Source: an uncultured beta proteobacterium
GTDB taxonomy: Bacteria > Pseudomonadota > Gammaproteobacteria > Burkholderiales > Burkholderiaceae_C
Direction: 5' to 3'
Length of the DNA stretch: 64,000 bases
Assembly (NCBI GenBank): GCA_903828665.1
Contig: CAIKMZ010000007.1
Location: 1-64,000, forward strand
Shown: positions 1-64,000 of the stretch, piece by piece
How the letters are laid out: each line of letters begins with the position of its first letter
How positions within the stretch are numbered: the stretch's first letter is position 1
The notes under the pieces: generated by a model
The model's input: the letters and a program-made list of their open reading frames with translations, nothing else
What the model was told of the DNA's origin: nothing
Databases searched by the model: none
Translations under genes and position numbers: made by a program

Positions 1-61
1 CATGGGCACTTTGATGCCGTATCCATCAGAGGATCCACCTCGATTGCTCGAAGTCTCTTCC

Positions 62-78
62 TGAACAACGGCTGTTCA
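62..78. promoter_or_regulatory. Perfect inverted repeat TGAACA-N5-TGTTCA
   Basis: TGAACA at 62-67 and TGTTCA at 73-78 are exact reverse complements separated by five bases. The size and spacing fit a dimeric repressor operator. It lies more than 220 bp before the tetR start, so it may belong to a gene left of the window. No regulator can be assigned from the sequence. Confidence 0.3.
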
Positions 79-145
79 TGCTCCTGGCGTTCAACGCTCT
101 CCTGTTTATCCCCAGTGGGGAGGGAGGCATCCATAGCATCTCGAT

Positions 146-188
146 CCGCAATCCATGGATGCCGCATCAAGTTCGGCATGACAAGCCG
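146..188. repeat. Dispersed intergenic palindrome, family B, copy 1
   Basis: CCGCAATCCA at 146-155 is followed by an imperfect hairpin at 156-188 containing GCCGCATCAAGTTCGGC and then ATGACAAGCCG. The same arrangement recurs at 51588-51644, and a related core recurs at 27946-27970. All copies are outside genes. It behaves like a REP-type element. Confidence 0.55.
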
Positions 189-300
189 CGATAAGGATCA
201 TCACGGACCGCTGCCTTTCATTGACGAAGGTATTGACGCCGCATATTTTCACAAAGCGCCCGCTTGCTGAAAATAAGTTAATTCGGTATGCTTGGCGGCA

Positions 301-978
301 ATGACTGCCCCCAAACGATCCATCACGTCCACAAGCGAAGCGGCCAGCCCCGCCTTGCCCAAGCGCGCGCGCGGCCGCCCGCGCAAGACCGCCGAGGAGC
401 GTGACGACGGCAACCGCCGTGGGGCCCTGCTGGCAGCGGCCGCGCGCCTGTTTCGGCGCCAGGGCTTCGACGCCACCAGCACGCGCGATATCGCCGCGGC
501 CGTCGGCATGCACAGCGGCTCGCCCTTCTATCACTTCAAAAGCAAGAAGGCGCTGCTGTGCGCCGTCATGGAGGAGGGCATGCGCTCGGCCATCGCACGC
601 CAGGCGCACGCCGTGCAGGATGTGCCACCCGGTCCGCAGCAGGCCTTGCAGCAGATGCGCCGCCTGATCCGCGCCCATTTCGACACCCTGCACGGACGCG
701 GCAACGACTTTGTTCCGGTCATGCTGTACGAGCACCGGTCTCTCACATCCGCGCAGCGCGCGTCCCTGACCAAACTGCAGGACAGCTATGAGGCGGCCTG
801 GACGCCGGTGCTTGAAGTCCTGCACGCCAGCGGTCAACTGCGCGCGCCGGTCAAGCTCGCGCGCCTCTTGATCCTCGGTGCGCTGAGCTGGTCGGTTCAG
901 TGGTTTGACCCGAAGAAGGGCGCCTCGCTCGACGAGCTGACCGAGGCCTGCATGGTTTTGTTCCTGAAGGAGTGTTGA
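301..978 (+). CDS. TetR/AcrR family transcriptional regulator
   Basis: A one-component repressor of 225 residues. After a basic, proline-rich N-terminus (about residues 1-35) comes a typical TetR helix-turn-helix: the helix with LLAAAARLFRRQGFDATS, then TRDIAAAVGMHSGSPFYHF and KSKKALL. The C-terminal two thirds are the variable ligand-binding domain. The frame can be extended nine bases to a TTG, but the ATG at 301 is preferred. Its TGA overlaps the ATG of the next gene (TGATG), so it is co-transcribed with the SDR, dehydrogenase and thioesterase genes. By analogy it probably senses an acyl-CoA or acid intermediate and controls this operon; the ligand is unknown. Confidence 0.85.
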   Translation: MTAPKRSITSTSEAASPALPKRARGRPRKTAEERDDGNRRGALLAAAARLFRRQGFDATSTRDIAAAVGMHSGSPFYHFKSKKALLCAVMEEGMRSAIARQAHAVQDVPPGPQQALQQMRRLIRAHFDTLHGRGNDFVPVMLYEHRSLTSAQRASLTKLQDSYEAAWTPVLEVLHASGQLRAPVKLARLLILGALSWSVQWFDPKKGASLDELTEACMVLFLKEC

Positions 979-1862
979 TGACATACCGGTCCATATTTGC
1001 CAGCGATCTGTTTCGGTCCAAGGTGGTGGTGGTGACGGGCGGCGGGTCGGGCATCGGCCGCTGCACGGCCCATGAACTGGCGGCGCTCGGCGCGCACGTC
1101 GTGCTGATCGGGCGCAAGCTTGAGAAACTTCAGGCGGTCTCCGATGAGATCACGCAGGACGGCGGCGCCGTCAGCACCCAGGTCTGCGACATCCGCGACG
1201 AAGAGGCGGTGCGCCAGACCGTGGCGGCGGTGGTCGCGGCGCAGGGCCGCATCGACGGCCTGGTGAACAACGCGGGCGGCCAGTACCTGATGCCGCTCGA
1301 AGCCATCAGCGCCAAGGGCTGGGACGCGGTGCTCAGCACCAACCTGACCGGCGGCTTTCTGATGGCGCGCGAGTGCTTTTTGCAGTCGATGACACGGCAT
1401 GGCGGCGCCATCGTCAACATCGTGGCCGACATCTGGGGCTCGATGCCGGGCATGGGCCACAGCGGCGCAGCGCGCGCCGGCATGGTCAGCTTCACCGAGA
1501 CCGCCGCGCTCGAGTGGGCGGCCCGGGGCGTGCGCGTCAACGCCGTGGCGCCGGGGTATATCGCCTCCAGCGGCATGGACAAGTACCCGCCTGAACTGCG
1601 GCCCATGCTGCGCGAAATACCGCAGACGATTCCGCTCGGGCGCTTCGGCAACGAGGCCGAGGTGGCGGCCGGCATCGTCTATCTGCTCAGCCCGGCGGCC
1701 GCCTTCATCAGCGGCAGCACGCTGCGCATCGACGGCGCGCGGCCGCAGGTCCGCATGGGCTGGCCGATGCGCGTGGCCTCCGGGCAGGTGCGCGAGCGCG
1801 ACGCGATCAAACCGTTCGAAGGCTTTCACCGCGCCACGACGCCGGAGATGTTTTCAAAATGA
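978..1862 (+). CDS. Short-chain dehydrogenase/reductase, PECR-like (trans-2-enoyl-CoA reductase type)
   Basis: An NAD(P)-dependent SDR of 294 residues. The Rossmann motif TGGGSGIG is at residues 20-27 and NNAG at 97-100. At the usual YxxxK catalytic site the sequence instead reads HSGAARAG (residues 161-168), the motif I recall from peroxisomal trans-2-enoyl-CoA reductase, with His and Arg in place of Tyr and Lys; the following ALEWAARGVRVNAVAPG block is also PECR-like. This supports an enoyl-CoA or dienoyl-CoA substrate rather than a simple alcohol. The ATG at 978 overlaps the tetR stop, and the gene ends in an ATGA overlap with the acyl-CoA dehydrogenase. The exact substrate is inferred only from the cluster. 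Confidence 0.85.
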   Translation: MTYRSIFASDLFRSKVVVVTGGGSGIGRCTAHELAALGAHVVLIGRKLEKLQAVSDEITQDGGAVSTQVCDIRDEEAVRQTVAAVVAAQGRIDGLVNNAGGQYLMPLEAISAKGWDAVLSTNLTGGFLMARECFLQSMTRHGGAIVNIVADIWGSMPGMGHSGAARAGMVSFTETAALEWAARGVRVNAVAPGYIASSGMDKYPPELRPMLREIPQTIPLGRFGNEAEVAAGIVYLLSPAAAFISGSTLRIDGARPQVRMGWPMRVASGQVRERDAIKPFEGFHRATTPEMFSK

Positions 1863-3049
1863 CCGGAATTTCGGGAGCGGACATGACAAGCATGGAACTG
1901 GGGCAGGAAGACATTGCGCAGGTGCAGGACGCGGCGCGGCGCTTCATTCAGACCGAGGTGGCGCCGCACCTCGATGCGTGGGAAGAGGCGGGCGAATTTC
2001 CGCGCGCGCTCTACCAGCGCGCCGCCGCGCTGGGCTGGCTCGGCATGGGCTATCCGGAGGAATTCGGCGGCACGCCCAGTCCCTGGAATCTGCGCAACGC
2101 AATGACGGTGGCGCTGGCCCGCGCCGGCGGCAGCGGCGGGCTGATGGCCAGCCTGTTCAGCCACAACATCGGCTTGCCGCCGGTGTTGCGCCACGGCGGT
2201 GCGCAACTGCAGCGCGAGGTCATTCCCGCCGTGCTGCGCGGCGAGAAGATTGCGGCGCTGGCGATCACCGAACCCGGCGGCGGCACCGATGTCTCGGCGC
2301 TGCGCACGACCGCCCGGCTCGACGGCAACGACTACGTGGTTGACGGCGAGAAAGTCTTCATCACCTCGGGCATGCGCGCCGACTGGTTCACGGTGGCGGT
2401 GCGCACTGACCTCCAGAACAAGGGGCCGATGGGCATCTCGATGCTGATGGTGCCGGGCGATGCGGCCGGGCTGTCGCGCAGTGCGCTGAAGAAAATGGGC
2501 TGGCTGTGTTCCGACACGGCGCATCTGCGCTTCGACGGTGTGCGTGTTCCGGCGCGCTATCTGGTGGGCGAGGAGGGCGCCGGCTTCAAGATCATCCTGA
2601 CCAACTTCAACGGCGAGCGCCTGTCGATGGCGGCCATGGCGCTGGGCTTCTCGGAATGCTGCTACGACGAGGCGCTGTCCTGGGCGCGCCAGCGCAAGAC
2701 CTTTGGCACGGCGCTGGTGGACCACCAGGTGATCCGCCACAAGCTGATGGACATGAAGATGCGCATCGAATCGACGCGCGCCTGGCTCGACGCCGTGTCG
2801 GCGCGGGCCGACTCCGGCAACAAGGCCGACAAGGGCGCGCAGTGGGTGGCGCAGGTCTGCCTGTTGAAGAACCACGCGACGCAGACCATGCAGTTCTGCG
2901 CGGACCAGGGCGTGCAGATCCTGGGCGGCATGGGCTACATGCGCGGCACGGCCTGCGAGCGCATCTACCGCGAGGTCAAGGTCATGATGATCGGCGGCGG
3001 TGCCGAAGAGATCATGAAGGAGTTGGCCTCGCGTCAGCTCGGTCTGTGA
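1859..3049 (+). CDS. Acyl-CoA dehydrogenase, isovaleryl/long-chain-type active site
   Basis: An FAD-dependent acyl-CoA dehydrogenase of 396 residues, the usual family length, that would form the alpha-beta double bond and pass electrons to ETF. LAITEPGGGTDVSALRT (about 134-150) is the conserved flavin/substrate segment. At the C-terminal site where medium-chain enzymes have YEGT, this protein has IGGGAEE (378-384), and there is a glutamate in NGERL (E253) on the helix that carries the base in isovaleryl-CoA and long-chain enzymes. That hints at branched substrates. The ATG at 1859 overlaps the SDR stop; an in-frame ATG at 1883 with GGGAG just before it is a good alternative start. Confidence 0.9.
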   Translation: MTGISGADMTSMELGQEDIAQVQDAARRFIQTEVAPHLDAWEEAGEFPRALYQRAAALGWLGMGYPEEFGGTPSPWNLRNAMTVALARAGGSGGLMASLFSHNIGLPPVLRHGGAQLQREVIPAVLRGEKIAALAITEPGGGTDVSALRTTARLDGNDYVVDGEKVFITSGMRADWFTVAVRTDLQNKGPMGISMLMVPGDAAGLSRSALKKMGWLCSDTAHLRFDGVRVPARYLVGEEGAGFKIILTNFNGERLSMAAMALGFSECCYDEALSWARQRKTFGTALVDHQVIRHKLMDMKMRIESTRAWLDAVSARADSGNKADKGAQWVAQVCLLKNHATQTMQFCADQGVQILGGMGYMRGTACERIYREVKVMMIGGGAEEIMKELASRQLGL

Positions 3050-3059
3050 CAATCGCGCC

Positions 3060-3548
3060 ATGATCAAAAAAGCTGTGCCCCTGGATGCCATTGAATTCGA
3101 AGACGAGTTCGTCACCGGTCTGAAAAAAATATTCGAGGAGATGATTGTCTTCAACCAGGTGCTGGGCCTGAAAGTCACCTCACTCAAACCCACGCGCGTG
3201 ATCGGGCGCATCGAGATGCGGCCTGAACTGGTCGGCCATTTCGCCTTCAACCGCCTGCACGGCGGCGTCATCAGCGCCGGGCTCGACGCCATGGCCGGCA
3301 TTGCCGTGATGGCCGCCATCGGCGCGCGCCACATGGACGAGCCGCCCATGCAGCGCCTGCACCGGTTTGCCAAGCTCGGCACCATCGACCTGCGCATCGA
3401 CTACCTGCGCCCTGCGATCAGCGATCATTTCGAGCTGCGTGCCGAGGTGATGCGCCTGGGCTCGCGCGTTGCCTCCGCGCGCATGGAGTTCCTGGGCGCC
3501 AACGGCGAACTGATGTCGACCGGAACCGCCGCCTACATCGTTTCCTGA
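3060..3548 (+). CDS. Hotdog-fold thioesterase (YigI/PaaI-like)
   Basis: A 162-residue acyl-CoA thioesterase of the hotdog fold. The segment NRLHGGVISAGLDAMAGIA carries the HGG loop and the aspartate-containing helix expected for the family. It would release free acids from CoA esters, perhaps as an overflow valve for the pathway encoded around it. It starts 10 bp after the dehydrogenase stop and closes the forward operon. Its last 16 bases overlap, tail to tail, the end of the MeaB-PaaI fusion gene, which encodes a second, different thioesterase domain. Confidence 0.8.
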   Translation: MIKKAVPLDAIEFEDEFVTGLKKIFEEMIVFNQVLGLKVTSLKPTRVIGRIEMRPELVGHFAFNRLHGGVISAGLDAMAGIAVMAAIGARHMDEPPMQRLHRFAKLGTIDLRIDYLRPAISDHFELRAEVMRLGSRVASARMEFLGANGELMSTGTAAYIVS

Positions 3549-4786
3549 GCCGGCACGCTGACATCGATGCCGGTGACGTAGACGGTACCGGTAAAGCTCG
3601 AAATCGCCAGACCATCGGCGCGCGTGACGTCGATCCGGTAGATCGCGAGCTTGCGCGATCGTGAGACTTCCACCGCATGCGCCTGCAGCCGGTCCCCGGC
3701 GCGCGCCGCCTGCTGGTAGGTGATGTGGGCGTCGATGCCGGCGGCCACCTTGCCATGCGAGTTGGAGGCCAGTCCGAAGGCGGTGTCGGCCAGCGTGAAG
3801 ACTGCGCCACCGTGGCAGGTGCCGTTGAAGTTCAGATGCTGCGCGCCCACCGTCATCGCCACCGTGGCCGTGCCGGCGCCGGCCTCAAGGCAGCTGATGC
3901 CCAGCGAGCGCACGAACGGGTCGGCTGCCGCCATCGCCAGCACGCGCGCCTTGACGTCGCCCGCTGCCGGTTCGACCTTCGGTGCCGGACGCGCTTTCAG
4001 ACGCCGGGCGCGACCGGTGGCGACGAGGTGATCTTCGGCACGGTCGAGCAGCGCGGCCACATCGGCGCCCTTTTCGGCGCTGGTGCCGAGCACCGGAACG
4101 GTCCACGCGCCGGCGGCGGGTCTGGCGCGCAGATGCAGCATGTCCTTGAGATCGCGCACCGTGCTGTCGGCGCCCGGCAGATCCGACTTGGTCACCACCA
4201 GCAGGTCGGCGATCTCCAGGATGCCGGCCTTGATCGCCTGCACGCTGTCGCCGAGACCGGGCGGGCAGGCGACGATGCGGGTGTCGGCGACGCGCATGAT
4301 CTCCACCTCGGACTGCCCCGCGCCGACGGTCTCGATGATGATTACATCGAACCCGGCCGCGTCCAGCACGTCGACGATCTCCTCGGTGCTGCTCGACAAA
4401 CCGCCGAGGTGGCCGCGCGTGGCGAGCGAGCGGATGAAGACGTTCGCGTGCGCGCCGTGCTCGCCCATGCGCACGCGGTCACCGAGCACGGCGCCGCCGC
4501 TGACCGGGCTCGACGGATCGACCGCAACCACAGCAATGCGCCGGCCGCGCGCGAGCAACTCGCCCAGCATGGCATGCACCAATGTCGACTTGCCGGCGCC
4601 CGGTGCGCCGGTGATGCCCAGCACGTGGGCGCGGCCCAGGTGGGAGCGCAGCGCGTTCGAGACCACGCCGGGCGCGAGCTCGCCGTGTTCGATCTGGCTG
4701 ATGGCTCGCGCGACCACGCGCCGGTCACCGGCCAGCAGCGCCGGCGGTACCTGCCAGACGGGGTGAAGTGGGGGCCGCTTGCTCAC
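3533..4786 (-). CDS. MeaB-type GTPase fused to PaaI-type thioesterase
   Basis: A 417-residue two-domain protein. Residues about 1-260 are a MeaB/ArgK G-protein chaperone, which in the family gates adenosylcobalamin loading and protects acyl-CoA mutases: Walker [10 protein letters not shown] (60-68), [15 protein letters not shown] (90-104), ETVGAGQSE (152-160) and the base-recognition motif TKSD (199-202). After a linker (about 260-285) comes a complete PaaI-like hotdog domain with [10 protein letters not shown] (321-330) and LADTAF (332-337). The fusion replaces the usual MeaB C-terminal dimerisation arm. The start is a GTG at 4786 embedded in the mutase stop (GTGTGA), so the two are translationally coupled. 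The frame runs further upstream, but that stretch is antisense to the mutase and is not coding. Confidence 0.88.
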
Positions 4787-6462
4787 ACGACGGCCTGCAC
4801 GTGGCCAAAGCCCATTTCGCGGCGCAGCGTGTGGCAGATCTCGCCGTGCGTGCAGCCCGCTTCGGCCGCTTCGACCACGCGCGCAAAGACGTTGTCTTTG
4901 ACGTCGCCGGCGGCGCGCGCGAGCGCATCGAGCGCCTGCTGCACCGGGGCTTGCGATCGCGTGGCCTTGAAGGTCTTGAAGTCGTCGATCAGGGCCTGCA
5001 TGCCGCCTCGGTCCGGGCGCGCGTTGATGGGGCGCGCGCTGCTGTCCTCTTCCATGGCATAGGCGTTGACGCCGACGACGGTCTGCTCGCCGGACTCGAC
5101 CTGCTGCTGGAATTTTCGCGCCGACTCGCCGATCATGGCCTGCACCAGGCCCGCTTCGACAGCCGCGTACATGCCGCCGGCGTCTTCGATGACCTTCATG
5201 ACGCGCTCGATCTCGCCCTGCATCTGGTCCGTCAGCGTTTCGACGTAGTAGCTGCCGCCCAGCGGGTCGATCACGTCGGTCAGGTGCGCCTCTTCGCGCA
5301 GCACGTTCTGCGTCGCGATGGCGATGCGCGCGCCGAACTCGCTCGGGCACGACAGCGCCTCGTCGTAGGCGTCGGTGTGCAGCGACTGCAGGCCGCCCAG
5401 GATGCCGGCCATCGCCTGCACCGTGACACGCGAGATGTTGTTGAGCGGCTGCTGGCGCGTCAGGTCAACGCCTGAGGTCTGGGCATGGAACTTGAAGCGC
5501 CAGGAGCGCGGGTCCTTCGCACCGAGCTGCTCGCGCGTGATGCGGGCCCAGATGCGCCGGGCCGCGCGGAACTTGGCGACCTCCTCGAAGAAGCTGATCG
5601 AGACGTCGAAGAAGAAGGTGAAGCGCGGCAGGAACTGGTCCGGGTCCAGGCCGCGCGCCATGCAGTCCTTCGCGTTCTGGATCGCGGTGCACAGCGTGAA
5701 CGCCATCGACTCGGCCGGCGTGGCGCCGGCCTGCTGCGTGTGCTGTCCGACCACCGACATCGGGTTCCACTTCGGCAGCAGGCGCGTGCAGAAGTGGATG
5801 TGATCGGTCAGGATGCGTCGCGCGCCGGGCAGCGCCAGGCGGAAAAACATGTGATTGGCGACGTAGTGGCTCAGGTAGTCGCTCTGGTTCGAGGTGCCGC
5901 TGATGGCGCGCCAGTCGGTACCGCGCCGACGCGCCGTGGCCAGCATGAAGGCCAGCAGCGTGAACGGCGTCGGGTCGTTCTGGGCGCAGGAAATCTTCGC
6001 CAGATCCACACCCTGCAAGGCCTGGTCCATGTGTGACGTGGTGTTGATCACGGTGCCGCAGGTGCCAAGAAGTTCGATGTGCGACTCATCCATGTCGTAG
6101 CCGCGGAACACCGAGTTGCAGGGCAGCAGCGAGATGGCGTTGGCGCCGTTGGCCAGCACTTCGCGCAGCCGCGCGTTGTACTCGACCGGCGTGCCCAGGC
6201 CGGTGAGTTGGCGCTGCGACCAGGTCTTGCCCCGGTGCATGGTGGCGTAAATGCCGCGGGTGTAGGGCGCCTGGCCCGGCAGTCCGAGGCCGGCGCCGCG
6301 CTCAGCGGCGTTCCAGTCGCGCTCGGTGTAGATCGGCTGGATCGGCACGCCGGAGCGGTTGCGCACGGACTTGTCGATGCCGATGCCGGTAGCGTAATCC
6401 TGCTGCCATTGCTTGTAGGCGTCGGCGGGTGAAAGCAGGCTGGGATCGATCGGTTTGTTCAT
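4783..6462 (-). CDS. Adenosylcobalamin-dependent acyl-CoA mutase, large subunit, non-methylmalonyl pocket
   Basis: The 559-residue TIM-barrel, substrate-binding subunit of a radical B12 acyl-CoA mutase; the B12 domain is the separate upstream gene, as in isobutyryl-type mutases. Family landmarks are [10 protein letters not shown] (67-75), [12 protein letters not shown] (237-248), [19 protein letters not shown] (283-301), AQTSG (327-331), [15 protein letters not shown] (356-370) and [10 protein letters not shown] (399-408). Aligned by eye to Propionibacterium methylmalonyl-CoA mutase, Tyr89 becomes Leu86, Arg207 becomes Asn203, Arg82 becomes Lys79 and Tyr243 becomes Gln240, while the catalytic His244 is kept as His241. 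Loss of the carboxylate-binding arginine argues against methylmalonyl-CoA. The ATG at 6462 is 25 bp after the small-subunit stop. The substrate is unknown. Confidence 0.9.
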
Positions 6463-6487
6463 GATGGCTCTCCTGTGGGGCGGCGGG

Positions 6488-6910
6488 TCAGACGGCAACG
6501 CGGCGCGCGCGGCCAGCGACGGTGAGATCGTGCACGCAGGCGGCGATCTCGGCCATCGAACTGCCAGGGTGGAAGACGCGCGCCACGCCGGCCTGCAGCA
6601 GAACGGCCTCGTCTTGGTCCGGCACGATGCCGCCGACGATCACCGCCACGTCGCTCATGCCGGCTTCGCGCAGCGCGTCCATCAGCTTGGGCACGATCAG
6701 GTGGTCGGTGGCCAGCGATGAAATGCCTATGACGTCGACATCCTCCTCCAGCGCGAGCTTGACCACGGTGGCGATCTCCTGCCAGGGCGGCGTGTAGATC
6801 ACCTCCATGCCGGCGTCGCGAAGGCCGGCGGCCACGACGCGGCTGCCGCGGTCGTGGCCGTCGAAACCGATCTTGGTGACCAGCACCTTGGGTATGACAG
6901 CTTGGTTCAT
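6488..6910 (-). CDS. Acyl-CoA mutase small subunit, B12-binding domain
   Basis: A 140-residue cobalamin-binding domain that would pair with the large subunit encoded next. The DxHxxG motif appears as DGHDRG at residues 17-22; its histidine is the lower cobalt ligand in this family. Lys13 sits where the conserved lysine of the lower-face triad is expected. GISSLATDH and VGGIVPDQD are the usual nucleotide-tail contact segments. The length is normal for split mutases (about 135-140). The ATG overlaps the TetR stop by four bases (ATGA), placing the regulator and both mutase subunits in one operon. Confidence 0.92.
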
Positions 6911-7494
6911 TGGGCGAGCTCCTGACCCTGGTGCAGCAGGGCGATGAATTTGTGCGCGATGGCACGGGGTTTGTATCGGCCGTTAGGGCGATACCAGATC
7001 TGGGATGAATTGAGGCCGCCGATCAGCAGCAGGCGGAAGCTGCGCCGGTCTGTGTTGGCGCGCAGCGGCAAGGCCTTGACCAGCTCGACGAACAGCGCCT
7101 CATAGCGGTTGCGCAGGTCGATCAGGGTCGGGCTCGCCGCCGGAATGTCGGCCGGATGCACGCGGATCACGACCTGGGCGTAATCGTCGTCGCGCAGGAT
7201 CGATTCGAGATGGGCGACACAGGCCGCCTCCAGGCGCTGCCAGGGGTCGGTATGGTGCGCCACGGCGGCATTGACGGCGGCGCTGATCTGCTCGACGCCC
7301 TTGACGTAGACGGCGCTCAGCAGCGCTTCCTTGGTGGCGAAGTGGCAGTAGAGCGAGCCCGGCAGCATGCCGACCGCGCGCGCGATGTCGCGTACCGAGG
7401 TGCCGCCGAAGCCCTGCGTGCGGAACAGGCGGGCGGCTTCGTCGAGCACCTGGGGCAGGCGGCTGTCGCTGTGGGATTTGCGGGTGGTGGCCAT
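6907..7494 (-). CDS. TetR family regulator of the mutase operon
   Basis: A 195-residue TetR-type repressor. The N-terminal helix-turn-helix reads AARLFRTQGFGGTSVRDIARAVGMLPGSLYCHF-type sequence (about 20-52), followed by the C-terminal ligand-binding domain. It is the first gene of the reverse operon and overlaps the mutase small subunit by four bases. A perfect 14-bp palindrome lies inside its own promoter, so autorepression of the whole mutase-chaperone operon is very likely, with an acyl-CoA or free acid as probable inducer. It differs from the TetR protein at 301-978, so the island has two local sensors. Confidence 0.88.
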   Translation of the reverse strand: MATTRKSHSDSRLPQVLDEAARLFRTQGFGGTSVRDIARAVGMLPGSLYCHFATKEALLSAVYVKGVEQISAAVNAAVAHHTDPWQRLEAACVAHLESILRDDDYAQVVIRVHPADIPAASPTLIDLRNRYEALFVELVKALPLRANTDRRSFRLLLIGGLNSSQIWYRPNGRYKPRAIAHKFIALLHQGQELAQ

Positions 7495-7518
7495 GGTTTT
7501 TCGGTTGACGTTGGATGC

Positions 7519-7548
7519 AGTATACCAAACGATCGTTTGCTTTGTTAA
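7519..7548 (-). promoter_or_regulatory. Promoter with embedded TetR operator
   Basis: On the reverse strand, -35 TTAACA (7543-7548) and -10 TATACT (7519-7524) are separated by 18 bp. The spacer contains the perfect palindrome CAAACGATCGTTTG (7526-7539). This is the textbook layout for steric repression by a TetR dimer. The -10 box is 25 bases from the TetR ATG at 7494. No other promoter is needed to explain the tetR-mutase-meaB operon. Confidence 0.75.
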
Positions 7549-7663
7549 TTATTCTGACGAGCGTGGACATCGTGCGCAATTGCGAACTCTCAAGAAAGGT
7601 GCATTCTTGCCTTGTGCGTCTCGTTTCTGCGTGCTAGCGTGAAGTTTTCAGCTGGAGTAACGC

Positions 7664-8311
7664 ATGTCGACACTCATTGCCAAATACGAAGGTGAATCCA
7701 AGTTCTACTGCCCGTACGATTTGAACAAGGTCGATGAATGGTGGGTTGAGCGGGACGTCTTGTACGTCAAGCTCGCCAAGGATTCGGAGCCCGAGGGGTT
7801 CCTGCCCTATTGGGAGGCCGACTCCGATCTGTTGCGGCATCCAAGCTCATCTGAGGTGCGGGAATCGCAGCACATCGTCTATGCCTATGCCGACGCGGCG
7901 GAGCAGAACCGGCTCGGGAAATTCCGGGTTGGAGATCCCTATCCCAACGAGCGTGAAGCCACGGCAAAGGCGGACACGCTATTCGGCGACAGATGGGTGC
8001 TGCTGAACATCGTTCCGGAGTCGGCGGCCGATTTCGTCGACGATGACGCGCTTGAAAACTTCCATCTGGTCTTGAAGGGCGGCATCAAGCTGAGCGCCTT
8101 CGCCCAAGTGACACGACTTGACGGGTCGCCTGCCGACCTCGTCGAATTCGATCCAAGACTGGTGACCCCATGGCAGCTTCGTGCCATTGTGCAGGACGCA
8201 GAAGGCGACGGGTGGGAAACGATAGCGGTCCACCGTACCCGCAAGGCGCCTGCGTGCTGCGTCATCACCCACGACATGAAATATACGATCCTGCCGAAAG
8301 CAAAGAAGTGA
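7664..8311 (+). CDS. Hypothetical protein, unrecognised
   Basis: A 215-residue soluble, acidic, tryptophan-containing protein; no family was recognised. It has no signal peptide or membrane segment, and no cysteine cluster or nucleotide-binding motif apart from a CC pair near the C-terminus (APACCVITHD). A TGGAG sequence eight bases before the ATG supports the start. Its base composition is lower in GC than the neighbouring catabolic genes, which suggests a separate origin. It diverges from the TetR gene across 169 bp and shows no obvious functional link to the mutase operon. Confidence 0.65.
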   Translation: MSTLIAKYEGESKFYCPYDLNKVDEWWVERDVLYVKLAKDSEPEGFLPYWEADSDLLRHPSSSEVRESQHIVYAYADAAEQNRLGKFRVGDPYPNEREATAKADTLFGDRWVLLNIVPESAADFVDDDALENFHLVLKGGIKLSAFAQVTRLDGSPADLVEFDPRLVTPWQLRAIVQDAEGDGWETIAVHRTRKAPACCVITHDMKYTILPKAKK

Positions 8312-8394
8312 CGCTGCGCACGCTGCGGCGGTCCTCTTGCTTTTCATGAGCAGTCCGCCGCGCGGGCTAATCAATCGTCGTGCGAACTCTGGTT

Positions 8395-8736
8395 TCAGTC
8401 TTGGACCTGGCGGTTGCGGCGCTCGGTCTCCCGGCGCAAGCGCTCTCGGCGCTCCGCCTTGCGACGATCAACTTCCATGCGATCCGCTTCCCCGGCAGGG
8501 GCCACCCTGCGATCAGTAGCCCTGCGCTCGACGGCTCTGCGATCGGTTGCCCGCCGTTTTTGACCGAGTCGATAGCCTCGTCTCATCCAGCCGATGAATA
8601 CGCCTGCTGAAATTAGCAGGCCGCCGCTGAGCACTGAAAGCGCACTGCCTAGATTCACAATCGTCGCGATGCCGCTCGCTACATAAACATAGGGTAGCGC
8701 TTCATACAACCAGTGAGGCTTGTGGAAATCAAACAT
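8395..8736 (-). CDS. Small membrane protein with Arg/Glu-rich tail
   Basis: A 113-residue protein with two predicted hydrophobic segments (about 13-30 and 34-50) and a highly charged C-terminal half built on repeated RRATDRR/VERRATDRR-like units. GGAGG sits seven bases before the ATG, which strongly supports translation. The tail is likely cytoplasmic and helical. No function is recognised. The low-complexity tail is encoded by short near-repeats in DNA, so a low-complexity artefact is possible, but the ribosome-binding site and the clean N-terminal membrane hairpin favour a real gene. Confidence 0.6.
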   Translation of the reverse strand: MFDFHKPHWLYEALPYVYVASGIATIVNLGSALSVLSGGLLISAGVFIGWMRRGYRLGQKRRATDRRAVERRATDRRVAPAGEADRMEVDRRKAERRERLRRETERRNRQVQD

Positions 8737-8873
8737 CGGTCAACCTCCGGTTTCAGACAGGGCGATGCTGCTTCGGATTCTAGGTCGGCTGCCGGAACTT
8801 CGAGAGGGAGGCGACCGTCGTAGCGGGTCGCATCCACTCACCAGCAGGTGGCTTTCTTCGCGGGCGCGCAGTG

Positions 8874-10052
8874 CTATTTCTTGACCGCCGCCATGTCCGT
8901 GATGTAAGGCCCGACCACCTTCCACTTGCCGTCCTGGATCTGGGACAGGCGCGAGGCGTCGCTGCCCAGGCGCTTGGTCGGCGAGAACGTGGCCGGCGCG
9001 CTGCCGAAGATGTCGGGCGGGATCGTCATCGTGTCCATGACCTTGATGAAGCTGTCGGTTGTCAGGTTGCGGCCGGCCTTGGTGGCGGCGTTGGCGAAGG
9101 TGTTGATGATCAGGTAGCCGTAGACCGAGAACACGGCCGGGTCTTCGCCGAACTTAGTCTTGTACTTGTTGGCCCAGAAGCGGATCGGCTGCGAGGTTTC
9201 GTCGGTGTAGGGGTTCTGCACGGTCATGGTGGCATACATGCCGTCCATCGCCTTGCCGCCGAGCTTGTGGATCAGGTCGGTGTAGGCGGCGCTGGAGCCC
9301 AGGAACACCGGGTTGAAGCCGGTCTTGCGCGACTCGCCGATGGTGCCGATGGTCTCGCGGATGATGGTGCCCAGCACCACGAGTTCGCAGCCGGCCGCCT
9401 TCATCTTGGCTACCTGCGACGAGAAGTCGGTCGCGCCACGCTTGAACGAAGTCTTCTCGGTGTAGTCCATGCCCATCGACTTCAGGCCTGCTTCGCCGCC
9501 GCGCAGCACTTCGAGCCCGAAGTCGTCGTCCTGAAAAATGGTGCAGACCTTTTTGACGCCTTTTTCCTTGACCATCTGCGGCACGGCGCGCCGGATCTGG
9601 TCATAGTAGGTGGCGGCAAACGAGTACTTGAGCCGGTGGAAGGGTTCGTACATCTCGCGCGCAGCCGTCACCGGGAAGAAGTTGATCACGTTCTTCTCGA
9701 ACTGCACTGGCATCGCTGCCATGTTCTGCGCCGTGCCGATGTGGCCCATCATCATGAAGATCTTGTCCTGATTGACCAGCTTTTGCGCCGCCAGAACCGC
9801 CTTCTTCGGGTCGTAGCCGGAGTCCTCCACGATGAGCCGGATCTTGCGGCCGTTGATGCCGCCCTGCTCGTTGATTTCATCGACGGCGAGCATCATGCCC
9901 AGCCGGTCCTGCTTGCCGAAGCCGGCGAGCGGCCCCGACAGGTCCTGTATCGAGCCGAGCACGATCTCGGTGTCCGTGACGCCCTGCTGGGCGCAATAGA
10001 CGTTCGCCGAGAGGGCGAGCGCCGCGAGTGCAATACCGAACGTCTTCTTCAT
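8874..10052 (-). CDS. ABC transporter periplasmic substrate-binding protein (LivK type)
   Basis: A 392-residue type I periplasmic binding protein of the branched-chain amino acid/amide/carboxylate family. A signal peptide (about 1-21, cleavage probably after YCA) is followed by TDTEIVLGSIQDLSGPLAGFGK, the usual start of the mature LivK fold, and DEINEQGGINGRKI. An AAGGAGA ribosome-binding site lies seven bases before the ATG. It is the last gene of the operon after the ligase (29-bp gap) and presumably delivers substrate to LivHMGF. Relatives in Burkholderiales bind amino acids or aromatic and aliphatic acids; ligand choice cannot be read from the sequence. Confidence 0.88.
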   Translation of the reverse strand: MKKTFGIALAALALSANVYCAQQGVTDTEIVLGSIQDLSGPLAGFGKQDRLGMMLAVDEINEQGGINGRKIRLIVEDSGYDPKKAVLAAQKLVNQDKIFMMMGHIGTAQNMAAMPVQFEKNVINFFPVTAAREMYEPFHRLKYSFAATYYDQIRRAVPQMVKEKGVKKVCTIFQDDDFGLEVLRGGEAGLKSMGMDYTEKTSFKRGATDFSSQVAKMKAAGCELVVLGTIIRETIGTIGESRKTGFNPVFLGSSAAYTDLIHKLGGKAMDGMYATMTVQNPYTDETSQPIRFWANKYKTKFGEDPAVFSVYGYLIINTFANAATKAGRNLTTDSFIKVMDTMTIPPDIFGSAPATFSPTKRLGSDASRLSQIQDGKWKVVGPYITDMAAVKK

Positions 10053-10081
10053 TTTCTGTCTCCTTCAAAAAAACTAGAGTG

Positions 10082-11938
10082 CTACCTGTACATGGCCTCG
10101 ATCCGGGCCGTGTATTTCTTTTCGACCAGTTTGCGCTTGAGTTTCATGGTCGGCGTCAGTTCCTCGTCTTCCGCTGTCAACTGGGTCTCGAGCAGGAAGA
10201 ATTTCTTGATCTGTTCGACGCGCGCGAACTTCTGGTTCACGCGGTCGATCTCGCGCTGGATCAGCGCCTGCACTTCGCGCGAGCGCGTCAGGCTCGCGTA
10301 GTTGCTGAACGGCACGTCCGTGTCCTGCGCGAATTTCTCGACGTTCTCCTGGTCGATCATGATGATGGCCGTGAGGTAGGGGCGCTTATCGCCGATCACC
10401 ACGGCATCGGTGATGTAGGGCGAGAACTTGAGATCGTTCTCTAGTTCGCTCGGCGTCACGTTCTTGCCGCCGGCCGTGATGATGATGTCCTTCATGCGGT
10501 CGGTGATCCGGAAGAAGCCATCGGCGTCCATCACGCCGACGTCGCCAGTGTGCAGCCAACCGTCGGCGTTGATCGTTTCGGTCGTTTTTTCTGGCAGGTT
10601 CAGGTAGCCGGCAAACACATTCCTGCCGCGTACCAGAATCTCGCCCGTGGCGGGGTCGAGCCGCACCTCGTTGAAGGCCGCGGCCGGGCCGATCGAGCCG
10701 GGCTTCATGCGCTCCGCTGGCACGCCGGTGGAGGCGCCGCAGGTCTCCGTCATGCCCCAAACTTCGAGCATCGGCACGCCGAGCGCCAAATACCAGCGCA
10801 CCAGGTCGGGCGAGATCGGCGCCGCGCCCGTGACCAGGAAGCGCGCGCGGTGGATACCGATCATCTTGCGCACGTTGTTCAGCGCCAACCACTGGGCCAG
10901 CTGGAACTTGAGCTTGAGCCAGCGGCCCACGGTCTGGCCGGCGAGCACGCGCTCGGCGATCGCGGTGCCCACGCCAATGCCCCAGGCGTAGGCCGCCTGC
11001 TGCAGGCCGCTGGCCTCCTTGAGCGCGATCATGACGCCCGAGTAGAACTTCTCCCAGACCCGCGGCACCGCGGTGAAAACCGTGGGCGCGATCTCGCGCA
11101 CGTTCTCGGGAATCGTTTCCGGGTTTTCGACGAAGTTAAGCTTGGTTCCGGTGTAGAGCGCAAAGTACTCGCCGCCCATGCGCTCGGCGATGTGGCACAG
11201 CGGCAGGAAGCACATGCGCTCGTCGCGCTCGTCCTGCGCCACCAGCGTGTTGTAGCCGCGCACGGTGTAGACCAGCCCGGCGTGCAGGTGCATCGCGCCC
11301 TTGGGCTTGCCCGTCGTACCCGAGGTGTAGACCAGGATCGCCAGGTCATCCGGTTTGCAGTCTTGCACGCGTTGCTGCAGCGCATCCGGGTGCGCGGCCA
11401 GATAGGCGCGGCCGCGTTCGCGCAGCGCGGCCAGGCTGATGATGGCGGGATCGTTGAGCTGGTGCAGCCCTTCCATGTCGAACACCACCATCGCGCGCAG
11501 CTGGGGCAACTGATCGCGCACTTCGAGCGCCTTGTCGAGCTGCTCGTCGTCCTCCACGAACAGGATGCGGGTGCGCGAGTCTTCGCACAGGTAATGCACC
11601 TGCGACGCGGCGTCGGTCGGGTAGATGCCGTTGGAGACGCCGCCGCAGGACAGCACGGCCAGATCGGCCCAGACCCATTCGACCACCGTGTTGGCGAGGA
11701 TGGAGGCGCATTCGCCGTGCGCGAAGCCCAAGCTCAGCAGGCCGCCGCCGATCTCGCGCACCGCCTCGGCGCACTGGTTCCAACTCCAGGCGCGCCACAG
11801 GCCCAGGTGCTTCTGGCGCAGCCAGGTCGCAGGGCCGCGTTGCGCCACCGCGTTCCAGAACAGCGCGGGAATGGTTTCTCCCGGCAACACGATGTCGCTG
11901 TTGGGCTTGATATGGCTGAGGTCCCAGAGTTGCGTCAT
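10082..11938 (-). CDS. AMP-dependent acyl-CoA synthetase (long-chain fatty acid-CoA ligase type)
   Basis: A 618-residue adenylate-forming ligase that would activate a carboxylic acid to its CoA thioester using ATP. The P-loop motif YTSGTTGKPKGAM occurs near residue 205; VWGMTETCGAST and WLHTGDVGVMDADGFFRITDR, with KDIIITAGGKNVTPSE after it, are the A5-A8 core motifs. Length and the split between large and small domains match FadD15-like enzymes. It is embedded in the liv operon, five bases after livF, so the imported compound is probably a carboxylic acid activated on entry and fed to the dehydrogenase or mutase. Chain length is not predictable here. Confidence 0.9.
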   Translation of the reverse strand: MTQLWDLSHIKPNSDIVLPGETIPALFWNAVAQRGPATWLRQKHLGLWRAWSWNQCAEAVREIGGGLLSLGFAHGECASILANTVVEWVWADLAVLSCGGVSNGIYPTDAASQVHYLCEDSRTRILFVEDDEQLDKALEVRDQLPQLRAMVVFDMEGLHQLNDPAIISLAALRERGRAYLAAHPDALQQRVQDCKPDDLAILVYTSGTTGKPKGAMHLHAGLVYTVRGYNTLVAQDERDERMCFLPLCHIAERMGGEYFALYTGTKLNFVENPETIPENVREIAPTVFTAVPRVWEKFYSGVMIALKEASGLQQAAYAWGIGVGTAIAERVLAGQTVGRWLKLKFQLAQWLALNNVRKMIGIHRARFLVTGAAPISPDLVRWYLALGVPMLEVWGMTETCGASTGVPAERMKPGSIGPAAAFNEVRLDPATGEILVRGRNVFAGYLNLPEKTTETINADGWLHTGDVGVMDADGFFRITDRMKDIIITAGGKNVTPSELENDLKFSPYITDAVVIGDKRPYLTAIIMIDQENVEKFAQDTDVPFSNYASLTRSREVQALIQREIDRVNQKFARVEQIKKFFLLETQLTAEDEELTPTMKLKRKLVEKKYTARIEAMYR

Positions 11939-11943
11939 GCCGG

Positions 11944-12741
11944 TTATCTCCAGGTCTTCTTCTTTTTCCAGCGCCGCTCGCCGCGCACGCCGTCGTCGCG
12001 CAGGCCGAGGTAGAACTCCTTGATGTCGTCCTTCTCGCGCAGGTGGGCGCAGGTGTCTTCCATCACGATACGGCCGTTCTCGAGGACGTAGCCATAGTCG
12101 GAGGCGTTGAGCGCCATGTTCGCGTTCTGCTCTACCAGCAGGATGGTGGTGCCGCGCTCGCGGTTGATGCGCACGACGATCTCGAAGATCTCCTTGGTCA
12201 GTTTGGGCGACAGTCCCAGGCTTGGCTCATCAAGCAGCATCAGGTTGGGGTCGGCCATCAGCGCGCGCGAGATCGCCAGCATCTGCTGCTGGCCGCCCGA
12301 AAGCAGGCCGGCATCCTGCGCGCTGCGCTCGCGCAGAATCGGGAAGTAGGCGAACACGGTCTCGATGTCGCGCGCCACTCCGTCGCGGTCCTTGCGCGTG
12401 TAGGCGCCCATCAGCAGGTTCTCGCGCACGCTCAGCAGCGGGAACACTTCGCGCCCCTCCGGCACATGGCTCAGGCCCTGCTGCACGATGGCGGTCGGGT
12501 CCTGAGCCGTGATGTCGTTGCCCTTGAACTCGATCGAGCCCTTGCGCGGGTCGATGATTCCGGAGATAGTCTTCAGAATGGTCGTCTTGCCCGCGCCGTT
12601 GGAGCCCAGCACGGTGGCGATTTCGCCCCGGCGCACCTGCAGGCTCACCCCCCGGATCGCCTTGATCGGGCCGTAGGCGCTCTCGACGTTGAGCAGTCGC
12701 AGCACCGGTGCGTCACTGATGGCGGGTGCGCTGCTGCTCAT
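11944..12741 (-). CDS. livF: Branched-chain-type ABC transporter ATPase LivF
   Basis: A 265-residue ATPase of the high-affinity branched-chain amino acid type transporter. Walker A is GSNGAGKTT, the signature is LSGGQQQMLAISRAL, Walker B is LMLLDEPSLGLSP, and the switch histidine position reads ILLVEQN, the LivF variant. A basic tail (RRWKKKKTWR) follows the family's normal end. The ATG at 12741 overlaps the livG stop (ATGA). It pairs with LivG to energise the LivH/LivM channel at the inner membrane. Confidence 0.93.
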   Translation of the reverse strand: MSSSAPAISDAPVLRLLNVESAYGPIKAIRGVSLQVRRGEIATVLGSNGAGKTTILKTISGIIDPRKGSIEFKGNDITAQDPTAIVQQGLSHVPEGREVFPLLSVRENLLMGAYTRKDRDGVARDIETVFAYFPILRERSAQDAGLLSGGQQQMLAISRALMADPNLMLLDEPSLGLSPKLTKEIFEIVVRINRERGTTILLVEQNANMALNASDYGYVLENGRIVMEDTCAHLREKDDIKEFYLGLRDDGVRGERRWKKKKTWR

Positions 12742-13568
12742 GGCCTTGCTCCCTGGCCGGACGCAGGCCGGTGCAGGCTGGAGACGTCCTCGATGGAACC
12801 CAGATAGGCTTCGATCACGCCCGGATCGCTTTGCACCTCGCGCGGCGTGCCGGTCGCGAGCACCCGGCCCTCGCTCATCGCGAGCACGCGGTCCGACACC
12901 TTGGAGACCAGCGTCATGTCGTGCTCCACCATCAGCACCGTGATGCCCAGGTCGTTCTTGATGTCGGCGATCCAGAACGCCATGTCCTCGGTCTCCTCGA
13001 CGTTCAGGCCGCTGGAGGGCTCGTCGAGCAGCAGCAGCTTGGGTTCCGTGCACAGCGCGCGCGCCATCTCAACTACCTTGCGCACGCCGTAGGGCAGGCC
13101 GGCCACCAGCGCATCGCGATGGTGCTGCAGGTCGAGGAACTCGATCACTTCCTCAGCCTTCTCGCGCGCCCTGAGTTCGGCCGCGCGCGTCTTGCGCGTG
13201 AAGAGCAGGTCCTGCCAGAAGCCGGTTTTGCGCTGCGTGTGGCAGCCGATCAGCAGGTTGTGCAGCACGGTGGCGTGTTCGAACAGCTCGATGTTCTGGA
13301 AGGTGCGCGCGATGCCCAGGCCGGCCACATCCTGCGGCGCCTGTTCGGTTAGGCACAGCATACCCTGCGGACCCAGGTAGTCGATCGTGCCGCTGGTGGG
13401 CGTGTAGAGGCGGCTGATCAGATTGAAGACGGTCGTCTTGCCAGCGCCATTGGGCCCGATCAGCGTGAAGACCTCGCTCTGTCGCACATCGAAGCTGACG
13501 TCGTTCACGGCCAGCAGGCCGCCGAAGCGCACGCTCAGGTTCTTGGCTGATAGAAGCGTGGAGGTCAT
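12738..13568 (-). CDS. livG: Branched-chain-type ABC transporter ATPase LivG
   Basis: A 276-residue ATP-binding subunit. Walker [10 protein letters not shown], the LivG-specific [10 protein letters not shown] segment, signature-region [13 protein letters not shown] in place of a canonical LSGGQ, Walker [13 protein letters not shown] and VEHDM with the switch histidine are all visible. The degenerate signature motif is usual for this family. The start overlaps the livM stop by four bases (ATGA) and the end overlaps livF in the same way. It forms the ATPase heterodimer with LivF. Confidence 0.93.
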
Positions 13569-14641
13569 TTCAGCCGATCGGATTTTTGGAATGATTTCTG
13601 CCGCTTGAACATGCCCTTGCGGTAGAAAGGAAACATCTGCAGGTAGGTGCGGATCTTGAGCCAGCGGCCGTACAAGCCCTGCGGTTCGAACAGCACGAAG
13701 GCCACGAGCACCGCGCCGTAGACGAAGCCCTGCAGGCCCGGCGCCTGACCGACGCTGGGTGGCAGGTAGTCCTTCACCATGGCAATGAGCTGCGGCATGC
13801 TGATCAGGAAGATGGCGCCCAGAAAGGCGCCGTGCACCGAGCCGACGCCGCCGATCACGATCATCAGCAGCAGGTCGATCGATTGCAGGATGTCGAACTG
13901 ATCTGGCGAGATGAACTGTAGCTTGTGCGCGTACAGCGCGCCGGCCACGCCGGCCAGCGCCGCCGACCAGGCAAACGAGAGCGTCTTGTAGCGCGCCAGG
14001 TGGATGCCCATGCTCTGCGCTGAAATCTCCGAGTCGCGTATCGCGACAAAGGCGCGGCCGGTCGGCGCGCGCAGCAGGTTCAGGATGCCCAGCGTCGCCA
14101 GAACGGTGAGCAGCAGGCAGAGAAAGTAGAAGGCCTCGCCGGAGTCCAGCGTCCAGCCGAAGAAGTCGGGCTTCTTGATGTGGATGCCCGCGTTGCCGCC
14201 GGTGACCGATTCCCAGCGCGCCAGCACTTCCTCGACGATGAAGCCGAAGGACAGAGTTGCCATTCCCAGGTAGATGCCCTTGACGCGCAGCGCCGGCAGG
14301 CCCACCACCACGCCGACCGCCGCCGACAGGCCGGCCGCGCACACCAGTGCCAGAGGAAAGGGCAGTCCGGCATTGGTCAGCACCGCCTGCGTGTAGGCTC
14401 CAACGCCGAGGAAGGCGGCGTGCCCAAGCGAGAACAGGCCGGTGTAGCCGGCCAGCAGCATCAGGCCGAGCCCGGCAATCGCGTAGATCAGCACGAAGGT
14501 CAGCTGCGCCAGCCAGTACTCGGGCACCAGCCAGGGCGCTGCCAGCAGCGCCAGCAGCAGTGCGCCGTACCAGAACACATGGCCGCCGTGCCGGGCCAGC
14601 TTGATGTCCTGTTCGTAGTCGGTCTTGAAAATGAAGCGCAT
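13565..14641 (-). CDS. livM: Branched-chain-type ABC transporter permease LivM
   Basis: A 358-residue inner-membrane permease with about ten hydrophobic segments. [27 protein letters not shown]-type sequence (about residues 52-78) and [19 protein letters not shown] (the cytoplasmic coupling loop) identify LivM. The ATG at 14641 is five bases after the livH stop; longer in-frame extension upstream is antisense to livH and rejected. It forms the translocation path with LivH. Confidence 0.92.
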
Positions 14642-14646
14642 CGTGA

Positions 14647-15534
14647 TCAGACCTTCTTGCGGAGCTTTTCGCCGAACAGGCCGTTCGGTTTGACCACCAG
14701 CATGATCAGCACCACGACGTAGGCGGCGGTGTCCTTGAAGCCGTCGGGCAGGTAGAAGCCCGAGAGCGACTCCACGATGCCGATCAGCAGACCGCCGACA
14801 ATGGCGCCGGGCAGGCTGCCAAAGCCGCCGACCACGGCAGCGGGCATGGCCTTGAGGCCGATGAAGCCCATGTTGGCATGCACGAAGGTGATCGGCGCCA
14901 GCAGCAGCCCGGCCACGGCCGCCACGGCCGAGGCCAGTCCCCAGGCCACGCCGTTGAGTTGGCGCACCGGAATGCCCATGTAGTACGCGGCCAACTGGTT
15001 TTGCGACGCCGCTTGCATGGCAATGCCGAGCTTGCTGTAGCGAAACAGCAGGTAGAGCAGGGCGCACAGGATCGATGTGACGGCGATCACGACCATTTGC
15101 TCGACGTTGAGCACCAGACCGGCGAGCTTCCAGATTTGGTCCTTGTAGGGCACTGGCAGCGTGTGGGTCTCGGTGCCGATGCCGGGAATCATGGTGATCA
15201 GGCCGCGCAGCATGTAGCCGATACCGATGGTGAGCATGACCACGGAGAACGCCGGCTGTCCCAGGATCGGGCGGATCACGAGGCGCTCGAGTAGCATACC
15301 GAACAAGGCCATGCCCGCCAGCGTGGAGAGCACCGACAGCCAGTAGGGGAATCCGAAAAACGTCATGGCCGCCAGGCCGCCGAAGGCGCCCAGCATCATA
15401 AGCTCGCCCTGTGCGAAGCTGACGGTCTCGGTGGCCTTGTAGATCAGCACAAAGCCCAGCGCGATTAGTCCGTAGATGCAGCCTTGCGCGATTCCGCTGA
15501 TGAGCAGTTGAAGAAGCTGCAATGGGTCTCCCAT
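14647..15534 (-). CDS. livH: Branched-chain-type ABC transporter permease LivH
   Basis: A 295-residue membrane permease and first gene of the operon livH-livM-livG-livF-ligase-livK. The N-terminal segment QLLISGIAQGCIYGLIALG and the later SFAQGELMMLGAF, together with MGIPVRQLNGVAWGLAS, are LivH hallmarks. It diverges from the crotonase-family gene across 118 bp, which must hold both promoters; a TATAAC box on the reverse strand (15549-15554) is a possible -10 but lacks a good -35 partner. Confidence 0.92.
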   Translation of the reverse strand: MGDPLQLLQLLISGIAQGCIYGLIALGFVLIYKATETVSFAQGELMMLGAFGGLAAMTFFGFPYWLSVLSTLAGMALFGMLLERLVIRPILGQPAFSVVMLTIGIGYMLRGLITMIPGIGTETHTLPVPYKDQIWKLAGLVLNVEQMVVIAVTSILCALLYLLFRYSKLGIAMQAASQNQLAAYYMGIPVRQLNGVAWGLASAVAAVAGLLLAPITFVHANMGFIGLKAMPAAVVGGFGSLPGAIVGGLLIGIVESLSGFYLPDGFKDTAAYVVVLIMLVVKPNGLFGEKLRKKV

Positions 15535-15652
15535 GATTTGGCCTTTCGGTTATAGCGGCAATCCCGGCAAAGGCCGCGAGGGTTTTCACCAAAGGGTTCT
15601 TACCGATGCCCGTCGGTTTGCGTGCGTGGGAAAAGCCGGCATCATGGGGTCC

Positions 15653-16468
15653 ATGAATAACCCTGTTGATATTTCACGGCACGGTGCGGTCACCGTTGTC
15701 AAACTGGAGCGCCCTGATGTGCGTAACGCGGTCGATGCCGCCACGGCGCGCGCGCTGTACGCGGCGTTTCTCGCGTTCGAGGCCGATGATGCGGCGCGTG
15801 TCGCCGTGTTCCATGGCGCGCACGGTCACTTTTGCGCCGGCTGGGACTTGCTCGCCGGCGCCGCATTGGCGGGGTCGGGTGGCACGGGTGCGCAAGACCC
15901 GCTGAGCGGACTCGAGTTTTCGCCGCAGGACTGCGAAGCGCCCGGCCCGCTCGGTCCGATGGGACCGTCGCGTCTGCTGTTGTCCAAGCCGGTGATCGCA
16001 GCCGTCAGCGGCGCGGCCGTGGCCGGTGGCATGGAACTGGCGCTGTGGTGCGACATGCGTGTGATGGACGAGGACGCCTACTTCGGCGTGTTCTGCAGGC
16101 GCTTCGGCGTGCCACTGATCGACGGCGGCACGGTGCGCCTGCCGCGGCTGATCGGCATGGGTCGTGCGCTGGACCTGATCCTCACCGGGCGCAAGGTGGA
16201 AGCGGCGGAGGCCCTGCAGATGGGTTTGTGCAATCGCGTCGTGACCAGCGGGCAGGCCTTGATCGCAGCGCTGGCGCTGGCGCAGCAACTGTGCGAGTTT
16301 CCGCAGGCGACGATGCGGGCCGATCGCCTGAGCGCCTATGCGCAGTGGGATTTGCCGCTGCCGCAGGCCTTGCATCAGGAGTGGCAGCGCGGCAAGCAGT
16401 GCATCGAGGACGGACTGCAGGGCGCGCTGCGCTTTGCCGCCGGCAGCGGCCGCCACGGCAAGTTCTAG
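15653..16468 (+). CDS. Enoyl-CoA hydratase/isomerase (crotonase) family protein
   Basis: A 271-residue crotonase-fold enzyme. The oxyanion-hole segments HFCAGWDL and GAAVAGGMELAL are present. The first catalytic glutamate of classical hydratases is preserved in MELAL, but by hand alignment the second (Glu164 of the rat enzyme, in FGQPEI) falls on a cysteine in FGVFCRRFG. It may therefore be a hydratase variant, isomerase or hydrolase rather than a standard hydratase. The ATG at 15653 was chosen because homology begins there; the open frame extends to 15533 without family features. It is divergent from the liv-ligase operon and 10 bp ahead of the sirtuin gene. Confidence 0.85.
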   Translation: MNNPVDISRHGAVTVVKLERPDVRNAVDAATARALYAAFLAFEADDAARVAVFHGAHGHFCAGWDLLAGAALAGSGGTGAQDPLSGLEFSPQDCEAPGPLGPMGPSRLLLSKPVIAAVSGAAVAGGMELALWCDMRVMDEDAYFGVFCRRFGVPLIDGGTVRLPRLIGMGRALDLILTGRKVEAAEALQMGLCNRVVTSGQALIAALALAQQLCEFPQATMRADRLSAYAQWDLPLPQALHQEWQRGKQCIEDGLQGALRFAAGSGRHGKF

Positions 16469-16478
16469 CGTGGATGGA

Positions 16479-17315
16479 ATGAGCAGGAACCGTGCTGAGG
16501 CGATCCCGCCGGAGCTGACAGCCGCGCTGCAGCATGCGCAGCGCATCGTCGTCTTCACGGGCGCCGGCGTGTCCGCGGAGAGCGGCATACCGACGTTTCG
16601 CGATGCGCTCACCGGATTGTGGGAGCGCTTTGACGCCGAAGACCTGGCCACACCGGAGGCTTTTGCACGCGACCCGGAACTGGTATGGGGCTGGTATGAA
16701 TGGCGGCGCATGCTGGTGCGGCGCACGCAGCCCAATCCGGCGCACCTTGCCATCGTCGAGCTGGCGCGGCATGTGACGCAGCTCACGGTCGTCACGCAAA
16801 ACGTGGACGACCTGCACGAGCGCGCCGGCAGCATCGGCGCGCTGCATCTGCATGGCAGCCTGCACTCGGCGCGCTGCAGCGCTTGCGGGGCGACCCATCT
16901 CTTTGCGCCGGGCATCCCGGATGAGCCTGAAGGCGGGCGCCGCCTGCGCCCGCCGCTGTGCGCGCGATGCGGTGGCTTGATCCGCCCTGGTGTCGTCTGG
17001 TTCGGGGAAAGCCTGCCCGAGGATGTGCTGGCTGGCGCGTTTGCCGCGGCCAGAGCCTGCGATCTGCTGTTGGCCATCGGCACCTCGGGCCTGGTGCAGC
17101 CGGCCGCGCGCATTCCCGCGCTGGCAAGGCAATCGGGCGCGCGGGTGGTTCAGGTCAACCCGACGGCAACCGCACTTGATGACGACTGCACCTGGTCGCT
17201 GCGCGGTGCCGCCGGGCTTGTCTTGCCGCGCCTGCTGGCGTCAGCGTCGATGTTGCCGCACGCCCCGGTGCGCGGCGGGCAGGGCGCTGCTGATCAAGGC
17301 CGCTCCGGCCCATAG
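16479..17315 (+). CDS. Sir2 family NAD-dependent protein deacylase (class III-like)
   Basis: A 278-residue sirtuin that removes acyl groups from lysine using NAD. Motifs: GAGVSAESGIPTFRD (28-42), TQNVDDLHERAG (106-117), catalytic His125 in LHLHGS, four zinc cysteines (Cys133, Cys136, Cys161, Cys164) and VVWFGESLP. Tyr73 and Arg76 form the YxxR pair that in class III sirtuins binds acidic acyl groups such as succinyl, so desuccinylase or demalonylase activity is plausible besides deacetylation. It is probably co-transcribed with the crotonase gene and could regulate the acyl-CoA enzymes nearby. Its last 75 bases overlap the MFS gene tail to tail. Confidence 0.9.
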   Translation: MSRNRAEAIPPELTAALQHAQRIVVFTGAGVSAESGIPTFRDALTGLWERFDAEDLATPEAFARDPELVWGWYEWRRMLVRRTQPNPAHLAIVELARHVTQLTVVTQNVDDLHERAGSIGALHLHGSLHSARCSACGATHLFAPGIPDEPEGGRRLRPPLCARCGGLIRPGVVWFGESLPEDVLAGAFAAARACDLLLAIGTSGLVQPAARIPALARQSGARVVQVNPTATALDDDCTWSLRGAAGLVLPRLLASASMLPHAPVRGGQGAADQGRSGP

Positions 17316-18422
17316 CAGCGGTGCGATGCCGAGTGGCGCGACCGCCAGGCCGAAGGACACTGGCACCAGCACCGACGACGCATTGCCGATAAGGGCGCGC
17401 AGGCCGAGCGCCTCGCCGCCGCGCCCACCGGGTGTGGCGGCGTGTAACAGCGACAGCATGTTGGGCTGGCTAAAACCGATCGAGGCGCCGAATACGAAGC
17501 CCAGCAGCATGAAGACCGCTGCGGCAGAGGCCCACGGCAGGGCCGCCAGCACCAGCGCCATCATGGCCATTGCGGCGCGCATGATTTGCCACTCGTGCAG
17601 TCGCGTCGAGAGCCAGGGCATCAGGGCGCGGCTGACGAAGGTCCCCACTGCAAACAGCGAGAACACCGTGCCGATGATGGAGGCTGAAAAGCCCAGGCGC
17701 GTGCCCAGCACCGGCAGCATCACGATGAACAAGTCCCAGCAGCACGACAGCGCCAGGCTAACGTAGTAGATGCGGCGCAATTCCGGTGCGGCCAGCAGGT
17801 CGTGCCAGGCCGGTGGCTTGGCATCCGCCTGCGCCGCTGTTGCAACTCGGGCGGCCGGCAATGCGGTCAGTTTCCTGAACACAAGCCAGCATGCCATGCA
17901 GGTGAATACCGCCATGGTGGCAAAGGCCATGCGAAAGCCCGCATGGTCGATCAGCAGGCCCGAGATGAACGGACCGAGCGCGCTGGAGGCCGAATGCCCG
18001 AGCGCGTACCAGCCGAAGTTGCGCAGCCGCTGCTCAGCCGTCTTGCCGTGCGCCATGGCGCCCACGCTGTGCTGGCCGGCGACCGACATGGCGTTGAACC
18101 CAAAGCCCACCAGCACGGCCATCACGAACAGCGCCGGCACGCTGAGCCACAGCACCGGCACCACGGCGCCGACCAGCACCGCGAGCACGCCAAAGCGCAG
18201 CACCGGCAGCGCGCCCATGCGGTCGACCCAGCGGCCTATCGACATGGCGGCCAGCGTCGGCAGGATCGAGAACATGGCCATAAAGAGCCCCACCACCAGT
18301 TCGGGTGAGCCGGCGCGCAGGGCATAGAGCGAGCCCGCCACGCGCCCGCCCGACAGCGCCATGTGGCCCGTCAAAGTGACCAGAATTAGGGGCAGCAGCA
18401 GGGGCGGGAGGCGCTTGCCCAT
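17241..18422 (-). CDS. MFS transporter
   Basis: A 393-residue protein with about twelve hydrophobic segments and the MFS loop motif GRWVDRMGALPVL between segments 2 and 3. The substrate is unknown; the fold resembles drug or metabolite exporters. It begins one base inside the stop of the YciA-like thioesterase (TAATG), forming a two-gene operon. The 3' end overlaps the sirtuin gene by 75 bp in antisense, a long overlap for this genome; both stops are unambiguous. Confidence 0.82.
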   Translation of the reverse strand: MGKRLPPLLLPLILVTLTGHMALSGGRVAGSLYALRAGSPELVVGLFMAMFSILPTLAAMSIGRWVDRMGALPVLRFGVLAVLVGAVVPVLWLSVPALFVMAVLVGFGFNAMSVAGQHSVGAMAHGKTAEQRLRNFGWYALGHSASSALGPFISGLLIDHAGFRMAFATMAVFTCMACWLVFRKLTALPAARVATAAQADAKPPAWHDLLAAPELRRIYYVSLALSCCWDLFIVMLPVLGTRLGFSASIIGTVFSLFAVGTFVSRALMPWLSTRLHEWQIMRAAMAMMALVLAALPWASAAAVFMLLGFVFGASIGFSQPNMLSLLHAATPGGRGGEALGLRALIGNASSVLVPVSFGLAVAPLGIAPLLWAGAALISSALPAAHRGVRQHRR

Positions 18423-18841
18423 TATCCCGGTGGCAGGGCCGGTATTGGCCGCGGGCGGCCCTGATCGTCGATTGCGACGAAGGTGAGCGAGGCCTCGGTC
18501 ACCTTCATGTACTTTCCCTGCGCGCTGAAACGCTCGGCATAGACCTCGACCTTGACCGTGATCGAGGTGCGCCCGATGCGCACCAGCTTGGAGAAGAAGG
18601 TCAGGATGTCGCCGACGCGCACCGGCTGCTTGAAGATGAATTCATTGACCGCCACTGTCGCCATGCGGCCCTGCGCGTAACGCGCCGGGATCACGGAGCC
18701 GGCCAGATCGACCTGCGCCATGACCCAGCCGCCGAAGATGTCGCCATTGGCGTTGGAGTCGGCCGGCATCGGAATGACCTTGAGGACCAGTTCCTCGTCG
18801 GTGGGCAATTGGACCGCCATCGGGTTGGTGTTCGCAGACAT
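18422..18841 (-). CDS. Acyl-CoA thioesterase, YciA-like hotdog
   Basis: A 139-residue thioesterase of the YciA/BACH group. SNANGDIFGGWVMAQVDLAGSV is the characteristic active-site stretch with Asn and Asp positions preserved, and VNEFIFKQPVRVGDILTF follows as expected. The family hydrolyses a broad range of short to long acyl-CoAs. Start at the ATG at 18841: the coding frame could be extended 69 bp upstream, but that would run through an intergenic repeat, and AGGA at 18851-18854 serves as the ribosome-binding site. The MFS gene follows directly. Confidence 0.88.
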   Translation of the reverse strand: MSANTNPMAVQLPTDEELVLKVIPMPADSNANGDIFGGWVMAQVDLAGSVIPARYAQGRMATVAVNEFIFKQPVRVGDILTFFSKLVRIGRTSITVKVEVYAERFSAQGKYMKVTEASLTFVAIDDQGRPRPIPALPPG

Positions 18842-18842
18842 G

Positions 18843-18935
18843 GGGGACAATCCTCGAAATGTTGAGGACAGAGCTGGCTGCGCTTCGCGCAGCGGCAGCC
18901 TGTCCCGCAAAGAACTTGATGACAGGATTGTCCCC
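18843..18935. repeat. Mirror-image 12-bp leader arms between divergent genes
   Basis: GGGGACAATCCT at 18843-18854 is the exact reverse complement of AGGATTGTCCCC at 18924-18935. Each arm ends one base from the start codon of its gene, so both the thioesterase and the ABC exporter begin with the same leader, AGGATTGTCCCC-N-ATG. AGGA in each arm can serve as the Shine-Dalgarno sequence. A family A repeat lies between the arms. Confidence 0.7.
18861..18910. repeat. Dispersed intergenic palindrome, family A, copy 1
   Basis: A 50-bp element starting GTTGAGGACAGAGCTG and ending CTGTCCCGCAA, with GCTTCGCG in the centre. GGACAG and CTGTCC form the outer stem. It is about 43/50 identical to the reverse complement of 25490-25538 by hand alignment. 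It lies in the divergent intergenic region between a thioesterase and an ABC exporter. Confidence 0.7.
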
Positions 18936-18936
18936 T

Positions 18937-20760
18937 ATGCGCCGATCAGGCGAACACAGCCCCATACGAGAAGGTGCCAAAGCTGCCGCCTTGCCTGTTG
19001 CCACGCGCTCGGACTGGGCCACGCTGCAGCGCCTGTTTCCCTACCTCTGGCAATATAAGTGGCGTGTCATGGCGGCGCTGGCCTTCATGGTCGGCGCCAA
19101 GATGGCCAATGTCGGCGTGCCGGTGCTGCTCAAGCAACTGGTCGACACCATGAACCCGAAGGGCGGCGTCGGCGCCAGCGCGCTGCTGGTGGTGCCGGTG
19201 GCTCTGCTGTTCGGCTACGGCCTGCTGCGCCTGTCCACCACCTTGTTTGCCGAGCTGCGCGAGCTCATCTTTGCCAAGGCCACGGAAGGCGCATCGCGCA
19301 CGATCTCGCTGCAGGTGTTCCGCCATCTGCACGCCCTGAGCCTGCGCTTTCACCTGGAACGCCAGACCGGCGGCATGACGCGCGACATCGAGCGCGGCAC
19401 ACGCGCCGTCAATTCGCTGATCTCGTATTCGCTCTACAGTATCTTTCCGACGCTGATCGAAGTCGCCATGGTGCTGACCTACCTGGCGGTCAAGTTCGAC
19501 GCCTGGTTTGCCGGCATCACCATCGTCGCGCTGGTGGTCTACATCTCGTTCACCGTTGTGGTGACCGAGTGGCGCACGCATTTTCGCCGCGAGATGAACG
19601 AGCTCGATTCCAAGGCGCACAGCCGCGCCATCGATTCGCTGCTGAACTACGAGACGGTCAAGTACTTCAACAACGAGGATTTCGAGGCGCGCCGCTACGA
19701 CGAGAACCTCGAAAAGTACCGCCGCGCCGCGGTCAAGAGCCAGACCACGCTGAGCCTGCTCAACACCGGCCAGCAGCTGATCATCGCCAGCGGACTGGTC
19801 ACCATGCTGTGGCGCGCCACGCAGGGCGTGGTCGACGGCCGCATGACGCTGGGCGACCTGGTGATGGTCAACGCCTTCATGATCCAGCTCTACATTCCGC
19901 TGGGCTTCCTCGGCGTGCTGTACCGCGAGATCAAGCAGAGCCTGACGGACCTGGAGAAGATGTTCACGCTGATGGAGCGCGAGCGCGAGATCGCCGATGT
20001 GCCCGGCGCCAGGCCGCTGCAGGTCGACGGCGCGAGCGTGGCTTTCCGGCATGTCAACTTTGCCTATGATCCGGCGCGCCCGATCCTGCACGACATCAGC
20101 TTCGAGATACCGGCCGGCAAGACGGTGGCCGTGGTCGGTCCTTCGGGTTCCGGCAAATCGACGCTGGCGCGCCTGCTGTTTCGCTTCTACGACGTGCAGA
20201 GCGGCCAGATCCTGATCGCCGGGCAGGACATCAAGCAGGTGACGCAGGCCAGCGTGCGCCAGGCCATCGGCATCGTGCCGCAGGACACGGTGCTGTTCAA
20301 TGACACGGTGGAATACAACATCGCCTACGGCCAGCCCGGCGCCACGCATGCGCAGGTCGAGGAGGCCGCGCGTTCGGCGCACATCCACAGCTTCATCGCC
20401 GCCACGCCCAAGGGCTACGACACCATGGTCGGCGAGCGTGGCCTGAAGCTCTCGGGCGGCGAGAAGCAGCGGGTGGCGATCGCCCGCACCCTGCTGAAGA
20501 ACCCCGCGGTGCTGATCTTCGACGAGGCGACCTCGGCCCTGGACAGCGCCAACGAGCGCGCGATCCAGGCCGAACTGCAGAACGTGGCCAAGAACAAGAC
20601 CACGCTGGTGATTGCGCACCGGCTCTCGACTGTGGTCGACGCGCATGAAATCCTGGTGATGGAAGCGGGCCGCATCATCGAACGCGGCTCGCACGCGCAA
20701 CTGCTCTCGGCCAATGGGCGCTATGCCCAGATGTGGGCGCTGCAACAGAGTTCCGAGTAG
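18937..20760 (+). CDS. ABC exporter, fused permease and ATPase (Atm1/HMT-like)
   Basis: A 607-residue half-transporter. Six transmembrane helices (about residues 35-320) are followed by an ATPase domain with GPSGSGKST, LSGGEKQRVAIART, VLIFDEATSAL and the switch histidine in IAHRLST. The membrane domain, with YLWQYKWRVMAAL and VGVPVLLKQLVD, resembles the mitochondrial Atm1 type that exports glutathione-linked sulfur or metal compounds. The ATG at 18937 is preferred over an upstream ATG at 18859, because the extra codons would come from the intergenic repeat. It stands alone, divergent from the thioesterase gene. Confidence 0.88.
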   Translation: MRRSGEHSPIREGAKAAALPVATRSDWATLQRLFPYLWQYKWRVMAALAFMVGAKMANVGVPVLLKQLVDTMNPKGGVGASALLVVPVALLFGYGLLRLSTTLFAELRELIFAKATEGASRTISLQVFRHLHALSLRFHLERQTGGMTRDIERGTRAVNSLISYSLYSIFPTLIEVAMVLTYLAVKFDAWFAGITIVALVVYISFTVVVTEWRTHFRREMNELDSKAHSRAIDSLLNYETVKYFNNEDFEARRYDENLEKYRRAAVKSQTTLSLLNTGQQLIIASGLVTMLWRATQGVVDGRMTLGDLVMVNAFMIQLYIPLGFLGVLYREIKQSLTDLEKMFTLMEREREIADVPGARPLQVDGASVAFRHVNFAYDPARPILHDISFEIPAGKTVAVVGPSGSGKSTLARLLFRFYDVQSGQILIAGQDIKQVTQASVRQAIGIVPQDTVLFNDTVEYNIAYGQPGATHAQVEEAARSAHIHSFIAATPKGYDTMVGERGLKLSGGEKQRVAIARTLLKNPAVLIFDEATSALDSANERAIQAELQNVAKNKTTLVIAHRLSTVVDAHEILVMEAGRIIERGSHAQLLSANGRYAQMWALQQSSE

Positions 20761-20937
20761 ACCCGGATCGACGTCTGTCGGCCATACCTGGCCCGGCAGA
20801 CCTCTGGTTTTCCCTTGCTTGCGCTTTTTGTAAAGTTGCGTCATGATGCCGGAATCCCTGGTGGTGACGAAGATTTCCTGACTGGTTTCGTGAGAGAGAA
20901 CTTGCTCGGCTAAACAACTTCTACAAGGAGACGGTGT

Positions 20938-22752
20938 ATGTACTATCAGACCTACGATCCGATGGGGAGCGCGGTCCTTTCGACCATCGTGGCGGCGGTG
21001 CCGATCGGCGTGCTGCTCTACTTCATCGCCTTGCACCCGCATCGGGATCAGGACGGGGTGCGTCACCTCGGCATCTCGGCGCCCTACGCCGCCCTGTGCG
21101 GTGTCTTCGCCGCGTTCGTCGTCTCGTGTCTGGTATTCCGGATGCCGGTGGCTTCGGCGCTGTCGGCTTTTGCATATGGTTCGCTGTCGGGTTTTCTAGG
21201 CATCATCTGGATCGTGCTGGCGGCGATGCTGCTCTACACGATGACGCTGACCGCCGGCAAGTTCGAAATCGTCAAGGAGTCCATCGTCCACGTCTCCTTC
21301 GACCGGCGCCTGCAATGTGTGCTGATCGCCTTCTCATTTGGCGCCATCATCGAGGGCACCTCGGGCTTTGGCACACCGGTGGCCATCGCTGGCGCGGTGA
21401 TGGTGGGCCTGGGCTTCAAGCCGTTCCAGTCGGCCGTGCTCAATTTGCTGGCCAACACGGCGCCGGTGGCGTGGGGCGCGATCGGCACGCCGATCGTGAC
21501 CCTGGGAGCCGTCAGCGGACTCGATCAGCTCACGCTCTCGACCATGGCCGGGCACCAGTTGCCATGGATTTCGATGCTGGTTCCGTTCTGGCTGGTTGCG
21601 GTATTTGTCAAGATGGAAGGCGGCACCTGGAAAGAGGTGTTCGAGGTCTGGCCCGCGACGCTGTGCGCGGGTGTGTCCTTTGCCGCGATGCAGTACTACG
21701 CTTCCAGCAGCAGCGAGTTGCACCTGATGACGGACGTGGTCTCAGGCGTGTTCTCTGTCATCTGCACCGCCTTGTTCCTGCGCTTTGTCTGGCACCCCAA
21801 GACGCGCTTCCTGTTGCGCTCCGAGCGCGAGGCGCTGGCAGCCTCCGGTCAATCGACCGCCTCGGCAACGACGGACAAGAGCGACTGGAAATATCCGTAC
21901 AGCGTCGGCGAGACCGTGCACGCATGGATGCCCTGGGTCATCCTGATTGCCTGCTGCGCCGTCTGGGGCATGCCGGCCTGGAAGACCTATCTGAACGGCC
22001 TGTTCTCCGGCATTGCCTTCAAGACCGAACTGCTGGGTTCGGCCTTCAGCGGCACCTTGTCGCTGCCGGTCTGGGACATGCCGGCCTTGCACAACATGGT
22101 GCAGCGCGTGCCGCCGGTTGTGCTGGCCAACGCCAAGCCGGAAGGGGCGCGCTTTGCCATCAACTGGCTCTCCGCCGCCGGCACCGGCGTGTTCGTGGCG
22201 GCCGTGCTGTCCGGTCTGGTGCTGGGGCTCACTGGAAAGCAGTGGCGGGAATCGATTGTCGCCACGGGGCGGCGCATGAAGACGCCGGTGATCGTCATCA
22301 CGCTGGTGCTGGGTTTGGGCTTCCTGACCCGCTATTCGGGCACCGACGCGGTGCTGGGCCTGGCCTTCACCAGCGCCGGTCCGTGGTACCCGTTCTTCGC
22401 CGCCTATCTGGGCTGGCTCGGCGTTTTCCTGACCGGTTCCGACACGGCGTCCAACGCCTTGTTCGGCAGCCTGCAGCGCATCACGGCGCAGCAGCTGCAC
22501 CTGAACGAAGTGCTCGTGGTGGCGACCAACTCCACCGGCGGCGTCATGGGCAAGATGATCGATGCGCAGTCCATCATGGTGGCCTGCGCGGCCTGCTATG
22601 AAGATCCGAAGGAGCGCGCCCATGCCCTGGGGCCGATCTTCCGCACCGTGTTCTGGCATTCGATTGCCGGCGCTGCCGTGGTCGGTGTCATCGCCATGCT
22701 GCAGGCCTACATCTTCACCGGTGCCATTCCGGCGCTGCCTATCGGCAAGTAG
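20938..22752 (+). CDS. lldP: L-lactate permease family transporter
   Basis: A 604-residue membrane protein of the LctP family with about 12-14 hydrophobic segments, matching the usual length of 550-600. Segments such as FSFGAIIEGTSGFGTPVAI and NLLANTAPVAWGAIGTPI are diagnostic. It would import lactate or glycolate with protons. AAGGAGA seven bases upstream supports the ATG. The 177 bp before it contain no gene and presumably the promoter; no lactate dehydrogenase gene is adjacent, so the physiological substrate is inferred from family only. Confidence 0.92.
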   Translation: MYYQTYDPMGSAVLSTIVAAVPIGVLLYFIALHPHRDQDGVRHLGISAPYAALCGVFAAFVVSCLVFRMPVASALSAFAYGSLSGFLGIIWIVLAAMLLYTMTLTAGKFEIVKESIVHVSFDRRLQCVLIAFSFGAIIEGTSGFGTPVAIAGAVMVGLGFKPFQSAVLNLLANTAPVAWGAIGTPIVTLGAVSGLDQLTLSTMAGHQLPWISMLVPFWLVAVFVKMEGGTWKEVFEVWPATLCAGVSFAAMQYYASSSSELHLMTDVVSGVFSVICTALFLRFVWHPKTRFLLRSEREALAASGQSTASATTDKSDWKYPYSVGETVHAWMPWVILIACCAVWGMPAWKTYLNGLFSGIAFKTELLGSAFSGTLSLPVWDMPALHNMVQRVPPVVLANAKPEGARFAINWLSAAGTGVFVAAVLSGLVLGLTGKQWRESIVATGRRMKTPVIVITLVLGLGFLTRYSGTDAVLGLAFTSAGPWYPFFAAYLGWLGVFLTGSDTASNALFGSLQRITAQQLHLNEVLVVATNSTGGVMGKMIDAQSIMVACAACYEDPKERAHALGPIFRTVFWHSIAGAAVVGVIAMLQAYIFTGAIPALPIGK

Positions 22753-22860
22753 GTTGGCTGCAATAAAGCAAAATCCCTGCTATCGTTAGCCCGGGCAGTC
22801 CAAGTCGCGGTGACGCGGCATGGACGGCATCCTGCAGGAGCCATTGCACACGGGGGATTT

Positions 22861-23331
22861 ATGCTGAGCGCCAATCCGGATTTCGAAATCATCAAGGCAT
22901 CGTTTCCGATGTTCGGCGTCAACATCGCCGAGCTGTGGGGAACGCGCGGATTCAAGACCTTCATCAATGAGCTGCTCTACGATGCAAAAGGCGGCGCCCG
23001 AGGCGGCTTTCCCGAGCCGGTTCTGCAAGCCTTGCGCCGGCTCTCGGACCTGCACGACGTCGAGTTCAGCGCGCTGCTGCCGCCGATCACCGGCACGGAT
23101 GACTTCAAATTGCTCAATGCATCGTTTCCCAGAATCGCGGACCAGATCAGTGCGATCTGGGGCACCGCGCAATTCAACCCCTATCTGAAAGGCCTGCTGC
23201 ACGACAACCGCGGCGGCAATCGCCACGGCTTTCCGTTCGAGACGCTGATGGCGCTGCATGCCATGGCAGAGAAGCACAACAAGGAATTCGCGCATCTCTA
23301 TTCGCAGCTCGATATCTGGAACGCGTCCTGA
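22861..23331 (+). CDS. Protein of two tandem 74-residue units, function unknown
   Basis: A 156-residue soluble protein made of a tandem duplication. Residues 7-74 and 81-148 align without gaps at an offset of 74, with 27 of 68 positions identical by hand. Conserved in both halves are DF, ASFP, WGT, LL-x-D, GG-x-R-x-GFP, AL and EF. The conserved small/aromatic pattern looks like a repeated helical fold rather than an enzyme site. GGGGGA before the ATG at 22861 supports the start; an upstream GTG is not needed. It follows the lactate permease by 108 bp. I do not recognise the family. Confidence 0.75.
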   Translation: MLSANPDFEIIKASFPMFGVNIAELWGTRGFKTFINELLYDAKGGARGGFPEPVLQALRRLSDLHDVEFSALLPPITGTDDFKLLNASFPRIADQISAIWGTAQFNPYLKGLLHDNRGGNRHGFPFETLMALHAMAEKHNKEFAHLYSQLDIWNAS

Positions 23332-23428
23332 GTCCGGCGCGGGCCGGCCTCCTGCGCGGGCCGGCAGCGGGACTTCTACAATCGCCTGATCAGCCGCACC
23401 GCACGGCATTCCCAGACAGGCAGACCGC

Positions 23429-24589
23429 ATGACCGCACTCCATATTTCTACCGCCTTTGATTCGGGCGCCATCGAGGTCCTGAGCCTGGTTGACCCGGGC
23501 GACATCCAGCTCAACATCCGTCCTGACAACGCCAGCGGTTTTGCCCAGTGGTTTCATTTCTGCCTGCAGGGTGCCGCCGGCCAGGCGGTCCGGCTGCGTT
23601 TTCTCAACGCGGGCCAATGCGCCTATGCCAAGGGCTGGGTCGATTACCGCGTGGTCGCCAGCTACGACCGCCAGAACTGGTTTCGCATTCCGACGCAGTT
23701 CGACGGCCAGGTCATGACGGCCGAACTCGCAGCCGAGACCAACAGCATCTACTTCGCCTATTTCGAGCCTTATTCGCACGAGCGCCATCTGGATCTGATC
23801 GGCTCGGCCGGCGCCTCCGACAGCGTGGACGTGCAGCACCTGGGCCAGACGCTCGACGGCCGCGACATGACGCTGCTGCGCATCACGGCACCCGACGGCG
23901 AGATGCCCGTTGAACAACGCAGCAAGGTCTGGCTGATCGCGCGCCAGCATCCGGGCGAGGCCATGGCCGAGTGGTTTGTCGAAGGCTTTCTGGAGCGTTT
24001 GCTCGCCGACGACGACCCGGTCTCGCGCGTGCTGCTGTCGCGCTGCGTCTTTCACGTCGTGCCCAACATGAACCCGGACGGTGCGGCGCGCGGCAACCTG
24101 CGCACCAACGCCGGCGGCGCGAACCTGAACCGCGAGTGGCAGGCGCCGAGCCTGGAGCGCTCGCCCGAGGTCTTCCTGGTGCGCCAGAAGATGCTTGACG
24201 TCGGTGTTGACCTGAACCTCGACGCGCACGGCGACGAGGTTCTGCCCTACAACTTCTGCGTCGGCAGCGAAGGCAACCCGGGCTACACGCCGCGTATCGA
24301 GGCGCTGGAGAATGCTTTCAAGTCGGCCTGGGTCGCTACCTACCCGGATTTTCAGACGGCACGCGGTTACGCGCGCATCGAGCCGGGACAGTCGAATCCG
24401 ACGCTGGCCACAAGCTGGGTGGCGCAGAACTTTGATTGCCTGGCGTTCACCATCGAGATGCCGTTCAAGGACAACGCCGATCTGCCCGACGCGCTGACCG
24501 GCTGGAGCGGAGAGCGCGCGAAGAAGCTCGGTGCCAGCGTGCTGCTGCCGATCCTGGCGGTCGTCGACCAGTTGCGGGCCGCATCATGA
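23429..24589 (+). CDS. M14 family zinc carboxypeptidase (cytosolic carboxypeptidase-like)
   Basis: A 386-residue metallocarboxypeptidase. An N-terminal beta-rich domain (about 1-120) precedes the catalytic domain, as in cytosolic CCP/AGBL-type enzymes. Zinc ligands are His174 and Glu177 in RQHPGE, and His267 in DAHGDE; the proposed catalytic Glu343 lies in FTIEMPF; NPDG and NREW are substrate-binding segments. No signal peptide, so cytoplasmic. TACAAT about 40 bp upstream resembles a -10 box. It overlaps the following pseudouridine synthase gene by ATGA. The peptide substrate in bacteria is not established. Confidence 0.88.
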   Translation: MTALHISTAFDSGAIEVLSLVDPGDIQLNIRPDNASGFAQWFHFCLQGAAGQAVRLRFLNAGQCAYAKGWVDYRVVASYDRQNWFRIPTQFDGQVMTAELAAETNSIYFAYFEPYSHERHLDLIGSAGASDSVDVQHLGQTLDGRDMTLLRITAPDGEMPVEQRSKVWLIARQHPGEAMAEWFVEGFLERLLADDDPVSRVLLSRCVFHVVPNMNPDGAARGNLRTNAGGANLNREWQAPSLERSPEVFLVRQKMLDVGVDLNLDAHGDEVLPYNFCVGSEGNPGYTPRIEALENAFKSAWVATYPDFQTARGYARIEPGQSNPTLATSWVAQNFDCLAFTIEMPFKDNADLPDALTGWSGERAKKLGASVLLPILAVVDQLRAAS

Positions 24590-25485
24590 GCGACGCCGGC
24601 AAGCCCCCCGCCTTTCGCCGCGCCGCACCGCCACCGGGGCGCGCGCCTGCTGCTGCGGCAGCGGTCAACAGCAGCGGCACGTTGCGACTGAACAAGCGCA
24701 TGGCCGAGCTCGGCCTGGCCTCGCGGCGCGAAGCTGACGACTGGATCGGCCGCGGCTGGGTCAAGGTCAATGGCGAGGTCGCCACCATGGGCATGCAGGT
24801 GACGCCCGACGTGCGTATCGAGATCGCCAAGCAGGCGCAGGGGCAGCAGGCGAACCAGGTGACGATCCTGCTCAACAAGCCGATGGGCATCGTCAGCGGC
24901 CAGGCCGAGGACGGGCATCAGCCCGCCATCACGCTGATCCAGCCGCAAAACCGCTGGGCCGAGGACAACGCGCGTTTCTTCTTCCACCCCAAGCAGCTGC
25001 AAAGTCTGGTGCCGGCCGGGCGCCTTGACATCGACTCGATTGGCCTCTTGGTGCTGACGCAGGATGGGCGCGTCGCGCGCCAGCTGATCGGCGAGGACGC
25101 GGTGATGGAAAAGGAATACCTGGTGCGCGTGAGTTACACCGGGTTTACCGATCCCGATGGGCAGCCGGACCGCCTGCTGCAGATCAATGACGGCGACCCG
25201 GTCAGCACCAATGTGCAGGCCATCTTCCCGGCCGAAGGCCTCGCGCGCCTGCGCCACGGCCTGAGCCTGGACGGGCAGACGCTAAAGCCCGCCAAGGTCA
25301 GCTGGCAGAACCCCGAGCAATTGCGCGTCGTGCTGACCGAAGGCAAGAAGCGTCAGATCCGGCGCATGTGCGAACTCGTCGGCCTCAAGGTCGTGGGCCT
25401 CAAGCGCGTGCGCATCGGCAACGTGATGCTGGGCAATCTGCCGCTCGGCCAATGGCGCTACCTGGCGCCGCATGAGCATTTTTGA
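24586..25485 (+). CDS. rluF: Pseudouridine synthase, RsuA/RluB/E/F family (RluF-like)
   Basis: A 299-residue rRNA modification enzyme. An S4 RNA-binding domain (LRLNKRMAELGLASRREAD, about 28-80) precedes the synthase domain, whose catalytic aspartate lies in GRLDIDSIGLLVLT. KKRQIRRMCELVGLKVVGLKRVRIG is the conserved C-terminal motif. By resemblance it is nearest RluF, which acts on 23S rRNA position 2604; RluB/RluE/RsuA are alternatives. The N-terminal 27 residues are Ala/Pro-rich and disordered. A family A palindrome begins five bases after the stop and may act in termination. Confidence 0.85.
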   Translation: MSDAGKPPAFRRAAPPPGRAPAAAAAVNSSGTLRLNKRMAELGLASRREADDWIGRGWVKVNGEVATMGMQVTPDVRIEIAKQAQGQQANQVTILLNKPMGIVSGQAEDGHQPAITLIQPQNRWAEDNARFFFHPKQLQSLVPAGRLDIDSIGLLVLTQDGRVARQLIGEDAVMEKEYLVRVSYTGFTDPDGQPDRLLQINDGDPVSTNVQAIFPAEGLARLRHGLSLDGQTLKPAKVSWQNPEQLRVVLTEGKKRQIRRMCELVGLKVVGLKRVRIGNVMLGNLPLGQWRYLAPHEHF

Positions 25486-25489
25486 TCCG

Positions 25490-25538
25490 TTGCGGGACAG
25501 ACCGCAGCTACGCGAAGCGAGACAGCTCTGTCCTCAAC
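25490..25538. repeat. Dispersed intergenic palindrome, family A, copy 2
   Basis: This copy is inverted relative to the one at 18861. GGGACAGA and TCTGTCC form the outer stem around a central CGCGAAGCG. It directly follows the rluF-like gene and could also work as a hairpin at the transcript end, although no T-run follows. Confidence 0.7.
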
Positions 25539-25593
25539 CGTTTGTCGGATGTTCAAAGTGTGAATGGACACATCGTTACTTTGGGGGAATAGC

Positions 25594-26622
25594 ATGAAGA
25601 TCAAGGTTTCCAAATTTGTCCCGCTGCTGGCGCTGCTCGCGGCGTGCGCGGCACAGGGGCAGGACGGCGGCACAGTCAACGCCATTTGCAGCACCGACCA
25701 GCCCTGGTGCGAGCGCGCCGCGCAGGAGTTCACGCGCGCCACCGGCATCAAGGTGCTGCAGTCGCACAAGGCCACCGGCGAGGCGGCCGCGCAGTTGCGT
25801 GCGGAAGCGGCCAATCCCAAGACCGACATCTGGTGGGGCGGCACGGGCGACCCGTTCCTGCAGGCGGCTGAACTCGGCCTGCTGCAAGCCTATCGTCCGG
25901 ACTACATCAACGACCTGCAGAGCTGGAGCGTGCGCCAGTACGCGATGACGCAGAACATGGTCGGCGGCTTCTACACCTCGGCCATCGGCTTTGGTTGGAA
26001 CACCGAACTGCTGAAGAAGAAGAACCTGCCCGAGCCCAAGTGCTGGGCCGATCTGATCAAGCCCGAATACAAGGGCGACATCGAGATCTCGCACCCGGCC
26101 TCCAGCGGCACGGCCTACACCATCCTGGCCGGATTGGTGCAGCTGATGGGTGAGGAGCCGGCCTTCGACTACATGAAGAAGCTGCACAGGAACATCAGCA
26201 ACTACACGCGCAGCGGCCAGGCGCAGGCGCCCAACGTGGCAAAGGGCGAAGTGGCGATCGGCGTGAGCTTCATCTTCGGCTTCGACGGCTGGCGCCACAA
26301 CAAGTACCCGGTCAAGACCACGGCGCCGTGCGAGGGAACTAGCTACGAAGTCGGCGGCATTGCCATGGTCAAGGGCCAGCGCAACAAGGAAGCCGCCAAG
26401 CGCTACTACGACTGGCTCATGAGCCCGCAGGGGCAGGCCATCGGCGCTCAGGTCAACAGCCTGCAGGTGCCGGCCAACAAGACCTTCAAGCTCGATCCGC
26501 GCATCCCGCTGCTCGACAACGTGCGTCTGATCAAGTACGACTTCGAGAAGTACGGCAAGGCGGCTGAACGCAAGCGCCTGCTGGAACGCTGGACCCGGGA
26601 GATCGAGTCGCTGCCGCGCTGA
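25594..26622 (+). CDS. ABC transporter extracellular solute-binding protein (iron/2-aminoethylphosphonate type), orphan
   Basis: A 342-residue exported binding protein. The N-terminal signal ends in LLAAC, which fits a lipobox, with signal peptidase I cleavage after AQGQ as the alternative. The mature part has the layout of Fe3+/phosphonate-type binding proteins: STDQPWCERAAQEFTRATGIKV, DIWWGGTGDPFLQAAELGLLQ and FYTSAIGFGWNTELLK. GGGGGAA upstream supports the ATG at 25594. No permease or ATPase gene is adjacent; the next gene is a hydrolase five bases downstream. The ligand is unknown. Confidence 0.85.
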   Translation: MKIKVSKFVPLLALLAACAAQGQDGGTVNAICSTDQPWCERAAQEFTRATGIKVLQSHKATGEAAAQLRAEAANPKTDIWWGGTGDPFLQAAELGLLQAYRPDYINDLQSWSVRQYAMTQNMVGGFYTSAIGFGWNTELLKKKNLPEPKCWADLIKPEYKGDIEISHPASSGTAYTILAGLVQLMGEEPAFDYMKKLHRNISNYTRSGQAQAPNVAKGEVAIGVSFIFGFDGWRHNKYPVKTTAPCEGTSYEVGGIAMVKGQRNKEAAKRYYDWLMSPQGQAIGAQVNSLQVPANKTFKLDPRIPLLDNVRLIKYDFEKYGKAAERKRLLERWTREIESLPR

Positions 26623-26627
26623 ACGGC

Positions 26628-27869
26628 ATGACCAAGCCGAAACCTTCGGGCCACTGGCGCGCTTCCGACCTGCGCGGCGTGGCGCAGCTGGCGACACAGG
26701 CCACGACGGCGGTCGCCCACATCGCCGAAGGCGTGCACCAGTCGGTATGGGGCGCCATGGGCGTGCCCGGCGGCAAGCAGGCGGGACAGACACGCGGCCT
26801 GACGCGGCTCGTCTATCAGAGCGTGCGCGGCATCGCGCAACTCGTTGGCAATGGACTCGAGACGCTGCTGACCCGGCTGGCGCCGGTGCTCGAAATGGCC
26901 GATGAGGCCGCGCCCGGCTCGCCGCAGCGCGAAGCCGTGCTGGCCGCGCTCAACGGCGTCATGGGCGACCGGCTGCGCGCGAGTGCCAACCCGCTGGCCA
27001 CGCCGATGACGCTGCGCTACCAGGGCCGGGCGCTGGACTGGAAGGCGCTGCCGGCCATGCCGGAGGCGGGCGGCAAGCTGCTGCTGCTGATCCACGGCCT
27101 TTGCATGAACGAGCTGCAGTGGCCCGCGCACGGTCATGCAGAAGCCCTAGCTGCACTCGGCTACACGCCGGTCTACCTGCGCTACAACTCGGGCCTGCAC
27201 GTCTCGCAAAACGGCCATGAACTGGCGGCGCAACTGGAACAGTTGCTGACGCACTGGCCGGTGCCCTTGCAGGAGATCACCGTGCTGGGGCACAGCATGG
27301 GCGGCCTGCTGATACGCAGCGCCTGGCACTACGCCAGGCAGGCTGAATTGCGCTGGCCCGACGTTCTCAAACACATCGTTTTCCTCGGTACGCCTCACCA
27401 TGGCGCACCGCTCGAGCGTGCGGGCAACTGGGTCGATGTGATTCTGGGCAGCACGCCGTACTCGGTGCCGTTCACGCGGCTCGCGCAGTTGCGCAGCGCG
27501 GGCGTCACCGATCTGCGCTACGGCCACGTGCTCGATGCCGACTGGCAAGGCCATGAGCGCTTTCGTCGCCAACCCGACAGCCGCGCGCCGCTGCCGCTGC
27601 CTGCCGGCGTGGCCTGCTACGCGGTGGCCGCAACCACGGCAGCCAAGCGCAGCCTGCTGGCCGATCGCCTGCTGGGCGACGGTCTGGTGCCGCTGCACAG
27701 CGCCCTGGGTCAGCATGACGATGCGCGGCGCACGCTGGTCTTTGCCAAGTCCGCGCAACTGATCGTCTACCGCACCGGCCATATCGCGTTGCTCGGCAGC
27801 GCCGAGGTGACACGCCAGCTGGTGCAGTGGCTGTCATCCGGTCCTGAAGTCTTGTCGTCCCGGACCTGA
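26628..27869 (+). CDS. Alpha/beta hydrolase (lipase-like)
   Basis: A 413-residue protein with a catalytic alpha/beta-hydrolase core after a helical N-terminal region (about 1-140). LLLIHGLCMNE provides the oxyanion hole, GHSMGG has nucleophile Ser223, and FLGTPHHGAPLER follows as in lipases; the histidine in RTGHIALLGS is the likely third triad member. No signal peptide is visible. The last codons (SSGPEVLSSRT) run into a family B palindrome, so the C-terminus may have been changed by repeat insertion. Substrate unknown; esterase, lipase or depolymerase are possible. Confidence 0.8.
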   Translation: MTKPKPSGHWRASDLRGVAQLATQATTAVAHIAEGVHQSVWGAMGVPGGKQAGQTRGLTRLVYQSVRGIAQLVGNGLETLLTRLAPVLEMADEAAPGSPQREAVLAALNGVMGDRLRASANPLATPMTLRYQGRALDWKALPAMPEAGGKLLLLIHGLCMNELQWPAHGHAEALAALGYTPVYLRYNSGLHVSQNGHELAAQLEQLLTHWPVPLQEITVLGHSMGGLLIRSAWHYARQAELRWPDVLKHIVFLGTPHHGAPLERAGNWVDVILGSTPYSVPFTRLAQLRSAGVTDLRYGHVLDADWQGHERFRRQPDSRAPLPLPAGVACYAVAATTAAKRSLLADRLLGDGLVPLHSALGQHDDARRTLVFAKSAQLIVYRTGHIALLGSAEVTRQLVQWLSSGPEVLSSRT

Positions 27870-27966
27870 TCCGGGATTCAGTGCCATGCGGGCCATGGAT
27901 TGCGGGTCGTGGCCCGCAATGACAGGCAGTGGTTGTCATCCCGTCCTCGGATCAAGTCCGCCATGA
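27858..27966. repeat. Dispersed intergenic palindromes, family B, copy 3 (composite)
   Basis: Three hairpins in series: TCCCGGACCTGATCCGGGA (27858-27876), ATTGCGGG/CCCGCAAT around six bases (27899-27920), and the family core CGGATCAAGTCCGCCATGAC near 27948-27967. The block fills the gap between the convergent hydrolase and glnE genes and covers the hydrolase stop codon. It may also act as a bidirectional terminator. Confidence 0.6.
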
Positions 27967-27976
27967 CGTATGCGGG

Positions 27977-30694
27977 TCAGGTGTCGCTGCCCAGCACGGC
28001 ATTCCACAAGGCCAGCACCGCGTCGCGCTGCCCGGTGAGCTCGGACAGATCAACATGGGTCGGCTCTTCGTTCAGGCGCGCGCGGTGCTGCACGCGGCGC
28101 AGTTCGCGATAGGCGCTGGCGGCGGCGTGGCCGACGCCGTGCGGCAGCAGGCCGATGATCTCGGCCGTCTCCAGCAGCGCGATGTTGCCGGTGTTGGCCG
28201 TCAATTCATCGTGCGCGCTGGCGTTGCACAGCACGAGGTACTGCATGACGAACTCGACGTCGATCATGCCGCCCGGGCTGTGCTTGACGTCGAAGTGCTC
28301 GCCGCGCACCGGATGCGCACCGCGCACGCGGTTGCGCATGCTGATGATTTCCTGCTTGAGGTCCTGCGCGTGGCGCGGCGCGGTGATGACGGCTTTGCGG
28401 ATGGCATCGAAGCGCTGGCGCAGCGCCTCGTCGCCGAGCACGAAGCGCGCGCGCGTCATGGCCTGGTGTTCCCAGGTCCAGGCGGTATTGCTGCCGCGCT
28501 GCTGCTGGTAGTTGGCGTAGGCGTCAAAGGTGGTGACCAGCAGCCCGGAATTGCCGTTCGGGCGCAGGTCGGTGTCGATCTCGTAGAGATCGCCTTCACC
28601 GGTCTTGACCGTGAGCCAGTTGATCAGCTTGCGCACCAGGGCGGCATAGATCTCGGCGGCGCGTTCGTCCTCGTCCTCGTAGACGAAGACGATGTCCAGG
28701 TCGCTGCCGTAGCCGAGTTCCTTGCCGCCGAGCTTGCCGTAGGCAATGATGGCGAATTGCGGCGTCTCGCGGTGGCGCCTGGCCAGGCGGCTCCAGCACC
28801 AGCGCGTCGTCACGCGCAACACCGCCTCGGCCAGCGAGCTCAGGTCGTCGGCCACCTGCTCCACGGTCAGGCGCCCTTCGATATCGCGCGCGAGCGTGCG
28901 GAACACCTCGGCGTGGTGCGCGCGGCGCAGCAGGTTGAGCAGGGCCTCGTCATCATCCTCGCCGGTGCCGGCCAGGGACTGGCGACGGTGCTCGAGTTCG
29001 GACTCGAATTCGGCAGCGGCAAAGCGTTCGTCGAGCATGTCGGCGTTGGCCAGCTCGTCGATCACGCCCGGATGCAGCAGCAGATAGCGCGCTGGCCAGC
29101 GCGCAGCGCCCAGTATTCTGAGCAGGCGCTCGTGCACGTTCGGGCGCTCCAGCAGCAGCGCCAGATAGCTTTCGCGGCGCAGCAGCGGCTCGATCCAGTC
29201 GGCCAGGCGCACGGCCGCCGTTTCCGTCACCTTGCCTTCGCGGACCCATTGCGCGGTGCGCGACAGCAAGCGCAGCAAGCGGGCGCGCGAATCCTCTCGG
29301 AGCGCCAGCACGCGCGGGTGTTCGCGCCAGGGCGCGACGCGCGCGCGGAAATCGGCGGGCAGCGATTCGAGCAATTCATCAAAGCCGGGCGCCACGGTGC
29401 TCGATTTGCCGCCATTGCAATTCTTGCATTCCTTTTCGCCGCCGCCGAGCAGCGAGTCGAATTCCTGCGCCACCAGTTCGCGATGCGTGTTGAGCTGGTG
29501 CAGCAGCGCGGGCACGCCGGTATAACCCATGGCGGCAGCGATCCAGTCCAAGTCATGGTCCTGTGTCGGCAGCACATGGGTCTGCTGATCGTCGAGGTAC
29601 TGGATGCGATGCTCGATCCGGCGCAGGAAGTCGTAGGCCTGCGCCAGCGCTTCGGCGCTGGCCTTGGGCATCAGACCTGCCTTGGCCAGGCGCGGCAGCG
29701 CCGCGAGCGTGGCGCGTGTGCGCAACTCGGGGAACTGGCCGGCGCGCACCACTTGCAGCAGCTGAACGATGAACTCGATCTCGCGGATGCCGCCGCGCCC
29801 GAGCTTGACGTCATTGGCGCGCTCCGGGCGCCCGCTGCTGCGCTTGTTCGCATGCTCGCGAATCTGCCTGTGCAGCACCCGCAGCGAGTCGAACACGCTG
29901 TAGTCCAGGTAGCGCCGGAACACGAAGGGCAGCACCACGTCGCGCAGCCGCTGCGCCGCACGCCGGTCGCTGCCGCCCACTTGCGCTACGACACGGCTCT
30001 TGAGCCAGGCAAAGCGTTCCCATTCGCGGCCCTGGACGTGGAAGTACTCTTCGAGCGCGCCGAGCGATACCGCCGGCGGCCCCGAATTGCCGTTGGGACG
30101 CAGCGCCAGGTCGACGCGAAAGACAAAGCCGTGCTCGGTGGTGTCGCCGATCAGCGCGTAGATCGCGCGCACCGCCTTGGCGAAGTACTCTTGGTTGGAG
30201 ATGCGACCGCGTCCCTGCGCGTCGCCGCTGGTCTCGCCGTCTTCGTCGTAGATGTAGATCAGGTCGATGTCGCTCGAGACATTGAGCTCGCGCGCGCCGA
30301 GCTTGCCCATGCCGATGACCCAGAGCAGGGCGCGCGCGCCGCCGGCCGTTCCGGGGCTGCCGTGGCTTTGGTCGAGTGTCTGCTGCACGTCGTTGCAGGC
30401 TTGCTGCAGCGTGAATTCGGCCAGCTCGGTCATGGCCTGCGTCACCTGCTGCAGGGGCGCCTGCGCGTCGCAATCCAGGCAGAGCAGGCGCTCGAGCACC
30501 AACTGGCGCGTGATGCGCAGGGCGCTGGCGGTATCGCTGCCGCCGCCCTGCAACGCCGCAAAAGTCTGCGCCATCGTCTGCCGATCGGGCAGGCCCGGCG
30601 GCAACAGCGGCAACTGGCTTTCAAAGCGGCGGCGCACGCGCTGGCAAAAGCGCGAGTGCGTGGACAAGGCCGGGCCGGTCATAATTCCTGTCAT
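27977..30694 (-). CDS. glnE: Bifunctional glutamine synthetase adenylyltransferase/deadenylylase
   Basis: A 905-residue enzyme (the E. coli protein is about 945) that adenylylates and deadenylylates glutamine synthetase in response to PII. Two nucleotidyltransferase domains are visible: SSDIDLIYIYDEDGET in the N-terminal deadenylylase half and GYGSDLDIVFVYEDEDE in the C-terminal adenylylase half, plus LRPNGNSG in each. The chosen ATG is at 30694; a second in-frame ATG at 30682 is possible. Neither has a strong ribosome-binding site. The gene diverges from the giant AsmA-like gene with only 14 bp between start codons. Confidence 0.93.
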   Translation of the reverse strand: MTGIMTGPALSTHSRFCQRVRRRFESQLPLLPPGLPDRQTMAQTFAALQGGGSDTASALRITRQLVLERLLCLDCDAQAPLQQVTQAMTELAEFTLQQACNDVQQTLDQSHGSPGTAGGARALLWVIGMGKLGARELNVSSDIDLIYIYDEDGETSGDAQGRGRISNQEYFAKAVRAIYALIGDTTEHGFVFRVDLALRPNGNSGPPAVSLGALEEYFHVQGREWERFAWLKSRVVAQVGGSDRRAAQRLRDVVLPFVFRRYLDYSVFDSLRVLHRQIREHANKRSSGRPERANDVKLGRGGIREIEFIVQLLQVVRAGQFPELRTRATLAALPRLAKAGLMPKASAEALAQAYDFLRRIEHRIQYLDDQQTHVLPTQDHDLDWIAAAMGYTGVPALLHQLNTHRELVAQEFDSLLGGGEKECKNCNGGKSSTVAPGFDELLESLPADFRARVAPWREHPRVLALREDSRARLLRLLSRTAQWVREGKVTETAAVRLADWIEPLLRRESYLALLLERPNVHERLLRILGAARWPARYLLLHPGVIDELANADMLDERFAAAEFESELEHRRQSLAGTGEDDDEALLNLLRRAHHAEVFRTLARDIEGRLTVEQVADDLSSLAEAVLRVTTRWCWSRLARRHRETPQFAIIAYGKLGGKELGYGSDLDIVFVYEDEDERAAEIYAALVRKLINWLTVKTGEGDLYEIDTDLRPNGNSGLLVTTFDAYANYQQQRGSNTAWTWEHQAMTRARFVLGDEALRQRFDAIRKAVITAPRHAQDLKQEIISMRNRVRGAHPVRGEHFDVKHSPGGMIDVEFVMQYLVLCNASAHDELTANTGNIALLETAEIIGLLPHGVGHAAASAYRELRRVQHRARLNEEPTHVDLSELTGQRDAVLALWNAVLGSDT

Positions 30695-30708
30695 AGCTAT
30701 GGGTTCCC

Positions 30709-33700
30709 ATGATTGACGCAACGCCTGCCCCAACCTCACTGCCGAAGACACTGACGACCGTGGCGCGCTGGTCACTGGTTTTGACCGTGACTGCATGGTT
30801 TCTTTTTGGCGCGACCTGGGCTGCGTTGCACTGGTTCATTGTGCCGCGAATCGATGAGTTGCGCCCATGGCTGGAACAGCGGGCCTCACAGGTGATAGGG
30901 GTTCCGGTTCATATCGGCGCCATCACTGCCCATTCCGGCGGCATGATCCCCTCGTTCGAGTTGACCGATGTCCAGTTGCTCGACAGCCAGGGCCGTGCCG
31001 CATTGCGCCTGCCGCGCGTGCTTGCCGCGCTGTCGCCGGCGTCGCTCTGGCGCATGGGTTTCGAGCAGCTCTACATCGACCGCCCGGAGCTCGACATCCG
31101 GCGCGACCGCAACGGCAGGATTCTTGTGGCGGGGCTCGATTTTTCGAAGAACGGCGAAGCAGACCCGGACACGGCGGACTGGTTCTTTGCGCAAACCGAA
31201 TTCGTCATCCGGGACGGCACGGTGCAGTGGACCGATGAGTTGCGCGAGGCGCCGCCGCTGGCGCTGGCCGCGGTCGACATCGTGCTACGTAACCGCGGGC
31301 GTCAGCATGCGATGCGCATTGATGCGACACCGCCCGAGGCGTGGGGCAGCCGCTTTAGCATGCGCGGCCTGTTCGAGCAGCCCTTGCTGTCGCTGCACAA
31401 GGGCCAGTGGCGCGACTGGAAAGGCCAGCTCTACGCGGAGTTGGGGCGCGTCGATCTGGCCGAGTTGCGGCGCTATGCCCCGATCGGAGTCGACCTGCAG
31501 CAGGGCAACGGGGCGCTCACGACCTGGGTCGATGTCAGCCAGGGCCAGATCGTCGGGGCGCTGGCCGATGTCGCGCTGGGCGAAGTGCGCGTGACGCTGG
31601 GCAAGGACTTGCAGGCGCTGGATTTGCTTGCGGTGCGCGGGCGACTGGGCGGCAAGGTACTGGCCTCGGGTTTCGAGTTCTCGACCCAGGCCCTGCAGTT
31701 CGACACGCGCGAAGGTCTGCACTGGCCGGGCGGCAATGTCAGTGTCAGCTACCTCGGCTCCGAAGGCAGGATGCCGGCGCGCGGCGAACTCAAGGCCGAC
31801 CGGCTTGATCTGGGCGCCCTGTCGCAGATCGCCAACCGTCTGCCGTTCGAGCCCTCGGCGCGCGCGCAACTGCTGGCCCATGCCCCAAAGGGACAGGTCG
31901 AGCGCCTGCAGCTGAGCTGGCAGGGGCCGCTGGAGGACTGGACCCAGTACGACGTGAAGGGGCTGGTGAGCCAGCTTCAACTCGACCTGACGCCGAATTC
32001 CCCGGGCGTGCGAGGCGCGCGCGTCGAGTTCGATTTCAACCAGGCGAGCGGGCGCGCCAGCATCGGCATCGCCGGTGGCAGTTTGTCGGTGCCGGGCGTT
32101 TTCGATGATCCCCTGATCGCAATCGACCATCTGGCAACCGAGGCGCGCTGGCAGCTCAGCGGCGAGCACATCGCCGTCCAGCTGTCGAATCTCAAGTTCA
32201 GCAACGCCGATGCCCAGGGCGAAGCGCAGATCAAGTGGGAGACCAGCGACCCGGTCAAGTCATCCGGACGCAGCCGCTTTCCGGGCGTGCTCGACTTGCA
32301 GGCCACGCTCAGCCGCGCCGACGGCACCCGGGTCTACCGCTATCTGCCGAGTTTGATTCACAAGCCGGTGCGCGATTACGTGCATGACGCGATACAGGCC
32401 GGCTCGGCCAGCGCGGCACGCTTCCGGGTCAAGGGCGATTTGCACGACATGCCGTTCACCGACCCGAAGCTCGGCGAGTTCCGGATTTCGGTCGATGTTC
32501 AAAATGCCACCTATGCCTACGTGCCGCGCAAGCTCCAGCCCAAGGATGCCCTGCCGTGGCCGGCGCTGACCCAGCTGAGCGGCGAGCTAGTGTTTGACCG
32601 CGCGCAGCTGCAGGTCAAGGGCGCGCATGCCCGGATGGGTGCCAGCGGCGGTTTGCAGGTGGGCAAGGTTGAGGCCGTGATACCGGACTTGAAGCACGCG
32701 GTGGTGGCGGTCAATGCCGAGGTGCGTGGCCCGCTGAGCGAGGCGCTGGGCATCGTCAATGGGTCGCCGCTCGGGGAGATGACCGGACGCGCGCTCGCAC
32801 GCGCCGTCGCCAGCGCCAGCGCCGACTACCGGCTCAAGCTCTCGCTGCCGATCGCCAGCATCGAAAAATCATTGGTGCAGGGCAGCGTCACCCTGGCCGG
32901 CAACGATGTCCAGATCACGCCCGATACGCCGCGCCTGCTGCGCTCGCGCGGCGTCGTGAATTTTTCCGAACACGACGTTTCGATCGTCGGCGGGCAAGCC
33001 AATATGCTCGGCGGCGAGGCGCGCATCGAAGGCGGCTCCGTCCCGGCCGCGGCGGCTGCGCGCAGCGGCCTGGCCATGCAAATCCGCGCCAGCGGAACGG
33101 TATCGGCCGAGGGCTTGCGCCAGGCGCGCGAGCTCGGTTTTGTCGCGCGCTTGGCGCAGCACGCCAGCGGCAGCGCGGCCTACACCGCCGTTCTCGGCTT
33201 TCGTCGCGGCGAACCCGAACTGCTGGTGACGAGTAACCTGCAGGGACTGGGCTCGACCCTGCCGGCGCCTTTCGGCAAGAGCGCCGAGTCGGTGCTGCCG
33301 CTGCGCCTGGAGACCTCGCTGCAGCGCGATTCGATGCAGCCAGTACCGGGTGGCCAGCTGCGATTGCGGGATCAGCTGACGCTCGATATCGGACGCCTGG
33401 CGTCGCTGGCCTATGTGCGCGATCTCTCGGGACCGGAGCCGCGCGTGCTGCGCGGCAGTTTGGGCATCGGCCTGTCGCCGCAGGAAACCGTGCCCGTGCC
33501 CGACGACGGCGTGGCGGCCAGCATCAACCTGGCCGCGCTCGACCTCGACGCCTGGAACGCGGTGCTGGCGCAGGCGGCCGGCACGTCGCTGACCGACAGC
33601 GCATCGGGCACGGTCGCGCTGGGCTATCTGCCCGGCAGCGTGGCGGTGCGCGCGCGTGAACTGACGCTGGCCGGGCGCCGGTTCAACAACGTGGTGGTCG

Positions 33701-34812
33701 GCGGCTCGCGCGATGGGCTGCTCTGGCGCGCCAATCTCGATGCGAGCGAACTCAGTGGCTACCTGGAGTACCGCGCGCCATCGGGCAGCGGTGCCGGGCG
33801 CGTCTATGCGCGACTGGCGCGCCTGACCATTGCCGCCAATGCCGCCAGCGAGGTCGAGGCCCTGCTCAGCGAGCAGCCGGCCAGTGTGCCGGCGCTCGAC
33901 ATCGCGGTGGAGGATTTCGAGTTGCGCGGCAAGCGCTTGGGGCGCCTTGAGATCGAGGCAGTGAACCGCGGGCCGGGCACGGCCGGGCGCGAGGCGACGA
34001 CGCGTGAATGGCGTCTCAACAAGTTCAATATCAGCACGCCCGATGCCGTGCTGACGGCCAGCGGCAATTGGGCCAGCCTCAACGCACAGAACGGGCCGGA
34101 GTTCGCAGGCCCGGGGCGCGGCGCGCCGCCGCGCCGGCGCACGGTTCTGAATTTCAAGCTCGACATCGCCGATGGCGGCGGCCTGCTCAACCGCCTGGGC
34201 ATGAAGGACGTGGTGCGGCGCGGGCGTGGCAAGATGGAAGGACAGATCGCCTGGCTCGGCTCACCGCTGAGCCTGGACTACCCGTCCATGAGTGGCGCCT
34301 TCGCCATCAACGTCGAGAGCGGCCAGTTCCTCAAGGCCGAGCCCGGCATTGCCAAGCTGCTCGGCGTGCTGAGCCTGCAGTCGCTGCCGCGCCGACTGAC
34401 GCTGGATTTTCGTGATGTCTTCAGCGACGGTTTTGCCTTCGACTTTCTGCGCGGCGACGTCGCCATCGAGCAGGGCATCGCCCGGACCAACAACCTACAA
34501 ATGCAGGGCGTCAATGCGGCCGTGTTGATGGACGGCAAGGCCGATTTCGCACGCGAAACGCAGGACATCAAGGTGGTGGTGGTGCCCGAGATCAATGCCG
34601 GCACCGCGTCCCTGATCGCGTCGGTCATCAATCCCGCTGTCGGCATCGGCACCTTCCTGGCGCAACTGTTCCTGCGCCGGCCGCTGATCGAGGCGGCGAC
34701 GCAGGAGTTTCATATCGACGGCAGCTGGACCGACCCGAAGATCAGCAAGATCGAACGCAAGTCCAATACCGACGCCGCCGCAGCCGCCAGGGCCAGGGAG
34801 CCTGGGCGTTGA
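30709..34812 (+). CDS. YhdP/AsmA-like giant envelope protein (DUF3971, TIGR02099)
   Basis: A 1367-residue protein with one N-terminal membrane anchor (about residues 18-45) and a very long periplasmic beta-rich body ending in a DUF-type AsmA C-terminal segment. YhdP-family proteins are thought to act as bridges that move phospholipids from the inner to the outer membrane. The length matches the family (about 1260-1400). The C-terminal NPAVGIGTFLAQLFLRRPL and TQEFHIDGSWTDPKI are typical closing motifs. It begins 14 bp from the divergent glnE start, so its promoter must lie inside glnE's 5' coding region or vice versa. Confidence 0.9.
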   Translation: MIDATPAPTSLPKTLTTVARWSLVLTVTAWFLFGATWAALHWFIVPRIDELRPWLEQRASQVIGVPVHIGAITAHSGGMIPSFELTDVQLLDSQGRAALRLPRVLAALSPASLWRMGFEQLYIDRPELDIRRDRNGRILVAGLDFSKNGEADPDTADWFFAQTEFVIRDGTVQWTDELREAPPLALAAVDIVLRNRGRQHAMRIDATPPEAWGSRFSMRGLFEQPLLSLHKGQWRDWKGQLYAELGRVDLAELRRYAPIGVDLQQGNGALTTWVDVSQGQIVGALADVALGEVRVTLGKDLQALDLLAVRGRLGGKVLASGFEFSTQALQFDTREGLHWPGGNVSVSYLGSEGRMPARGELKADRLDLGALSQIANRLPFEPSARAQLLAHAPKGQVERLQLSWQGPLEDWTQYDVKGLVSQLQLDLTPNSPGVRGARVEFDFNQASGRASIGIAGGSLSVPGVFDDPLIAIDHLATEARWQLSGEHIAVQLSNLKFSNADAQGEAQIKWETSDPVKSSGRSRFPGVLDLQATLSRADGTRVYRYLPSLIHKPVRDYVHDAIQAGSASAARFRVKGDLHDMPFTDPKLGEFRISVDVQNATYAYVPRKLQPKDALPWPALTQLSGELVFDRAQLQVKGAHARMGASGGLQVGKVEAVIPDLKHAVVAVNAEVRGPLSEALGIVNGSPLGEMTGRALARAVASASADYRLKLSLPIASIEKSLVQGSVTLAGNDVQITPDTPRLLRSRGVVNFSEHDVSIVGGQANMLGGEARIEGGSVPAAAAARSGLAMQIRASGTVSAEGLRQARELGFVARLAQHASGSAAYTAVLGFRRGEPELLVTSNLQGLGSTLPAPFGKSAESVLPLRLETSLQRDSMQPVPGGQLRLRDQLTLDIGRLASLAYVRDLSGPEPRVLRGSLGIGLSPQETVPVPDDGVAASINLAALDLDAWNAVLAQAAGTSLTDSASGTVALGYLPGSVAVRARELTLAGRRFNNVVVGGSRDGLLWRANLDASELSGYLEYRAPSGSGAGRVYARLARLTIAANAASEVEALLSEQPASVPALDIAVEDFELRGKRLGRLEIEAVNRGPGTAGREATTREWRLNKFNISTPDAVLTASGNWASLNAQNGPEFAGPGRGAPPRRRTVLNFKLDIADGGGLLNRLGMKDVVRRGRGKMEGQIAWLGSPLSLDYPSMSGAFAINVESGQFLKAEPGIAKLLGVLSLQSLPRRLTLDFRDVFSDGFAFDFLRGDVAIEQGIARTNNLQMQGVNAAVLMDGKADFARETQDIKVVVVPEINAGTASLIASVINPAVGIGTFLAQLFLRRPLIEAATQEFHIDGSWTDPKISKIERKSNTDAAAAARAREPGR

Positions 34813-34823
34813 ATGGTCTTTAC

Positions 34824-34994
34824 TCAACGCTGCGCTGGTGGCTCGCCGGGCTTGGATGCCTGATCGGGCGCGCCGTTGCCACGTGCCACGGCCGGCGGCA
34901 ATTCGCCGCCCTTGCGTCCTGAAAACATGGTCCACCAGACAATCAGCAGCAGCAGCACCAAGGCACCGAGTGCTTCTAACAAGAGTAAACGCAT
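34824..34994 (-). CDS. Small single-pass membrane protein (tentative)
   Basis: A 56-residue open frame encoding one strong hydrophobic helix (about residues 3-24, LLLLEALGALVLLLLIVWW) followed by a basic then Pro/Ala-rich tail. AGGAA eight bases before the ATG supports translation. Its ATG (34992-34994) overlaps the ATG of the opposite-strand mltA gene (34993-34995) within CATG. The first codons use TTA and TTG, rare in this genome, which fits either a real gene with an AT-rich start or plain promoter DNA. No function recognised. Confidence 0.45.
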   Translation of the reverse strand: MRLLLLEALGALVLLLLIVWWTMFSGRKGGELPPAVARGNGAPDQASKPGEPPAQR

Positions 34995-36156
34995 GAACCG
35001 ATTCCTGTGGGCAGTCCTCAATGGTTTGATTGTAGGGACGCTCGTGGCCTGCGGCAGCGGGCCGCTGCGGCCGCCGGCGAGCCCGGCGCCGGTCACGGCC
35101 ACGGCCACAGCACTGCCCGGCGCCGAGCCGCCGGAGTCGGTCGGGCCCTTGCCGGCCCCGATCATGCAGGCGCGCAGCCGCTGGACGGCCGTGCCGTGGA
35201 GCGAGTTGCCGCTCTGGGGCCAGGACCCCTTGCATGAGGCCTGGAACGCCTGGCTCAAGAGCTGTGAGCGCCCCGGGCCGGTGTTTGCGTCGCTGTGCAG
35301 CGAGATCCGGCGCCTGAGCCTGGGCAGCGATCAGGAGCAGCAGGACTGGATGCGCGCGCGGCTGCAGCCGTACCGGGTCGATGCGCTGCAGGGTGGCAGC
35401 GAGGGGCTGCTGACAGCCTATTTCGAGCCTCTGCTCGAAGGGGCGCGCCGTGCCGGCGGGCGTTTCACGGTGCCCCTGTACCGGCCGCCGGCCGGTCTGG
35501 TGCAGCGCAAACCCTGGTACACGCGTCAGGAGATCGACACGCTGCCTGCGGCGCAGGCGGCGCTCAAGGGTCGTGAAATCGTCTACTTGGCCGATCCGAT
35601 CGACGCCCTGGTCGCGCAGATTCAGGGCTCCACCCGCCTGCGCATCACGGAGGCCGACGGCACGCAGCGCCTGGTGCGGCTGGCTTATGCCGGTTCCAAC
35701 GAGCAGCCCTACAGGAGCGTCGGGCGCTGGCTGATCGATCAGGGTGCCGTGCGCGATGCGTCCTGGCCGGCCATCAAGGCCTGGGCGCAGCAGCATCCGG
35801 CGCGCGTCAACGAATTGCTGTGGAGCAACCCGCGCACCGTTTTCTTCAAGGAAGAGCCCTTGTCCGATTCGGACGCCGCCTGGGGCCCCAAGGGCGCGCA
35901 GGGCGTGCCGCTGACGCCAGGGCGATCGATTGCCGTCGATCCCGGCAGCATCCCGTATGGCACGCCGGTCTGGCTGGTGTCGAGCGGCCCGACGGCCCAG
36001 CTGCACAAGCTGGTGCTGGCGCAGGACACCGGCAGCGCGATCGTCGGTGCGGTGCGGGCCGATTATTTTGCCGGCTGGGGCGAGCCGGCGGCCGAGTTGG
36101 CCGGCCGGCTCAAGCAGCCCCTGCGCCTTTGGGTGCTCTGGCCACGCATACAATAG
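34993..36156 (+). CDS. mltA: Membrane-bound lytic murein transglycosylase A
   Basis: A 387-residue outer-membrane lipoprotein that cleaves peptidoglycan to 1,6-anhydromuropeptides. The lipobox is LVAC with Cys20. The MltA domain includes LLTAYFEPLLEG and FTVPLYRPP; the C-terminal 3D domain includes GRSIAVDPGSIPYGTPVWL and QDTGSAIVGAVRADYFAGWG, with the catalytic-type aspartates. The chosen ATG places the signal peptide properly; there is no good ribosome-binding site. It lies upstream of, but probably separate from, the yajC-secDF operon. Confidence 0.92.
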   Translation: MNRFLWAVLNGLIVGTLVACGSGPLRPPASPAPVTATATALPGAEPPESVGPLPAPIMQARSRWTAVPWSELPLWGQDPLHEAWNAWLKSCERPGPVFASLCSEIRRLSLGSDQEQQDWMRARLQPYRVDALQGGSEGLLTAYFEPLLEGARRAGGRFTVPLYRPPAGLVQRKPWYTRQEIDTLPAAQAALKGREIVYLADPIDALVAQIQGSTRLRITEADGTQRLVRLAYAGSNEQPYRSVGRWLIDQGAVRDASWPAIKAWAQQHPARVNELLWSNPRTVFFKEEPLSDSDAAWGPKGAQGVPLTPGRSIAVDPGSIPYGTPVWLVSSGPTAQLHKLVLAQDTGSAIVGAVRADYFAGWGEPAAELAGRLKQPLRLWVLWPRIQ

Positions 36157-36236
36157 CCGGCTGCCGGTCCCACGCGCCTGGCGCGCCAAAAGTGGCCCTG
36201 CCGCTTGTTTTCTCGATACATTTTTCTGGAGTTGCC

Positions 36237-36566
36237 GTGTTTATTTCCTCTGCCTTTGCCCAAACCGCACCCGCCGCCGGCGGCGGTGACATGCAGTCAT
36301 CGCTCATGAGTATGCTGCCGCTGGTGCTGATGTTCGTGGTGCTGTATTTCGTGATGATCCGTCCGCAGATGAAGAAGCAAAAGGAACATCGCGCCATGAT
36401 CGACGCGCTGGCCAAGGGCGACGAAGTGGTCACGGTCGGTGGTGTGCTCGGCAAGGTTAGCAAGATGGGCGACAGCTACGTCGGCCTGGAAGTGGCCAAT
36501 GGCGTGGAACTGCAGGTCCAGCGCAGCGCCGTGGTGCAGGTCTTGCCCAAGGGCAGCATCAAGTAA
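36237..36566 (+). CDS. yajC: Preprotein translocase subunit YajC
   Basis: A 109-residue single-span inner-membrane protein that associates with SecDF. The membrane segment LPLVLMFVVLYFVMIRPQMKKQKEH is diagnostic (residues about 27-51), followed by the small soluble domain GDEVVTVGGVLGKV. The start is GTG at 36237 with GGAG six bases upstream; the first ATG would lie inside the conserved region. It precedes secD by 34 bp, forming the canonical yajC-secD-secF operon. Confidence 0.93.
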   Translation: MFISSAFAQTAPAAGGGDMQSSLMSMLPLVLMFVVLYFVMIRPQMKKQKEHRAMIDALAKGDEVVTVGGVLGKVSKMGDSYVGLEVANGVELQVQRSAVVQVLPKGSIK

Positions 36567-36600
36567 TCCTGCTTTTTACCGCCACACAAGAAATGCGATC

Positions 36601-38481
36601 ATGAATCGTTACCCGATCTGGAAGTACGCGATCATCGTGATCGCGCTGGTGGTGGGGTTCCTCTATACCCTGCCGAATTTTTTTGGTGAAGCGCCCGCGG
36701 TCCAGGTATCGTCGGCCAAAGTGACCTTCAAGGTCGACGCCGGCACGCTGGCGCGGGTTGAAGAAGTGCTCAAGGCGGCCGGCCTGACGCCCGATCTGGT
36801 GTCACTGGACAACACGTCGGTCAAGGCGCGCTTCGACAACACCGAGAACCAGCTCAAGGCCAAGGATGCGCTACAAAAGGCGTTCAACCCGGATCCGGCC
36901 AACGCCGGCTACGTGGTGGCGCTCAACCTGCTGTCGCGCTCGCCGACCTGGCTGACCTCGCTGCACGCGTTTCCGATGTACCTCGGGCTGGATTTGCGCG
37001 GCGGCGTGCACTTCATGCTGCAGGTCGACATGCAGGCGGCCCTGACCAAGAAGGCCGAATCGCTCGCTGGTGATATCCGCACCAGCCTGCGCGAGAAGAA
37101 TGTGCGCCACAGCGGCATCAACCGCGTCGGCCAGACGATCGAAGTGCGCTTTCGCGACAACGAGGCGCTGACGGCCGCCAAGGCCGTGCTGCAGGACCAG
37201 TTCACCGATCTGCAGTCGGTCGATGCGATGGATGGCACCGATTACAAACTGACCGCCTCGATCAAGCCCGAGGCGGCGCGGCGCGTGCAGGACCAGTCGC
37301 TCAAGCAGAACATCACCACGCTGCACAACCGGATCAACGAGCTCGGCGTGGCCGAGCCGGTGATCCAGCAGCAGGGGCTGGACCGTATCGTGGTGCAACT
37401 GCCCGGCGTGCAGGACACGGCCAAGGCCAAGGACATCCTGGGCCGCACCGCCACGCTCGAAGTGCGCATGGTCGATGAGAGCAGCGAAGCCAGCGCGGCA
37501 GTCGGCGGCGCGGCGGCCGTGCCGTTCGGTTCCGAGCGCTATCTGGAGCGCAGCGGCCAGCCCATCATCGTCAAGAAGCAGGTCATCTTGACCGGCGAGA
37601 ACCTGACCGACGCCCAGGCCGGCTTCGACAGCCAGACGCATGAGCCGGTGGTCAACCTGACGCTCGACGCCAAGGGCGCGCGCGTCTTCAAGGATGTGAC
37701 GCGCGAAAACGTCGGCAAGCGCATGGCGATCCTGCTGTTCGAGAAGGGCAAGGGCGAGGTCGTGACCGCGCCGGTGATCCGCTCTGAGATCGGCGGCGGA
37801 CGCGTGCAGATCTCCGGTCGCATGACGACGATGGAAGCCAACGACACCTCGCTGCTGCTGCGCGCCGGGTCGCTGGCCGCGCCGATGGAAATCATCGAGG
37901 AAACCACGATCGGCCCGAGCCTAGGCGCCGAGAACATCGCCAAGGGCTTCAACAGCGTGACCTACGGGTTCACGGTGGTGGCGATCTTCATGTGCCTGTA
38001 CTACGTGCTGTTCGGCATGTTCTCCAGCATCTCGCTGGCCGTCAACCTGTTGCTGCTGGTGGCGGTGCTGTCGATGCTGCAGGCCACGCTGACCCTGCCG
38101 GGCATGGCCGCCATGGCCCTGGTGCTGGGCATGGCGATCGACTCGAACGTGCTGATTAACGAGCGCGTGCGCGAGGAACTGCGCAGCGGAGCGTCGCCGC
38201 AGGCGGCCATCCACGCCGGTTACGACCGGGCCTGGGCCACGGTGCTGGACTCCAATGTCACCTCGTTCATCGCGGGCCTGGCCCTGCTGGCCTTCGGTTC
38301 CGGACCGGTCAAGGGCTTCGCCGTCGTGCACTGCCTGGGCATCCTGACCAGCATGTTCTCCGGCGTCTTCTTTTCGCGCGGTCTGGTCAATCTTTGGTAT
38401 GGCCGGCAGAACAAGCTCAAGAGCCTGTCCATCGGCACCGTCTGGCGCCCCGAGCCGGATTCGCAGGTTAAGCCAAGCTAA
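36601..38481 (+). CDS. secD: Protein translocase subunit SecD
   Basis: A 626-residue inner-membrane protein that uses the proton gradient to help SecYEG complete export. Six membrane segments: one near the N-terminus (residues about 8-25) and five in the C-terminal third, with the large periplasmic P1 domain between. LGLDLRGGVHFMLQVD and AMAALALVLGMAIDSNVLINERVREEL-type sequence are conserved landmarks. The length fits (E. coli SecD 615). It is followed by secF after 12 bp. Confidence 0.95.
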   Translation: MNRYPIWKYAIIVIALVVGFLYTLPNFFGEAPAVQVSSAKVTFKVDAGTLARVEEVLKAAGLTPDLVSLDNTSVKARFDNTENQLKAKDALQKAFNPDPANAGYVVALNLLSRSPTWLTSLHAFPMYLGLDLRGGVHFMLQVDMQAALTKKAESLAGDIRTSLREKNVRHSGINRVGQTIEVRFRDNEALTAAKAVLQDQFTDLQSVDAMDGTDYKLTASIKPEAARRVQDQSLKQNITTLHNRINELGVAEPVIQQQGLDRIVVQLPGVQDTAKAKDILGRTATLEVRMVDESSEASAAVGGAAAVPFGSERYLERSGQPIIVKKQVILTGENLTDAQAGFDSQTHEPVVNLTLDAKGARVFKDVTRENVGKRMAILLFEKGKGEVVTAPVIRSEIGGGRVQISGRMTTMEANDTSLLLRAGSLAAPMEIIEETTIGPSLGAENIAKGFNSVTYGFTVVAIFMCLYYVLFGMFSSISLAVNLLLLVAVLSMLQATLTLPGMAAMALVLGMAIDSNVLINERVREELRSGASPQAAIHAGYDRAWATVLDSNVTSFIAGLALLAFGSGPVKGFAVVHCLGILTSMFSGVFFSRGLVNLWYGRQNKLKSLSIGTVWRPEPDSQVKPS

Positions 38482-38493
38482 GGAACACTTCTC

Positions 38494-39447
38494 ATGGAAT
38501 TTTTCAGAATCCGCCGCGACATCCCGTTCATGCGGCATGCGCTGGTGTTCAACCTGGTGTCGCTCGTCACCTTTCTGGCCGCGGTGTTCTTCCTGTTTTC
38601 ACGCGGTTTGCACCTGTCGGTCGAATTCACTGGCGGCACGCTGATGGAGGTCAGTTACACGCAAACCGCCGACCTCAATGCGGTGCGCAGCACCGTGGAA
38701 AAGCTGGGTCTGAGCGATGTGCTGGTGCAGAACTTCGGCACCACGCACGATGTGCTGATCCGCCTGCCGGTGCAAAAGGGTGTGAGTTCGGCGCAGCAGA
38801 GCGAGCACGTGATGAGCGCCCTCAAGGCCGCCGACGCCGGTGCGTCGCTGCGCCGCACCGAATTCGTCGGCCCGCAGGTTGGCGACGAACTGGCCACCGA
38901 CGGCCTGAAGGCGCTGGCCTCCGTCGTGATCGGCATCATGCTGTATCTGGCGATCCGCTTCGAGTGGAAATTTGCGGTCGCTGCGATCATCGCCAATCTG
39001 CACGACGTCGTCATCATCCTGGGCTTCTTCGCCTTCTTTCAGTGGGAGTTTTCGCTTCCGGTGCTGGCGGCGGTGCTGGCGGTACTCGGTTATTCGGTCA
39101 ACGAATCGGTCGTCATCTTTGACCGGATCCGCGAGAACTTCCGCCGCTACCGCAAGATGAACACGGTGCAGATCATCGACAGTTCGATTACCTCCACCAT
39201 CAGCCGCACCATCATCACGCACGGCTGCACGCAGCTCATGGTGCTGTCGATGCTGCTGTTCGGCGGCGCCACGCTGCATTACTTTGCGCTGGCGCTGACG
39301 ATCGGCATCCTGTTCGGCATCTATTCGTCGGTATTCGTCGCGGCTGCCATCGCCATGTGGCTCGGCATCCAGCGCGAAGACCTGATCAAGGGCGGCGGCA
39401 AGAAAGAAGGGGATCCCAATGATCCCAACGCGGGCGCTACAGTCTAA
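38494..39447 (+). CDS. secF: Protein translocase subunit SecF
   Basis: A 317-residue partner of SecD with six membrane segments and a small periplasmic domain. VEFTGGTLMEV near the N-terminus and YSVNESVVIFDRIRENFR in the membrane core are diagnostic. It ends the yajC-secDF operon. The DUF1631 gene begins 14 bp after its stop and may be co-transcribed. Confidence 0.95.
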   Translation: MEFFRIRRDIPFMRHALVFNLVSLVTFLAAVFFLFSRGLHLSVEFTGGTLMEVSYTQTADLNAVRSTVEKLGLSDVLVQNFGTTHDVLIRLPVQKGVSSAQQSEHVMSALKAADAGASLRRTEFVGPQVGDELATDGLKALASVVIGIMLYLAIRFEWKFAVAAIIANLHDVVIILGFFAFFQWEFSLPVLAAVLAVLGYSVNESVVIFDRIRENFRRYRKMNTVQIIDSSITSTISRTIITHGCTQLMVLSMLLFGGATLHYFALALTIGILFGIYSSVFVAAAIAMWLGIQREDLIKGGGKKEGDPNDPNAGATV

Positions 39448-39461
39448 TTAGAATTTGCGGC

Positions 39462-41750
39462 ATGGCCACATCCCCCACGATTGCACAGCAGGCTCGACTG
39501 GCCCAGGAGACGCGCAAGCGTTTCGTTATGCAGGCGGAGCGCGCCATGGTGGAACTTGGCGCCGCGGTCGAGGCGCGGTTCGCCGAGTTGATGAACGAAG
39601 CCGCACCCTCGCGTGAAATGAACCTGCGGCGTGATGCCTGGTCTCTTTACCAGAGTCAGCGCAAGGCCTGGGTCGAGGGCACTTGCCGCGACTGGCAGGA
39701 GGCACTCAAGCCGGTGACGGTCAAGCCCAAGGTCAGGGTGGAATCCGGCTTCGAACTGGTCGGAACCGAGGTGGTGGAAGACAAGATCCTGGCCTCGCGC
39801 CTAGCGCTGGGCCTGATGGAGTTTGTTGGCGCCGAGCTGAGCGACCTGTACTTGCGCATCAAGCACCTGGACGACGGGCGCGAGCTGGACAACCACGATA
39901 TCCTGCGGCCCGAAGTGTTGTTCCTGTGGATGATCCAGCGCTGGTCGACCACGGGCATGACACGCCAAGCATGGCTCATGGTGCACGATGTGGCGCGCAA
40001 GGTGCTGACCGAGCCGCTCAAGCATGCCTATGCCAGCTGCAACGCGTTCCTGATCGGGAACGGCGTGATGCCGACGATCGCGCTGGAAGATCGCGTCAAG
40101 CGCGTGCCCTCGGCCGAGCCGCGCTTCGAGCCCTCGAAGTCGGCCGCGTTGTCTGCGGCTAAGAACACACGGGGCGGGCCGCTGACGGGGGGGCGAGCCG
40201 ATTCCGGATTCGGCGGTGCAGCCGAGGAAACGCGCATGCTGACCCGGGCCGTGCCCATGGGCAGGGCGCGCACGCAGGGCATGGGTGTAGTCGGGCAGCT
40301 CAAGCGTTTGCTCAGCAGTTCGGTCGGCACCAGTTTTGAAAGCACGGCCCAGCTCAAGCCGTCAGCCGGATTGACGGCTGCGATGAAGCGCTCGACCGCC
40401 GCCGCGGCCGCTGGCACGGGCGGCGACACGCTCATGCAGGAGCGCAGCTCGGCCGGCGTGGCGCGCGCGGCCGATGACCTGCGCCGCTGGTCGACCGAAC
40501 TCAAGCACAAGGCCGAGACCCCCAATGAAAAGGCGGTGATCGAGGTTGTGGCGCTGATGTTCCAGGCCATCCTGCAGGAAGAGCGCATCCCGCCGGCCAT
40601 TCGCCTGTGGGTGGCTCGCCTGCAAATGCCGGTGCTGCGCGTGGCGCTGGCAGAACCGGATTTCTTTGGCACGCTGGACCACCCGGCGCGCCAGTTGATC
40701 GACCGCATGGGGTCCTGCGTCATGGGTTTCGATGCCAGCGGTATCAACGGCAGCGCACTCGAGACCGAAATCAAGCGGGTGGTGCAGGTGATCGAGCAGT
40801 ACCCCGAAACCGGCCGGCGCGTCTACCAACTGGTGTATGACGAGTTCCAGAAGTTTCTGGCGCAGTTCCTGACCGATCAGGCCTCCACGCAGAAGGCCGT
40901 GAGCGTGGCCCAGCAGGTCGAGCAGAAGGAGACCTTGACGATCCAGTACACGATCGAGATGCGCAACATGCTCAAGGACATGCCGGTGAGCGATGCGATT
41001 TCGCAGTTCTTGTTCAAGGTCTGGGCCGAGGTGCTGGCCGTGGCCGCCGTGCGCAAGGGCCCGCAGCACGCCGAGACGCTGGCGCTCAAGAAATTGGCGA
41101 GCGACCTGGTCTGGTCGGCCAGCGCCAAACCCAACCGTGCGGATCGCGCGCGCGTGATTGGCGCCTTGCCGCAATTGCTGCAGAACCTGCGCGTCGGCAT
41201 GGCGCTGCTGGGCGTGTCGCCGCAGGACCAGGATGCCCATATCAAGACCGTCAACGACACGCTGGCCGACGCTTTTGTGTCCAAGACGCAGGCGATCCCG
41301 GCGGCGCAGATCGCGGCCATGGCCAAACGCCTGGCCCACCTGGAAGATTTCGTCGTGGACGAGGACCCGGGTGAACTGCCGCTGGATGCGCAGAACATCG
41401 AAATGATGCTGGGCATGGATGCATCCAACATCGATGTCGTGACCGATGGCGGTTCCAACCCGACGGCTGCGATGACCGCCTGGGCCCAGGAACTGCAGCT
41501 TGGCTCTTGGTTCACGCTCGACCACAACGGGCGTGTGGTGCAGGTGCAATTCATCTGGCGCAGCGAGCGCAAGCACCTGAACCTGTTTGCCTCGACCGAT
41601 GGCCGCAGCTACCTGATCCAGGCCGCGCGTCTGGCGGCCTACCTGCAGGCCGGCCTGCTGATTCCCGAGGAGCAGGAGGCGCTTACCGTGCGCGCCACTC
41701 GCGATGCACTGGGCAAGCTCGCCGCCAACCCTGAGCGGCTGCTGAGCTGA
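39462..41750 (+). CDS. DUF1631 family protein
   Basis: A 762-residue, largely helical soluble protein of the DUF1631 family, common in beta- and gammaproteobacteria and sometimes wrongly named thymidine phosphorylase. No catalytic motif is visible. The C-terminal part (ELQLGSWFTLDHNGRVVQVQF, about 680-700) resembles a small beta-barrel like a PilZ-type fold; that is an inference. Its middle (about 225-310) is low-complexity and probably disordered. The ATG at 39462 lies 14 bp after secF. Its function is not established. Confidence 0.82.
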   Translation: MATSPTIAQQARLAQETRKRFVMQAERAMVELGAAVEARFAELMNEAAPSREMNLRRDAWSLYQSQRKAWVEGTCRDWQEALKPVTVKPKVRVESGFELVGTEVVEDKILASRLALGLMEFVGAELSDLYLRIKHLDDGRELDNHDILRPEVLFLWMIQRWSTTGMTRQAWLMVHDVARKVLTEPLKHAYASCNAFLIGNGVMPTIALEDRVKRVPSAEPRFEPSKSAALSAAKNTRGGPLTGGRADSGFGGAAEETRMLTRAVPMGRARTQGMGVVGQLKRLLSSSVGTSFESTAQLKPSAGLTAAMKRSTAAAAAGTGGDTLMQERSSAGVARAADDLRRWSTELKHKAETPNEKAVIEVVALMFQAILQEERIPPAIRLWVARLQMPVLRVALAEPDFFGTLDHPARQLIDRMGSCVMGFDASGINGSALETEIKRVVQVIEQYPETGRRVYQLVYDEFQKFLAQFLTDQASTQKAVSVAQQVEQKETLTIQYTIEMRNMLKDMPVSDAISQFLFKVWAEVLAVAAVRKGPQHAETLALKKLASDLVWSASAKPNRADRARVIGALPQLLQNLRVGMALLGVSPQDQDAHIKTVNDTLADAFVSKTQAIPAAQIAAMAKRLAHLEDFVVDEDPGELPLDAQNIEMMLGMDASNIDVVTDGGSNPTAAMTAWAQELQLGSWFTLDHNGRVVQVQFIWRSERKHLNLFASTDGRSYLIQAARLAAYLQAGLLIPEEQEALTVRATRDALGKLAANPERLLS

Positions 41751-41802
41751 CGGTCATTTGGCGCTTGGCGACCGGTTTGACGCTGATGGGTGCCCCCGGG
41801 GC

Positions 41803-42170
41803 ATGACCCCGCGTGCGATCGCATTGGTTCTTGCCGCTGCCGTACGCCATGGAACTTGATTGCCAAGAAATCGGGCGGCGGCAACCACTTAGTGTTGATG
41901 GGGTCGATTCTGGTGTGCGTCGTATGGATCCCCGTGGTCGTTTGGGTCGGCGTCCAAGAGACTATCCGCTGGAGTATCGTCGAATGGACGGTTCTGGTCG
42001 CCAGTGCCGTGGTCCATATTCTGTACTTCCGCAGCTGCTGCATGGCTATGCGGTATCGGACTTGACCGTGGTCTACCCGATGGCGCGCGGCAGCGGGCCG
42101 CTCTTGAGTTCCATCTGCGCGGTCATGGTGATCGGCGAGGCCATTTCGCCCGTGAGTGTGACCAGATGCT
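41803..42170 (+). pseudogene. Decayed EamA/DMT-type transporter
   Basis: Three consecutive frames together read as the N-terminal half of an EamA-family transporter. Frame one from the ATG at 41803 gives RAIALVLAAAVRHGT, then a stop; a second frame gives WNLIAKKSGGGNHLVL and about 50 further membrane residues ending VHILYF; a third gives GYAVSDLTVVYPMARGSGP and LSSICAVMVIGEAIS. This implies a small deletion near 41855 and another shift near 42045. The second half of the transporter is missing. It occupies most of the 540-bp gap between the DUF1631 and LysM genes, and the rest shows no supported gene. Confidence 0.75.
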
Positions 42171-42290
42171 GTCCAGCAGGCCGAATGCGGCCAGAGTTTT
42201 CTTGCGATTTCGTTGCCGATAGGGGGTCAGGCGCAGCTCGTTGCAGAGTTGTGCGTGCTTCATGGCTGGCTCTCGCGCGCGAGGGCGACC

Positions 42291-43538
42291 TCAGCGCGGG
42301 TTGGTCAGGCGGTCGCCGACTTTGACGCCGTCCGTTATTTCCATGACCAAGCCGTAAGACAGTTTCTCGAAGGTGCGAAACACCATCAGCAAACCGTTGC
42401 GCTCGTCGGGCAGGCGGATTTCGGCGCGTTGCGGGTCGGTTGGGTCGACCAGCCGTTTGCCGCCTTTCTGGATGGCCAGCACGTGGCCGACCTCGATGCC
42501 GTCGCGGGTACCGCGATTGATCGCCACGACCTGGTTCTGGCCCGCGTTGACAACCCCATTGCCATAGACCGAAACGATGTGCGCATCGACCTTGCCCGCC
42601 GGTGCGTGCGGCACGAAGGTCTGGAACTCGCGCTCAGGCTCGGGCAGCAGCCGGTCGCCAACGCGCACCTCCTCCTTGGCCGCCGAGATATCGATGGTGG
42701 CCGGGACAATGTCGGTCTGCGTCTTGCCATCCTTGTCGGTGATCTGGTCGATCGTTTCGCTGCGCACCAGCAGCGCCTTGCCGACATACGGCGCCTCGTA
42801 GCCCAGCACTTCACCGGTCAGCGGGTCCTTCAGGGGTTTGGCGTCACGGAACAGGCGGAACGCCTTCTGCTTTCGAACCGGATCATCGATCAGCGCCTTG
42901 CCATCCGGGCTGCGCGCGTAGGCGCGGTCGCCCCGGCTCAGCAGAACCCGGCCATCCTGCGTGGCGACGATGCGCGATGCGGTCCTGAGCCCTTCTTCTT
43001 CGACGATCACCGGCCCGGCCAGGAACGGCTCGAGCATGTTCGTGTTCAAGCTCGGCAGCGCGTCGTCGGGCAGGGCTTCGGAGCGTACGCGCGGCGACAG
43101 GCGCACGGTGGCCAGCGACGCCATCTCGGCATTGGCCGCGTCAGCTGCTGAGCCCTTCATGCGCAACAGGGCGCGGCCGTCCTTCTTTTCCAAGTACAGG
43201 GTCTGGCCCGGATAGATCAGGTGCGGATTGCGGATCTCGTCGAGGTTCATGCCCCACAACTCGGGCCAGCGCCACGGACTCTTGAGGAACAGGCCCGATA
43301 TCGCCCACAGCGTGTCACCGCGCACGACGGTGTAGCTGTCCGGTGCGTTGGCAGCCAGTTCGGTCAGCGGCACGCCGGCCTGCGCGACCTGCGTTGCCGT
43401 GGCCTTTTGCGCCGGCGTCACGGGAAAATTCTGGGCCCATGCGGCAGTGCCCGTCATCAGAACGCCGCCTGCCAGCGCCAGCGTTGCGCCGAGCGTCCCG
43501 CTTGCAAGCTTGAATTTCACCGTCATCGTGTTTGTCAT
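42291..43538 (-). CDS. LysM domain-containing exported protein
   Basis: A 415-residue secreted protein. A signal peptide (about residues 1-34, ending AWAQ) is followed by a LysM peptidoglycan-binding domain, SYTVVRGDTLWAISGLFL to NPHLIYPGQTLYL, then a long beta-rich region of unknown role. In Burkholderiales a homologue commonly lies opposite def, as here, often next to dprA, which is absent. The start is uncertain: ATGs at 43550, 43538 and 43526 all give a usable signal peptide, and none has a clear ribosome-binding site. Probably periplasmic or envelope-associated. Confidence 0.85.
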   Translation of the reverse strand: MTNTMTVKFKLASGTLGATLALAGGVLMTGTAAWAQNFPVTPAQKATATQVAQAGVPLTELAANAPDSYTVVRGDTLWAISGLFLKSPWRWPELWGMNLDEIRNPHLIYPGQTLYLEKKDGRALLRMKGSAADAANAEMASLATVRLSPRVRSEALPDDALPSLNTNMLEPFLAGPVIVEEEGLRTASRIVATQDGRVLLSRGDRAYARSPDGKALIDDPVRKQKAFRLFRDAKPLKDPLTGEVLGYEAPYVGKALLVRSETIDQITDKDGKTQTDIVPATIDISAAKEEVRVGDRLLPEPEREFQTFVPHAPAGKVDAHIVSVYGNGVVNAGQNQVVAINRGTRDGIEVGHVLAIQKGGKRLVDPTDPQRAEIRLPDERNGLLMVFRTFEKLSYGLVMEITDGVKVGDRLTNPR

Positions 43539-43793
43539 GTTGAGCCGCATTGAAAATGCCATGGGCATTGTTTTGAAAGACGGGTTTCTGCCGCTTCGCT
43601 GGCCAGAAATTCCGGATAAATCTGCCACGATTCTGCACGCAAGGCCCTGACAGGGCAACGCCTTTGGCGCAGAAGCTCGGCCAGAGCGCCGAAAAGTGGC
43701 GAAAATAGCGACATACTACGGACCGTTCCAGGACATTGCGCCCCAAGGCGCAGGCGTCTGCACGGCGCTGCTTCTTCCTCAATTGAATTCGTC

Positions 43794-44303
43794 ATGGCCT
43801 TACTCCCGATTCTTCGCTATCCCGATTCCCGCTTGCACACCGTCGCCAAACCGGTGAGCACGGTCGACGCCCGCATCAAGACGCTGATCGCCGACATGCT
43901 TCAGACCATGTACGAGGCCAAGGGCATCGGACTGGCGGCGACGCAGGTCGATGTGCATGAGAGGCTGATTGTCATGGATGTGTCGGAAGAGCGTGATCAG
44001 GCCATCATCCTGATCAATCCGCAGCTGGTCTGGACCAGTGCCGAAACCCATCTCAACGAAGAGGGTTGCCTGTCGGTGCCCGGCATCTACGACGGCGTCG
44101 AGCGATTTGATGCCGTCACCGTGAGCGCGCTCGACGAGCATGGCACCTCGCGCGTGCTGCAGGCCGAGGATCTGCTTGCGGTGTGCATCCAGCACGAGAT
44201 GGATCACCTGATGGGCAAGGTCTTTGTCGAATACCTCTCGCCCCTCAAGCGCAACCGCATCAAGAAGAAGATGATCAAGGCCCAGCGCGAGGAAGCGCAG
44301 TGA
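43794..44303 (+). CDS. def: Peptide deformylase
   Basis: A 169-residue Fe2+-dependent enzyme that removes the formyl group from nascent proteins. All three motifs are intact: GIGLAATQ (44-51), EEGCLSVP with metal ligand Cys92, and HEMDH (134-138) with ligands His134 and His138. The length is standard. It overlaps fmt at GTGA, forming the usual def-fmt pair. The 255 bp between it and the divergent LysM gene hold both promoters. Confidence 0.96.
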
Positions 44304-45271
44304 GGCTGATCTTCGCCGGCACGCCGGAGTTCTCGCGCGTGGCCCTGGAGCATTTGCACGCGGCCGGGCATGAGATCGCGCTGGTGCTGACGCAGCCGGA
44401 CCGTCCGGCCGGACGCGGCATGAAACTGCATGCTTCCGCAGTCAAGCAGTTCGCCCTCGACAAGGGCCTGCCCGTCGCGCAGCCGCGCAGTCTGCGTCTG
44501 GATGGCAAGTACCCGGACGATGCGCGCGCGGCGCAGGCCGCGCTGCTGGCTGTCAAGGCCGATGCGATGGTGGTAGCGGCCTACGGATTGATCCTGCCTC
44601 AATGGGTGCTTGATGTTCCGGCTCGCGGATGCTTCAACATCCATGCGTCCATCCTGCCGCGCTGGCGCGGTGCCGCGCCGATCCAGCGCGCGATCGAAGC
44701 GGGCGATGCTGAAACCGGTGTCACCATCATGCAGATGGACGCCGGGCTGGATACCGGCAACATGCTGTTGGCGCACACAACCGAAATCACGGCCAGCGAC
44801 ACGACCGGCAGCCTGCAGGAACGGCTTGCCGTGCTTGGCGCGCGGCTCATGCTGCTGGCGCTGCAAGTCGCCTCGGTCAATGCCCTCAAGCCCATTGTGC
44901 AGCCGGTCGAGGGTGTGACCTACGCGCACAAGATCGACAAGGCCGAGGCGGCGATCGACTGGACGCAAAGCGCGGAGGTGATCGCGAGGCGTGTGCGTGC
45001 CTTCAATCCGGCGCCTGGCGCCACTGCCGTGCTCCAAGGCGAGACGATCAAGATCTGGCGTGCCCAGGCGCTCCCGCGCAGCGCCGCACCGGGCACGCAG
45101 ACCGGCGACGTAGTTGACGTCAGCAGCGAAGGCATTGCGGTGGCCGCACAGGATTCGACGCTTCTCATCACCGAACTGCAGCGGCCCGGGGCCAAGCGCC
45201 TGAGCGTGGCCGATTTCCTGCGCGGCTTCGAGCTGCGGCCCGGCATGGCCTTTGAGAAGAGCCTGCACTAG
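44300..45271 (+). CDS. fmt: Methionyl-tRNA formyltransferase
   Basis: A 323-residue enzyme that formylates initiator Met-tRNA using 10-formyl-THF. [15 protein letters not shown] at the N-terminus, the catalytic segment [23 protein letters not shown] (with Asn, His and the following Asp in QMDAGLDTG) and the C-terminal tRNA-binding domain are present. The start is GTG at 44300, translationally coupled to def. It is followed by azlC after 10 bp. Confidence 0.95.
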
Positions 45272-45281
45272 GGCCTCCGGG

Positions 45282-46013
45282 ATGTTCTTCCTGCGCGCGC
45301 ATTACCGCCACCCCGAATTTCGTCTCGGGGTGAGGGATTCGCTTGGCGTGGCGCCCGGCATCGCAGCCTGGGGTTTGATGACCGGGGTGGCGATGGTCAA
45401 TTCCGGCATGAGCACGGCCGAGGCGCTGCTGATGAGCTTGATCGTCTATGCCGGCAGTTCGCAGCTCGCCGCCATTCCGCTGCTCAGCGCCGGCGCGCCA
45501 ATGTGGGTGATCCTGGCCACCGGTTTTTGCGTCAACCTGCGCTTCGTGGTCTTCAGCGCCCACCTGCGGCCCTACATGATGCATCTGCCGCTCGGGCAGC
45601 GCCTGCTCACCGGTTATCTAACCACCGACCTGAGCTATGTGCTGTTCAGCAACCGCTTTCCGCACGAAAGCCATGAGCCTGCGCAACGCCTGGCGCAGCA
45701 GGCCTATCTGGCGGGCAATTGCGGCGTGAACTGGGTGACCTGGGTTGGCTGCAGCGTGCTCGGCGTGGTGCTGGCCAACTTCATTCCCGCGCGCTGGGGC
45801 CTGGGCTTTGCCGGCATCCTGGCGCTGTTGGGCGTCCTGAGTTCGCTGGCTTCGAACCGGCTGCGCCGGGTCTCGATTGGCATTGCCGGGGCCGTCGCGG
45901 TTGCTGCCTTTGCGCTGCCGTTCAAGCTCAACATCCTGGCGGCGATCATCGTGACGGTGCTCATTTGCCTGATGCTGGAAAACACGGTCTGGTTCAGAAG
46001 GGACCGCGCATGA
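45282..46013 (+). CDS. azlC: AzlC family branched-chain amino acid exporter, large subunit
   Basis: A 243-residue membrane protein of the AzlC/YgaZ family with about seven hydrophobic segments. Early segments [17 protein letters not shown] and [15 protein letters not shown] are conserved, as is [18 protein letters not shown]. With AzlD it exports branched-chain amino acids or analogues. The ATG at 45282 follows the fmt stop by 10 bp and precedes the family's first helix; the frame could extend upstream into fmt. It ends in an ATGA overlap with azlD. Confidence 0.88.
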
Positions 46014-46360
46014 ATGGTGTGGCCAACCCCTGGACTGTGGCGGTCATCATCGGCCTTGCGCTGGTGACGGTGCTGACTCGCACCCTGTTCTTCATCTCCA
46101 GCAAGCCCTGGCGGCTGCCGCTGTGGGCGCAGCGCGGGCTGCAGTACGCGCCCATTGCCGCGCTTGCCGCCGTCGTCGTGCCGGAAATTGTGATGACGCA
46201 AGGGGAGCTCATCCACACCTGGCAGGATGCGCGGCTGTTTGCCGCGGTCGCCGGCGCCGGCTGGTTCGTTTGGCGCAAAGGGGCCGGGCAGGCCGTGCTG
46301 GGCACCATCATCGCCGGCATGGCGGTCTACCTGCCCTTGCACCTCGGCCTGGGTTGGTAG
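46010..46360 (+). CDS. azlD: AzlD family branched-chain amino acid exporter, small subunit
   Basis: A 116-residue membrane protein with four hydrophobic segments; [13 protein letters not shown] and [17 protein letters not shown] are typical of AzlD/YgaH. It is translationally coupled to azlC and completes a two-component exporter. The length is normal. The pgk promoter region begins right after its stop. Confidence 0.88.
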
Positions 46361-46382
46361 GCCCGCAGCGCGCTTTTACAAT
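46355..46382 (+). promoter_or_regulatory. Putative pgk promoter
   Basis: TTGGTA (46355-46360) and TACAAT (46377-46382) with a 16-bp spacer lie 35 bases before the pgk ATG. The -35 overlaps the last codons of azlD. The -10 is a good match; the -35 matches four of six consensus bases. Confidence 0.4.
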
Positions 46383-46416
46383 CCGGTCACAGAACACTTT
46401 TACGAACAGGGTTTTT

Positions 46417-47610
46417 ATGAACGCCATCCGTTTTTCCGACCTGTGTGCGCAGGGCCAGGTCACTGGCAAGCGCGTATTCATCCGTGCCGATCTCAACGTG
46501 CCGCAGGACGATGCGGGGAACATCACCGAAGACACGCGCATTCGCGCCTCCATCCCCTGCATCAAGATGGCGCTGGACGCCGGCGCCGCCGTGATGGTGA
46601 CTTCGCATCTGGGGCGACCGACCGAAGGCACCCTCACAGCGGCCGATTCGCTCGCGCCGGTGGCGCAGCGGCTGGCCGAGCTGTTGGGTCGTCCCGTGCC
46701 GCTGCTGCAGAACTGGGTCGATGGCGTCAGCGTGAAAGCGGGTGACGTCGTGCTGCTGGAGAACTGCCGCGTCAACAAGGGCGAGAAGAAGAACAACGAG
46801 GAACTGGCGAAAAAGATGGCCGCGCTGTGCGACATCTTTGTGCACGATGCCTTCGGCACCGCGCACCGCGCCGAAGCGTCCACCTATGGCATTGCGCAGT
46901 TTGCCAAGGTGGCCTGCGCCGGCCCGCTGCTGGCGGCCGAGATGGACGCCATCACGCTGGCGCTGGCGAACCCGAAGCGGCCCATGGTGGCCATCGTGGC
47001 CGGCTCCAAGGTCTCGACCAAGCTCAGCATTCTCATGAGCCTGGCCAGCAAGGTCGATCAACTGATTGTCGGCGGCGGCATTGCCAACACCTTCATGCTG
47101 GCATCGGGCCTGAAGATCGGCAAGAGCCTGGCCGAGCCCGATCTGCTCTCCGATGCCAAGGCCGTGATCGAAGCCATGCGCGCACGCGGCGCGGCGGTGC
47201 CGATCCCGACCGACGTCGTGACCGCCAAGACCTTCGCCGCCGACGCGCCGGCCACGGTCAAGGCCGCCACCGAGGTGGCGGACGATGACCTGATCCTGGA
47301 CATCGGCCCGCAGACGGCTGCGCTGCTCGCAGCGCAGCTCAAGGCGGCCGGCACCATCGTCTGGAACGGCCCGGTCGGCGTCTTCGAGTTTCCGGCCTTT
47401 GAGAACGGCACGCGCGTGATCGCGCATGCGATCGCCGACTCCAGCGCCTTTTCGATCGCCGGTGGTGGCGACACGCTGGCGGCCATCGCCAAGTACGGCA
47501 TTGAAAAGCGGATCGGCTACATCTCGACCGGCGGCGGCGCCTTTCTCGAAGTGCTCGAAGGCAAGACCCTGCCGGCCTTCGAAATCCTCGCGCGCCGCGC
47601 CAGCGCCTGA
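46417..47610 (+). CDS. pgk: Phosphoglycerate kinase
   Basis: A 397-residue glycolytic enzyme converting 1,3-bisphosphoglycerate and ADP to 3-phosphoglycerate and ATP. Motifs include [59 protein letters not shown] and [13 protein letters not shown] with the C-terminal GGGDTLAAI. The ATG at 46417 begins the conserved N-terminus; the open frame extends upstream only as shadow. In related genomes pgk lies directly before pyk; here a two-component pair intervenes. Confidence 0.96.
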
Positions 47611-47704
47611 ACCGGCGCCGTTCGATCCCTTTTTTCCGCGCTTCATGCCCATGCTGATATAGCGGATATTGACTTCGGCGCCGTGCTGTGATCAGCTTCG
47701 CCGG

Positions 47705-48784
47705 ATGAATCTCTCGGCATCAGGCAGCGCCCTCGGACGCGGCGGTTGGGACCGCCGAAGGGTCGCGCCGCGCCGGCGCCAGCTCGCGCTGATCACCGGC
47801 GTTGTTATGCTGGCCGCGCTCGCGTTGCGGATCTGGACCGTCAACCCCTTCTTCGAACTGGTCGCCGAAACCCTGCTGTTCGGCATGGGCGTGCTGTTTG
47901 CGCCGACGCTGGCGGGTGTCTGGCGCCAGAGGCTGCTCTCGCGCCGCACGGCGCAACTGCTGGCCATCGTGGTCGGCGCGGTGCTCGCACCCCTGACCTT
48001 CAAGCTGCTCTCGGCCCATGGTGAACCGTCGTTGTTCTTCGACTCGGTGCCGATCGTGCGCGGCTATGTCATGCTGACGATGGGTGGCGCGGTCATCGGA
48101 ACGCTGGTCGCGCTCGGTGCGCTGTACCGCGATCGCGATGCCCAGGCGCGGGCCGAGGCCCTGCAGTTCGCTCTTGAGCGCGAAACCCTGGAGCGCCAGG
48201 CCGCCAACGCGCGCCTGCAATTGATGACGGCCCAGATCGAGCCGCACTTTCTGCTCAACACGCTGGCCAATGTGCAGGAGCTGGTCGAAAGCGGTTCGCC
48301 GCGGGCGGCACCGATGTTCCGCAACCTGATCGCCTACCTGCGCGCGGCGGTGCCGCAACTGCAGCGCGAAGCCGCCACGCTGGGCGATGAAGAGCAGTTG
48401 CTGCGCTCCTATTTCGACCTGATGCTCATGCGCATGGCGGATCGCCTCACGGTATCGATCGACATCGATCCGGATCTGCGTTCGATCCGCTTTCCGCCAA
48501 TGGCCTTGCTGACGCTGGCGGAAAACGCGATCAAGCACGGCATCGATCCGGCCTGCGAGGGCGGTGTGATCCACATTGGCGCGCGCCGGCTGGATGCCGG
48601 CACGGTGCAGGTCTGGGTCGCCGATACTGGTGTCGGCCTGGCGGCCAGTGCTGGCATGGGCACGGGCCTGAGCAATCTGCAGGCCCGCCTGAAGGCCTTC
48701 TTCGGTGCCGACGCCAGCCTGACGTTGAGCGAGCAGCGGCCGCATGGCGTGCGCGCCGATCTGCGCCTGAGCGTGGCTGCCTGA
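47705..48784 (+). CDS. LytS/AlgZ-type sensor histidine kinase
   Basis: A 359-residue membrane kinase. Four hydrophobic segments (about 26-46, 52-71, 83-102, 118-140) form the sensor part, followed by a His_kinase domain with phospho-acceptor His181 in IEPHFLLNTLANVQ and an ATPase domain with NAIKHGIDP, DTGVGL and GTGLSNLQARL. There is no extracellular sensor domain, so it likely senses membrane state or a small ligand. The ATG at 47705 was chosen; a further 36 bp upstream is open. It is coupled to the LytTR regulator by one intervening base. Confidence 0.9.
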   Translation: MNLSASGSALGRGGWDRRRVAPRRRQLALITGVVMLAALALRIWTVNPFFELVAETLLFGMGVLFAPTLAGVWRQRLLSRRTAQLLAIVVGAVLAPLTFKLLSAHGEPSLFFDSVPIVRGYVMLTMGGAVIGTLVALGALYRDRDAQARAEALQFALERETLERQAANARLQLMTAQIEPHFLLNTLANVQELVESGSPRAAPMFRNLIAYLRAAVPQLQREAATLGDEEQLLRSYFDLMLMRMADRLTVSIDIDPDLRSIRFPPMALLTLAENAIKHGIDPACEGGVIHIGARRLDAGTVQVWVADTGVGLAASAGMGTGLSNLQARLKAFFGADASLTLSEQRPHGVRADLRLSVAA

Positions 48785-48785
48785 C

Positions 48786-49562
48786 ATGTCTGCCGCAACG
48801 GCCCTGATCGCCGATGACGAGCCGCTGCTGCGCGAGCGGCTGGTGTCGCATCTGTCGCGACTGTGGCCGCAACTGCTGGTGGTGGCGCAGGCGCGCAACG
48901 GCCGCGAGGCGGTCGAATTGTTCGAGCGGTTGCAGCCGCAGGTGGCGTTTCTCGATGTACACATGCCGGGCATGAATGGCATAGAGGCCGCGCGGTGCTT
49001 CAGCGGCCGCGCTGAACTGGTGTTCGTCACCGCCTTCGAGGACTATGCGGTGGAGGCCTTTCGCGAGGGTGCCATCGACTACATCGTCAAACCGATCGAA
49101 GAGGAGCGCCTGGCTGACACCGTGCGGCGCCTGCGTCATCGCATGCAGCAGACGTCGCCCGCGTTGCGGCCCGAACTCGACGCCGCCCTGAGCCGCGTGC
49201 TGGCGCAAATGCATGAGCGCGGACCGGTCACGCCGCGCTGGTTGCGCTGGATCCGCGCGTCGGTGGGCAGCACCGTGCACCTGATACCGGTCGAGCAGGT
49301 GGCTTACCTGAAGTCCGCCACCAAGTACACGCTGGTCGTGTGGGAGGGCGGCGAGGCGCTGATTCGCAAGACGATCCGGGAACTGGCGGACGAGCTCGAC
49401 CCCGAGCATTTCGTCCAGATTCACCGCTCGACCATCGTCAACCTGGGCCAGGTCGTGCGGTTTTCACATGGCCCGGGAGACGCCGGCGAAGTGCATCTGA
49501 AGGGGCGCAGCGAGCGGCTCGCGGTGAGTCGCAACTTTGTCCATCTTTTCCATCACATGTGA
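48786..49562 (+). CDS. LytTR family response regulator
   Basis: A 258-residue regulator. The receiver domain has the acidic pair Asp10-Asp11, phospho-acceptor Asp57 in FLDVHMPGMNG, and the switch Lys in YIVKPIEE. The C-terminal LytTR DNA-binding domain (about 155-258) contains VEQVAYLKSATKYTLV and FVQIHRSTIVNL. It would be phosphorylated by the kinase encoded just before. Targets are unknown; the neighbouring pyruvate kinase gene and the small convergent gene are candidates by position. Its 3' end overlaps that convergent gene by 10 bp. Confidence 0.92.
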   Translation: MSAATALIADDEPLLRERLVSHLSRLWPQLLVVAQARNGREAVELFERLQPQVAFLDVHMPGMNGIEAARCFSGRAELVFVTAFEDYAVEAFREGAIDYIVKPIEEERLADTVRRLRHRMQQTSPALRPELDAALSRVLAQMHERGPVTPRWLRWIRASVGSTVHLIPVEQVAYLKSATKYTLVVWEGGEALIRKTIRELADELDPEHFVQIHRSTIVNLGQVVRFSHGPGDAGEVHLKGRSERLAVSRNFVHLFHHM

Positions 49563-49867
49563 ATGTCCTGCTGCGCTCGCGCGCTGCGCGTCTCGGGGTC
49601 CTGCTGCTGCACGCTGGCCAGCGTCCTCTCGGGTTCGTTCGGGGTGGCCGCGCGCCGGCCCACGATCACGACTGGCGCCAGCGTCACTTCGCGCAGCGCG
49701 GGCGTCGCCGCCTGTGCGCTCACCAGCGCGCTGGCCGCCGGTGCTCGCGTCTGGCTGCTTGCACCCTCGGTTGCCAGCTGATTGAAACGCCAGAGCAAGG
49801 AGCCCTGGATCACCACGCTGATTAATACCGCGCCGGCGAGTGATTTGTTGTGCATTGCGTTCCACAT
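49553..49867 (-). CDS. Small membrane-anchored protein
   Basis: A 104-residue protein with an N-terminal hydrophobic segment (AGAVLISVVIQGSLLW, about residues 11-26) and an Ala/Thr-rich, probably periplasmic tail that includes VTLAPVVIVGRRA. AGGAG six bases before the ATG strongly supports translation. It converges on the LytTR regulator gene with a 10-bp overlap. No family is recognised. The VxLxPVVVxGRR-like stretch resembles short conserved segments seen in other betaproteobacterial envelope proteins, but no function follows from it. Confidence 0.65.
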   Translation of the reverse strand: MWNAMHNKSLAGAVLISVVIQGSLLWRFNQLATEGASSQTRAPAASALVSAQAATPALREVTLAPVVIVGRRAATPNEPERTLASVQQQDPETRSARAQQDIHM

Positions 49868-50136
49868 GTCTGACTCCTGTTGGCCCCGGTTCTGGGCTGT
49901 TTGCGGGCAAGTGTAGGAACACCAAGGGGTCGCTACAAGTGGCATGAGACAGATTGCGGATGTGTGCGACGAGCAGCGGATTTTGCGGAACAGGCGTGGC
50001 GGCGGTTTGCGCATCGCTTCGCTCGCAATGTCGGCCGGTGTTATGGATTTGCGCGATCGGGCCGTGTTGCAAGCTGATGTCGGCATGTAACTGCTTCCGT
50101 GGGAAAATGGGAACTTAATTACGAAGCGAGATTCCT

Positions 50137-51567
50137 ATGCCCCGTCGCGCCACCAAGATCGTCGCCACCCTCGGTCCGGCCTGCAGCGATCCCGTCCTGC
50201 TGGAACAGATGATTCGTGCAGGCGTCAACGTCGTGCGCCTGAACTTCAGCCATGGCACGGCGCAGGACCATATCGACCGGGCGCGCATGGTGCGGGAAGC
50301 CTCGGCGCGCGTCGGCCGCGAGGTCGCCATCATGGCCGACCTGCAGGGCCCGAAGATCCGTGTCGGCAAATTTGCCGAGGGCAAGGTGATGCTGGAGCCG
50401 GGCCAGAAGTTTGTGCTCGATGCCGCGCGAACCGAACTCGGCGATGTGCGCGCTGTCGGGCTCGACTACAAGGCGCTGCCGCGCGAGGTCAGGGCCGGCG
50501 ATGTGCTGCTGCTCAATGACGGCCTGATCGTGATCACGGTCGACGCGGTGCGGGGCGAGGCGATTCACACCACGGTCAAGCTCGGCGGCGAGTTGTCGAA
50601 CAACAAGGGCATCAACAAGCAGGGCGGCGGCTTGAGCGCGCCGGCGCTGACGGCCAAGGACATGGACGACATCCGCACGGCCATGAGTTTTCACGCCGAC
50701 TATGTGGCGGTGAGCTTTCCCAAGAACGCGACCGACATGGAGATGGCGCGTCAGTTGTGCAACGTGGCGGCTGATGACGGCCACCACCCGGGGCTGATCG
50801 CCAAGATCGAGCGCGCCGAGGCGATCCCTAAGCTCGAGGAGATCCTGCTCGCCAGCGACGGCATCATGGTCGCGCGTGGCGACCTCGCGGTGGAGGTCGG
50901 CAACGCCGCCGTGCCGGCTCTGCAGAAGCGCATGATCAAGCTCGCGCGTGAGCACGACAAGGTTGTAATCACGGCGACTCAGATGATGGAGTCGATGATC
51001 ACGAATCCGGTGCCTACGCGTGCCGAGGTCAGCGATGTGGCCAACGCCGTGCTCGACGGCACCGATGCCGTGATGCTCTCGGCCGAGACAGCCGCCGGCA
51101 AGTACCCGCTTGAGACTGTGATCGAGATGGCCAAGATCTGCCATGCGGCCGAGGGTGCCGAGGACTTCAAGCTCGAAGCCGATTTCACCGGCAAGACCTT
51201 CAAGCGCATCGACCAGTCGATCGCCATGGGGGCGCTGTTCACGGCGCACCATCTCGGCGCCAAGGCCATCGTTGCGATGACGGACAGCGGTTCCACTGCG
51301 CTGTGGATGAGCCGCCATCTGATCCAGGTTCCGATTTATGCGCTGACATCCAAGGTTGTGACGCAGCGCCGCATGACGCTGTACCGCAACGTGCGTCCGC
51401 TGTTCATGGACACGAGCGCCGACCGCGACACGGCGCTGGCCGAAGTCGAGAGCAACCTCAAGGAGCGCGGCCTGGTGCAGAAAGGCGATGTCTATGCGAT
51501 CACCTGCGGTGAACCGATGGGCGCGCCGGGCGGCACCAACATGCTCAAGATTTGCAAGGTGGGCTAG
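50137..51567 (+). CDS. pyk: Pyruvate kinase
   Basis: A 476-residue glycolytic enzyme making pyruvate and ATP from phosphoenolpyruvate. KIVATLGPACSD, VVRLNFSHGT, IMADLQGPKIRVG and the signature IMVARGDLAVEVG are present, with MTDSGSTALWMSR in the C-terminal regulatory domain. The 269 bp upstream contain no gene and must include its promoter. A family B palindrome lies just downstream, between pyk and fba. Confidence 0.96.
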   Translation: MPRRATKIVATLGPACSDPVLLEQMIRAGVNVVRLNFSHGTAQDHIDRARMVREASARVGREVAIMADLQGPKIRVGKFAEGKVMLEPGQKFVLDAARTELGDVRAVGLDYKALPREVRAGDVLLLNDGLIVITVDAVRGEAIHTTVKLGGELSNNKGINKQGGGLSAPALTAKDMDDIRTAMSFHADYVAVSFPKNATDMEMARQLCNVAADDGHHPGLIAKIERAEAIPKLEEILLASDGIMVARGDLAVEVGNAAVPALQKRMIKLAREHDKVVITATQMMESMITNPVPTRAEVSDVANAVLDGTDAVMLSAETAAGKYPLETVIEMAKICHAAEGAEDFKLEADFTGKTFKRIDQSIAMGALFTAHHLGAKAIVAMTDSGSTALWMSRHLIQVPIYALTSKVVTQRRMTLYRNVRPLFMDTSADRDTALAEVESNLKERGLVQKGDVYAITCGEPMGAPGGTNMLKICKVG

Positions 51568-51587
51568 CGCGTCATTGGGGGCCCGAC

Positions 51588-51644
51588 CCGCAATCCAGGG
51601 TCCGGGTGGCAGGATGCCGGATCATGTCCGGCATGACAAACCGG
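51588..51644. repeat. Dispersed intergenic palindrome, family B, copy 2
   Basis: CCGCAATCCA (51588-51597) is followed by a hairpin at 51611-51644 with the perfect stem GCCGGA/TCCGGC around TCATG, then CATGACAAACCGG. It matches the copy at 146-188 in order and sequence, with a 13-bp insertion between the two halves. It lies in the pyk-fba gap. Confidence 0.6.
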
Positions 51645-51786
51645 AACAGAGACTGTTGCGTCGCCACGCTCCTCGCCATGACGAAGGGGGCGCATTGAAG
51701 AGAAGGTCGTCGTCCCTTCCAGACGGTAAAATTCCACTCAGCGGTAAATAGTTACCACGCGGTTACCAACTTCTAGGAATTTCAAA

Positions 51787-52851
51787 ATGGCTCTTGTTTC
51801 AATGCGCGAGTTGCTCGATCATGCCGCGGCCAATGGCTACGGCATTCCGGCGTTCAATGTCAACAACCTGGAGCAGGTGCAGGCCGTCATGGCCGCGGCC
51901 GACGAGGTTGGTGCGCCGGTCATCCTGCAGGCTAGCGCCGGCGCCCGCAAGTACGCCGGTGAGTCCTTCATCAAGCACCTGATCCTGGCGGCGGTCGAGG
52001 CCTACCCGCACATTCCGCTGGTCATGCACCAGGATCACGGCCAGAGCCCCGATGTTTGCCAGGGCGCGATCAACCTGGGCTTCAGCTCGGTCATGATGGA
52101 CGGCTCGCTGATGGCCGACGGCAAGACCATCGCCAGCTACGAGTACAACGTCGAAGTCACGCGAAAGGTCGTGGACATGGCGCATGCCACCGGCGTCACG
52201 GTGGAAGGCGAACTCGGCTGCCTGGGCAGCCTGGAGACCATGAAGGGCGACAAGGAAGACGGCCATGGCACGGACGCCACCATGACGCGCGAGCAGATGC
52301 TGACCGACCCCGAGCAGGCGGCCGATTTCGTCAAACGCACCCAGCTCGACGCATTGGCGATCGCCATCGGCACCAGCCACGGCGCCTACAAGTTCACGCG
52401 CAAGCCCACTGGCGACATTCTCGCGATCGACCGCGTCAAGCAGATCAACCAGCGCATTCCCAATACGCATTTGGTGATGCACGGCTCGAGCAGCGTGCCG
52501 CAGGAACTGCTCGCCATCATCCGCGAGTTTGGCGGCGACATGAAGGAAACCTACGGCGTGCCGGTGGAAGAGATCCAGAAGGCGATCAAGTTCGGCGTGC
52601 GCAAGATCAACATCGATACTGACATCCGCCTGGCCATGACCGGTGCCGTGCGCAAGTACATGGCACAGAATCCGGACAAGTTCGACATGCGCGACTGGCT
52701 CAAACCCGCGCGCGAGGCTGCCAAGCAGATTTGCAAGCAGCGTTACCTGGAGTTCGGTTGCGAGGGCCAGGCCGCCAAGATTAAGGGCCACAGCCTGTTT
52801 ACGGTCGCGGGTCAATACGCAAGAGGTGAGCTGGCGCAAGTTGTCCAGTAA
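51787..52851 (+). CDS. fba: Class II fructose-1,6-bisphosphate aldolase
   Basis: A 354-residue zinc-dependent aldolase (CbbA-type long form). Zinc-ligand region [23 protein letters not shown]-like segment near residue 50, [13 protein letters not shown], and [11 protein letters not shown], with [19 protein letters not shown], are all present. It serves glycolysis and gluconeogenesis with pgk and pyk. The promoter is probably in the AT-rich 50 bases before the ATG. A strong intrinsic terminator follows. Confidence 0.96.
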
Positions 52852-52871
52852 TCCATCGTTGCGATAATAGG

Positions 52872-52909
52872 GGCCTGCCACGGTTGAATCACCGTTGCAG
52901 GCCTTTTTT
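52872..52909 (+). terminator. Intrinsic terminator after fba
   Basis: The stem GGCCTGC-c-ACGGT pairs with ACCGT-t-GCAGGCC (52872-52884 with 52891-52903) around a six-base loop, followed by six T residues (52904-52909). It cleanly separates fba from purC, which starts 32 bases later. Confidence 0.9.
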
Positions 52910-52940
52910 CAATCTGTTCCTTCACGCCTGATTGCCTGCC

Positions 52941-53849
52941 ATGACCGCTGCACTGCATACATCCACCCTCACTTCGCTTCCGCTGCTGGCCCGCGGCAAG
53001 GTGCGCGACAACTATGCCGTGGGGTCAGACCGCATCCTGATGGTCGCCAGCGACCGCTTAAGCGCGTTCGACGTCATCATGGGCGAGCCGATTCCGGGCA
53101 AGGGCGCGCTGCTGACGAAGATGGCGCTGTTCTGGTTCGACAAGCTGGGCCCGAACGGTTTGAACATCTGCCCGATCCACCTGACTGGCGAGGCGCCCGA
53201 GAGCGTGGTCACGCCAGCTGAAGTGCCGCAGGTGACGGGCCGCTCGATGTTGGTGAAGCGCCTCAAGCCCCTGCCGGTGGAAGCGGTGGTGCGCGGCTAC
53301 CTGGCCGGCAGCGGCTGGAAGGAATACCAGCAAAGCCAGTCGGTGTGCGGCGTCAAACTGCCCGCCGGTTTGAAAAACGCGTCGAAGCTGCCCACACCGA
53401 TATACACGCCGGCCGCGAAGGCCGCCGCCGGTGACCATGACGAGAACATCACCTTCGAGCAGACAGTTGCCACCATTGGCCTCGACCTGGCCACGCGGAT
53501 GCGCGACATCAGCATCCGCCTGTACCAGGCGGCCGCCGAGATGGCATTGAAGAAGGGCATCATCATTGCCGACACCAAGTTCGAGTTCGGCCTGGACGCC
53601 GACGGCACGCTAACCTTGATGGACGAAGTGCTGACACCCGACTCGTCACGCTTCTGGCCGGCCGAGAGCTACCAGGAAGGTATCAACCCGCCGAGCTACG
53701 ACAAGCAGTTTGTGCGCGACTGGCTCGAGCAGGTGCAGGTCGATGGCAAGCCGTGGAACAAGACGCCACCGGCGCCGCGCGTTCCCAACGAGGTGATTGC
53801 CAAGACGGCGGCCAAGTATCAGGAAGCGTTGCAGCGGCTCATGGCCTGA
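52941..53849 (+). CDS. purC: Phosphoribosylaminoimidazole-succinocarboxamide synthase
   Basis: A 302-residue enzyme of purine synthesis joining CAIR and aspartate. [29 protein letters not shown] is the diagnostic N-terminal ATP-binding segment; [16 protein letters not shown] and [10 protein letters not shown] follow. The length fits the long bacterial form. The ATG at 52941 is chosen over a TTG nine bases upstream. It is converged on by cnoX. Confidence 0.95.
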
Positions 53850-53862
53850 TCCGGCCCCTAAG

Positions 53863-54762
53863 TCAGCTCAGCACGACGCTGCTCAGACGGCGCCGGTAGG
53901 TGGCCACGGTCGGATCGACCGGCGGAATCTGTCCATCGGCGACCTTGACTGGAGGCGGCTCGATGATGTCGAGGATAGCGATATAGGTCTTGCGCGCCAG
54001 GTCCTCGGCCCAAGTCTTGTCGCGTATAAGAATTTCCAGCAGTTCGTCCATTGCCGCCGTCCAGTCCGACTGCGCCATCAGGCCCTGCGCTCGGGCGAAG
54101 CGGGCGTCGAAGTCGCGCTTGTTGGCGCCGATCTTGGCATCCACTGCGGCCAGTTCGTCGCCGCGTTCGGCCGCGAAATCGAGCGCGTTCATCCAGCGCT
54201 GCAGCGAATCGAAGCGCCGCACTAAAGACGTCTGATTGATGACCGGCGCGAAAGCCACCTTGGCGTCATCGAGCGCGCCCTCCTGCATCAGCAGCTTGAC
54301 GTAGTTGAAGCGTGCGTCCTCGTCCTGCGGGTTCTTCAGCACGGCCTGGTGCAAGGCTTCGCGTCGCGCCACCGGGTCGTTCTCGTCCGGCGCGTCGGAT
54401 ACTGTTTCGCCCGTCACTTCCGCTTCCAGCACCTCGCCTTCGGGCAGGTGCTTGTCAAGAAAGGCCTTGATCTGGCCCTCGGGCAGCGCACCCATGAAGC
54501 CGTCCACCGGTTTGCCGCCGGCCATCAGCACGCAGGTCGGGATGCTGCGGATCCCAAAGGCCTGCGCCAGTTCCTGCTCCTGATCGGAGTCGATCTTCAC
54601 CAGCTTGAAGCGCCCCACGTACTCGGTCTCGAGCTTTTCCAGCAGCGGGCCGATCACCTTGCACGGGCCGCACCAGGGTGCCCAGAAGTCGACCAGCACC
54701 GGCGTTTGCATCGAGGCGGCAACGACCTCCGTGTCGAAGTTTTCAACCGTAACGTTTATCAT
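53863..54762 (-). CDS. cnoX: Thioredoxin-like co-chaperone CnoX (YbbN)
   Basis: A 299-residue cytosolic protein with an N-terminal thioredoxin domain, WCGPCK with Cys31 and Cys34, followed by a tetratricopeptide-like domain (about 120-299). The family holds unfolded proteins under oxidative chlorine stress and hands them to GroEL/DnaK. E. coli CnoX has SCGPC-like variation, whereas here a canonical WCGPC is kept, so redox activity is likely. It lies between purC and purE on the opposite strand, a common layout in this group as far as I recall. Confidence 0.9.
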   Translation of the reverse strand: MINVTVENFDTEVVAASMQTPVLVDFWAPWCGPCKVIGPLLEKLETEYVGRFKLVKIDSDQEQELAQAFGIRSIPTCVLMAGGKPVDGFMGALPEGQIKAFLDKHLPEGEVLEAEVTGETVSDAPDENDPVARREALHQAVLKNPQDEDARFNYVKLLMQEGALDDAKVAFAPVINQTSLVRRFDSLQRWMNALDFAAERGDELAAVDAKIGANKRDFDARFARAQGLMAQSDWTAAMDELLEILIRDKTWAEDLARKTYIAILDIIEPPPVKVADGQIPPVDPTVATYRRRLSSVVLS

Positions 54763-54854
54763 TTTGTTTAGTTCAGTAAAATTAAAGCCTGATCACTTGC
54801 GGGACCGAGCAGCACGGGCGGGCTTTGCGCCCCGGTGGCGCGGGACTCACTACC

Positions 54855-55346
54855 ATGAAAAATCAAATCGGCGTCGTCATGGGTTCCAGTTCCGACTGGG
54901 ACACCATGCAACATGCAGTCCACATTCTCCAACAGTTTGGCATCGCCCATGATGCGCGCGTGCTTTCGGCGCATCGCATGCCGGACGACATGTTTGCCTA
55001 TGCCGAAGGGGCACGCGCTGCCGGCCTCAAGGCGATTATCGCGGGCGCCGGCGGAGCAGCGCATCTGCCCGGCATGCTGGCGGCCAAGACCACGGTGCCG
55101 GTGCTCGGTGTGCCGGTGGCGAGCCGTCATCTGTCGGGCGTCGACTCGCTGCACAGCATCGTGCAGATGCCCAAGGGCGTGCCGGTTGCCACCTTCGCCA
55201 TCGGCGCCGCGGGCGCCGCCAATGCCGCGCTGTTTGCGGTGGCCATGCTGGCCAATGACAACCCGGCGCTGCGCGCCAAGCTCGACGCCTTCCGCGCCGA
55301 ACAGACCGAAGTGGCGCGCGGCATGACGCTGCCGCCGGTGCTATGA
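54855..55346 (+). CDS. purE: N5-carboxyaminoimidazole ribonucleotide mutase
   Basis: A 163-residue class I PurE converting N5-CAIR to [39 protein letters not shown] and [19 protein letters not shown] are all present. The ATG at 54855 is preferred; an upstream start adds ten residues unlike the family. It overlaps purK (ATGA). Confidence 0.95.
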
Positions 55347-56515
55347 GCGGTTTCACGCTCCTTCCGGGGGCTACGGGCAACGGACAGCAAACGACTCTGG
55401 GTGTCATGGGCGGCGGCCAGCTCGGCCGCATGTTCGTGCAGGCGGCGCAGGCCATGGGCTACTTCACGGCGGTACTCGACCCCGACGTGATCAGCCCGGC
55501 TGGATTGGTCAGCCACTACCATATCCAGACCGCCTACCTCGATGAGCAGGGCCTGGCGCAACTGATCCAGCGCTGCGCCGCGATAACTACCGAGTTCGAG
55601 AACGTGCCGGCGCCGGCGCTGTTTACGCTGGGTGCTGCGCGGCCGGTCGCGCCCGGCGCGGAGGCAGTGGGCATCGCGCAGGACCGGATCAAGGAGAAAG
55701 CGCATTTCGTGCGCTGCGGCGTGCGCTGCGCGCCCTATGCCGTGATCGAGAGCGCGGCGCAACTGGCCGCTGTACCGGACGACCTGCTGCCCGGCATCCT
55801 GAAAACGGCGCGCCTGGGCTACGACGGCAAGGGCCAGCAGCGCGTCACGAGCCAGGCCGAATTGTCGGCGGCCTGGGATGCGCTCAAGGGCGTGCCGTGC
55901 GTGCTCGAGAAGATGCTGGCGCTCAAGGCAGAGTGCTCGGTAATCGTGGCGCGCGGTGCCGACGGCGTCTGCGTCAATCTGCCGCTGCAACTCAACTTGC
56001 ACCGCGACGGCATCCTGGCTGTGACCGAGGTGTTCGACGGCAACCTGCCGGCGCCGCTGGTTGCGCAGGCCATCGCCGCAACGCGCGCGATCGCCGAGCA
56101 GTTGCAGTACGTCGGCGTGCTGTGCGTCGAATTCTTCGTGCTGCAGGACGATTCGCTGGTTGTCAACGAGATGGCGCCGCGCCCGCATAACAGCGGCCAC
56201 TACAGTCTGGACGCCTGCGACCTCTCGCAGTTCGACCTGCAGGTGCGCACGCTCGCCGGACTCCCGCTGGTGCAGCCGCGCCAGCACAGCCCGGCCATCA
56301 TGCTCAACCTGCTGGGTGATTTGTGGATCGACGGCGCGACGCCGCCCTGGGACCAGGTGCTGGCGCTGCCCGGCGCGCACCTGCACCTGTACGGCAAGCT
56401 CAAGGCGAGCAAAGGTCGCAAGATGGGGCATCTGACGCTCACCGGCGCCACTGTAGCGCAAGTGCGTGCCACCGCCCTGCAGGCGGCCCGCCTGCTTGGC
56501 ATCGCGCCGTTCTGA
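55343..56515 (+). CDS. purK: N5-carboxyaminoimidazole ribonucleotide synthase
   Basis: A 390-residue ATP-grasp enzyme that carboxylates AIR with bicarbonate. [16 protein letters not shown] near the N-terminus, [25 protein letters not shown] and [18 protein letters not shown] are diagnostic. It is coupled to purE and followed after 10 bp by the sua5-type gene. Confidence 0.95.
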
Positions 56516-56525
56516 GGTCGTTCGC

Positions 56526-57551
56526 ATGATTCTCGATGGAAGGGATGCAAGCGCCATTGCGGCCGCGGCGAAGGCGATCGTTGATGGCGAACTGGTCGGC
56601 CTGCCAACCGAGACCGTTTACGGTCTGGCAGCCGACGCCGACAACGCCACGGCCATCGCCAAGATCTTCGCCGCCAAGGGTCGTCCGGCCGATCACCCGC
56701 TGATCGTGCACGTGAGCGACGCTGGCAGCGTGGCCCACTTTGCATCCGATGTACCCGATTTCGCCCGCGCCTTGATCCAGACCTTCTGGCCCGGGCCGCT
56801 GACGCTGATCCTGCCGCGCCAGAGCGGCGTGGCTGCTGCTGCTGCGGGCGGTCAGGACTCGATCGGCCTGCGTTGTCCATCGCACCCGGTGGCGCAGGCA
56901 CTGCTTAAGGCCTGCCGGGTCGGCGGTACGAAACCGGTGTGGGGCATCGCCGCGCCGAGCGCCAACCTGTTTGGCCGCGTCAGCCCGACCACGGCGCAGC
57001 ACGTGCAAGACGAGTTCGGTGACAGTCTGCTGGTGGTCGACGGCGGCGCTTGCAGCGTCGGCATCGAGTCCACCATCATCGACTGCACGCGCGGCGTGCC
57101 GGTGCTGCTGCGCCCCGGTGCCGTCACGCGCGAGCAGGTGCAGGCGGCATGCGGTGTTGCTGTGCTGTCCAATGAAGCGATGGAGGCACTCGACAAGACG
57201 GCGCCGCGCGCCTCGGGTACGCTCGAATCGCATTACGCACCCAAGGCCAAGGTACGCCTGATGGACGCCAAGGCGCTGCAGACCGCACTCGACCTGCTAG
57301 GGCGCGACGCCGATGCCAAGGGTGGTGCTCCCGTCATCGCCACCTATTCGCGCGTGGTGCTGCGGACGCCTTCGGCCACGGTGCTGCGCCGGCGCATGCC
57401 AGATGATGCGGCGGCCACGGCGCAGCAGTTGTTCGCCGTGCTGCGCGCGTTCGATGCCCAGGGCGTCAGGCTGATCTGGATCGAGTCGCCCCCCGACACG
57501 CCCGAATGGGATGGCGTGCGTGATCGACTGCTGCGCTCCGCTGCCGGCTGA
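56526..57551 (+). CDS. L-threonylcarbamoyladenylate synthase (Sua5 type)
   Basis: A 341-residue enzyme making threonylcarbamoyl-AMP for tRNA t6A37. The YrdC domain (about 1-200) shows GLPTETVYGLAADA, KGRPADHPLIVHV and SVGIESTIIDC; the additional C-terminal Sua5 domain (about 225-341), begun by SGTLESHYAPKA, makes this the long form. It is the last gene of the purE-purK operon in a conserved order. Confidence 0.93.
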   Translation: MILDGRDASAIAAAAKAIVDGELVGLPTETVYGLAADADNATAIAKIFAAKGRPADHPLIVHVSDAGSVAHFASDVPDFARALIQTFWPGPLTLILPRQSGVAAAAAGGQDSIGLRCPSHPVAQALLKACRVGGTKPVWGIAAPSANLFGRVSPTTAQHVQDEFGDSLLVVDGGACSVGIESTIIDCTRGVPVLLRPGAVTREQVQAACGVAVLSNEAMEALDKTAPRASGTLESHYAPKAKVRLMDAKALQTALDLLGRDADAKGGAPVIATYSRVVLRTPSATVLRRRMPDDAAATAQQLFAVLRAFDAQGVRLIWIESPPDTPEWDGVRDRLLRSAAG

Positions 57552-57610
57552 CCGAAATGATTGGCAGGGCTTTTGACCGACTGTGATACCAAATGGAACC
57601 GGGTCAGCGG

Positions 57611-58129
57611 TCAGACGCCAGCGGGCGTTGCGACCGGCACAAGTTTGCGCATCACGGTCAGCAGGTGCATCTTGTTATCGTGCCACTTTTGCTCTTCGAT
57701 TCGAAAATAGCCGTTGAATCCATACATGCTTGCTAGGCGTGTCTTGTCGTCGAAGTAGAGCGGAAAAGTCTCTTCCGTGATGATGTTGACGTGGGTCGGG
57801 TCGCGCCAGGCTGCCGCCGCCGGAAAGGCCGGCGTGCAGGAATAGAAGACCCCTCCCGGCTTGAGCACCCGGTAGATTTCATTCATGAGTTCGACAAAGC
57901 AGAATCGCCGCTCCGGCTTGTAGATGATTCGCGGTATGTGCTCGAGGAAGTCGATGGCGGTCACGCCATCGAAAAAGTCGTTGCCACAGGGGATCGGCTC
58001 GACGGCCAAGTCCGCGCTGTAGATCCGTGCATCCACATCCTGCCGAATATCGATTCCGTAAACCTCCTCCATCTGGAATGGGTTCTTCGGCATGGTTCCG
58101 CAGCCAAGGTCCAAAGTCTTTCTTGTCAT
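57611..58129 (-). CDS. Small class I SAM-dependent methyltransferase
   Basis: A 172-residue methyltransferase-fold protein. The SAM-binding motif TLDLGCGTMPKNPF is at the N-terminus, GIDIRQD contains the acidic residue that binds the ribose, and FLEHIPR and RVLKPGGVFY are motifs II-III. The short length and missing N-terminal lid suggest a minimal enzyme, possibly acting on sugars, lipids or small molecules. The ATG at 58129 was chosen because homology begins there; AGGAG lies 11 bases upstream, rather far. GC content is lower than the neighbours, hinting at transfer. The substrate is unknown. Confidence 0.75.
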   Translation of the reverse strand: MTRKTLDLGCGTMPKNPFQMEEVYGIDIRQDVDARIYSADLAVEPIPCGNDFFDGVTAIDFLEHIPRIIYKPERRFCFVELMNEIYRVLKPGGVFYSCTPAFPAAAAWRDPTHVNIITEETFPLYFDDKTRLASMYGFNGYFRIEEQKWHDNKMHLLTVMRKLVPVATPAGV

Positions 58130-58320
58130 TTGCGCAGGCACTCCTGTTTGTTGCGGTCGGCAAATGGTAGGGCAATTTGGCGTCGATGGACGCTGCGCTT
58201 TCGCCCGGCGCAAGCCGCAATAGTTCATGGCCGCGTCAACCCCGCGGGCGGCTCGACCGTTAAGGAACTCTGTCGGCGATCCCCCGGATCGCGCAGGCCA
58301 ACCAATTTCCAGGAAACACC

Positions 58321-58557
58321 ATGAAGAAACTTATTGCCCTTGCCGCTGTCCTGTCTGCCTTTGTTGTCTCCAGCATTGCTCAAACCAATGCGCCGATGCC
58401 CCCCGCGCAAGCTCCGGCTGCTGCCGCCGCTGCTGAACCGGCTGCTCCGACCAAGGCCAAGGCCGCCAAGCCAGCCAAGAAGGCCAAAGCCGTGAAGCAC
58501 GCGAAGAAGGCCAAGCACGCAAAGCATGCCAAGAAGGCGAAAGCCAAGACCGAATAA
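58321..58557 (+). CDS. Lys/Ala-rich exported small protein (acid-shock protein-like)
   Basis: A 78-residue protein with a signal peptide (about residues 1-20, cleavage near SIAQ) and a mature part made almost entirely of Ala, Lys, Pro and His, with repeated KKAKHAKHAKKAK-type units. The composition resembles the periplasmic acid-shock protein Asr and histone H1-like tails. AGGAAA before the ATG supports translation, and a strong hairpin follows the stop. A periplasmic polycation that buffers or binds anions is plausible but not shown. Confidence 0.7.
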   Translation: MKKLIALAAVLSAFVVSSIAQTNAPMPPAQAPAAAAAAEPAAPTKAKAAKPAKKAKAVKHAKKAKHAKHAKKAKAKTE

Positions 58558-58564
58558 GGAACCC

Positions 58565-58588
58565 AAAGCGCCCGTCACCGGGCGCTTT
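58565..58588. terminator. Hairpin terminator between convergent genes
   Basis: The perfect stem AAAGCGCCCG/CGGGCGCTTT (58565-58574 and 58579-58588) surrounds a TCAC loop. TTTCAGTTTTG follows on the forward strand. It lies between the small exported protein gene and the convergent efflux lipoprotein gene and can serve both strands. Confidence 0.7.
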
Positions 58589-58596
58589 CAGTTTTG

Positions 58597-60009
58597 TCAG
58601 TTCGCTGGACCGTCAGTGCTCCAGCCGCCGCCCAGCACGCGGTACAGCGTTACCAGATTTTGCTGGTATTGAACCTGTGTCTGCACCAGCGCCTGCTGCG
58701 CTGCGAACAAGGAACGCTGGGCATCCAATGCATCGAGATAGCTCGCCACGCCGTTGCGGTAGCGCAGCTCGGCGAGTCGGTAGCGGTCCTGCTCGGCGCG
58801 CACCAGGGCTTCCTGCGCGCGCAACTGCTCGCCCAGCGTGGCGCGGCCGGCCAACGCGTCGGCCACCTCGCGAAAGGCGGACTGGATCGCGCGCTCATAT
58901 TGCGCCGTGGCGATATCGCGGCCCACTTCCGCCACTTTCAAATTAGCCTGGTTGCGTCCGCCATCAAAAATCGGTTGTAGCAACTGCGGTGCAAAGCTCC
59001 ACGCCGTGGAACCGGCCTTGAACAGGTCCCCCAGTTGGGTGCTGGCACTGCCCAGGCTGGCGGTCAGTGTAATTTTCGGGAAGAAGGCGGCGCGTGCCGC
59101 GCCGATGTTGGCATTGGCCGCGATCAGTTGCTGTTCGGCCTGGCGGATGTCGGGCCGGCGTGCCAGCAGGTCCGAGGGCAGTCCGGCTGCCAGTTCGGGC
59201 AGTGTGGCGGGCGCGGTGATCGGCAGACCAGTCGCAAGGTCCGTTGGCAAAGCCTGACCCAGCAGCAGGACCAGCGCGTTTTCGTCCAGGGCGCGCTGGC
59301 GTGTCGCCAGCGCCAGCGCGACGCGCGCCGACTCCAGCAGCGACTCGGCCTGGCGCAGGTCGATCTGTGAACTCGCACCATTGTCGAAACGCAACTTGAT
59401 CAGACGCTGCGACGCTTCGCGTGTCTGCAGCGTCTGCTGCGTCACACGCAGCAGTTCCTCGTCGCCCTGCAAAGCCAGGTAGCTGGTCGCCACGGCAGCT
59501 ACCAGGCTGATCTGCACCGACTTGCGCGCTTCCTCGGTGGCCAGGTACTGGGCCAGCGCCGTGTCGGAAAGGCTGCGCACGCGGCCAAACAGATCGAGTT
59601 CGTAGGACGTGACCAGCAGACCCGCCGTGTAGAGACTGGCCAGTGTGGTCGCGGTCGGCGGTTGGCGCGTCCAGGCGACGCCGGCATTGACCGTTGGCGT
59701 CTGGTCAGCGTGGCGGATGTCGTACTGGGCGCGCGCCTGCTCGATGTTGAGCACGGCTAGGCGCAGATCGCGGTTGTTCGCCAGTGCCAGTGTGACCAGT
59801 TGCTTGAGCCGCTCGTCCGTGAAGAACTGGCGCCACTCGATCGCTGTTGCTGCCGTCGCGTTGGCGGTGCTGCCGTTCGGATCGGGGAATCTGCTCGCGA
59901 CCGGCGCGACCGGGCGCTGGTAGTCCGGTGCCATCGAACTACAGGCGGCCAGCGTTAGCGCCAGTACGGCAGCACTCACGCCCTTGAGCTGCATGAAGGC
60001 GGCGCTCAT
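58597..60009 (-). CDS. RND efflux outer-membrane lipoprotein (OprM/NodT family)
   Basis: A 470-residue outer-membrane channel of a tripartite efflux pump. The lipobox is LAAC with Cys23. Two repeated outer-membrane efflux protein domains are visible; ARRPDIRQAEQQLIAANANIGAARAAFFPKI and SYELDLFGRVRS are family landmarks. The start at 60009 overlaps the pump stop (ATGA). It works with the RND pump and adaptor encoded upstream. Confidence 0.93.
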   Translation of the reverse strand: MSAAFMQLKGVSAAVLALTLAACSSMAPDYQRPVAPVASRFPDPNGSTANATAATAIEWRQFFTDERLKQLVTLALANNRDLRLAVLNIEQARAQYDIRHADQTPTVNAGVAWTRQPPTATTLASLYTAGLLVTSYELDLFGRVRSLSDTALAQYLATEEARKSVQISLVAAVATSYLALQGDEELLRVTQQTLQTREASQRLIKLRFDNGASSQIDLRQAESLLESARVALALATRQRALDENALVLLLGQALPTDLATGLPITAPATLPELAAGLPSDLLARRPDIRQAEQQLIAANANIGAARAAFFPKITLTASLGSASTQLGDLFKAGSTAWSFAPQLLQPIFDGGRNQANLKVAEVGRDIATAQYERAIQSAFREVADALAGRATLGEQLRAQEALVRAEQDRYRLAELRYRNGVASYLDALDAQRSLFAAQQALVQTQVQYQQNLVTLYRVLGGGWSTDGPAN

Positions 60010-63000
60010 GGCTGGCCCTCCGTCACTGCCGGCGTGGCCGGGCTTTCGTCGTTCTCGTGTGCGTACTTTCGGCGCTGGCGCTCGCTGCCCTTGAAGATGC
60101 GGCGCACGACGACGAAGAACAGCGGCACAAAGAACACCGACAAGGTCGTGGCTGAGATCATGCCGCCCATGACGCCGGTGCCGATTGCATGCTGGCTGGC
60201 CGAGCCCGCGCCAGATGCCACCACCAGCGGCAGCACGCCCAGGATGAAGGCCATCGAGGTCATCAGGATCGGGCGAAAGCGCAGGTGTGCGGCTTCCAGC
60301 ACCGCCTCGACCAGACCGCGGCCCTGCGCGTGTAGATCTTTCGCAAACTCGATGATCAGCACCGCGTTCTTGGCTGAGAGGCCGATGATCGTGATCAGGC
60401 CGACCTTGAAGTAGACGTCGTTCTCCAGCCCTCGCAGGCCCGTGGCCAGCGTCACGCCGAGCACGCCCAGCGGCACCACCAGAATCACCGCGAACGGAAT
60501 CGACCAGCTCTCGTAGAGCGCGGCCAGGCACAGGAACACCGCCAGCAGCGAGAACGCGAACAGGTAGATAGCGGTCGAGCCGGAGAGTTTTTCTTCGCGC
60601 GACTGACCCGTCCACTCATAGGCAAAGCCCGGCGGCAACTGGCCGACCAGGCGCTCCATCTCGGCCATGGCTGCACCCGTGCTCTGCCCCGCTGCCGGCT
60701 CGCCCGCGATGCGCATGGTCGGGTAGCCGTTGTAGCGGATGGTCTGCATCGGACCCGTGATCCATTCTGTATGGGCAAAGGCCGACAGCGGCACCGGCTG
60801 GCCGGCGCTGTTCGGCACATTGATCTTCAGCAGGTCCTCGGGCTGCATGCGCGCATTGGCTTCAGCCTGCACCACGACGCGCTGTACGCGGCCTGCGTTC
60901 GGGAAATCGTTGACGTACGAGGAGCCCAGCGCGGTCGATAGCGAGGTGTTGATGGCACTGAAGTTCACGCCCAAAGCGCTCGCCTTATCGCGGTCGATGT
61001 TCAGCTGCAATTGTGCGGCGTCCTCCAGACCGTCCGGACGCACAGCGGTCAGCAGTTTGTTCTGCGCCGCCATGCCGAGCAACTGGTTGCGCGCCGCGAC
61101 CAGCGCGTCATGCCCGTTGCCGCCGCGGTCCTGCAAGCGCATGGCAAAGCCGTTGGCGCGTCCCAATTCGGGAATCGGCGGCGGGCTGACCGGGAAAATG
61201 AAGGCATCGCGAATGCCGGCCAGCGCGCCGAATGAGCGACCCACCAGTCCCTGTGCCGAATGAGCGGCGCCGCTGCGCTCCTTCCAGTCCTTCAGCGTGA
61301 TGAAGGCCAGGCCCGTGTTCTGACCGCTGCCGGCAAAGCTAAAGCCCAGGATGCTGACCATGCTCTCAACTTCAGGTTGCTTGAGGATGAATTCTTCCAC
61401 CCGGTTCATGACGCCGCCGGTGCGGTTGACAGTGGCGCCCGGGGGCAATTGCACGTTCACCAGGATGTTGCCCTGGTCTTCATTGGGAAGGAATGAAGTC
61501 GGCAGGCGGTTCAGCAGCAGCACGACGACGGCGATGATGGCGGCATACAGAACCAGGAAGCGACCGGTCTTCTTGAGCAGGCGCGCGACCCAGCTTTCAT
61601 AGCCCTTGGCCGTGGCCGAGAAGCCGCGGTTGAACCAGCCGAAGAAGCCGGTCTTGGCGTGGTGGTGACCGGCCTCGACCGGTCTGAGCAGGGTGGCGCA
61701 CAGGGCTGGTGTGAAGGACAAAGCCATGAAGGCCGAGAACAGGATGGAACTCAGCATCACCACCGAAAACTGGCGGTAGATGTTGCCGATTGATCCGCTG
61801 AAGAAAGCGAGCGGAACGAACACCGACACCAATACCACAGTGACGCCGATGATCGCGTTGGAGATCTGGCTCATCGCCTTGCGCGTGGCCGCCAGCGGCG
61901 ACAGGCCCTCGGTGCTCATGATGCGCTCGACGTTCTCCACCACGACGATGGCGTCGTCGACGACGATGCCGATCACCAGTACCATGCCGAACATGGTCAG
62001 CACATTGATCGAGAAACCCAGCGTCTGCAGCACGGCGAAGGTGCCCATCAGCGCGATCGGCACCACCAGTGTCGGGATCAGCGTGTAGCGGATGTCCTGC
62101 AGGAACAGATACATCACCAGGAACACCAGAATCACCGCTTCGATCAGCGTCTCGATCACCTGGCGAATCGAGATCTCGACGAAGCGCGAACTGTCGAAGG
62201 GAATGACCGCCGTCACCCCTGGCGGGAAGTAGGGCGAAAGCTCTTGCAGACGCTGCTTGACCGCCTTCGCCGTGGCCACCGCGTTGCCGGTGGGCGAGAG
62301 CTGGACGCCGATGCCGGTCGACGCCTTGCCGTCCAGGCGGGACTGCGTGCCGTAGGACTGCGCGCCGAGTTCGACCCGCGCCACATCCTTGAGGCGAACT
62401 GTGGAACCGTCGGCGTTGGCGCGCACGACGACTTCGCCGAATTCACTGGCCGAGGTCAATTGGCCCTTGACGACGACGGTGGCAAAGATTGCCTGGCCCG
62501 GTAGGTTCGGCAGGTCGCCGATGGTGCCCGATGCGACCTGCGCGTTTTGCGCGGTGATGGCTGCCATCACGTCATTGGATGACAGCCGGTAGCCGACCAG
62601 CTTGGCCGGGTCGATCCAGATGCGCATGGCGCGCTCCGTGCCGAACAACTGGGCCTGGCCGACGCCGGGGATGCGCTGGATCTCAGGCAGCACGTTGCGT
62701 GAGGCGTAGTCGCCCAGCGCCACTGGGTCGATCGCCGGGTCGCTCGACGACAGGATGGTGAACAGCAGGAAGTTGGTGCGCGCCTTGTCCACGCGCACAC
62801 CTTGCTGCGTCACGGCCTGTGGGAGGCGCGGCGCGGCGCGGCTCAGGCGGTTTTGTACATCGACCTGCGCCAGATCGGGGCTGGTGCCGGGCTCGAAGCT
62901 CAGCGTGATGGAGCCGGTGCCGTCGGCCTGCGCTACCGATTCGACGTAGATCAGGCCCGGCGAGCCGTTCATCTCGCGCTCGATGACGCTCAGCACGCTG

Positions 63001-63176
63001 TCCTCGAGCGTCTGCGCCGAGGCGCCCGGGTAGGCCGCCGAGACGATGATCGAGGGCGGCGCCACCGAAGGGTACTGCGCCACCGGCAACTGCGTGACGG
63101 CCACCGCGCCGAAGACCACGATGAAGAGGGCGATGACCCAGGCAAAGATGGGCCGGTCGATAAAGAATTGCGCCAT
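60006..63176 (-). CDS. RND multidrug efflux permease (HAE1, AcrB/MexB type)
   Basis: A 1056-residue proton-driven exporter with 12 membrane segments and two large periplasmic loops. FFIDRPIFAWVIALFIVVFGAVA-type sequence opens the protein; the proton-relay aspartate pair lies in GIVVDDAIVVVENVERIM; EVESMVSILGFSFAGSGQNTG and AKNAVLIIEFAKDL are conserved. The length fits AcrB (1049). Substrates typically include dyes, detergents and antibiotics; none can be predicted here. It follows the adaptor gene after 10 bp. Confidence 0.95.
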   Translation of the reverse strand: MAQFFIDRPIFAWVIALFIVVFGAVAVTQLPVAQYPSVAPPSIIVSAAYPGASAQTLEDSVLSVIEREMNGSPGLIYVESVAQADGTGSITLSFEPGTSPDLAQVDVQNRLSRAAPRLPQAVTQQGVRVDKARTNFLLFTILSSSDPAIDPVALGDYASRNVLPEIQRIPGVGQAQLFGTERAMRIWIDPAKLVGYRLSSNDVMAAITAQNAQVASGTIGDLPNLPGQAIFATVVVKGQLTSASEFGEVVVRANADGSTVRLKDVARVELGAQSYGTQSRLDGKASTGIGVQLSPTGNAVATAKAVKQRLQELSPYFPPGVTAVIPFDSSRFVEISIRQVIETLIEAVILVFLVMYLFLQDIRYTLIPTLVVPIALMGTFAVLQTLGFSINVLTMFGMVLVIGIVVDDAIVVVENVERIMSTEGLSPLAATRKAMSQISNAIIGVTVVLVSVFVPLAFFSGSIGNIYRQFSVVMLSSILFSAFMALSFTPALCATLLRPVEAGHHHAKTGFFGWFNRGFSATAKGYESWVARLLKKTGRFLVLYAAIIAVVVLLLNRLPTSFLPNEDQGNILVNVQLPPGATVNRTGGVMNRVEEFILKQPEVESMVSILGFSFAGSGQNTGLAFITLKDWKERSGAAHSAQGLVGRSFGALAGIRDAFIFPVSPPPIPELGRANGFAMRLQDRGGNGHDALVAARNQLLGMAAQNKLLTAVRPDGLEDAAQLQLNIDRDKASALGVNFSAINTSLSTALGSSYVNDFPNAGRVQRVVVQAEANARMQPEDLLKINVPNSAGQPVPLSAFAHTEWITGPMQTIRYNGYPTMRIAGEPAAGQSTGAAMAEMERLVGQLPPGFAYEWTGQSREEKLSGSTAIYLFAFSLLAVFLCLAALYESWSIPFAVILVVPLGVLGVTLATGLRGLENDVYFKVGLITIIGLSAKNAVLIIEFAKDLHAQGRGLVEAVLEAAHLRFRPILMTSMAFILGVLPLVVASGAGSASQHAIGTGVMGGMISATTLSVFFVPLFFVVVRRIFKGSERQRRKYAHENDESPATPAVTEGQP

Positions 63177-63186
63177 GCCGCGCTCC

Positions 63187-64000
63187 TTAGGACCGTGCGG
63201 CCGAAGCGGCGGCCGAGGCCGGCGCCGCTATCGGTGCTGCTCCGGGCGGACTCCAGGGCACGGGCTTGGCCTTGGGCGACTTGCCCTGCAGCTTCTGGAA
63301 GCCATCGACGACGACCTGCTCGCCCGTCTGCAAGCCTTCGAGCACCACCCATTGTTCGTCCTTGGCGCTGCCGATCTTGACCGCACGCGTGCTGACCGTG
63401 CCGTCGGCGGCTACCACCTTCACGCTGTCGCCCTGAGAACTGCGCTGCACCGCTTGTTGCGGCAAAAGCATGGCCGCGTTGAAGGCGGCTTGTTCCAGCC
63501 GCGCGCGAACATACATGCCGGGCAGCAGCGTGCCTTTCGGATTGGGCACTTCGGCGCGCAACGTGATCTGGCCCGAGCTGGGGTCGACCGTCAGGTCCGA
63601 GAACAGCAGTTTCGCCGGCAGCGGATAGATGCTGCCGTCATCGAGCACGATGCGCACGGCGGCCGTGGCCTTGTCGCCGGCGGTCTTGAGTTTGCCGCTG
63701 GCGATCTGCGCGCGCAGGCGCAAAACGTCGGCCACTGGCTGTGTTATGTTGACAAACATCGGATCGACTTGCTGCACCAGCGCCAGCGGAGTGGCTTCGC
63801 CCTGGCCGACCAGCGCCCCTTCGGTGACCAGGGCGCGGCCGATGCGCCCGGCGATCGGCGATGTCACGGCGGCATAGCCGACGTTGATCTGCGCCGTCTG
63901 AACGGCGGCCTTGCCGATGGCGACGTCGGCCTGCGCCTGCTTGTGCGCGGCGACGGCGTTGACATAGTCCTGCTGGCTGATGGCATTGGCGTCGAGCAGC
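63187..64000 (-). CDS. RND efflux periplasmic adaptor, partial (5' end outside window)
   Basis: The frame is open to the window edge, giving at least 270 residues of an AcrA/MexA-type membrane fusion protein; the signal peptide, lipobox and first hairpin helix are beyond position 64000. Visible parts are the second helix of the coiled-coil (DANAISQQDYVNAVAAHKQA), the lipoyl-like piece VGYAAVTSPIAGRIGRALV, the beta-barrel (GQITLRAEVPNPKGTLLPGMYVRA) and the membrane-proximal domain. It ends with an Ala/Pro-rich tail of about 30 residues. It is the first of the three efflux genes; a regulator is presumably just outside the window. Confidence 0.92.
   Translation of the reverse strand, partial: LLDANAISQQDYVNAVAAHKQAQADVAIGKAAVQTAQINVGYAAVTSPIAGRIGRALVTEGALVGQGEATPLALVQQVDPMFVNITQPVADVLRLRAQIASGKLKTAGDKATAAVRIVLDDGSIYPLPAKLLFSDLTVDPSSGQITLRAEVPNPKGTLLPGMYVRARLEQAAFNAAMLLPQQAVQRSSQGDSVKVVAADGTVSTRAVKIGSAKDEQWVVLEGLQTGEQVVVDGFQKLQGKSPKAKPVPWSPPGAAPIAAPASAAASAARS

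Follow-up and report, generated by a model that had tools for sequence, protein, structure and literature searches.

The 64,000-nucleotide stretch of DNA analysed here (the window) carries on its minus strand, between positions 4783 and 6910, two genes, for a mutase large subunit and a small B12-binding subunit. Together they probably encode an AdoCbl-dependent, two-subunit acyl-CoA mutase of the pivalyl-CoA/isovaleryl-CoA mutase (PCM) clade, served by a MeaB-type chaperone of its own. The odd substrate pocket of this enzyme is, as far as aligned sequences tell, real but not new, as it is already present in Xaut_5043 of Xanthobacter autotrophicus Py2. The genes of the locus are listed in Table 1.

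Table 1. Genes of the mutase locus and its surroundings in the window
Feature	Position	Strand	Remarks
Second TetR-family regulator	292..978	+	36% identity to TetR of the Acinetobacter cluster
SDR oxidoreductase	972..1862	+	closest PDB sequence 6lln, titled 'Putative dehydrogenase involved in catabolism of citronellol'
Acyl-CoA dehydrogenase (ACAD)	1859..3049	+	55% identity to an ACAD from that Acinetobacter cluster
Hotdog thioesterase	3060..3548	+	NF008675, over cut-off; convergent with the MeaB-PaaI gene and overlapping its end
Single-frame fusion of a MeaB G-protein chaperone with a PaaI-type hotdog thioesterase	3533..4786	-	417 aa
Mutase large subunit (PCM-type)	4783..6462	-	559 aa; PF01642, 551.9 bits; pocket K79, L86, N203, Q240, H241
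Mutase small subunit, B12-binding domain	6488..6910	-	140 aa; PF02310; DxHxxG; 70% identity to Xaut_5044
TetR-family regulator heading the mutase operon	6907..7494	-	44% identity to Xaut_5045
LivK-type periplasmic binding protein	8874..10052	-	family scan
AMP-binding acyl-CoA ligase	10082..11938	-	30% identity to Xaut_5039
LivF-type ABC ATPase	11944..12741	-	47% identity to Xaut_5034 ('ABC transporter related'); Liv name is our reading
LivG-type ABC ATPase	12738..13568	-	45% identity to Xaut_5038 ('ABC transporter related'); Liv name is our reading
LivM-type permease	13565..14641	-	name from reading the sequence
LivH-type permease	14647..15534	-	34% identity to Xaut_5037

We analysed the pocket with HMMER alignments to PDB chains and with a 96-row MAFFT alignment, in which the numbering of methylmalonyl-CoA mutase (MCM) was anchored on 5req, a Y89F mutant. 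Relative to Propionibacterium MCM, the large subunit has Leu86 for Tyr89, Asn203 for Arg207, Lys79 for Arg82 and Gln240 for Tyr243, with His241 at the place of His244; the four substitutions of the original prediction were thus reproduced. The catalytic histidine and the B12 motif, which it held to be kept, are both present, the motif as D17-G-H19-D-R-G22 in the small subunit. Arg207 and Tyr89, which bind the substrate carboxylate in MCM, are both missing. With Asn203 at position 207 and no arginine to bind a carboxylate, the earlier argument against a dicarboxylic acyl-CoA holds, and a monocarboxylic, branched substrate would be the best reading, as had been proposed. As seen from the MAFFT alignment, the pocket departs from MCM more widely than had been noticed, with Pro114 for Phe117, Asn162 for Thr166, Thr282 for Ser285 and Ser288 for Gly291. 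A Shine-Dalgarno-like GGAGAG stretch precedes the large-subunit start at 6462.

Xaut_5043, encoded on plasmid pXAUT01, aligns with 97% of the large subunit at 67% identity and carries the same Leu, Asn, Gln and His at MCM positions 89, 207, 243 and 244 (MAFFT alignment). Xaut_5043/5044 are presumably the enzyme assayed as PCM. PCM is known mainly through in vitro work. Its activity was reportedly assayed, on few substrates, by Kitanishi, Cracan and Banerjee in 2015. As in PCM, the window encodes the large subunit and the B12-binding subunit separately. The core gene order, TetR - small subunit - large subunit - MeaB - PaaI thioesterase, is identical in the two loci, and both have ABC uptake and CoA ligase genes nearby. 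The shared pocket, core operon and clade (below) argue that the window enzyme is a further mutase of the PCM kind. Among 43 active-site columns picked with MCM structures as the guide, Xaut_5043 agrees with the window enzyme in 36, in contrast to 20-21 for three MCM and two 2-hydroxyisobutyryl-CoA mutase (HCM) references; the seven that differ have MCM numbers 77, 82, 85, 209, 211, 290 and 338. In the joint alignment the two proteins are 65% identical, compared with 61-69% within MCM, 83% within HCM and 27-50% between groups. Pivalyl-CoA mutase had been named for comparison in the original prediction but was left unaligned there.

The two loci also differ. MeaB and PaaI are separate in Xanthobacter but fused in the window, and Xaut_5043 has Arg where the window enzyme has Lys79. 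The accessory genes of the window include the ACAD, the SDR and an extra thioesterase, without a PaaK-type ligase, whereas the Xaut locus has one. A 25.6 kb Xaut stretch gave no match for the window ACAD or the second thioesterase; its two SDR matches both lie in the divergent Xaut_5049/5050 region. Identity between the two loci is only 30-47% for the ABC and ligase genes, which may therefore not carry the same acid.

Xanthobacter has a second mutase cluster, Xaut_5017-5021, with genes for a GntR regulator, a small subunit, a ligase, a MeaB-type protein and a large subunit with HCM residues. The HCM gene layout described in PMC7176365 fits this cluster; Xaut_5043/5044 would therefore be another enzyme, not HCM. 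The literature searched contained neither the locus tags Xaut_5043/5044 nor anything on pivalic acid with denitrifying bacteria, and the papers examined on pivalyl-CoA or pivaloyl-CoA deal with IcmF alone or refer to the IcmF paper of 2012.

We compared the window enzyme with MCM, HCM and IcmF. With MCM it shares the fold, the B12 motif and the histidine corresponding to His244, but not Arg207, Tyr89 or Tyr243. With HCM (HcmAB, 4r3u; Xaut_5021/5018 by residues and layout) it shares the fold, the two-subunit layout and the catalytic histidine; however, at 34-37% identity, HCM has Ile, Gln and Tyr at MCM positions 89, 207 and 243, where the window enzyme has Leu, Asn and Gln, and it is encoded in a GntR-ligase-MeaB operon. 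IcmF has the same fold but is a single chain with a G-domain and a Phe/Gln pocket at positions 89 and 207, the reference being the IcmF of the same genome. According to PMC10481361 and PMC9974510, IcmF also interconverts pivalyl-CoA and isovaleryl-CoA. An MCM, HCM or IcmF identity was considered for the window mutase and ruled out by residues and tree.

To place the enzyme, we built a tree of 38 rows chosen from the 96-row set; the 58 rows omitted include OWN_C72, OWN_C84 and DIAPH_b, all on long branches. A clade comprising 31 of the 38 rows, with a stem of 3.85 and 100/100 support, unites the window and Xaut enzymes and excludes the MCM and HCM references. The 96-row tree also recovers the clade, here with 86 rows (SH-aLRT 99); its closest neighbour there, OWN_C72, sits on a very long branch and is not a characterised enzyme. 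Forty-two alignment columns are common to at least 85 of the 86 clade rows and occur in 0 of 10 outside rows; with Leu86 and His241, these columns, Asn203 and Gln240 among them, supply a signature for the clade. In the annotations examined, clade members go by the name of 'methylmalonyl-CoA mutase, large subunit' or 'acyl-CoA mutase large subunit family protein'. Ramlibacter lithotrophicus RBP-1 and Ramlibacter albus GTP1 are culturable bacteria with an enzyme of the clade.

Leu86, Asn203, Gln240 and His241 are found in 80/80 loci examined (the best 80 of 287 relatives), which argues that the pocket set did not arise by chance, although one of the two search peptides for relatives contains Gln240-His241, so that only the conservation of Leu86 and Asn203 escapes this bias. 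A relative that came up by another route (64% identical) has Leu at 203. Position 79 is Lys in 8 of the same 80 loci and Arg in 72; Lys79 is a local trait, not a clade-wide one.

These data bear on two alternatives. That the window encodes an ordinary methylmalonyl-, isobutyryl- or 2-hydroxyisobutyryl-CoA mutase that has drifted in sequence is extremely unlikely: the nearest PDB sequence and fold are those of HCM 4r3u, but the non-MCM/HCM/IcmF residues are kept throughout those best 80 relatives, the enzyme lies outside the MCM and HCM clades, and the genome has its own MCM (contig C27; Tyr/Arg/Tyr/His, over the NCBIfam cut-off) and its own IcmF (contig C84; Phe/Gln; a 514-residue piece of it matches NF045497). 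The mismatch with known types claimed in the original prediction stands for these three and falls for PCM. A genuinely undescribed specificity, as originally suggested, is very improbable: the key pocket sites are unlike those of MCM, HCM and IcmF, and neither the window nor the Xaut protein reaches a clade-specific NCBIfam model, but pocket, clade and operon match Xaut_5043/5044.

An AlphaFold2 model of the large subunit (mean pLDDT 72.1, pTM 0.77) confirmed, through Foldseek, the mutase fold only (4r3u_A, E 1.1e-30, TM 0.81, rmsd 8.0). Residues 54-87, the loop carrying Leu86, and 204-206 are under pLDDT 50, and we therefore claim no pocket geometry from it.

AdoCbl-dependent mutases share a general radical mechanism. 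In an enzyme of the PCM kind, the adenosyl radical would take a methyl hydrogen from an alpha-quaternary acyl-CoA, presumably pivalyl-CoA or a longer 2,2-dimethylacyl-CoA, and the thioester group would move to that carbon to give a 3-methylacyl-CoA (isovaleryl-CoA from pivalyl-CoA, if the reaction runs in this direction). This rearrangement would lift the block that the quaternary alpha carbon puts on beta-oxidation. The Liv-type ABC system may import the acid and the ligase activate it; an acyl-CoA dehydrogenase may then oxidise the mutase product, which would pass to the methylcrotonyl-CoA carboxylase (MCC)/HMG-CoA lyase route. The MeaB-type chaperone would load and repair the mutase. Elsewhere in the genome, MCC alpha and beta lie together with HMG-CoA lyase on one contig (C52); no isovaleryl-CoA dehydrogenase could be singled out among 25 ACAD matches. 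Conversion of a 2,2-dimethylacyl-CoA to a 3-methylacyl-CoA is consistent with the uptake and ligase genes nearby, with the dehydrogenase and SDR genes, the two that resemble genes of terpene utilisation, and with the MCC, the HMG-CoA lyase and a cluster of geranyl-CoA-carboxylase type elsewhere in the genome.

It is possible, if doubtful, that the physiological substrate of this PCM-clade enzyme is a longer acyl-CoA with a quaternary (gem-dimethyl) alpha carbon, such as a terpenoid-derived one, feeding 3-methylacyl-CoA to an Atu-type route. An Acinetobacter cluster that we read as acyclic-terpene (Atu) type, and that also has DUF1446, carboxylase and ECH genes, contains counterparts of the window SDR and ACAD, each at 55% identity. 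Among PDB sequences, the SDR comes closest to a putative dehydrogenase of citronellol catabolism; the SDR and ACAD families are, however, large and functionally mixed. A cluster on contig C25 of the same genome as the window matches the CT-beta, ACAD, ECH and biotin carboxylase of the Acinetobacter cluster, its CT-beta being closest to geranyl-CoA carboxylase 5ikl (680 bits vs 510 for MCC), but it sits on another contig than the mutase.

The operons hint at a physiological context for PCM-type enzymes and point to a route for the breakdown of quaternary-carbon acids. More speculatively, the clade might be the natural answer to alpha-quaternary acids of all kinds: a module of transporter, ligase and mutase that makes 3-methylacyl-CoAs for Atu/Liu-type carboxylation out of gem-dimethyl acyl-CoAs of terpenoid or branched-alkane origin, with the MeaB-fused thioesterase clearing dead-end or mischarged acyl-CoA from the mutase. 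Across loci, LivF and LivG matches at 60 bits also occur in controls (21/40 vs 4/20 controls for each gene), and TetR_A counts at 60 bits are mostly cross-matches to TetR_B (36/40 at 60 bits, 5/40 at 100). In the flanks of two loci, L073 and L077 (five proteins each), the neighbours are unrelated to acid catabolism or without a family. No cobalamin riboswitch or other RNA family reached its gathering score in the window. A literature search found nothing on the MeaB-thioesterase fusion architecture, which is present in 55 of the 77 loci that have a MeaB.

Aligned with Propionibacterium methylmalonyl-CoA mutase (MCM; numbering anchored on 5req, a Y89F mutant), the mutase large subunit of the window has Lys79, Leu86, Asn203, Gln240 and His241 at MCM positions 82, 89, 207, 243 and 244, exactly the residues that had been read by hand in the original prediction. 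Of 287 relatives found, the 80 best were read, and the Leu, Asn, Gln, His set was conserved in all 80 loci; since Gln-His was contained in one of the two search peptides used to find them, the conservation of Leu and Asn alone escapes this bias. Lys79 was present in 8 of these loci, the others having Arg, like MCM. In a relative found by a different search (L015; G046:C2), Leu replaces Asn203 and the residues that follow are altered; its substrate may be a different one.

The window enzyme, Xaut_5043 of Xanthobacter autotrophicus Py2 plasmid pXAUT01 and 29 relatives were split off by a branch of length 3.85 (support 100/100) in a tree of 38 rows picked from 96. All outside rows, namely MCM (four), 2-hydroxyisobutyryl-CoA mutase (HCM; two) and one Streptomyces mutase, lay across this branch. 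With Asn203 instead of Arg at position 207 and a place outside both the MCM and HCM clades, the enzyme kept the separation from these types that had been claimed for it. Within the clade, a 23-row group (98/93) holds both the window and Xaut enzymes. In the 96-row tree, 86 clade rows grouped together (SH-aLRT 99), fused isobutyryl-CoA mutase (IcmF) from the window's own genome grouped with MCM and HCM, and the closest outside row was the C72 mutase of the same genome, on a very long branch and with uncertain placement. In the joint alignment, the window and Xaut enzymes were 65% identical, which falls in the range within one specificity (MCM 61–69%, HCM 83%) and exceeds that between groups (27–50%). 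The reference set of these comparisons has no unfused IcmA, RCM or ethylmalonyl-CoA mutase.

Xaut_5043 was 66.9% identical to the window large subunit over 97% in a protein search of plasmids, and carries the identical Leu, Asn, Gln, His set. The core locus is also shared; identities for Xaut_5045 to Xaut_5041, in order, were 44, 70, 67, 58 and 37%. Xaut_5043/5044, which we take to be the gene pair assayed by Kitanishi, Cracan and Banerjee (2015), was reportedly expressed and found to be a pivalyl-CoA/isovaleryl-CoA mutase (PCM) without isobutyryl-CoA activity. The suggestion of an undescribed specificity was thus not borne out, as Xaut_5043 has the same residues, core locus and clade and, reportedly, PCM activity. 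Judged from sequence, the window mutase is a real feature and an additional PCM-type enzyme, of a type that has reportedly been described already; the pocket signature will be of use for annotation. The second mutase of pXAUT01, Xaut_5021, carries the residues of HCM, and its GntR/ligase/MeaB-type layout is the one that PMC7176365 describes for HCM.

The mutase operon comprises four genes, with four-base overlaps between TetR and small subunit and between large subunit and MeaB. Among 81 loci examined, 77 have a clear MeaB; MeaB and PaaI form a single open frame in 55 of these and are separate in 7, and PaaI is absent in 15, though contig ends may hide some. A limited literature search found no account of a MeaB-thioesterase fusion.

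Genes of the mutase loci and of other loci discussed (modern names of Xaut genes, whose recorded product names are older, and LivF, G, M and H in the window were assigned here)
Feature	Location	Coordinates	Strand
TetR regulator	window, mutase operon	6907-7494	minus
B12-binding small subunit	window, mutase operon	6488-6910	minus
Mutase large subunit	window, mutase operon	4783-6462	minus
MeaB G-protein chaperone + PaaI-type hotdog thioesterase, one 417-aa protein	window, mutase operon	3533-4786	minus
LivK, AMP-binding acyl-CoA ligase, ABC genes LivF, G, M, H	window, upstream of operon	8874-15534	minus
TetR, SDR, acyl-CoA dehydrogenase (ACAD), thioesterase	window, pointing towards operon	292-3548	plus
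Xaut_5045 TetR; 5044 small; 5043 large; 5042 MeaB-type; 5041 PaaI-type thioesterase	pXAUT01		
Xaut_5040 PaaK-type ligase; 5039 AMP-ligase; 5038-5034 ABC uptake	pXAUT01		
Geranyl-CoA-carboxylase-like cluster (L186)	own genome, G000:C25	7627-13164	
Divergent mutase, large subunit (L136)	own genome, G000:C72	8001-9701	minus
B12 subunit, MeaB, enoyl-CoA hydratase, ACAD	own genome, G000:C72	7586-8068, 6596-7576, 5617-6534, 4278-5498	
Mutase with Ala for Tyr243	L124, Diaphorobacter sp. HDW4B plasmid	26644-28269	

For neighbourhoods, we took 39 of the 80 loci, each spanning 20 kb or more, together with the Xaut stretch (40 loci in all), and compared them with 20 evenly spaced 20-kb stretches of one genome of the same genus. 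Because the loci are mutually related and slightly longer than these controls, p-values for the comparison are no more than indicative. At a threshold of at least 100 bits, TetR_B was matched in 37/40 loci and MeaB-PaaI in 39/40, LivF in 18, LivG in 17, LivH in 11, LivK in 6, SDR in 8, thioesterase in 9 and PaaK in 8, all against 0/20 controls; ligase (15/40) and ACAD (16/40) each matched 1/20 controls, and enoyl-CoA hydratase (ECH) matched 0/40 and 0/20. At 60 bits, LivF and LivG were found in 21/40 loci versus 4/20 controls. By these counts, acid uptake and activation genes are a recurrent, not a universal, partner of the mutase. At two relatives' loci (L073 and L077), the ten adjoining proteins scanned had no relation to acid catabolism or no family.

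B12 acyl-CoA mutases shift the thioester group to a neighbouring carbon. Absence of Arg207 would remove the carboxylate clamp, and Leu for Tyr89 with Asn for Arg207 would give a neutral pocket fitting a branched alkyl group; we make no claim on pocket geometry, because loop 54–87 of the structure model is under pLDDT 50. With pivalyl-CoA as substrate, the product would be isovaleryl-CoA. Both subunits of methylcrotonyl-CoA carboxylase (MCC), alpha and beta, are encoded together with HMG-CoA lyase on contig C52 of the own genome; no isovaleryl-CoA dehydrogenase was singled out from 25 ACAD matches. The window SDR, whose closest PDB match is a putative citronellol-catabolism dehydrogenase, and the window ACAD are each 55% identical to genes in a cluster from Acinetobacter; this cluster contains DUF1446, carboxylase and ECH genes, and we read it as of the acyclic-terpene type. 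The C25 cluster comprises CT-beta, ACAD, ECH and biotin carboxylase. MCC/HMG-CoA lyase, the SDR/ACAD likeness and the C25 cluster fit 3-methylacyl-CoA products, with pivalate or a longer acid as candidates for the natural source.

The PCM clade is sparse: members were found in 8/35 genus-mates and in 8/399 genomes of the order (Burkholderiales, judging by how close relatives are titled), own included (a ninth match was just 38% identical), and the own genome was the sole match among 398 genomes of the phylum at E 1e-120. Relatives, many of them MAGs, have titles that include Ramlibacter, Rubrivivax, Polaromonas and Rhodoferax, as well as two actinobacterial contigs and one from Desulfovibrionaceae; plasmid-borne relatives occur in Sphingobium, Diaphorobacter and Roseovarius. 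The plasmid of Sphingobium sp. YC-XJ3 (L123; contaminated soil) has the PCM-type cluster twice (thiolase/AMP-ligase and TetR-small-large-MeaB), and the copies are separated by transposases of IS6100 and ISSp1. Several proteins have identical accessions in both, which suggests recent duplication.

Other mutases were met. The second divergent mutase operon of the own genome, on C72, encodes a large subunit just 27–32% identical to the other rows compared, and it looks stranger than the window mutase itself. Leu, Cys and Asn align with MCM 89, 207 and 244, where the alignment is uncertain, and the catalytic His appears to be lost. The L124 mutase retains Arg207 and Tyr89; its gene adjoins those for enoyl-CoA hydratase and CoA-transferase, and a cluster of the PCM clade lies 11 kb away.
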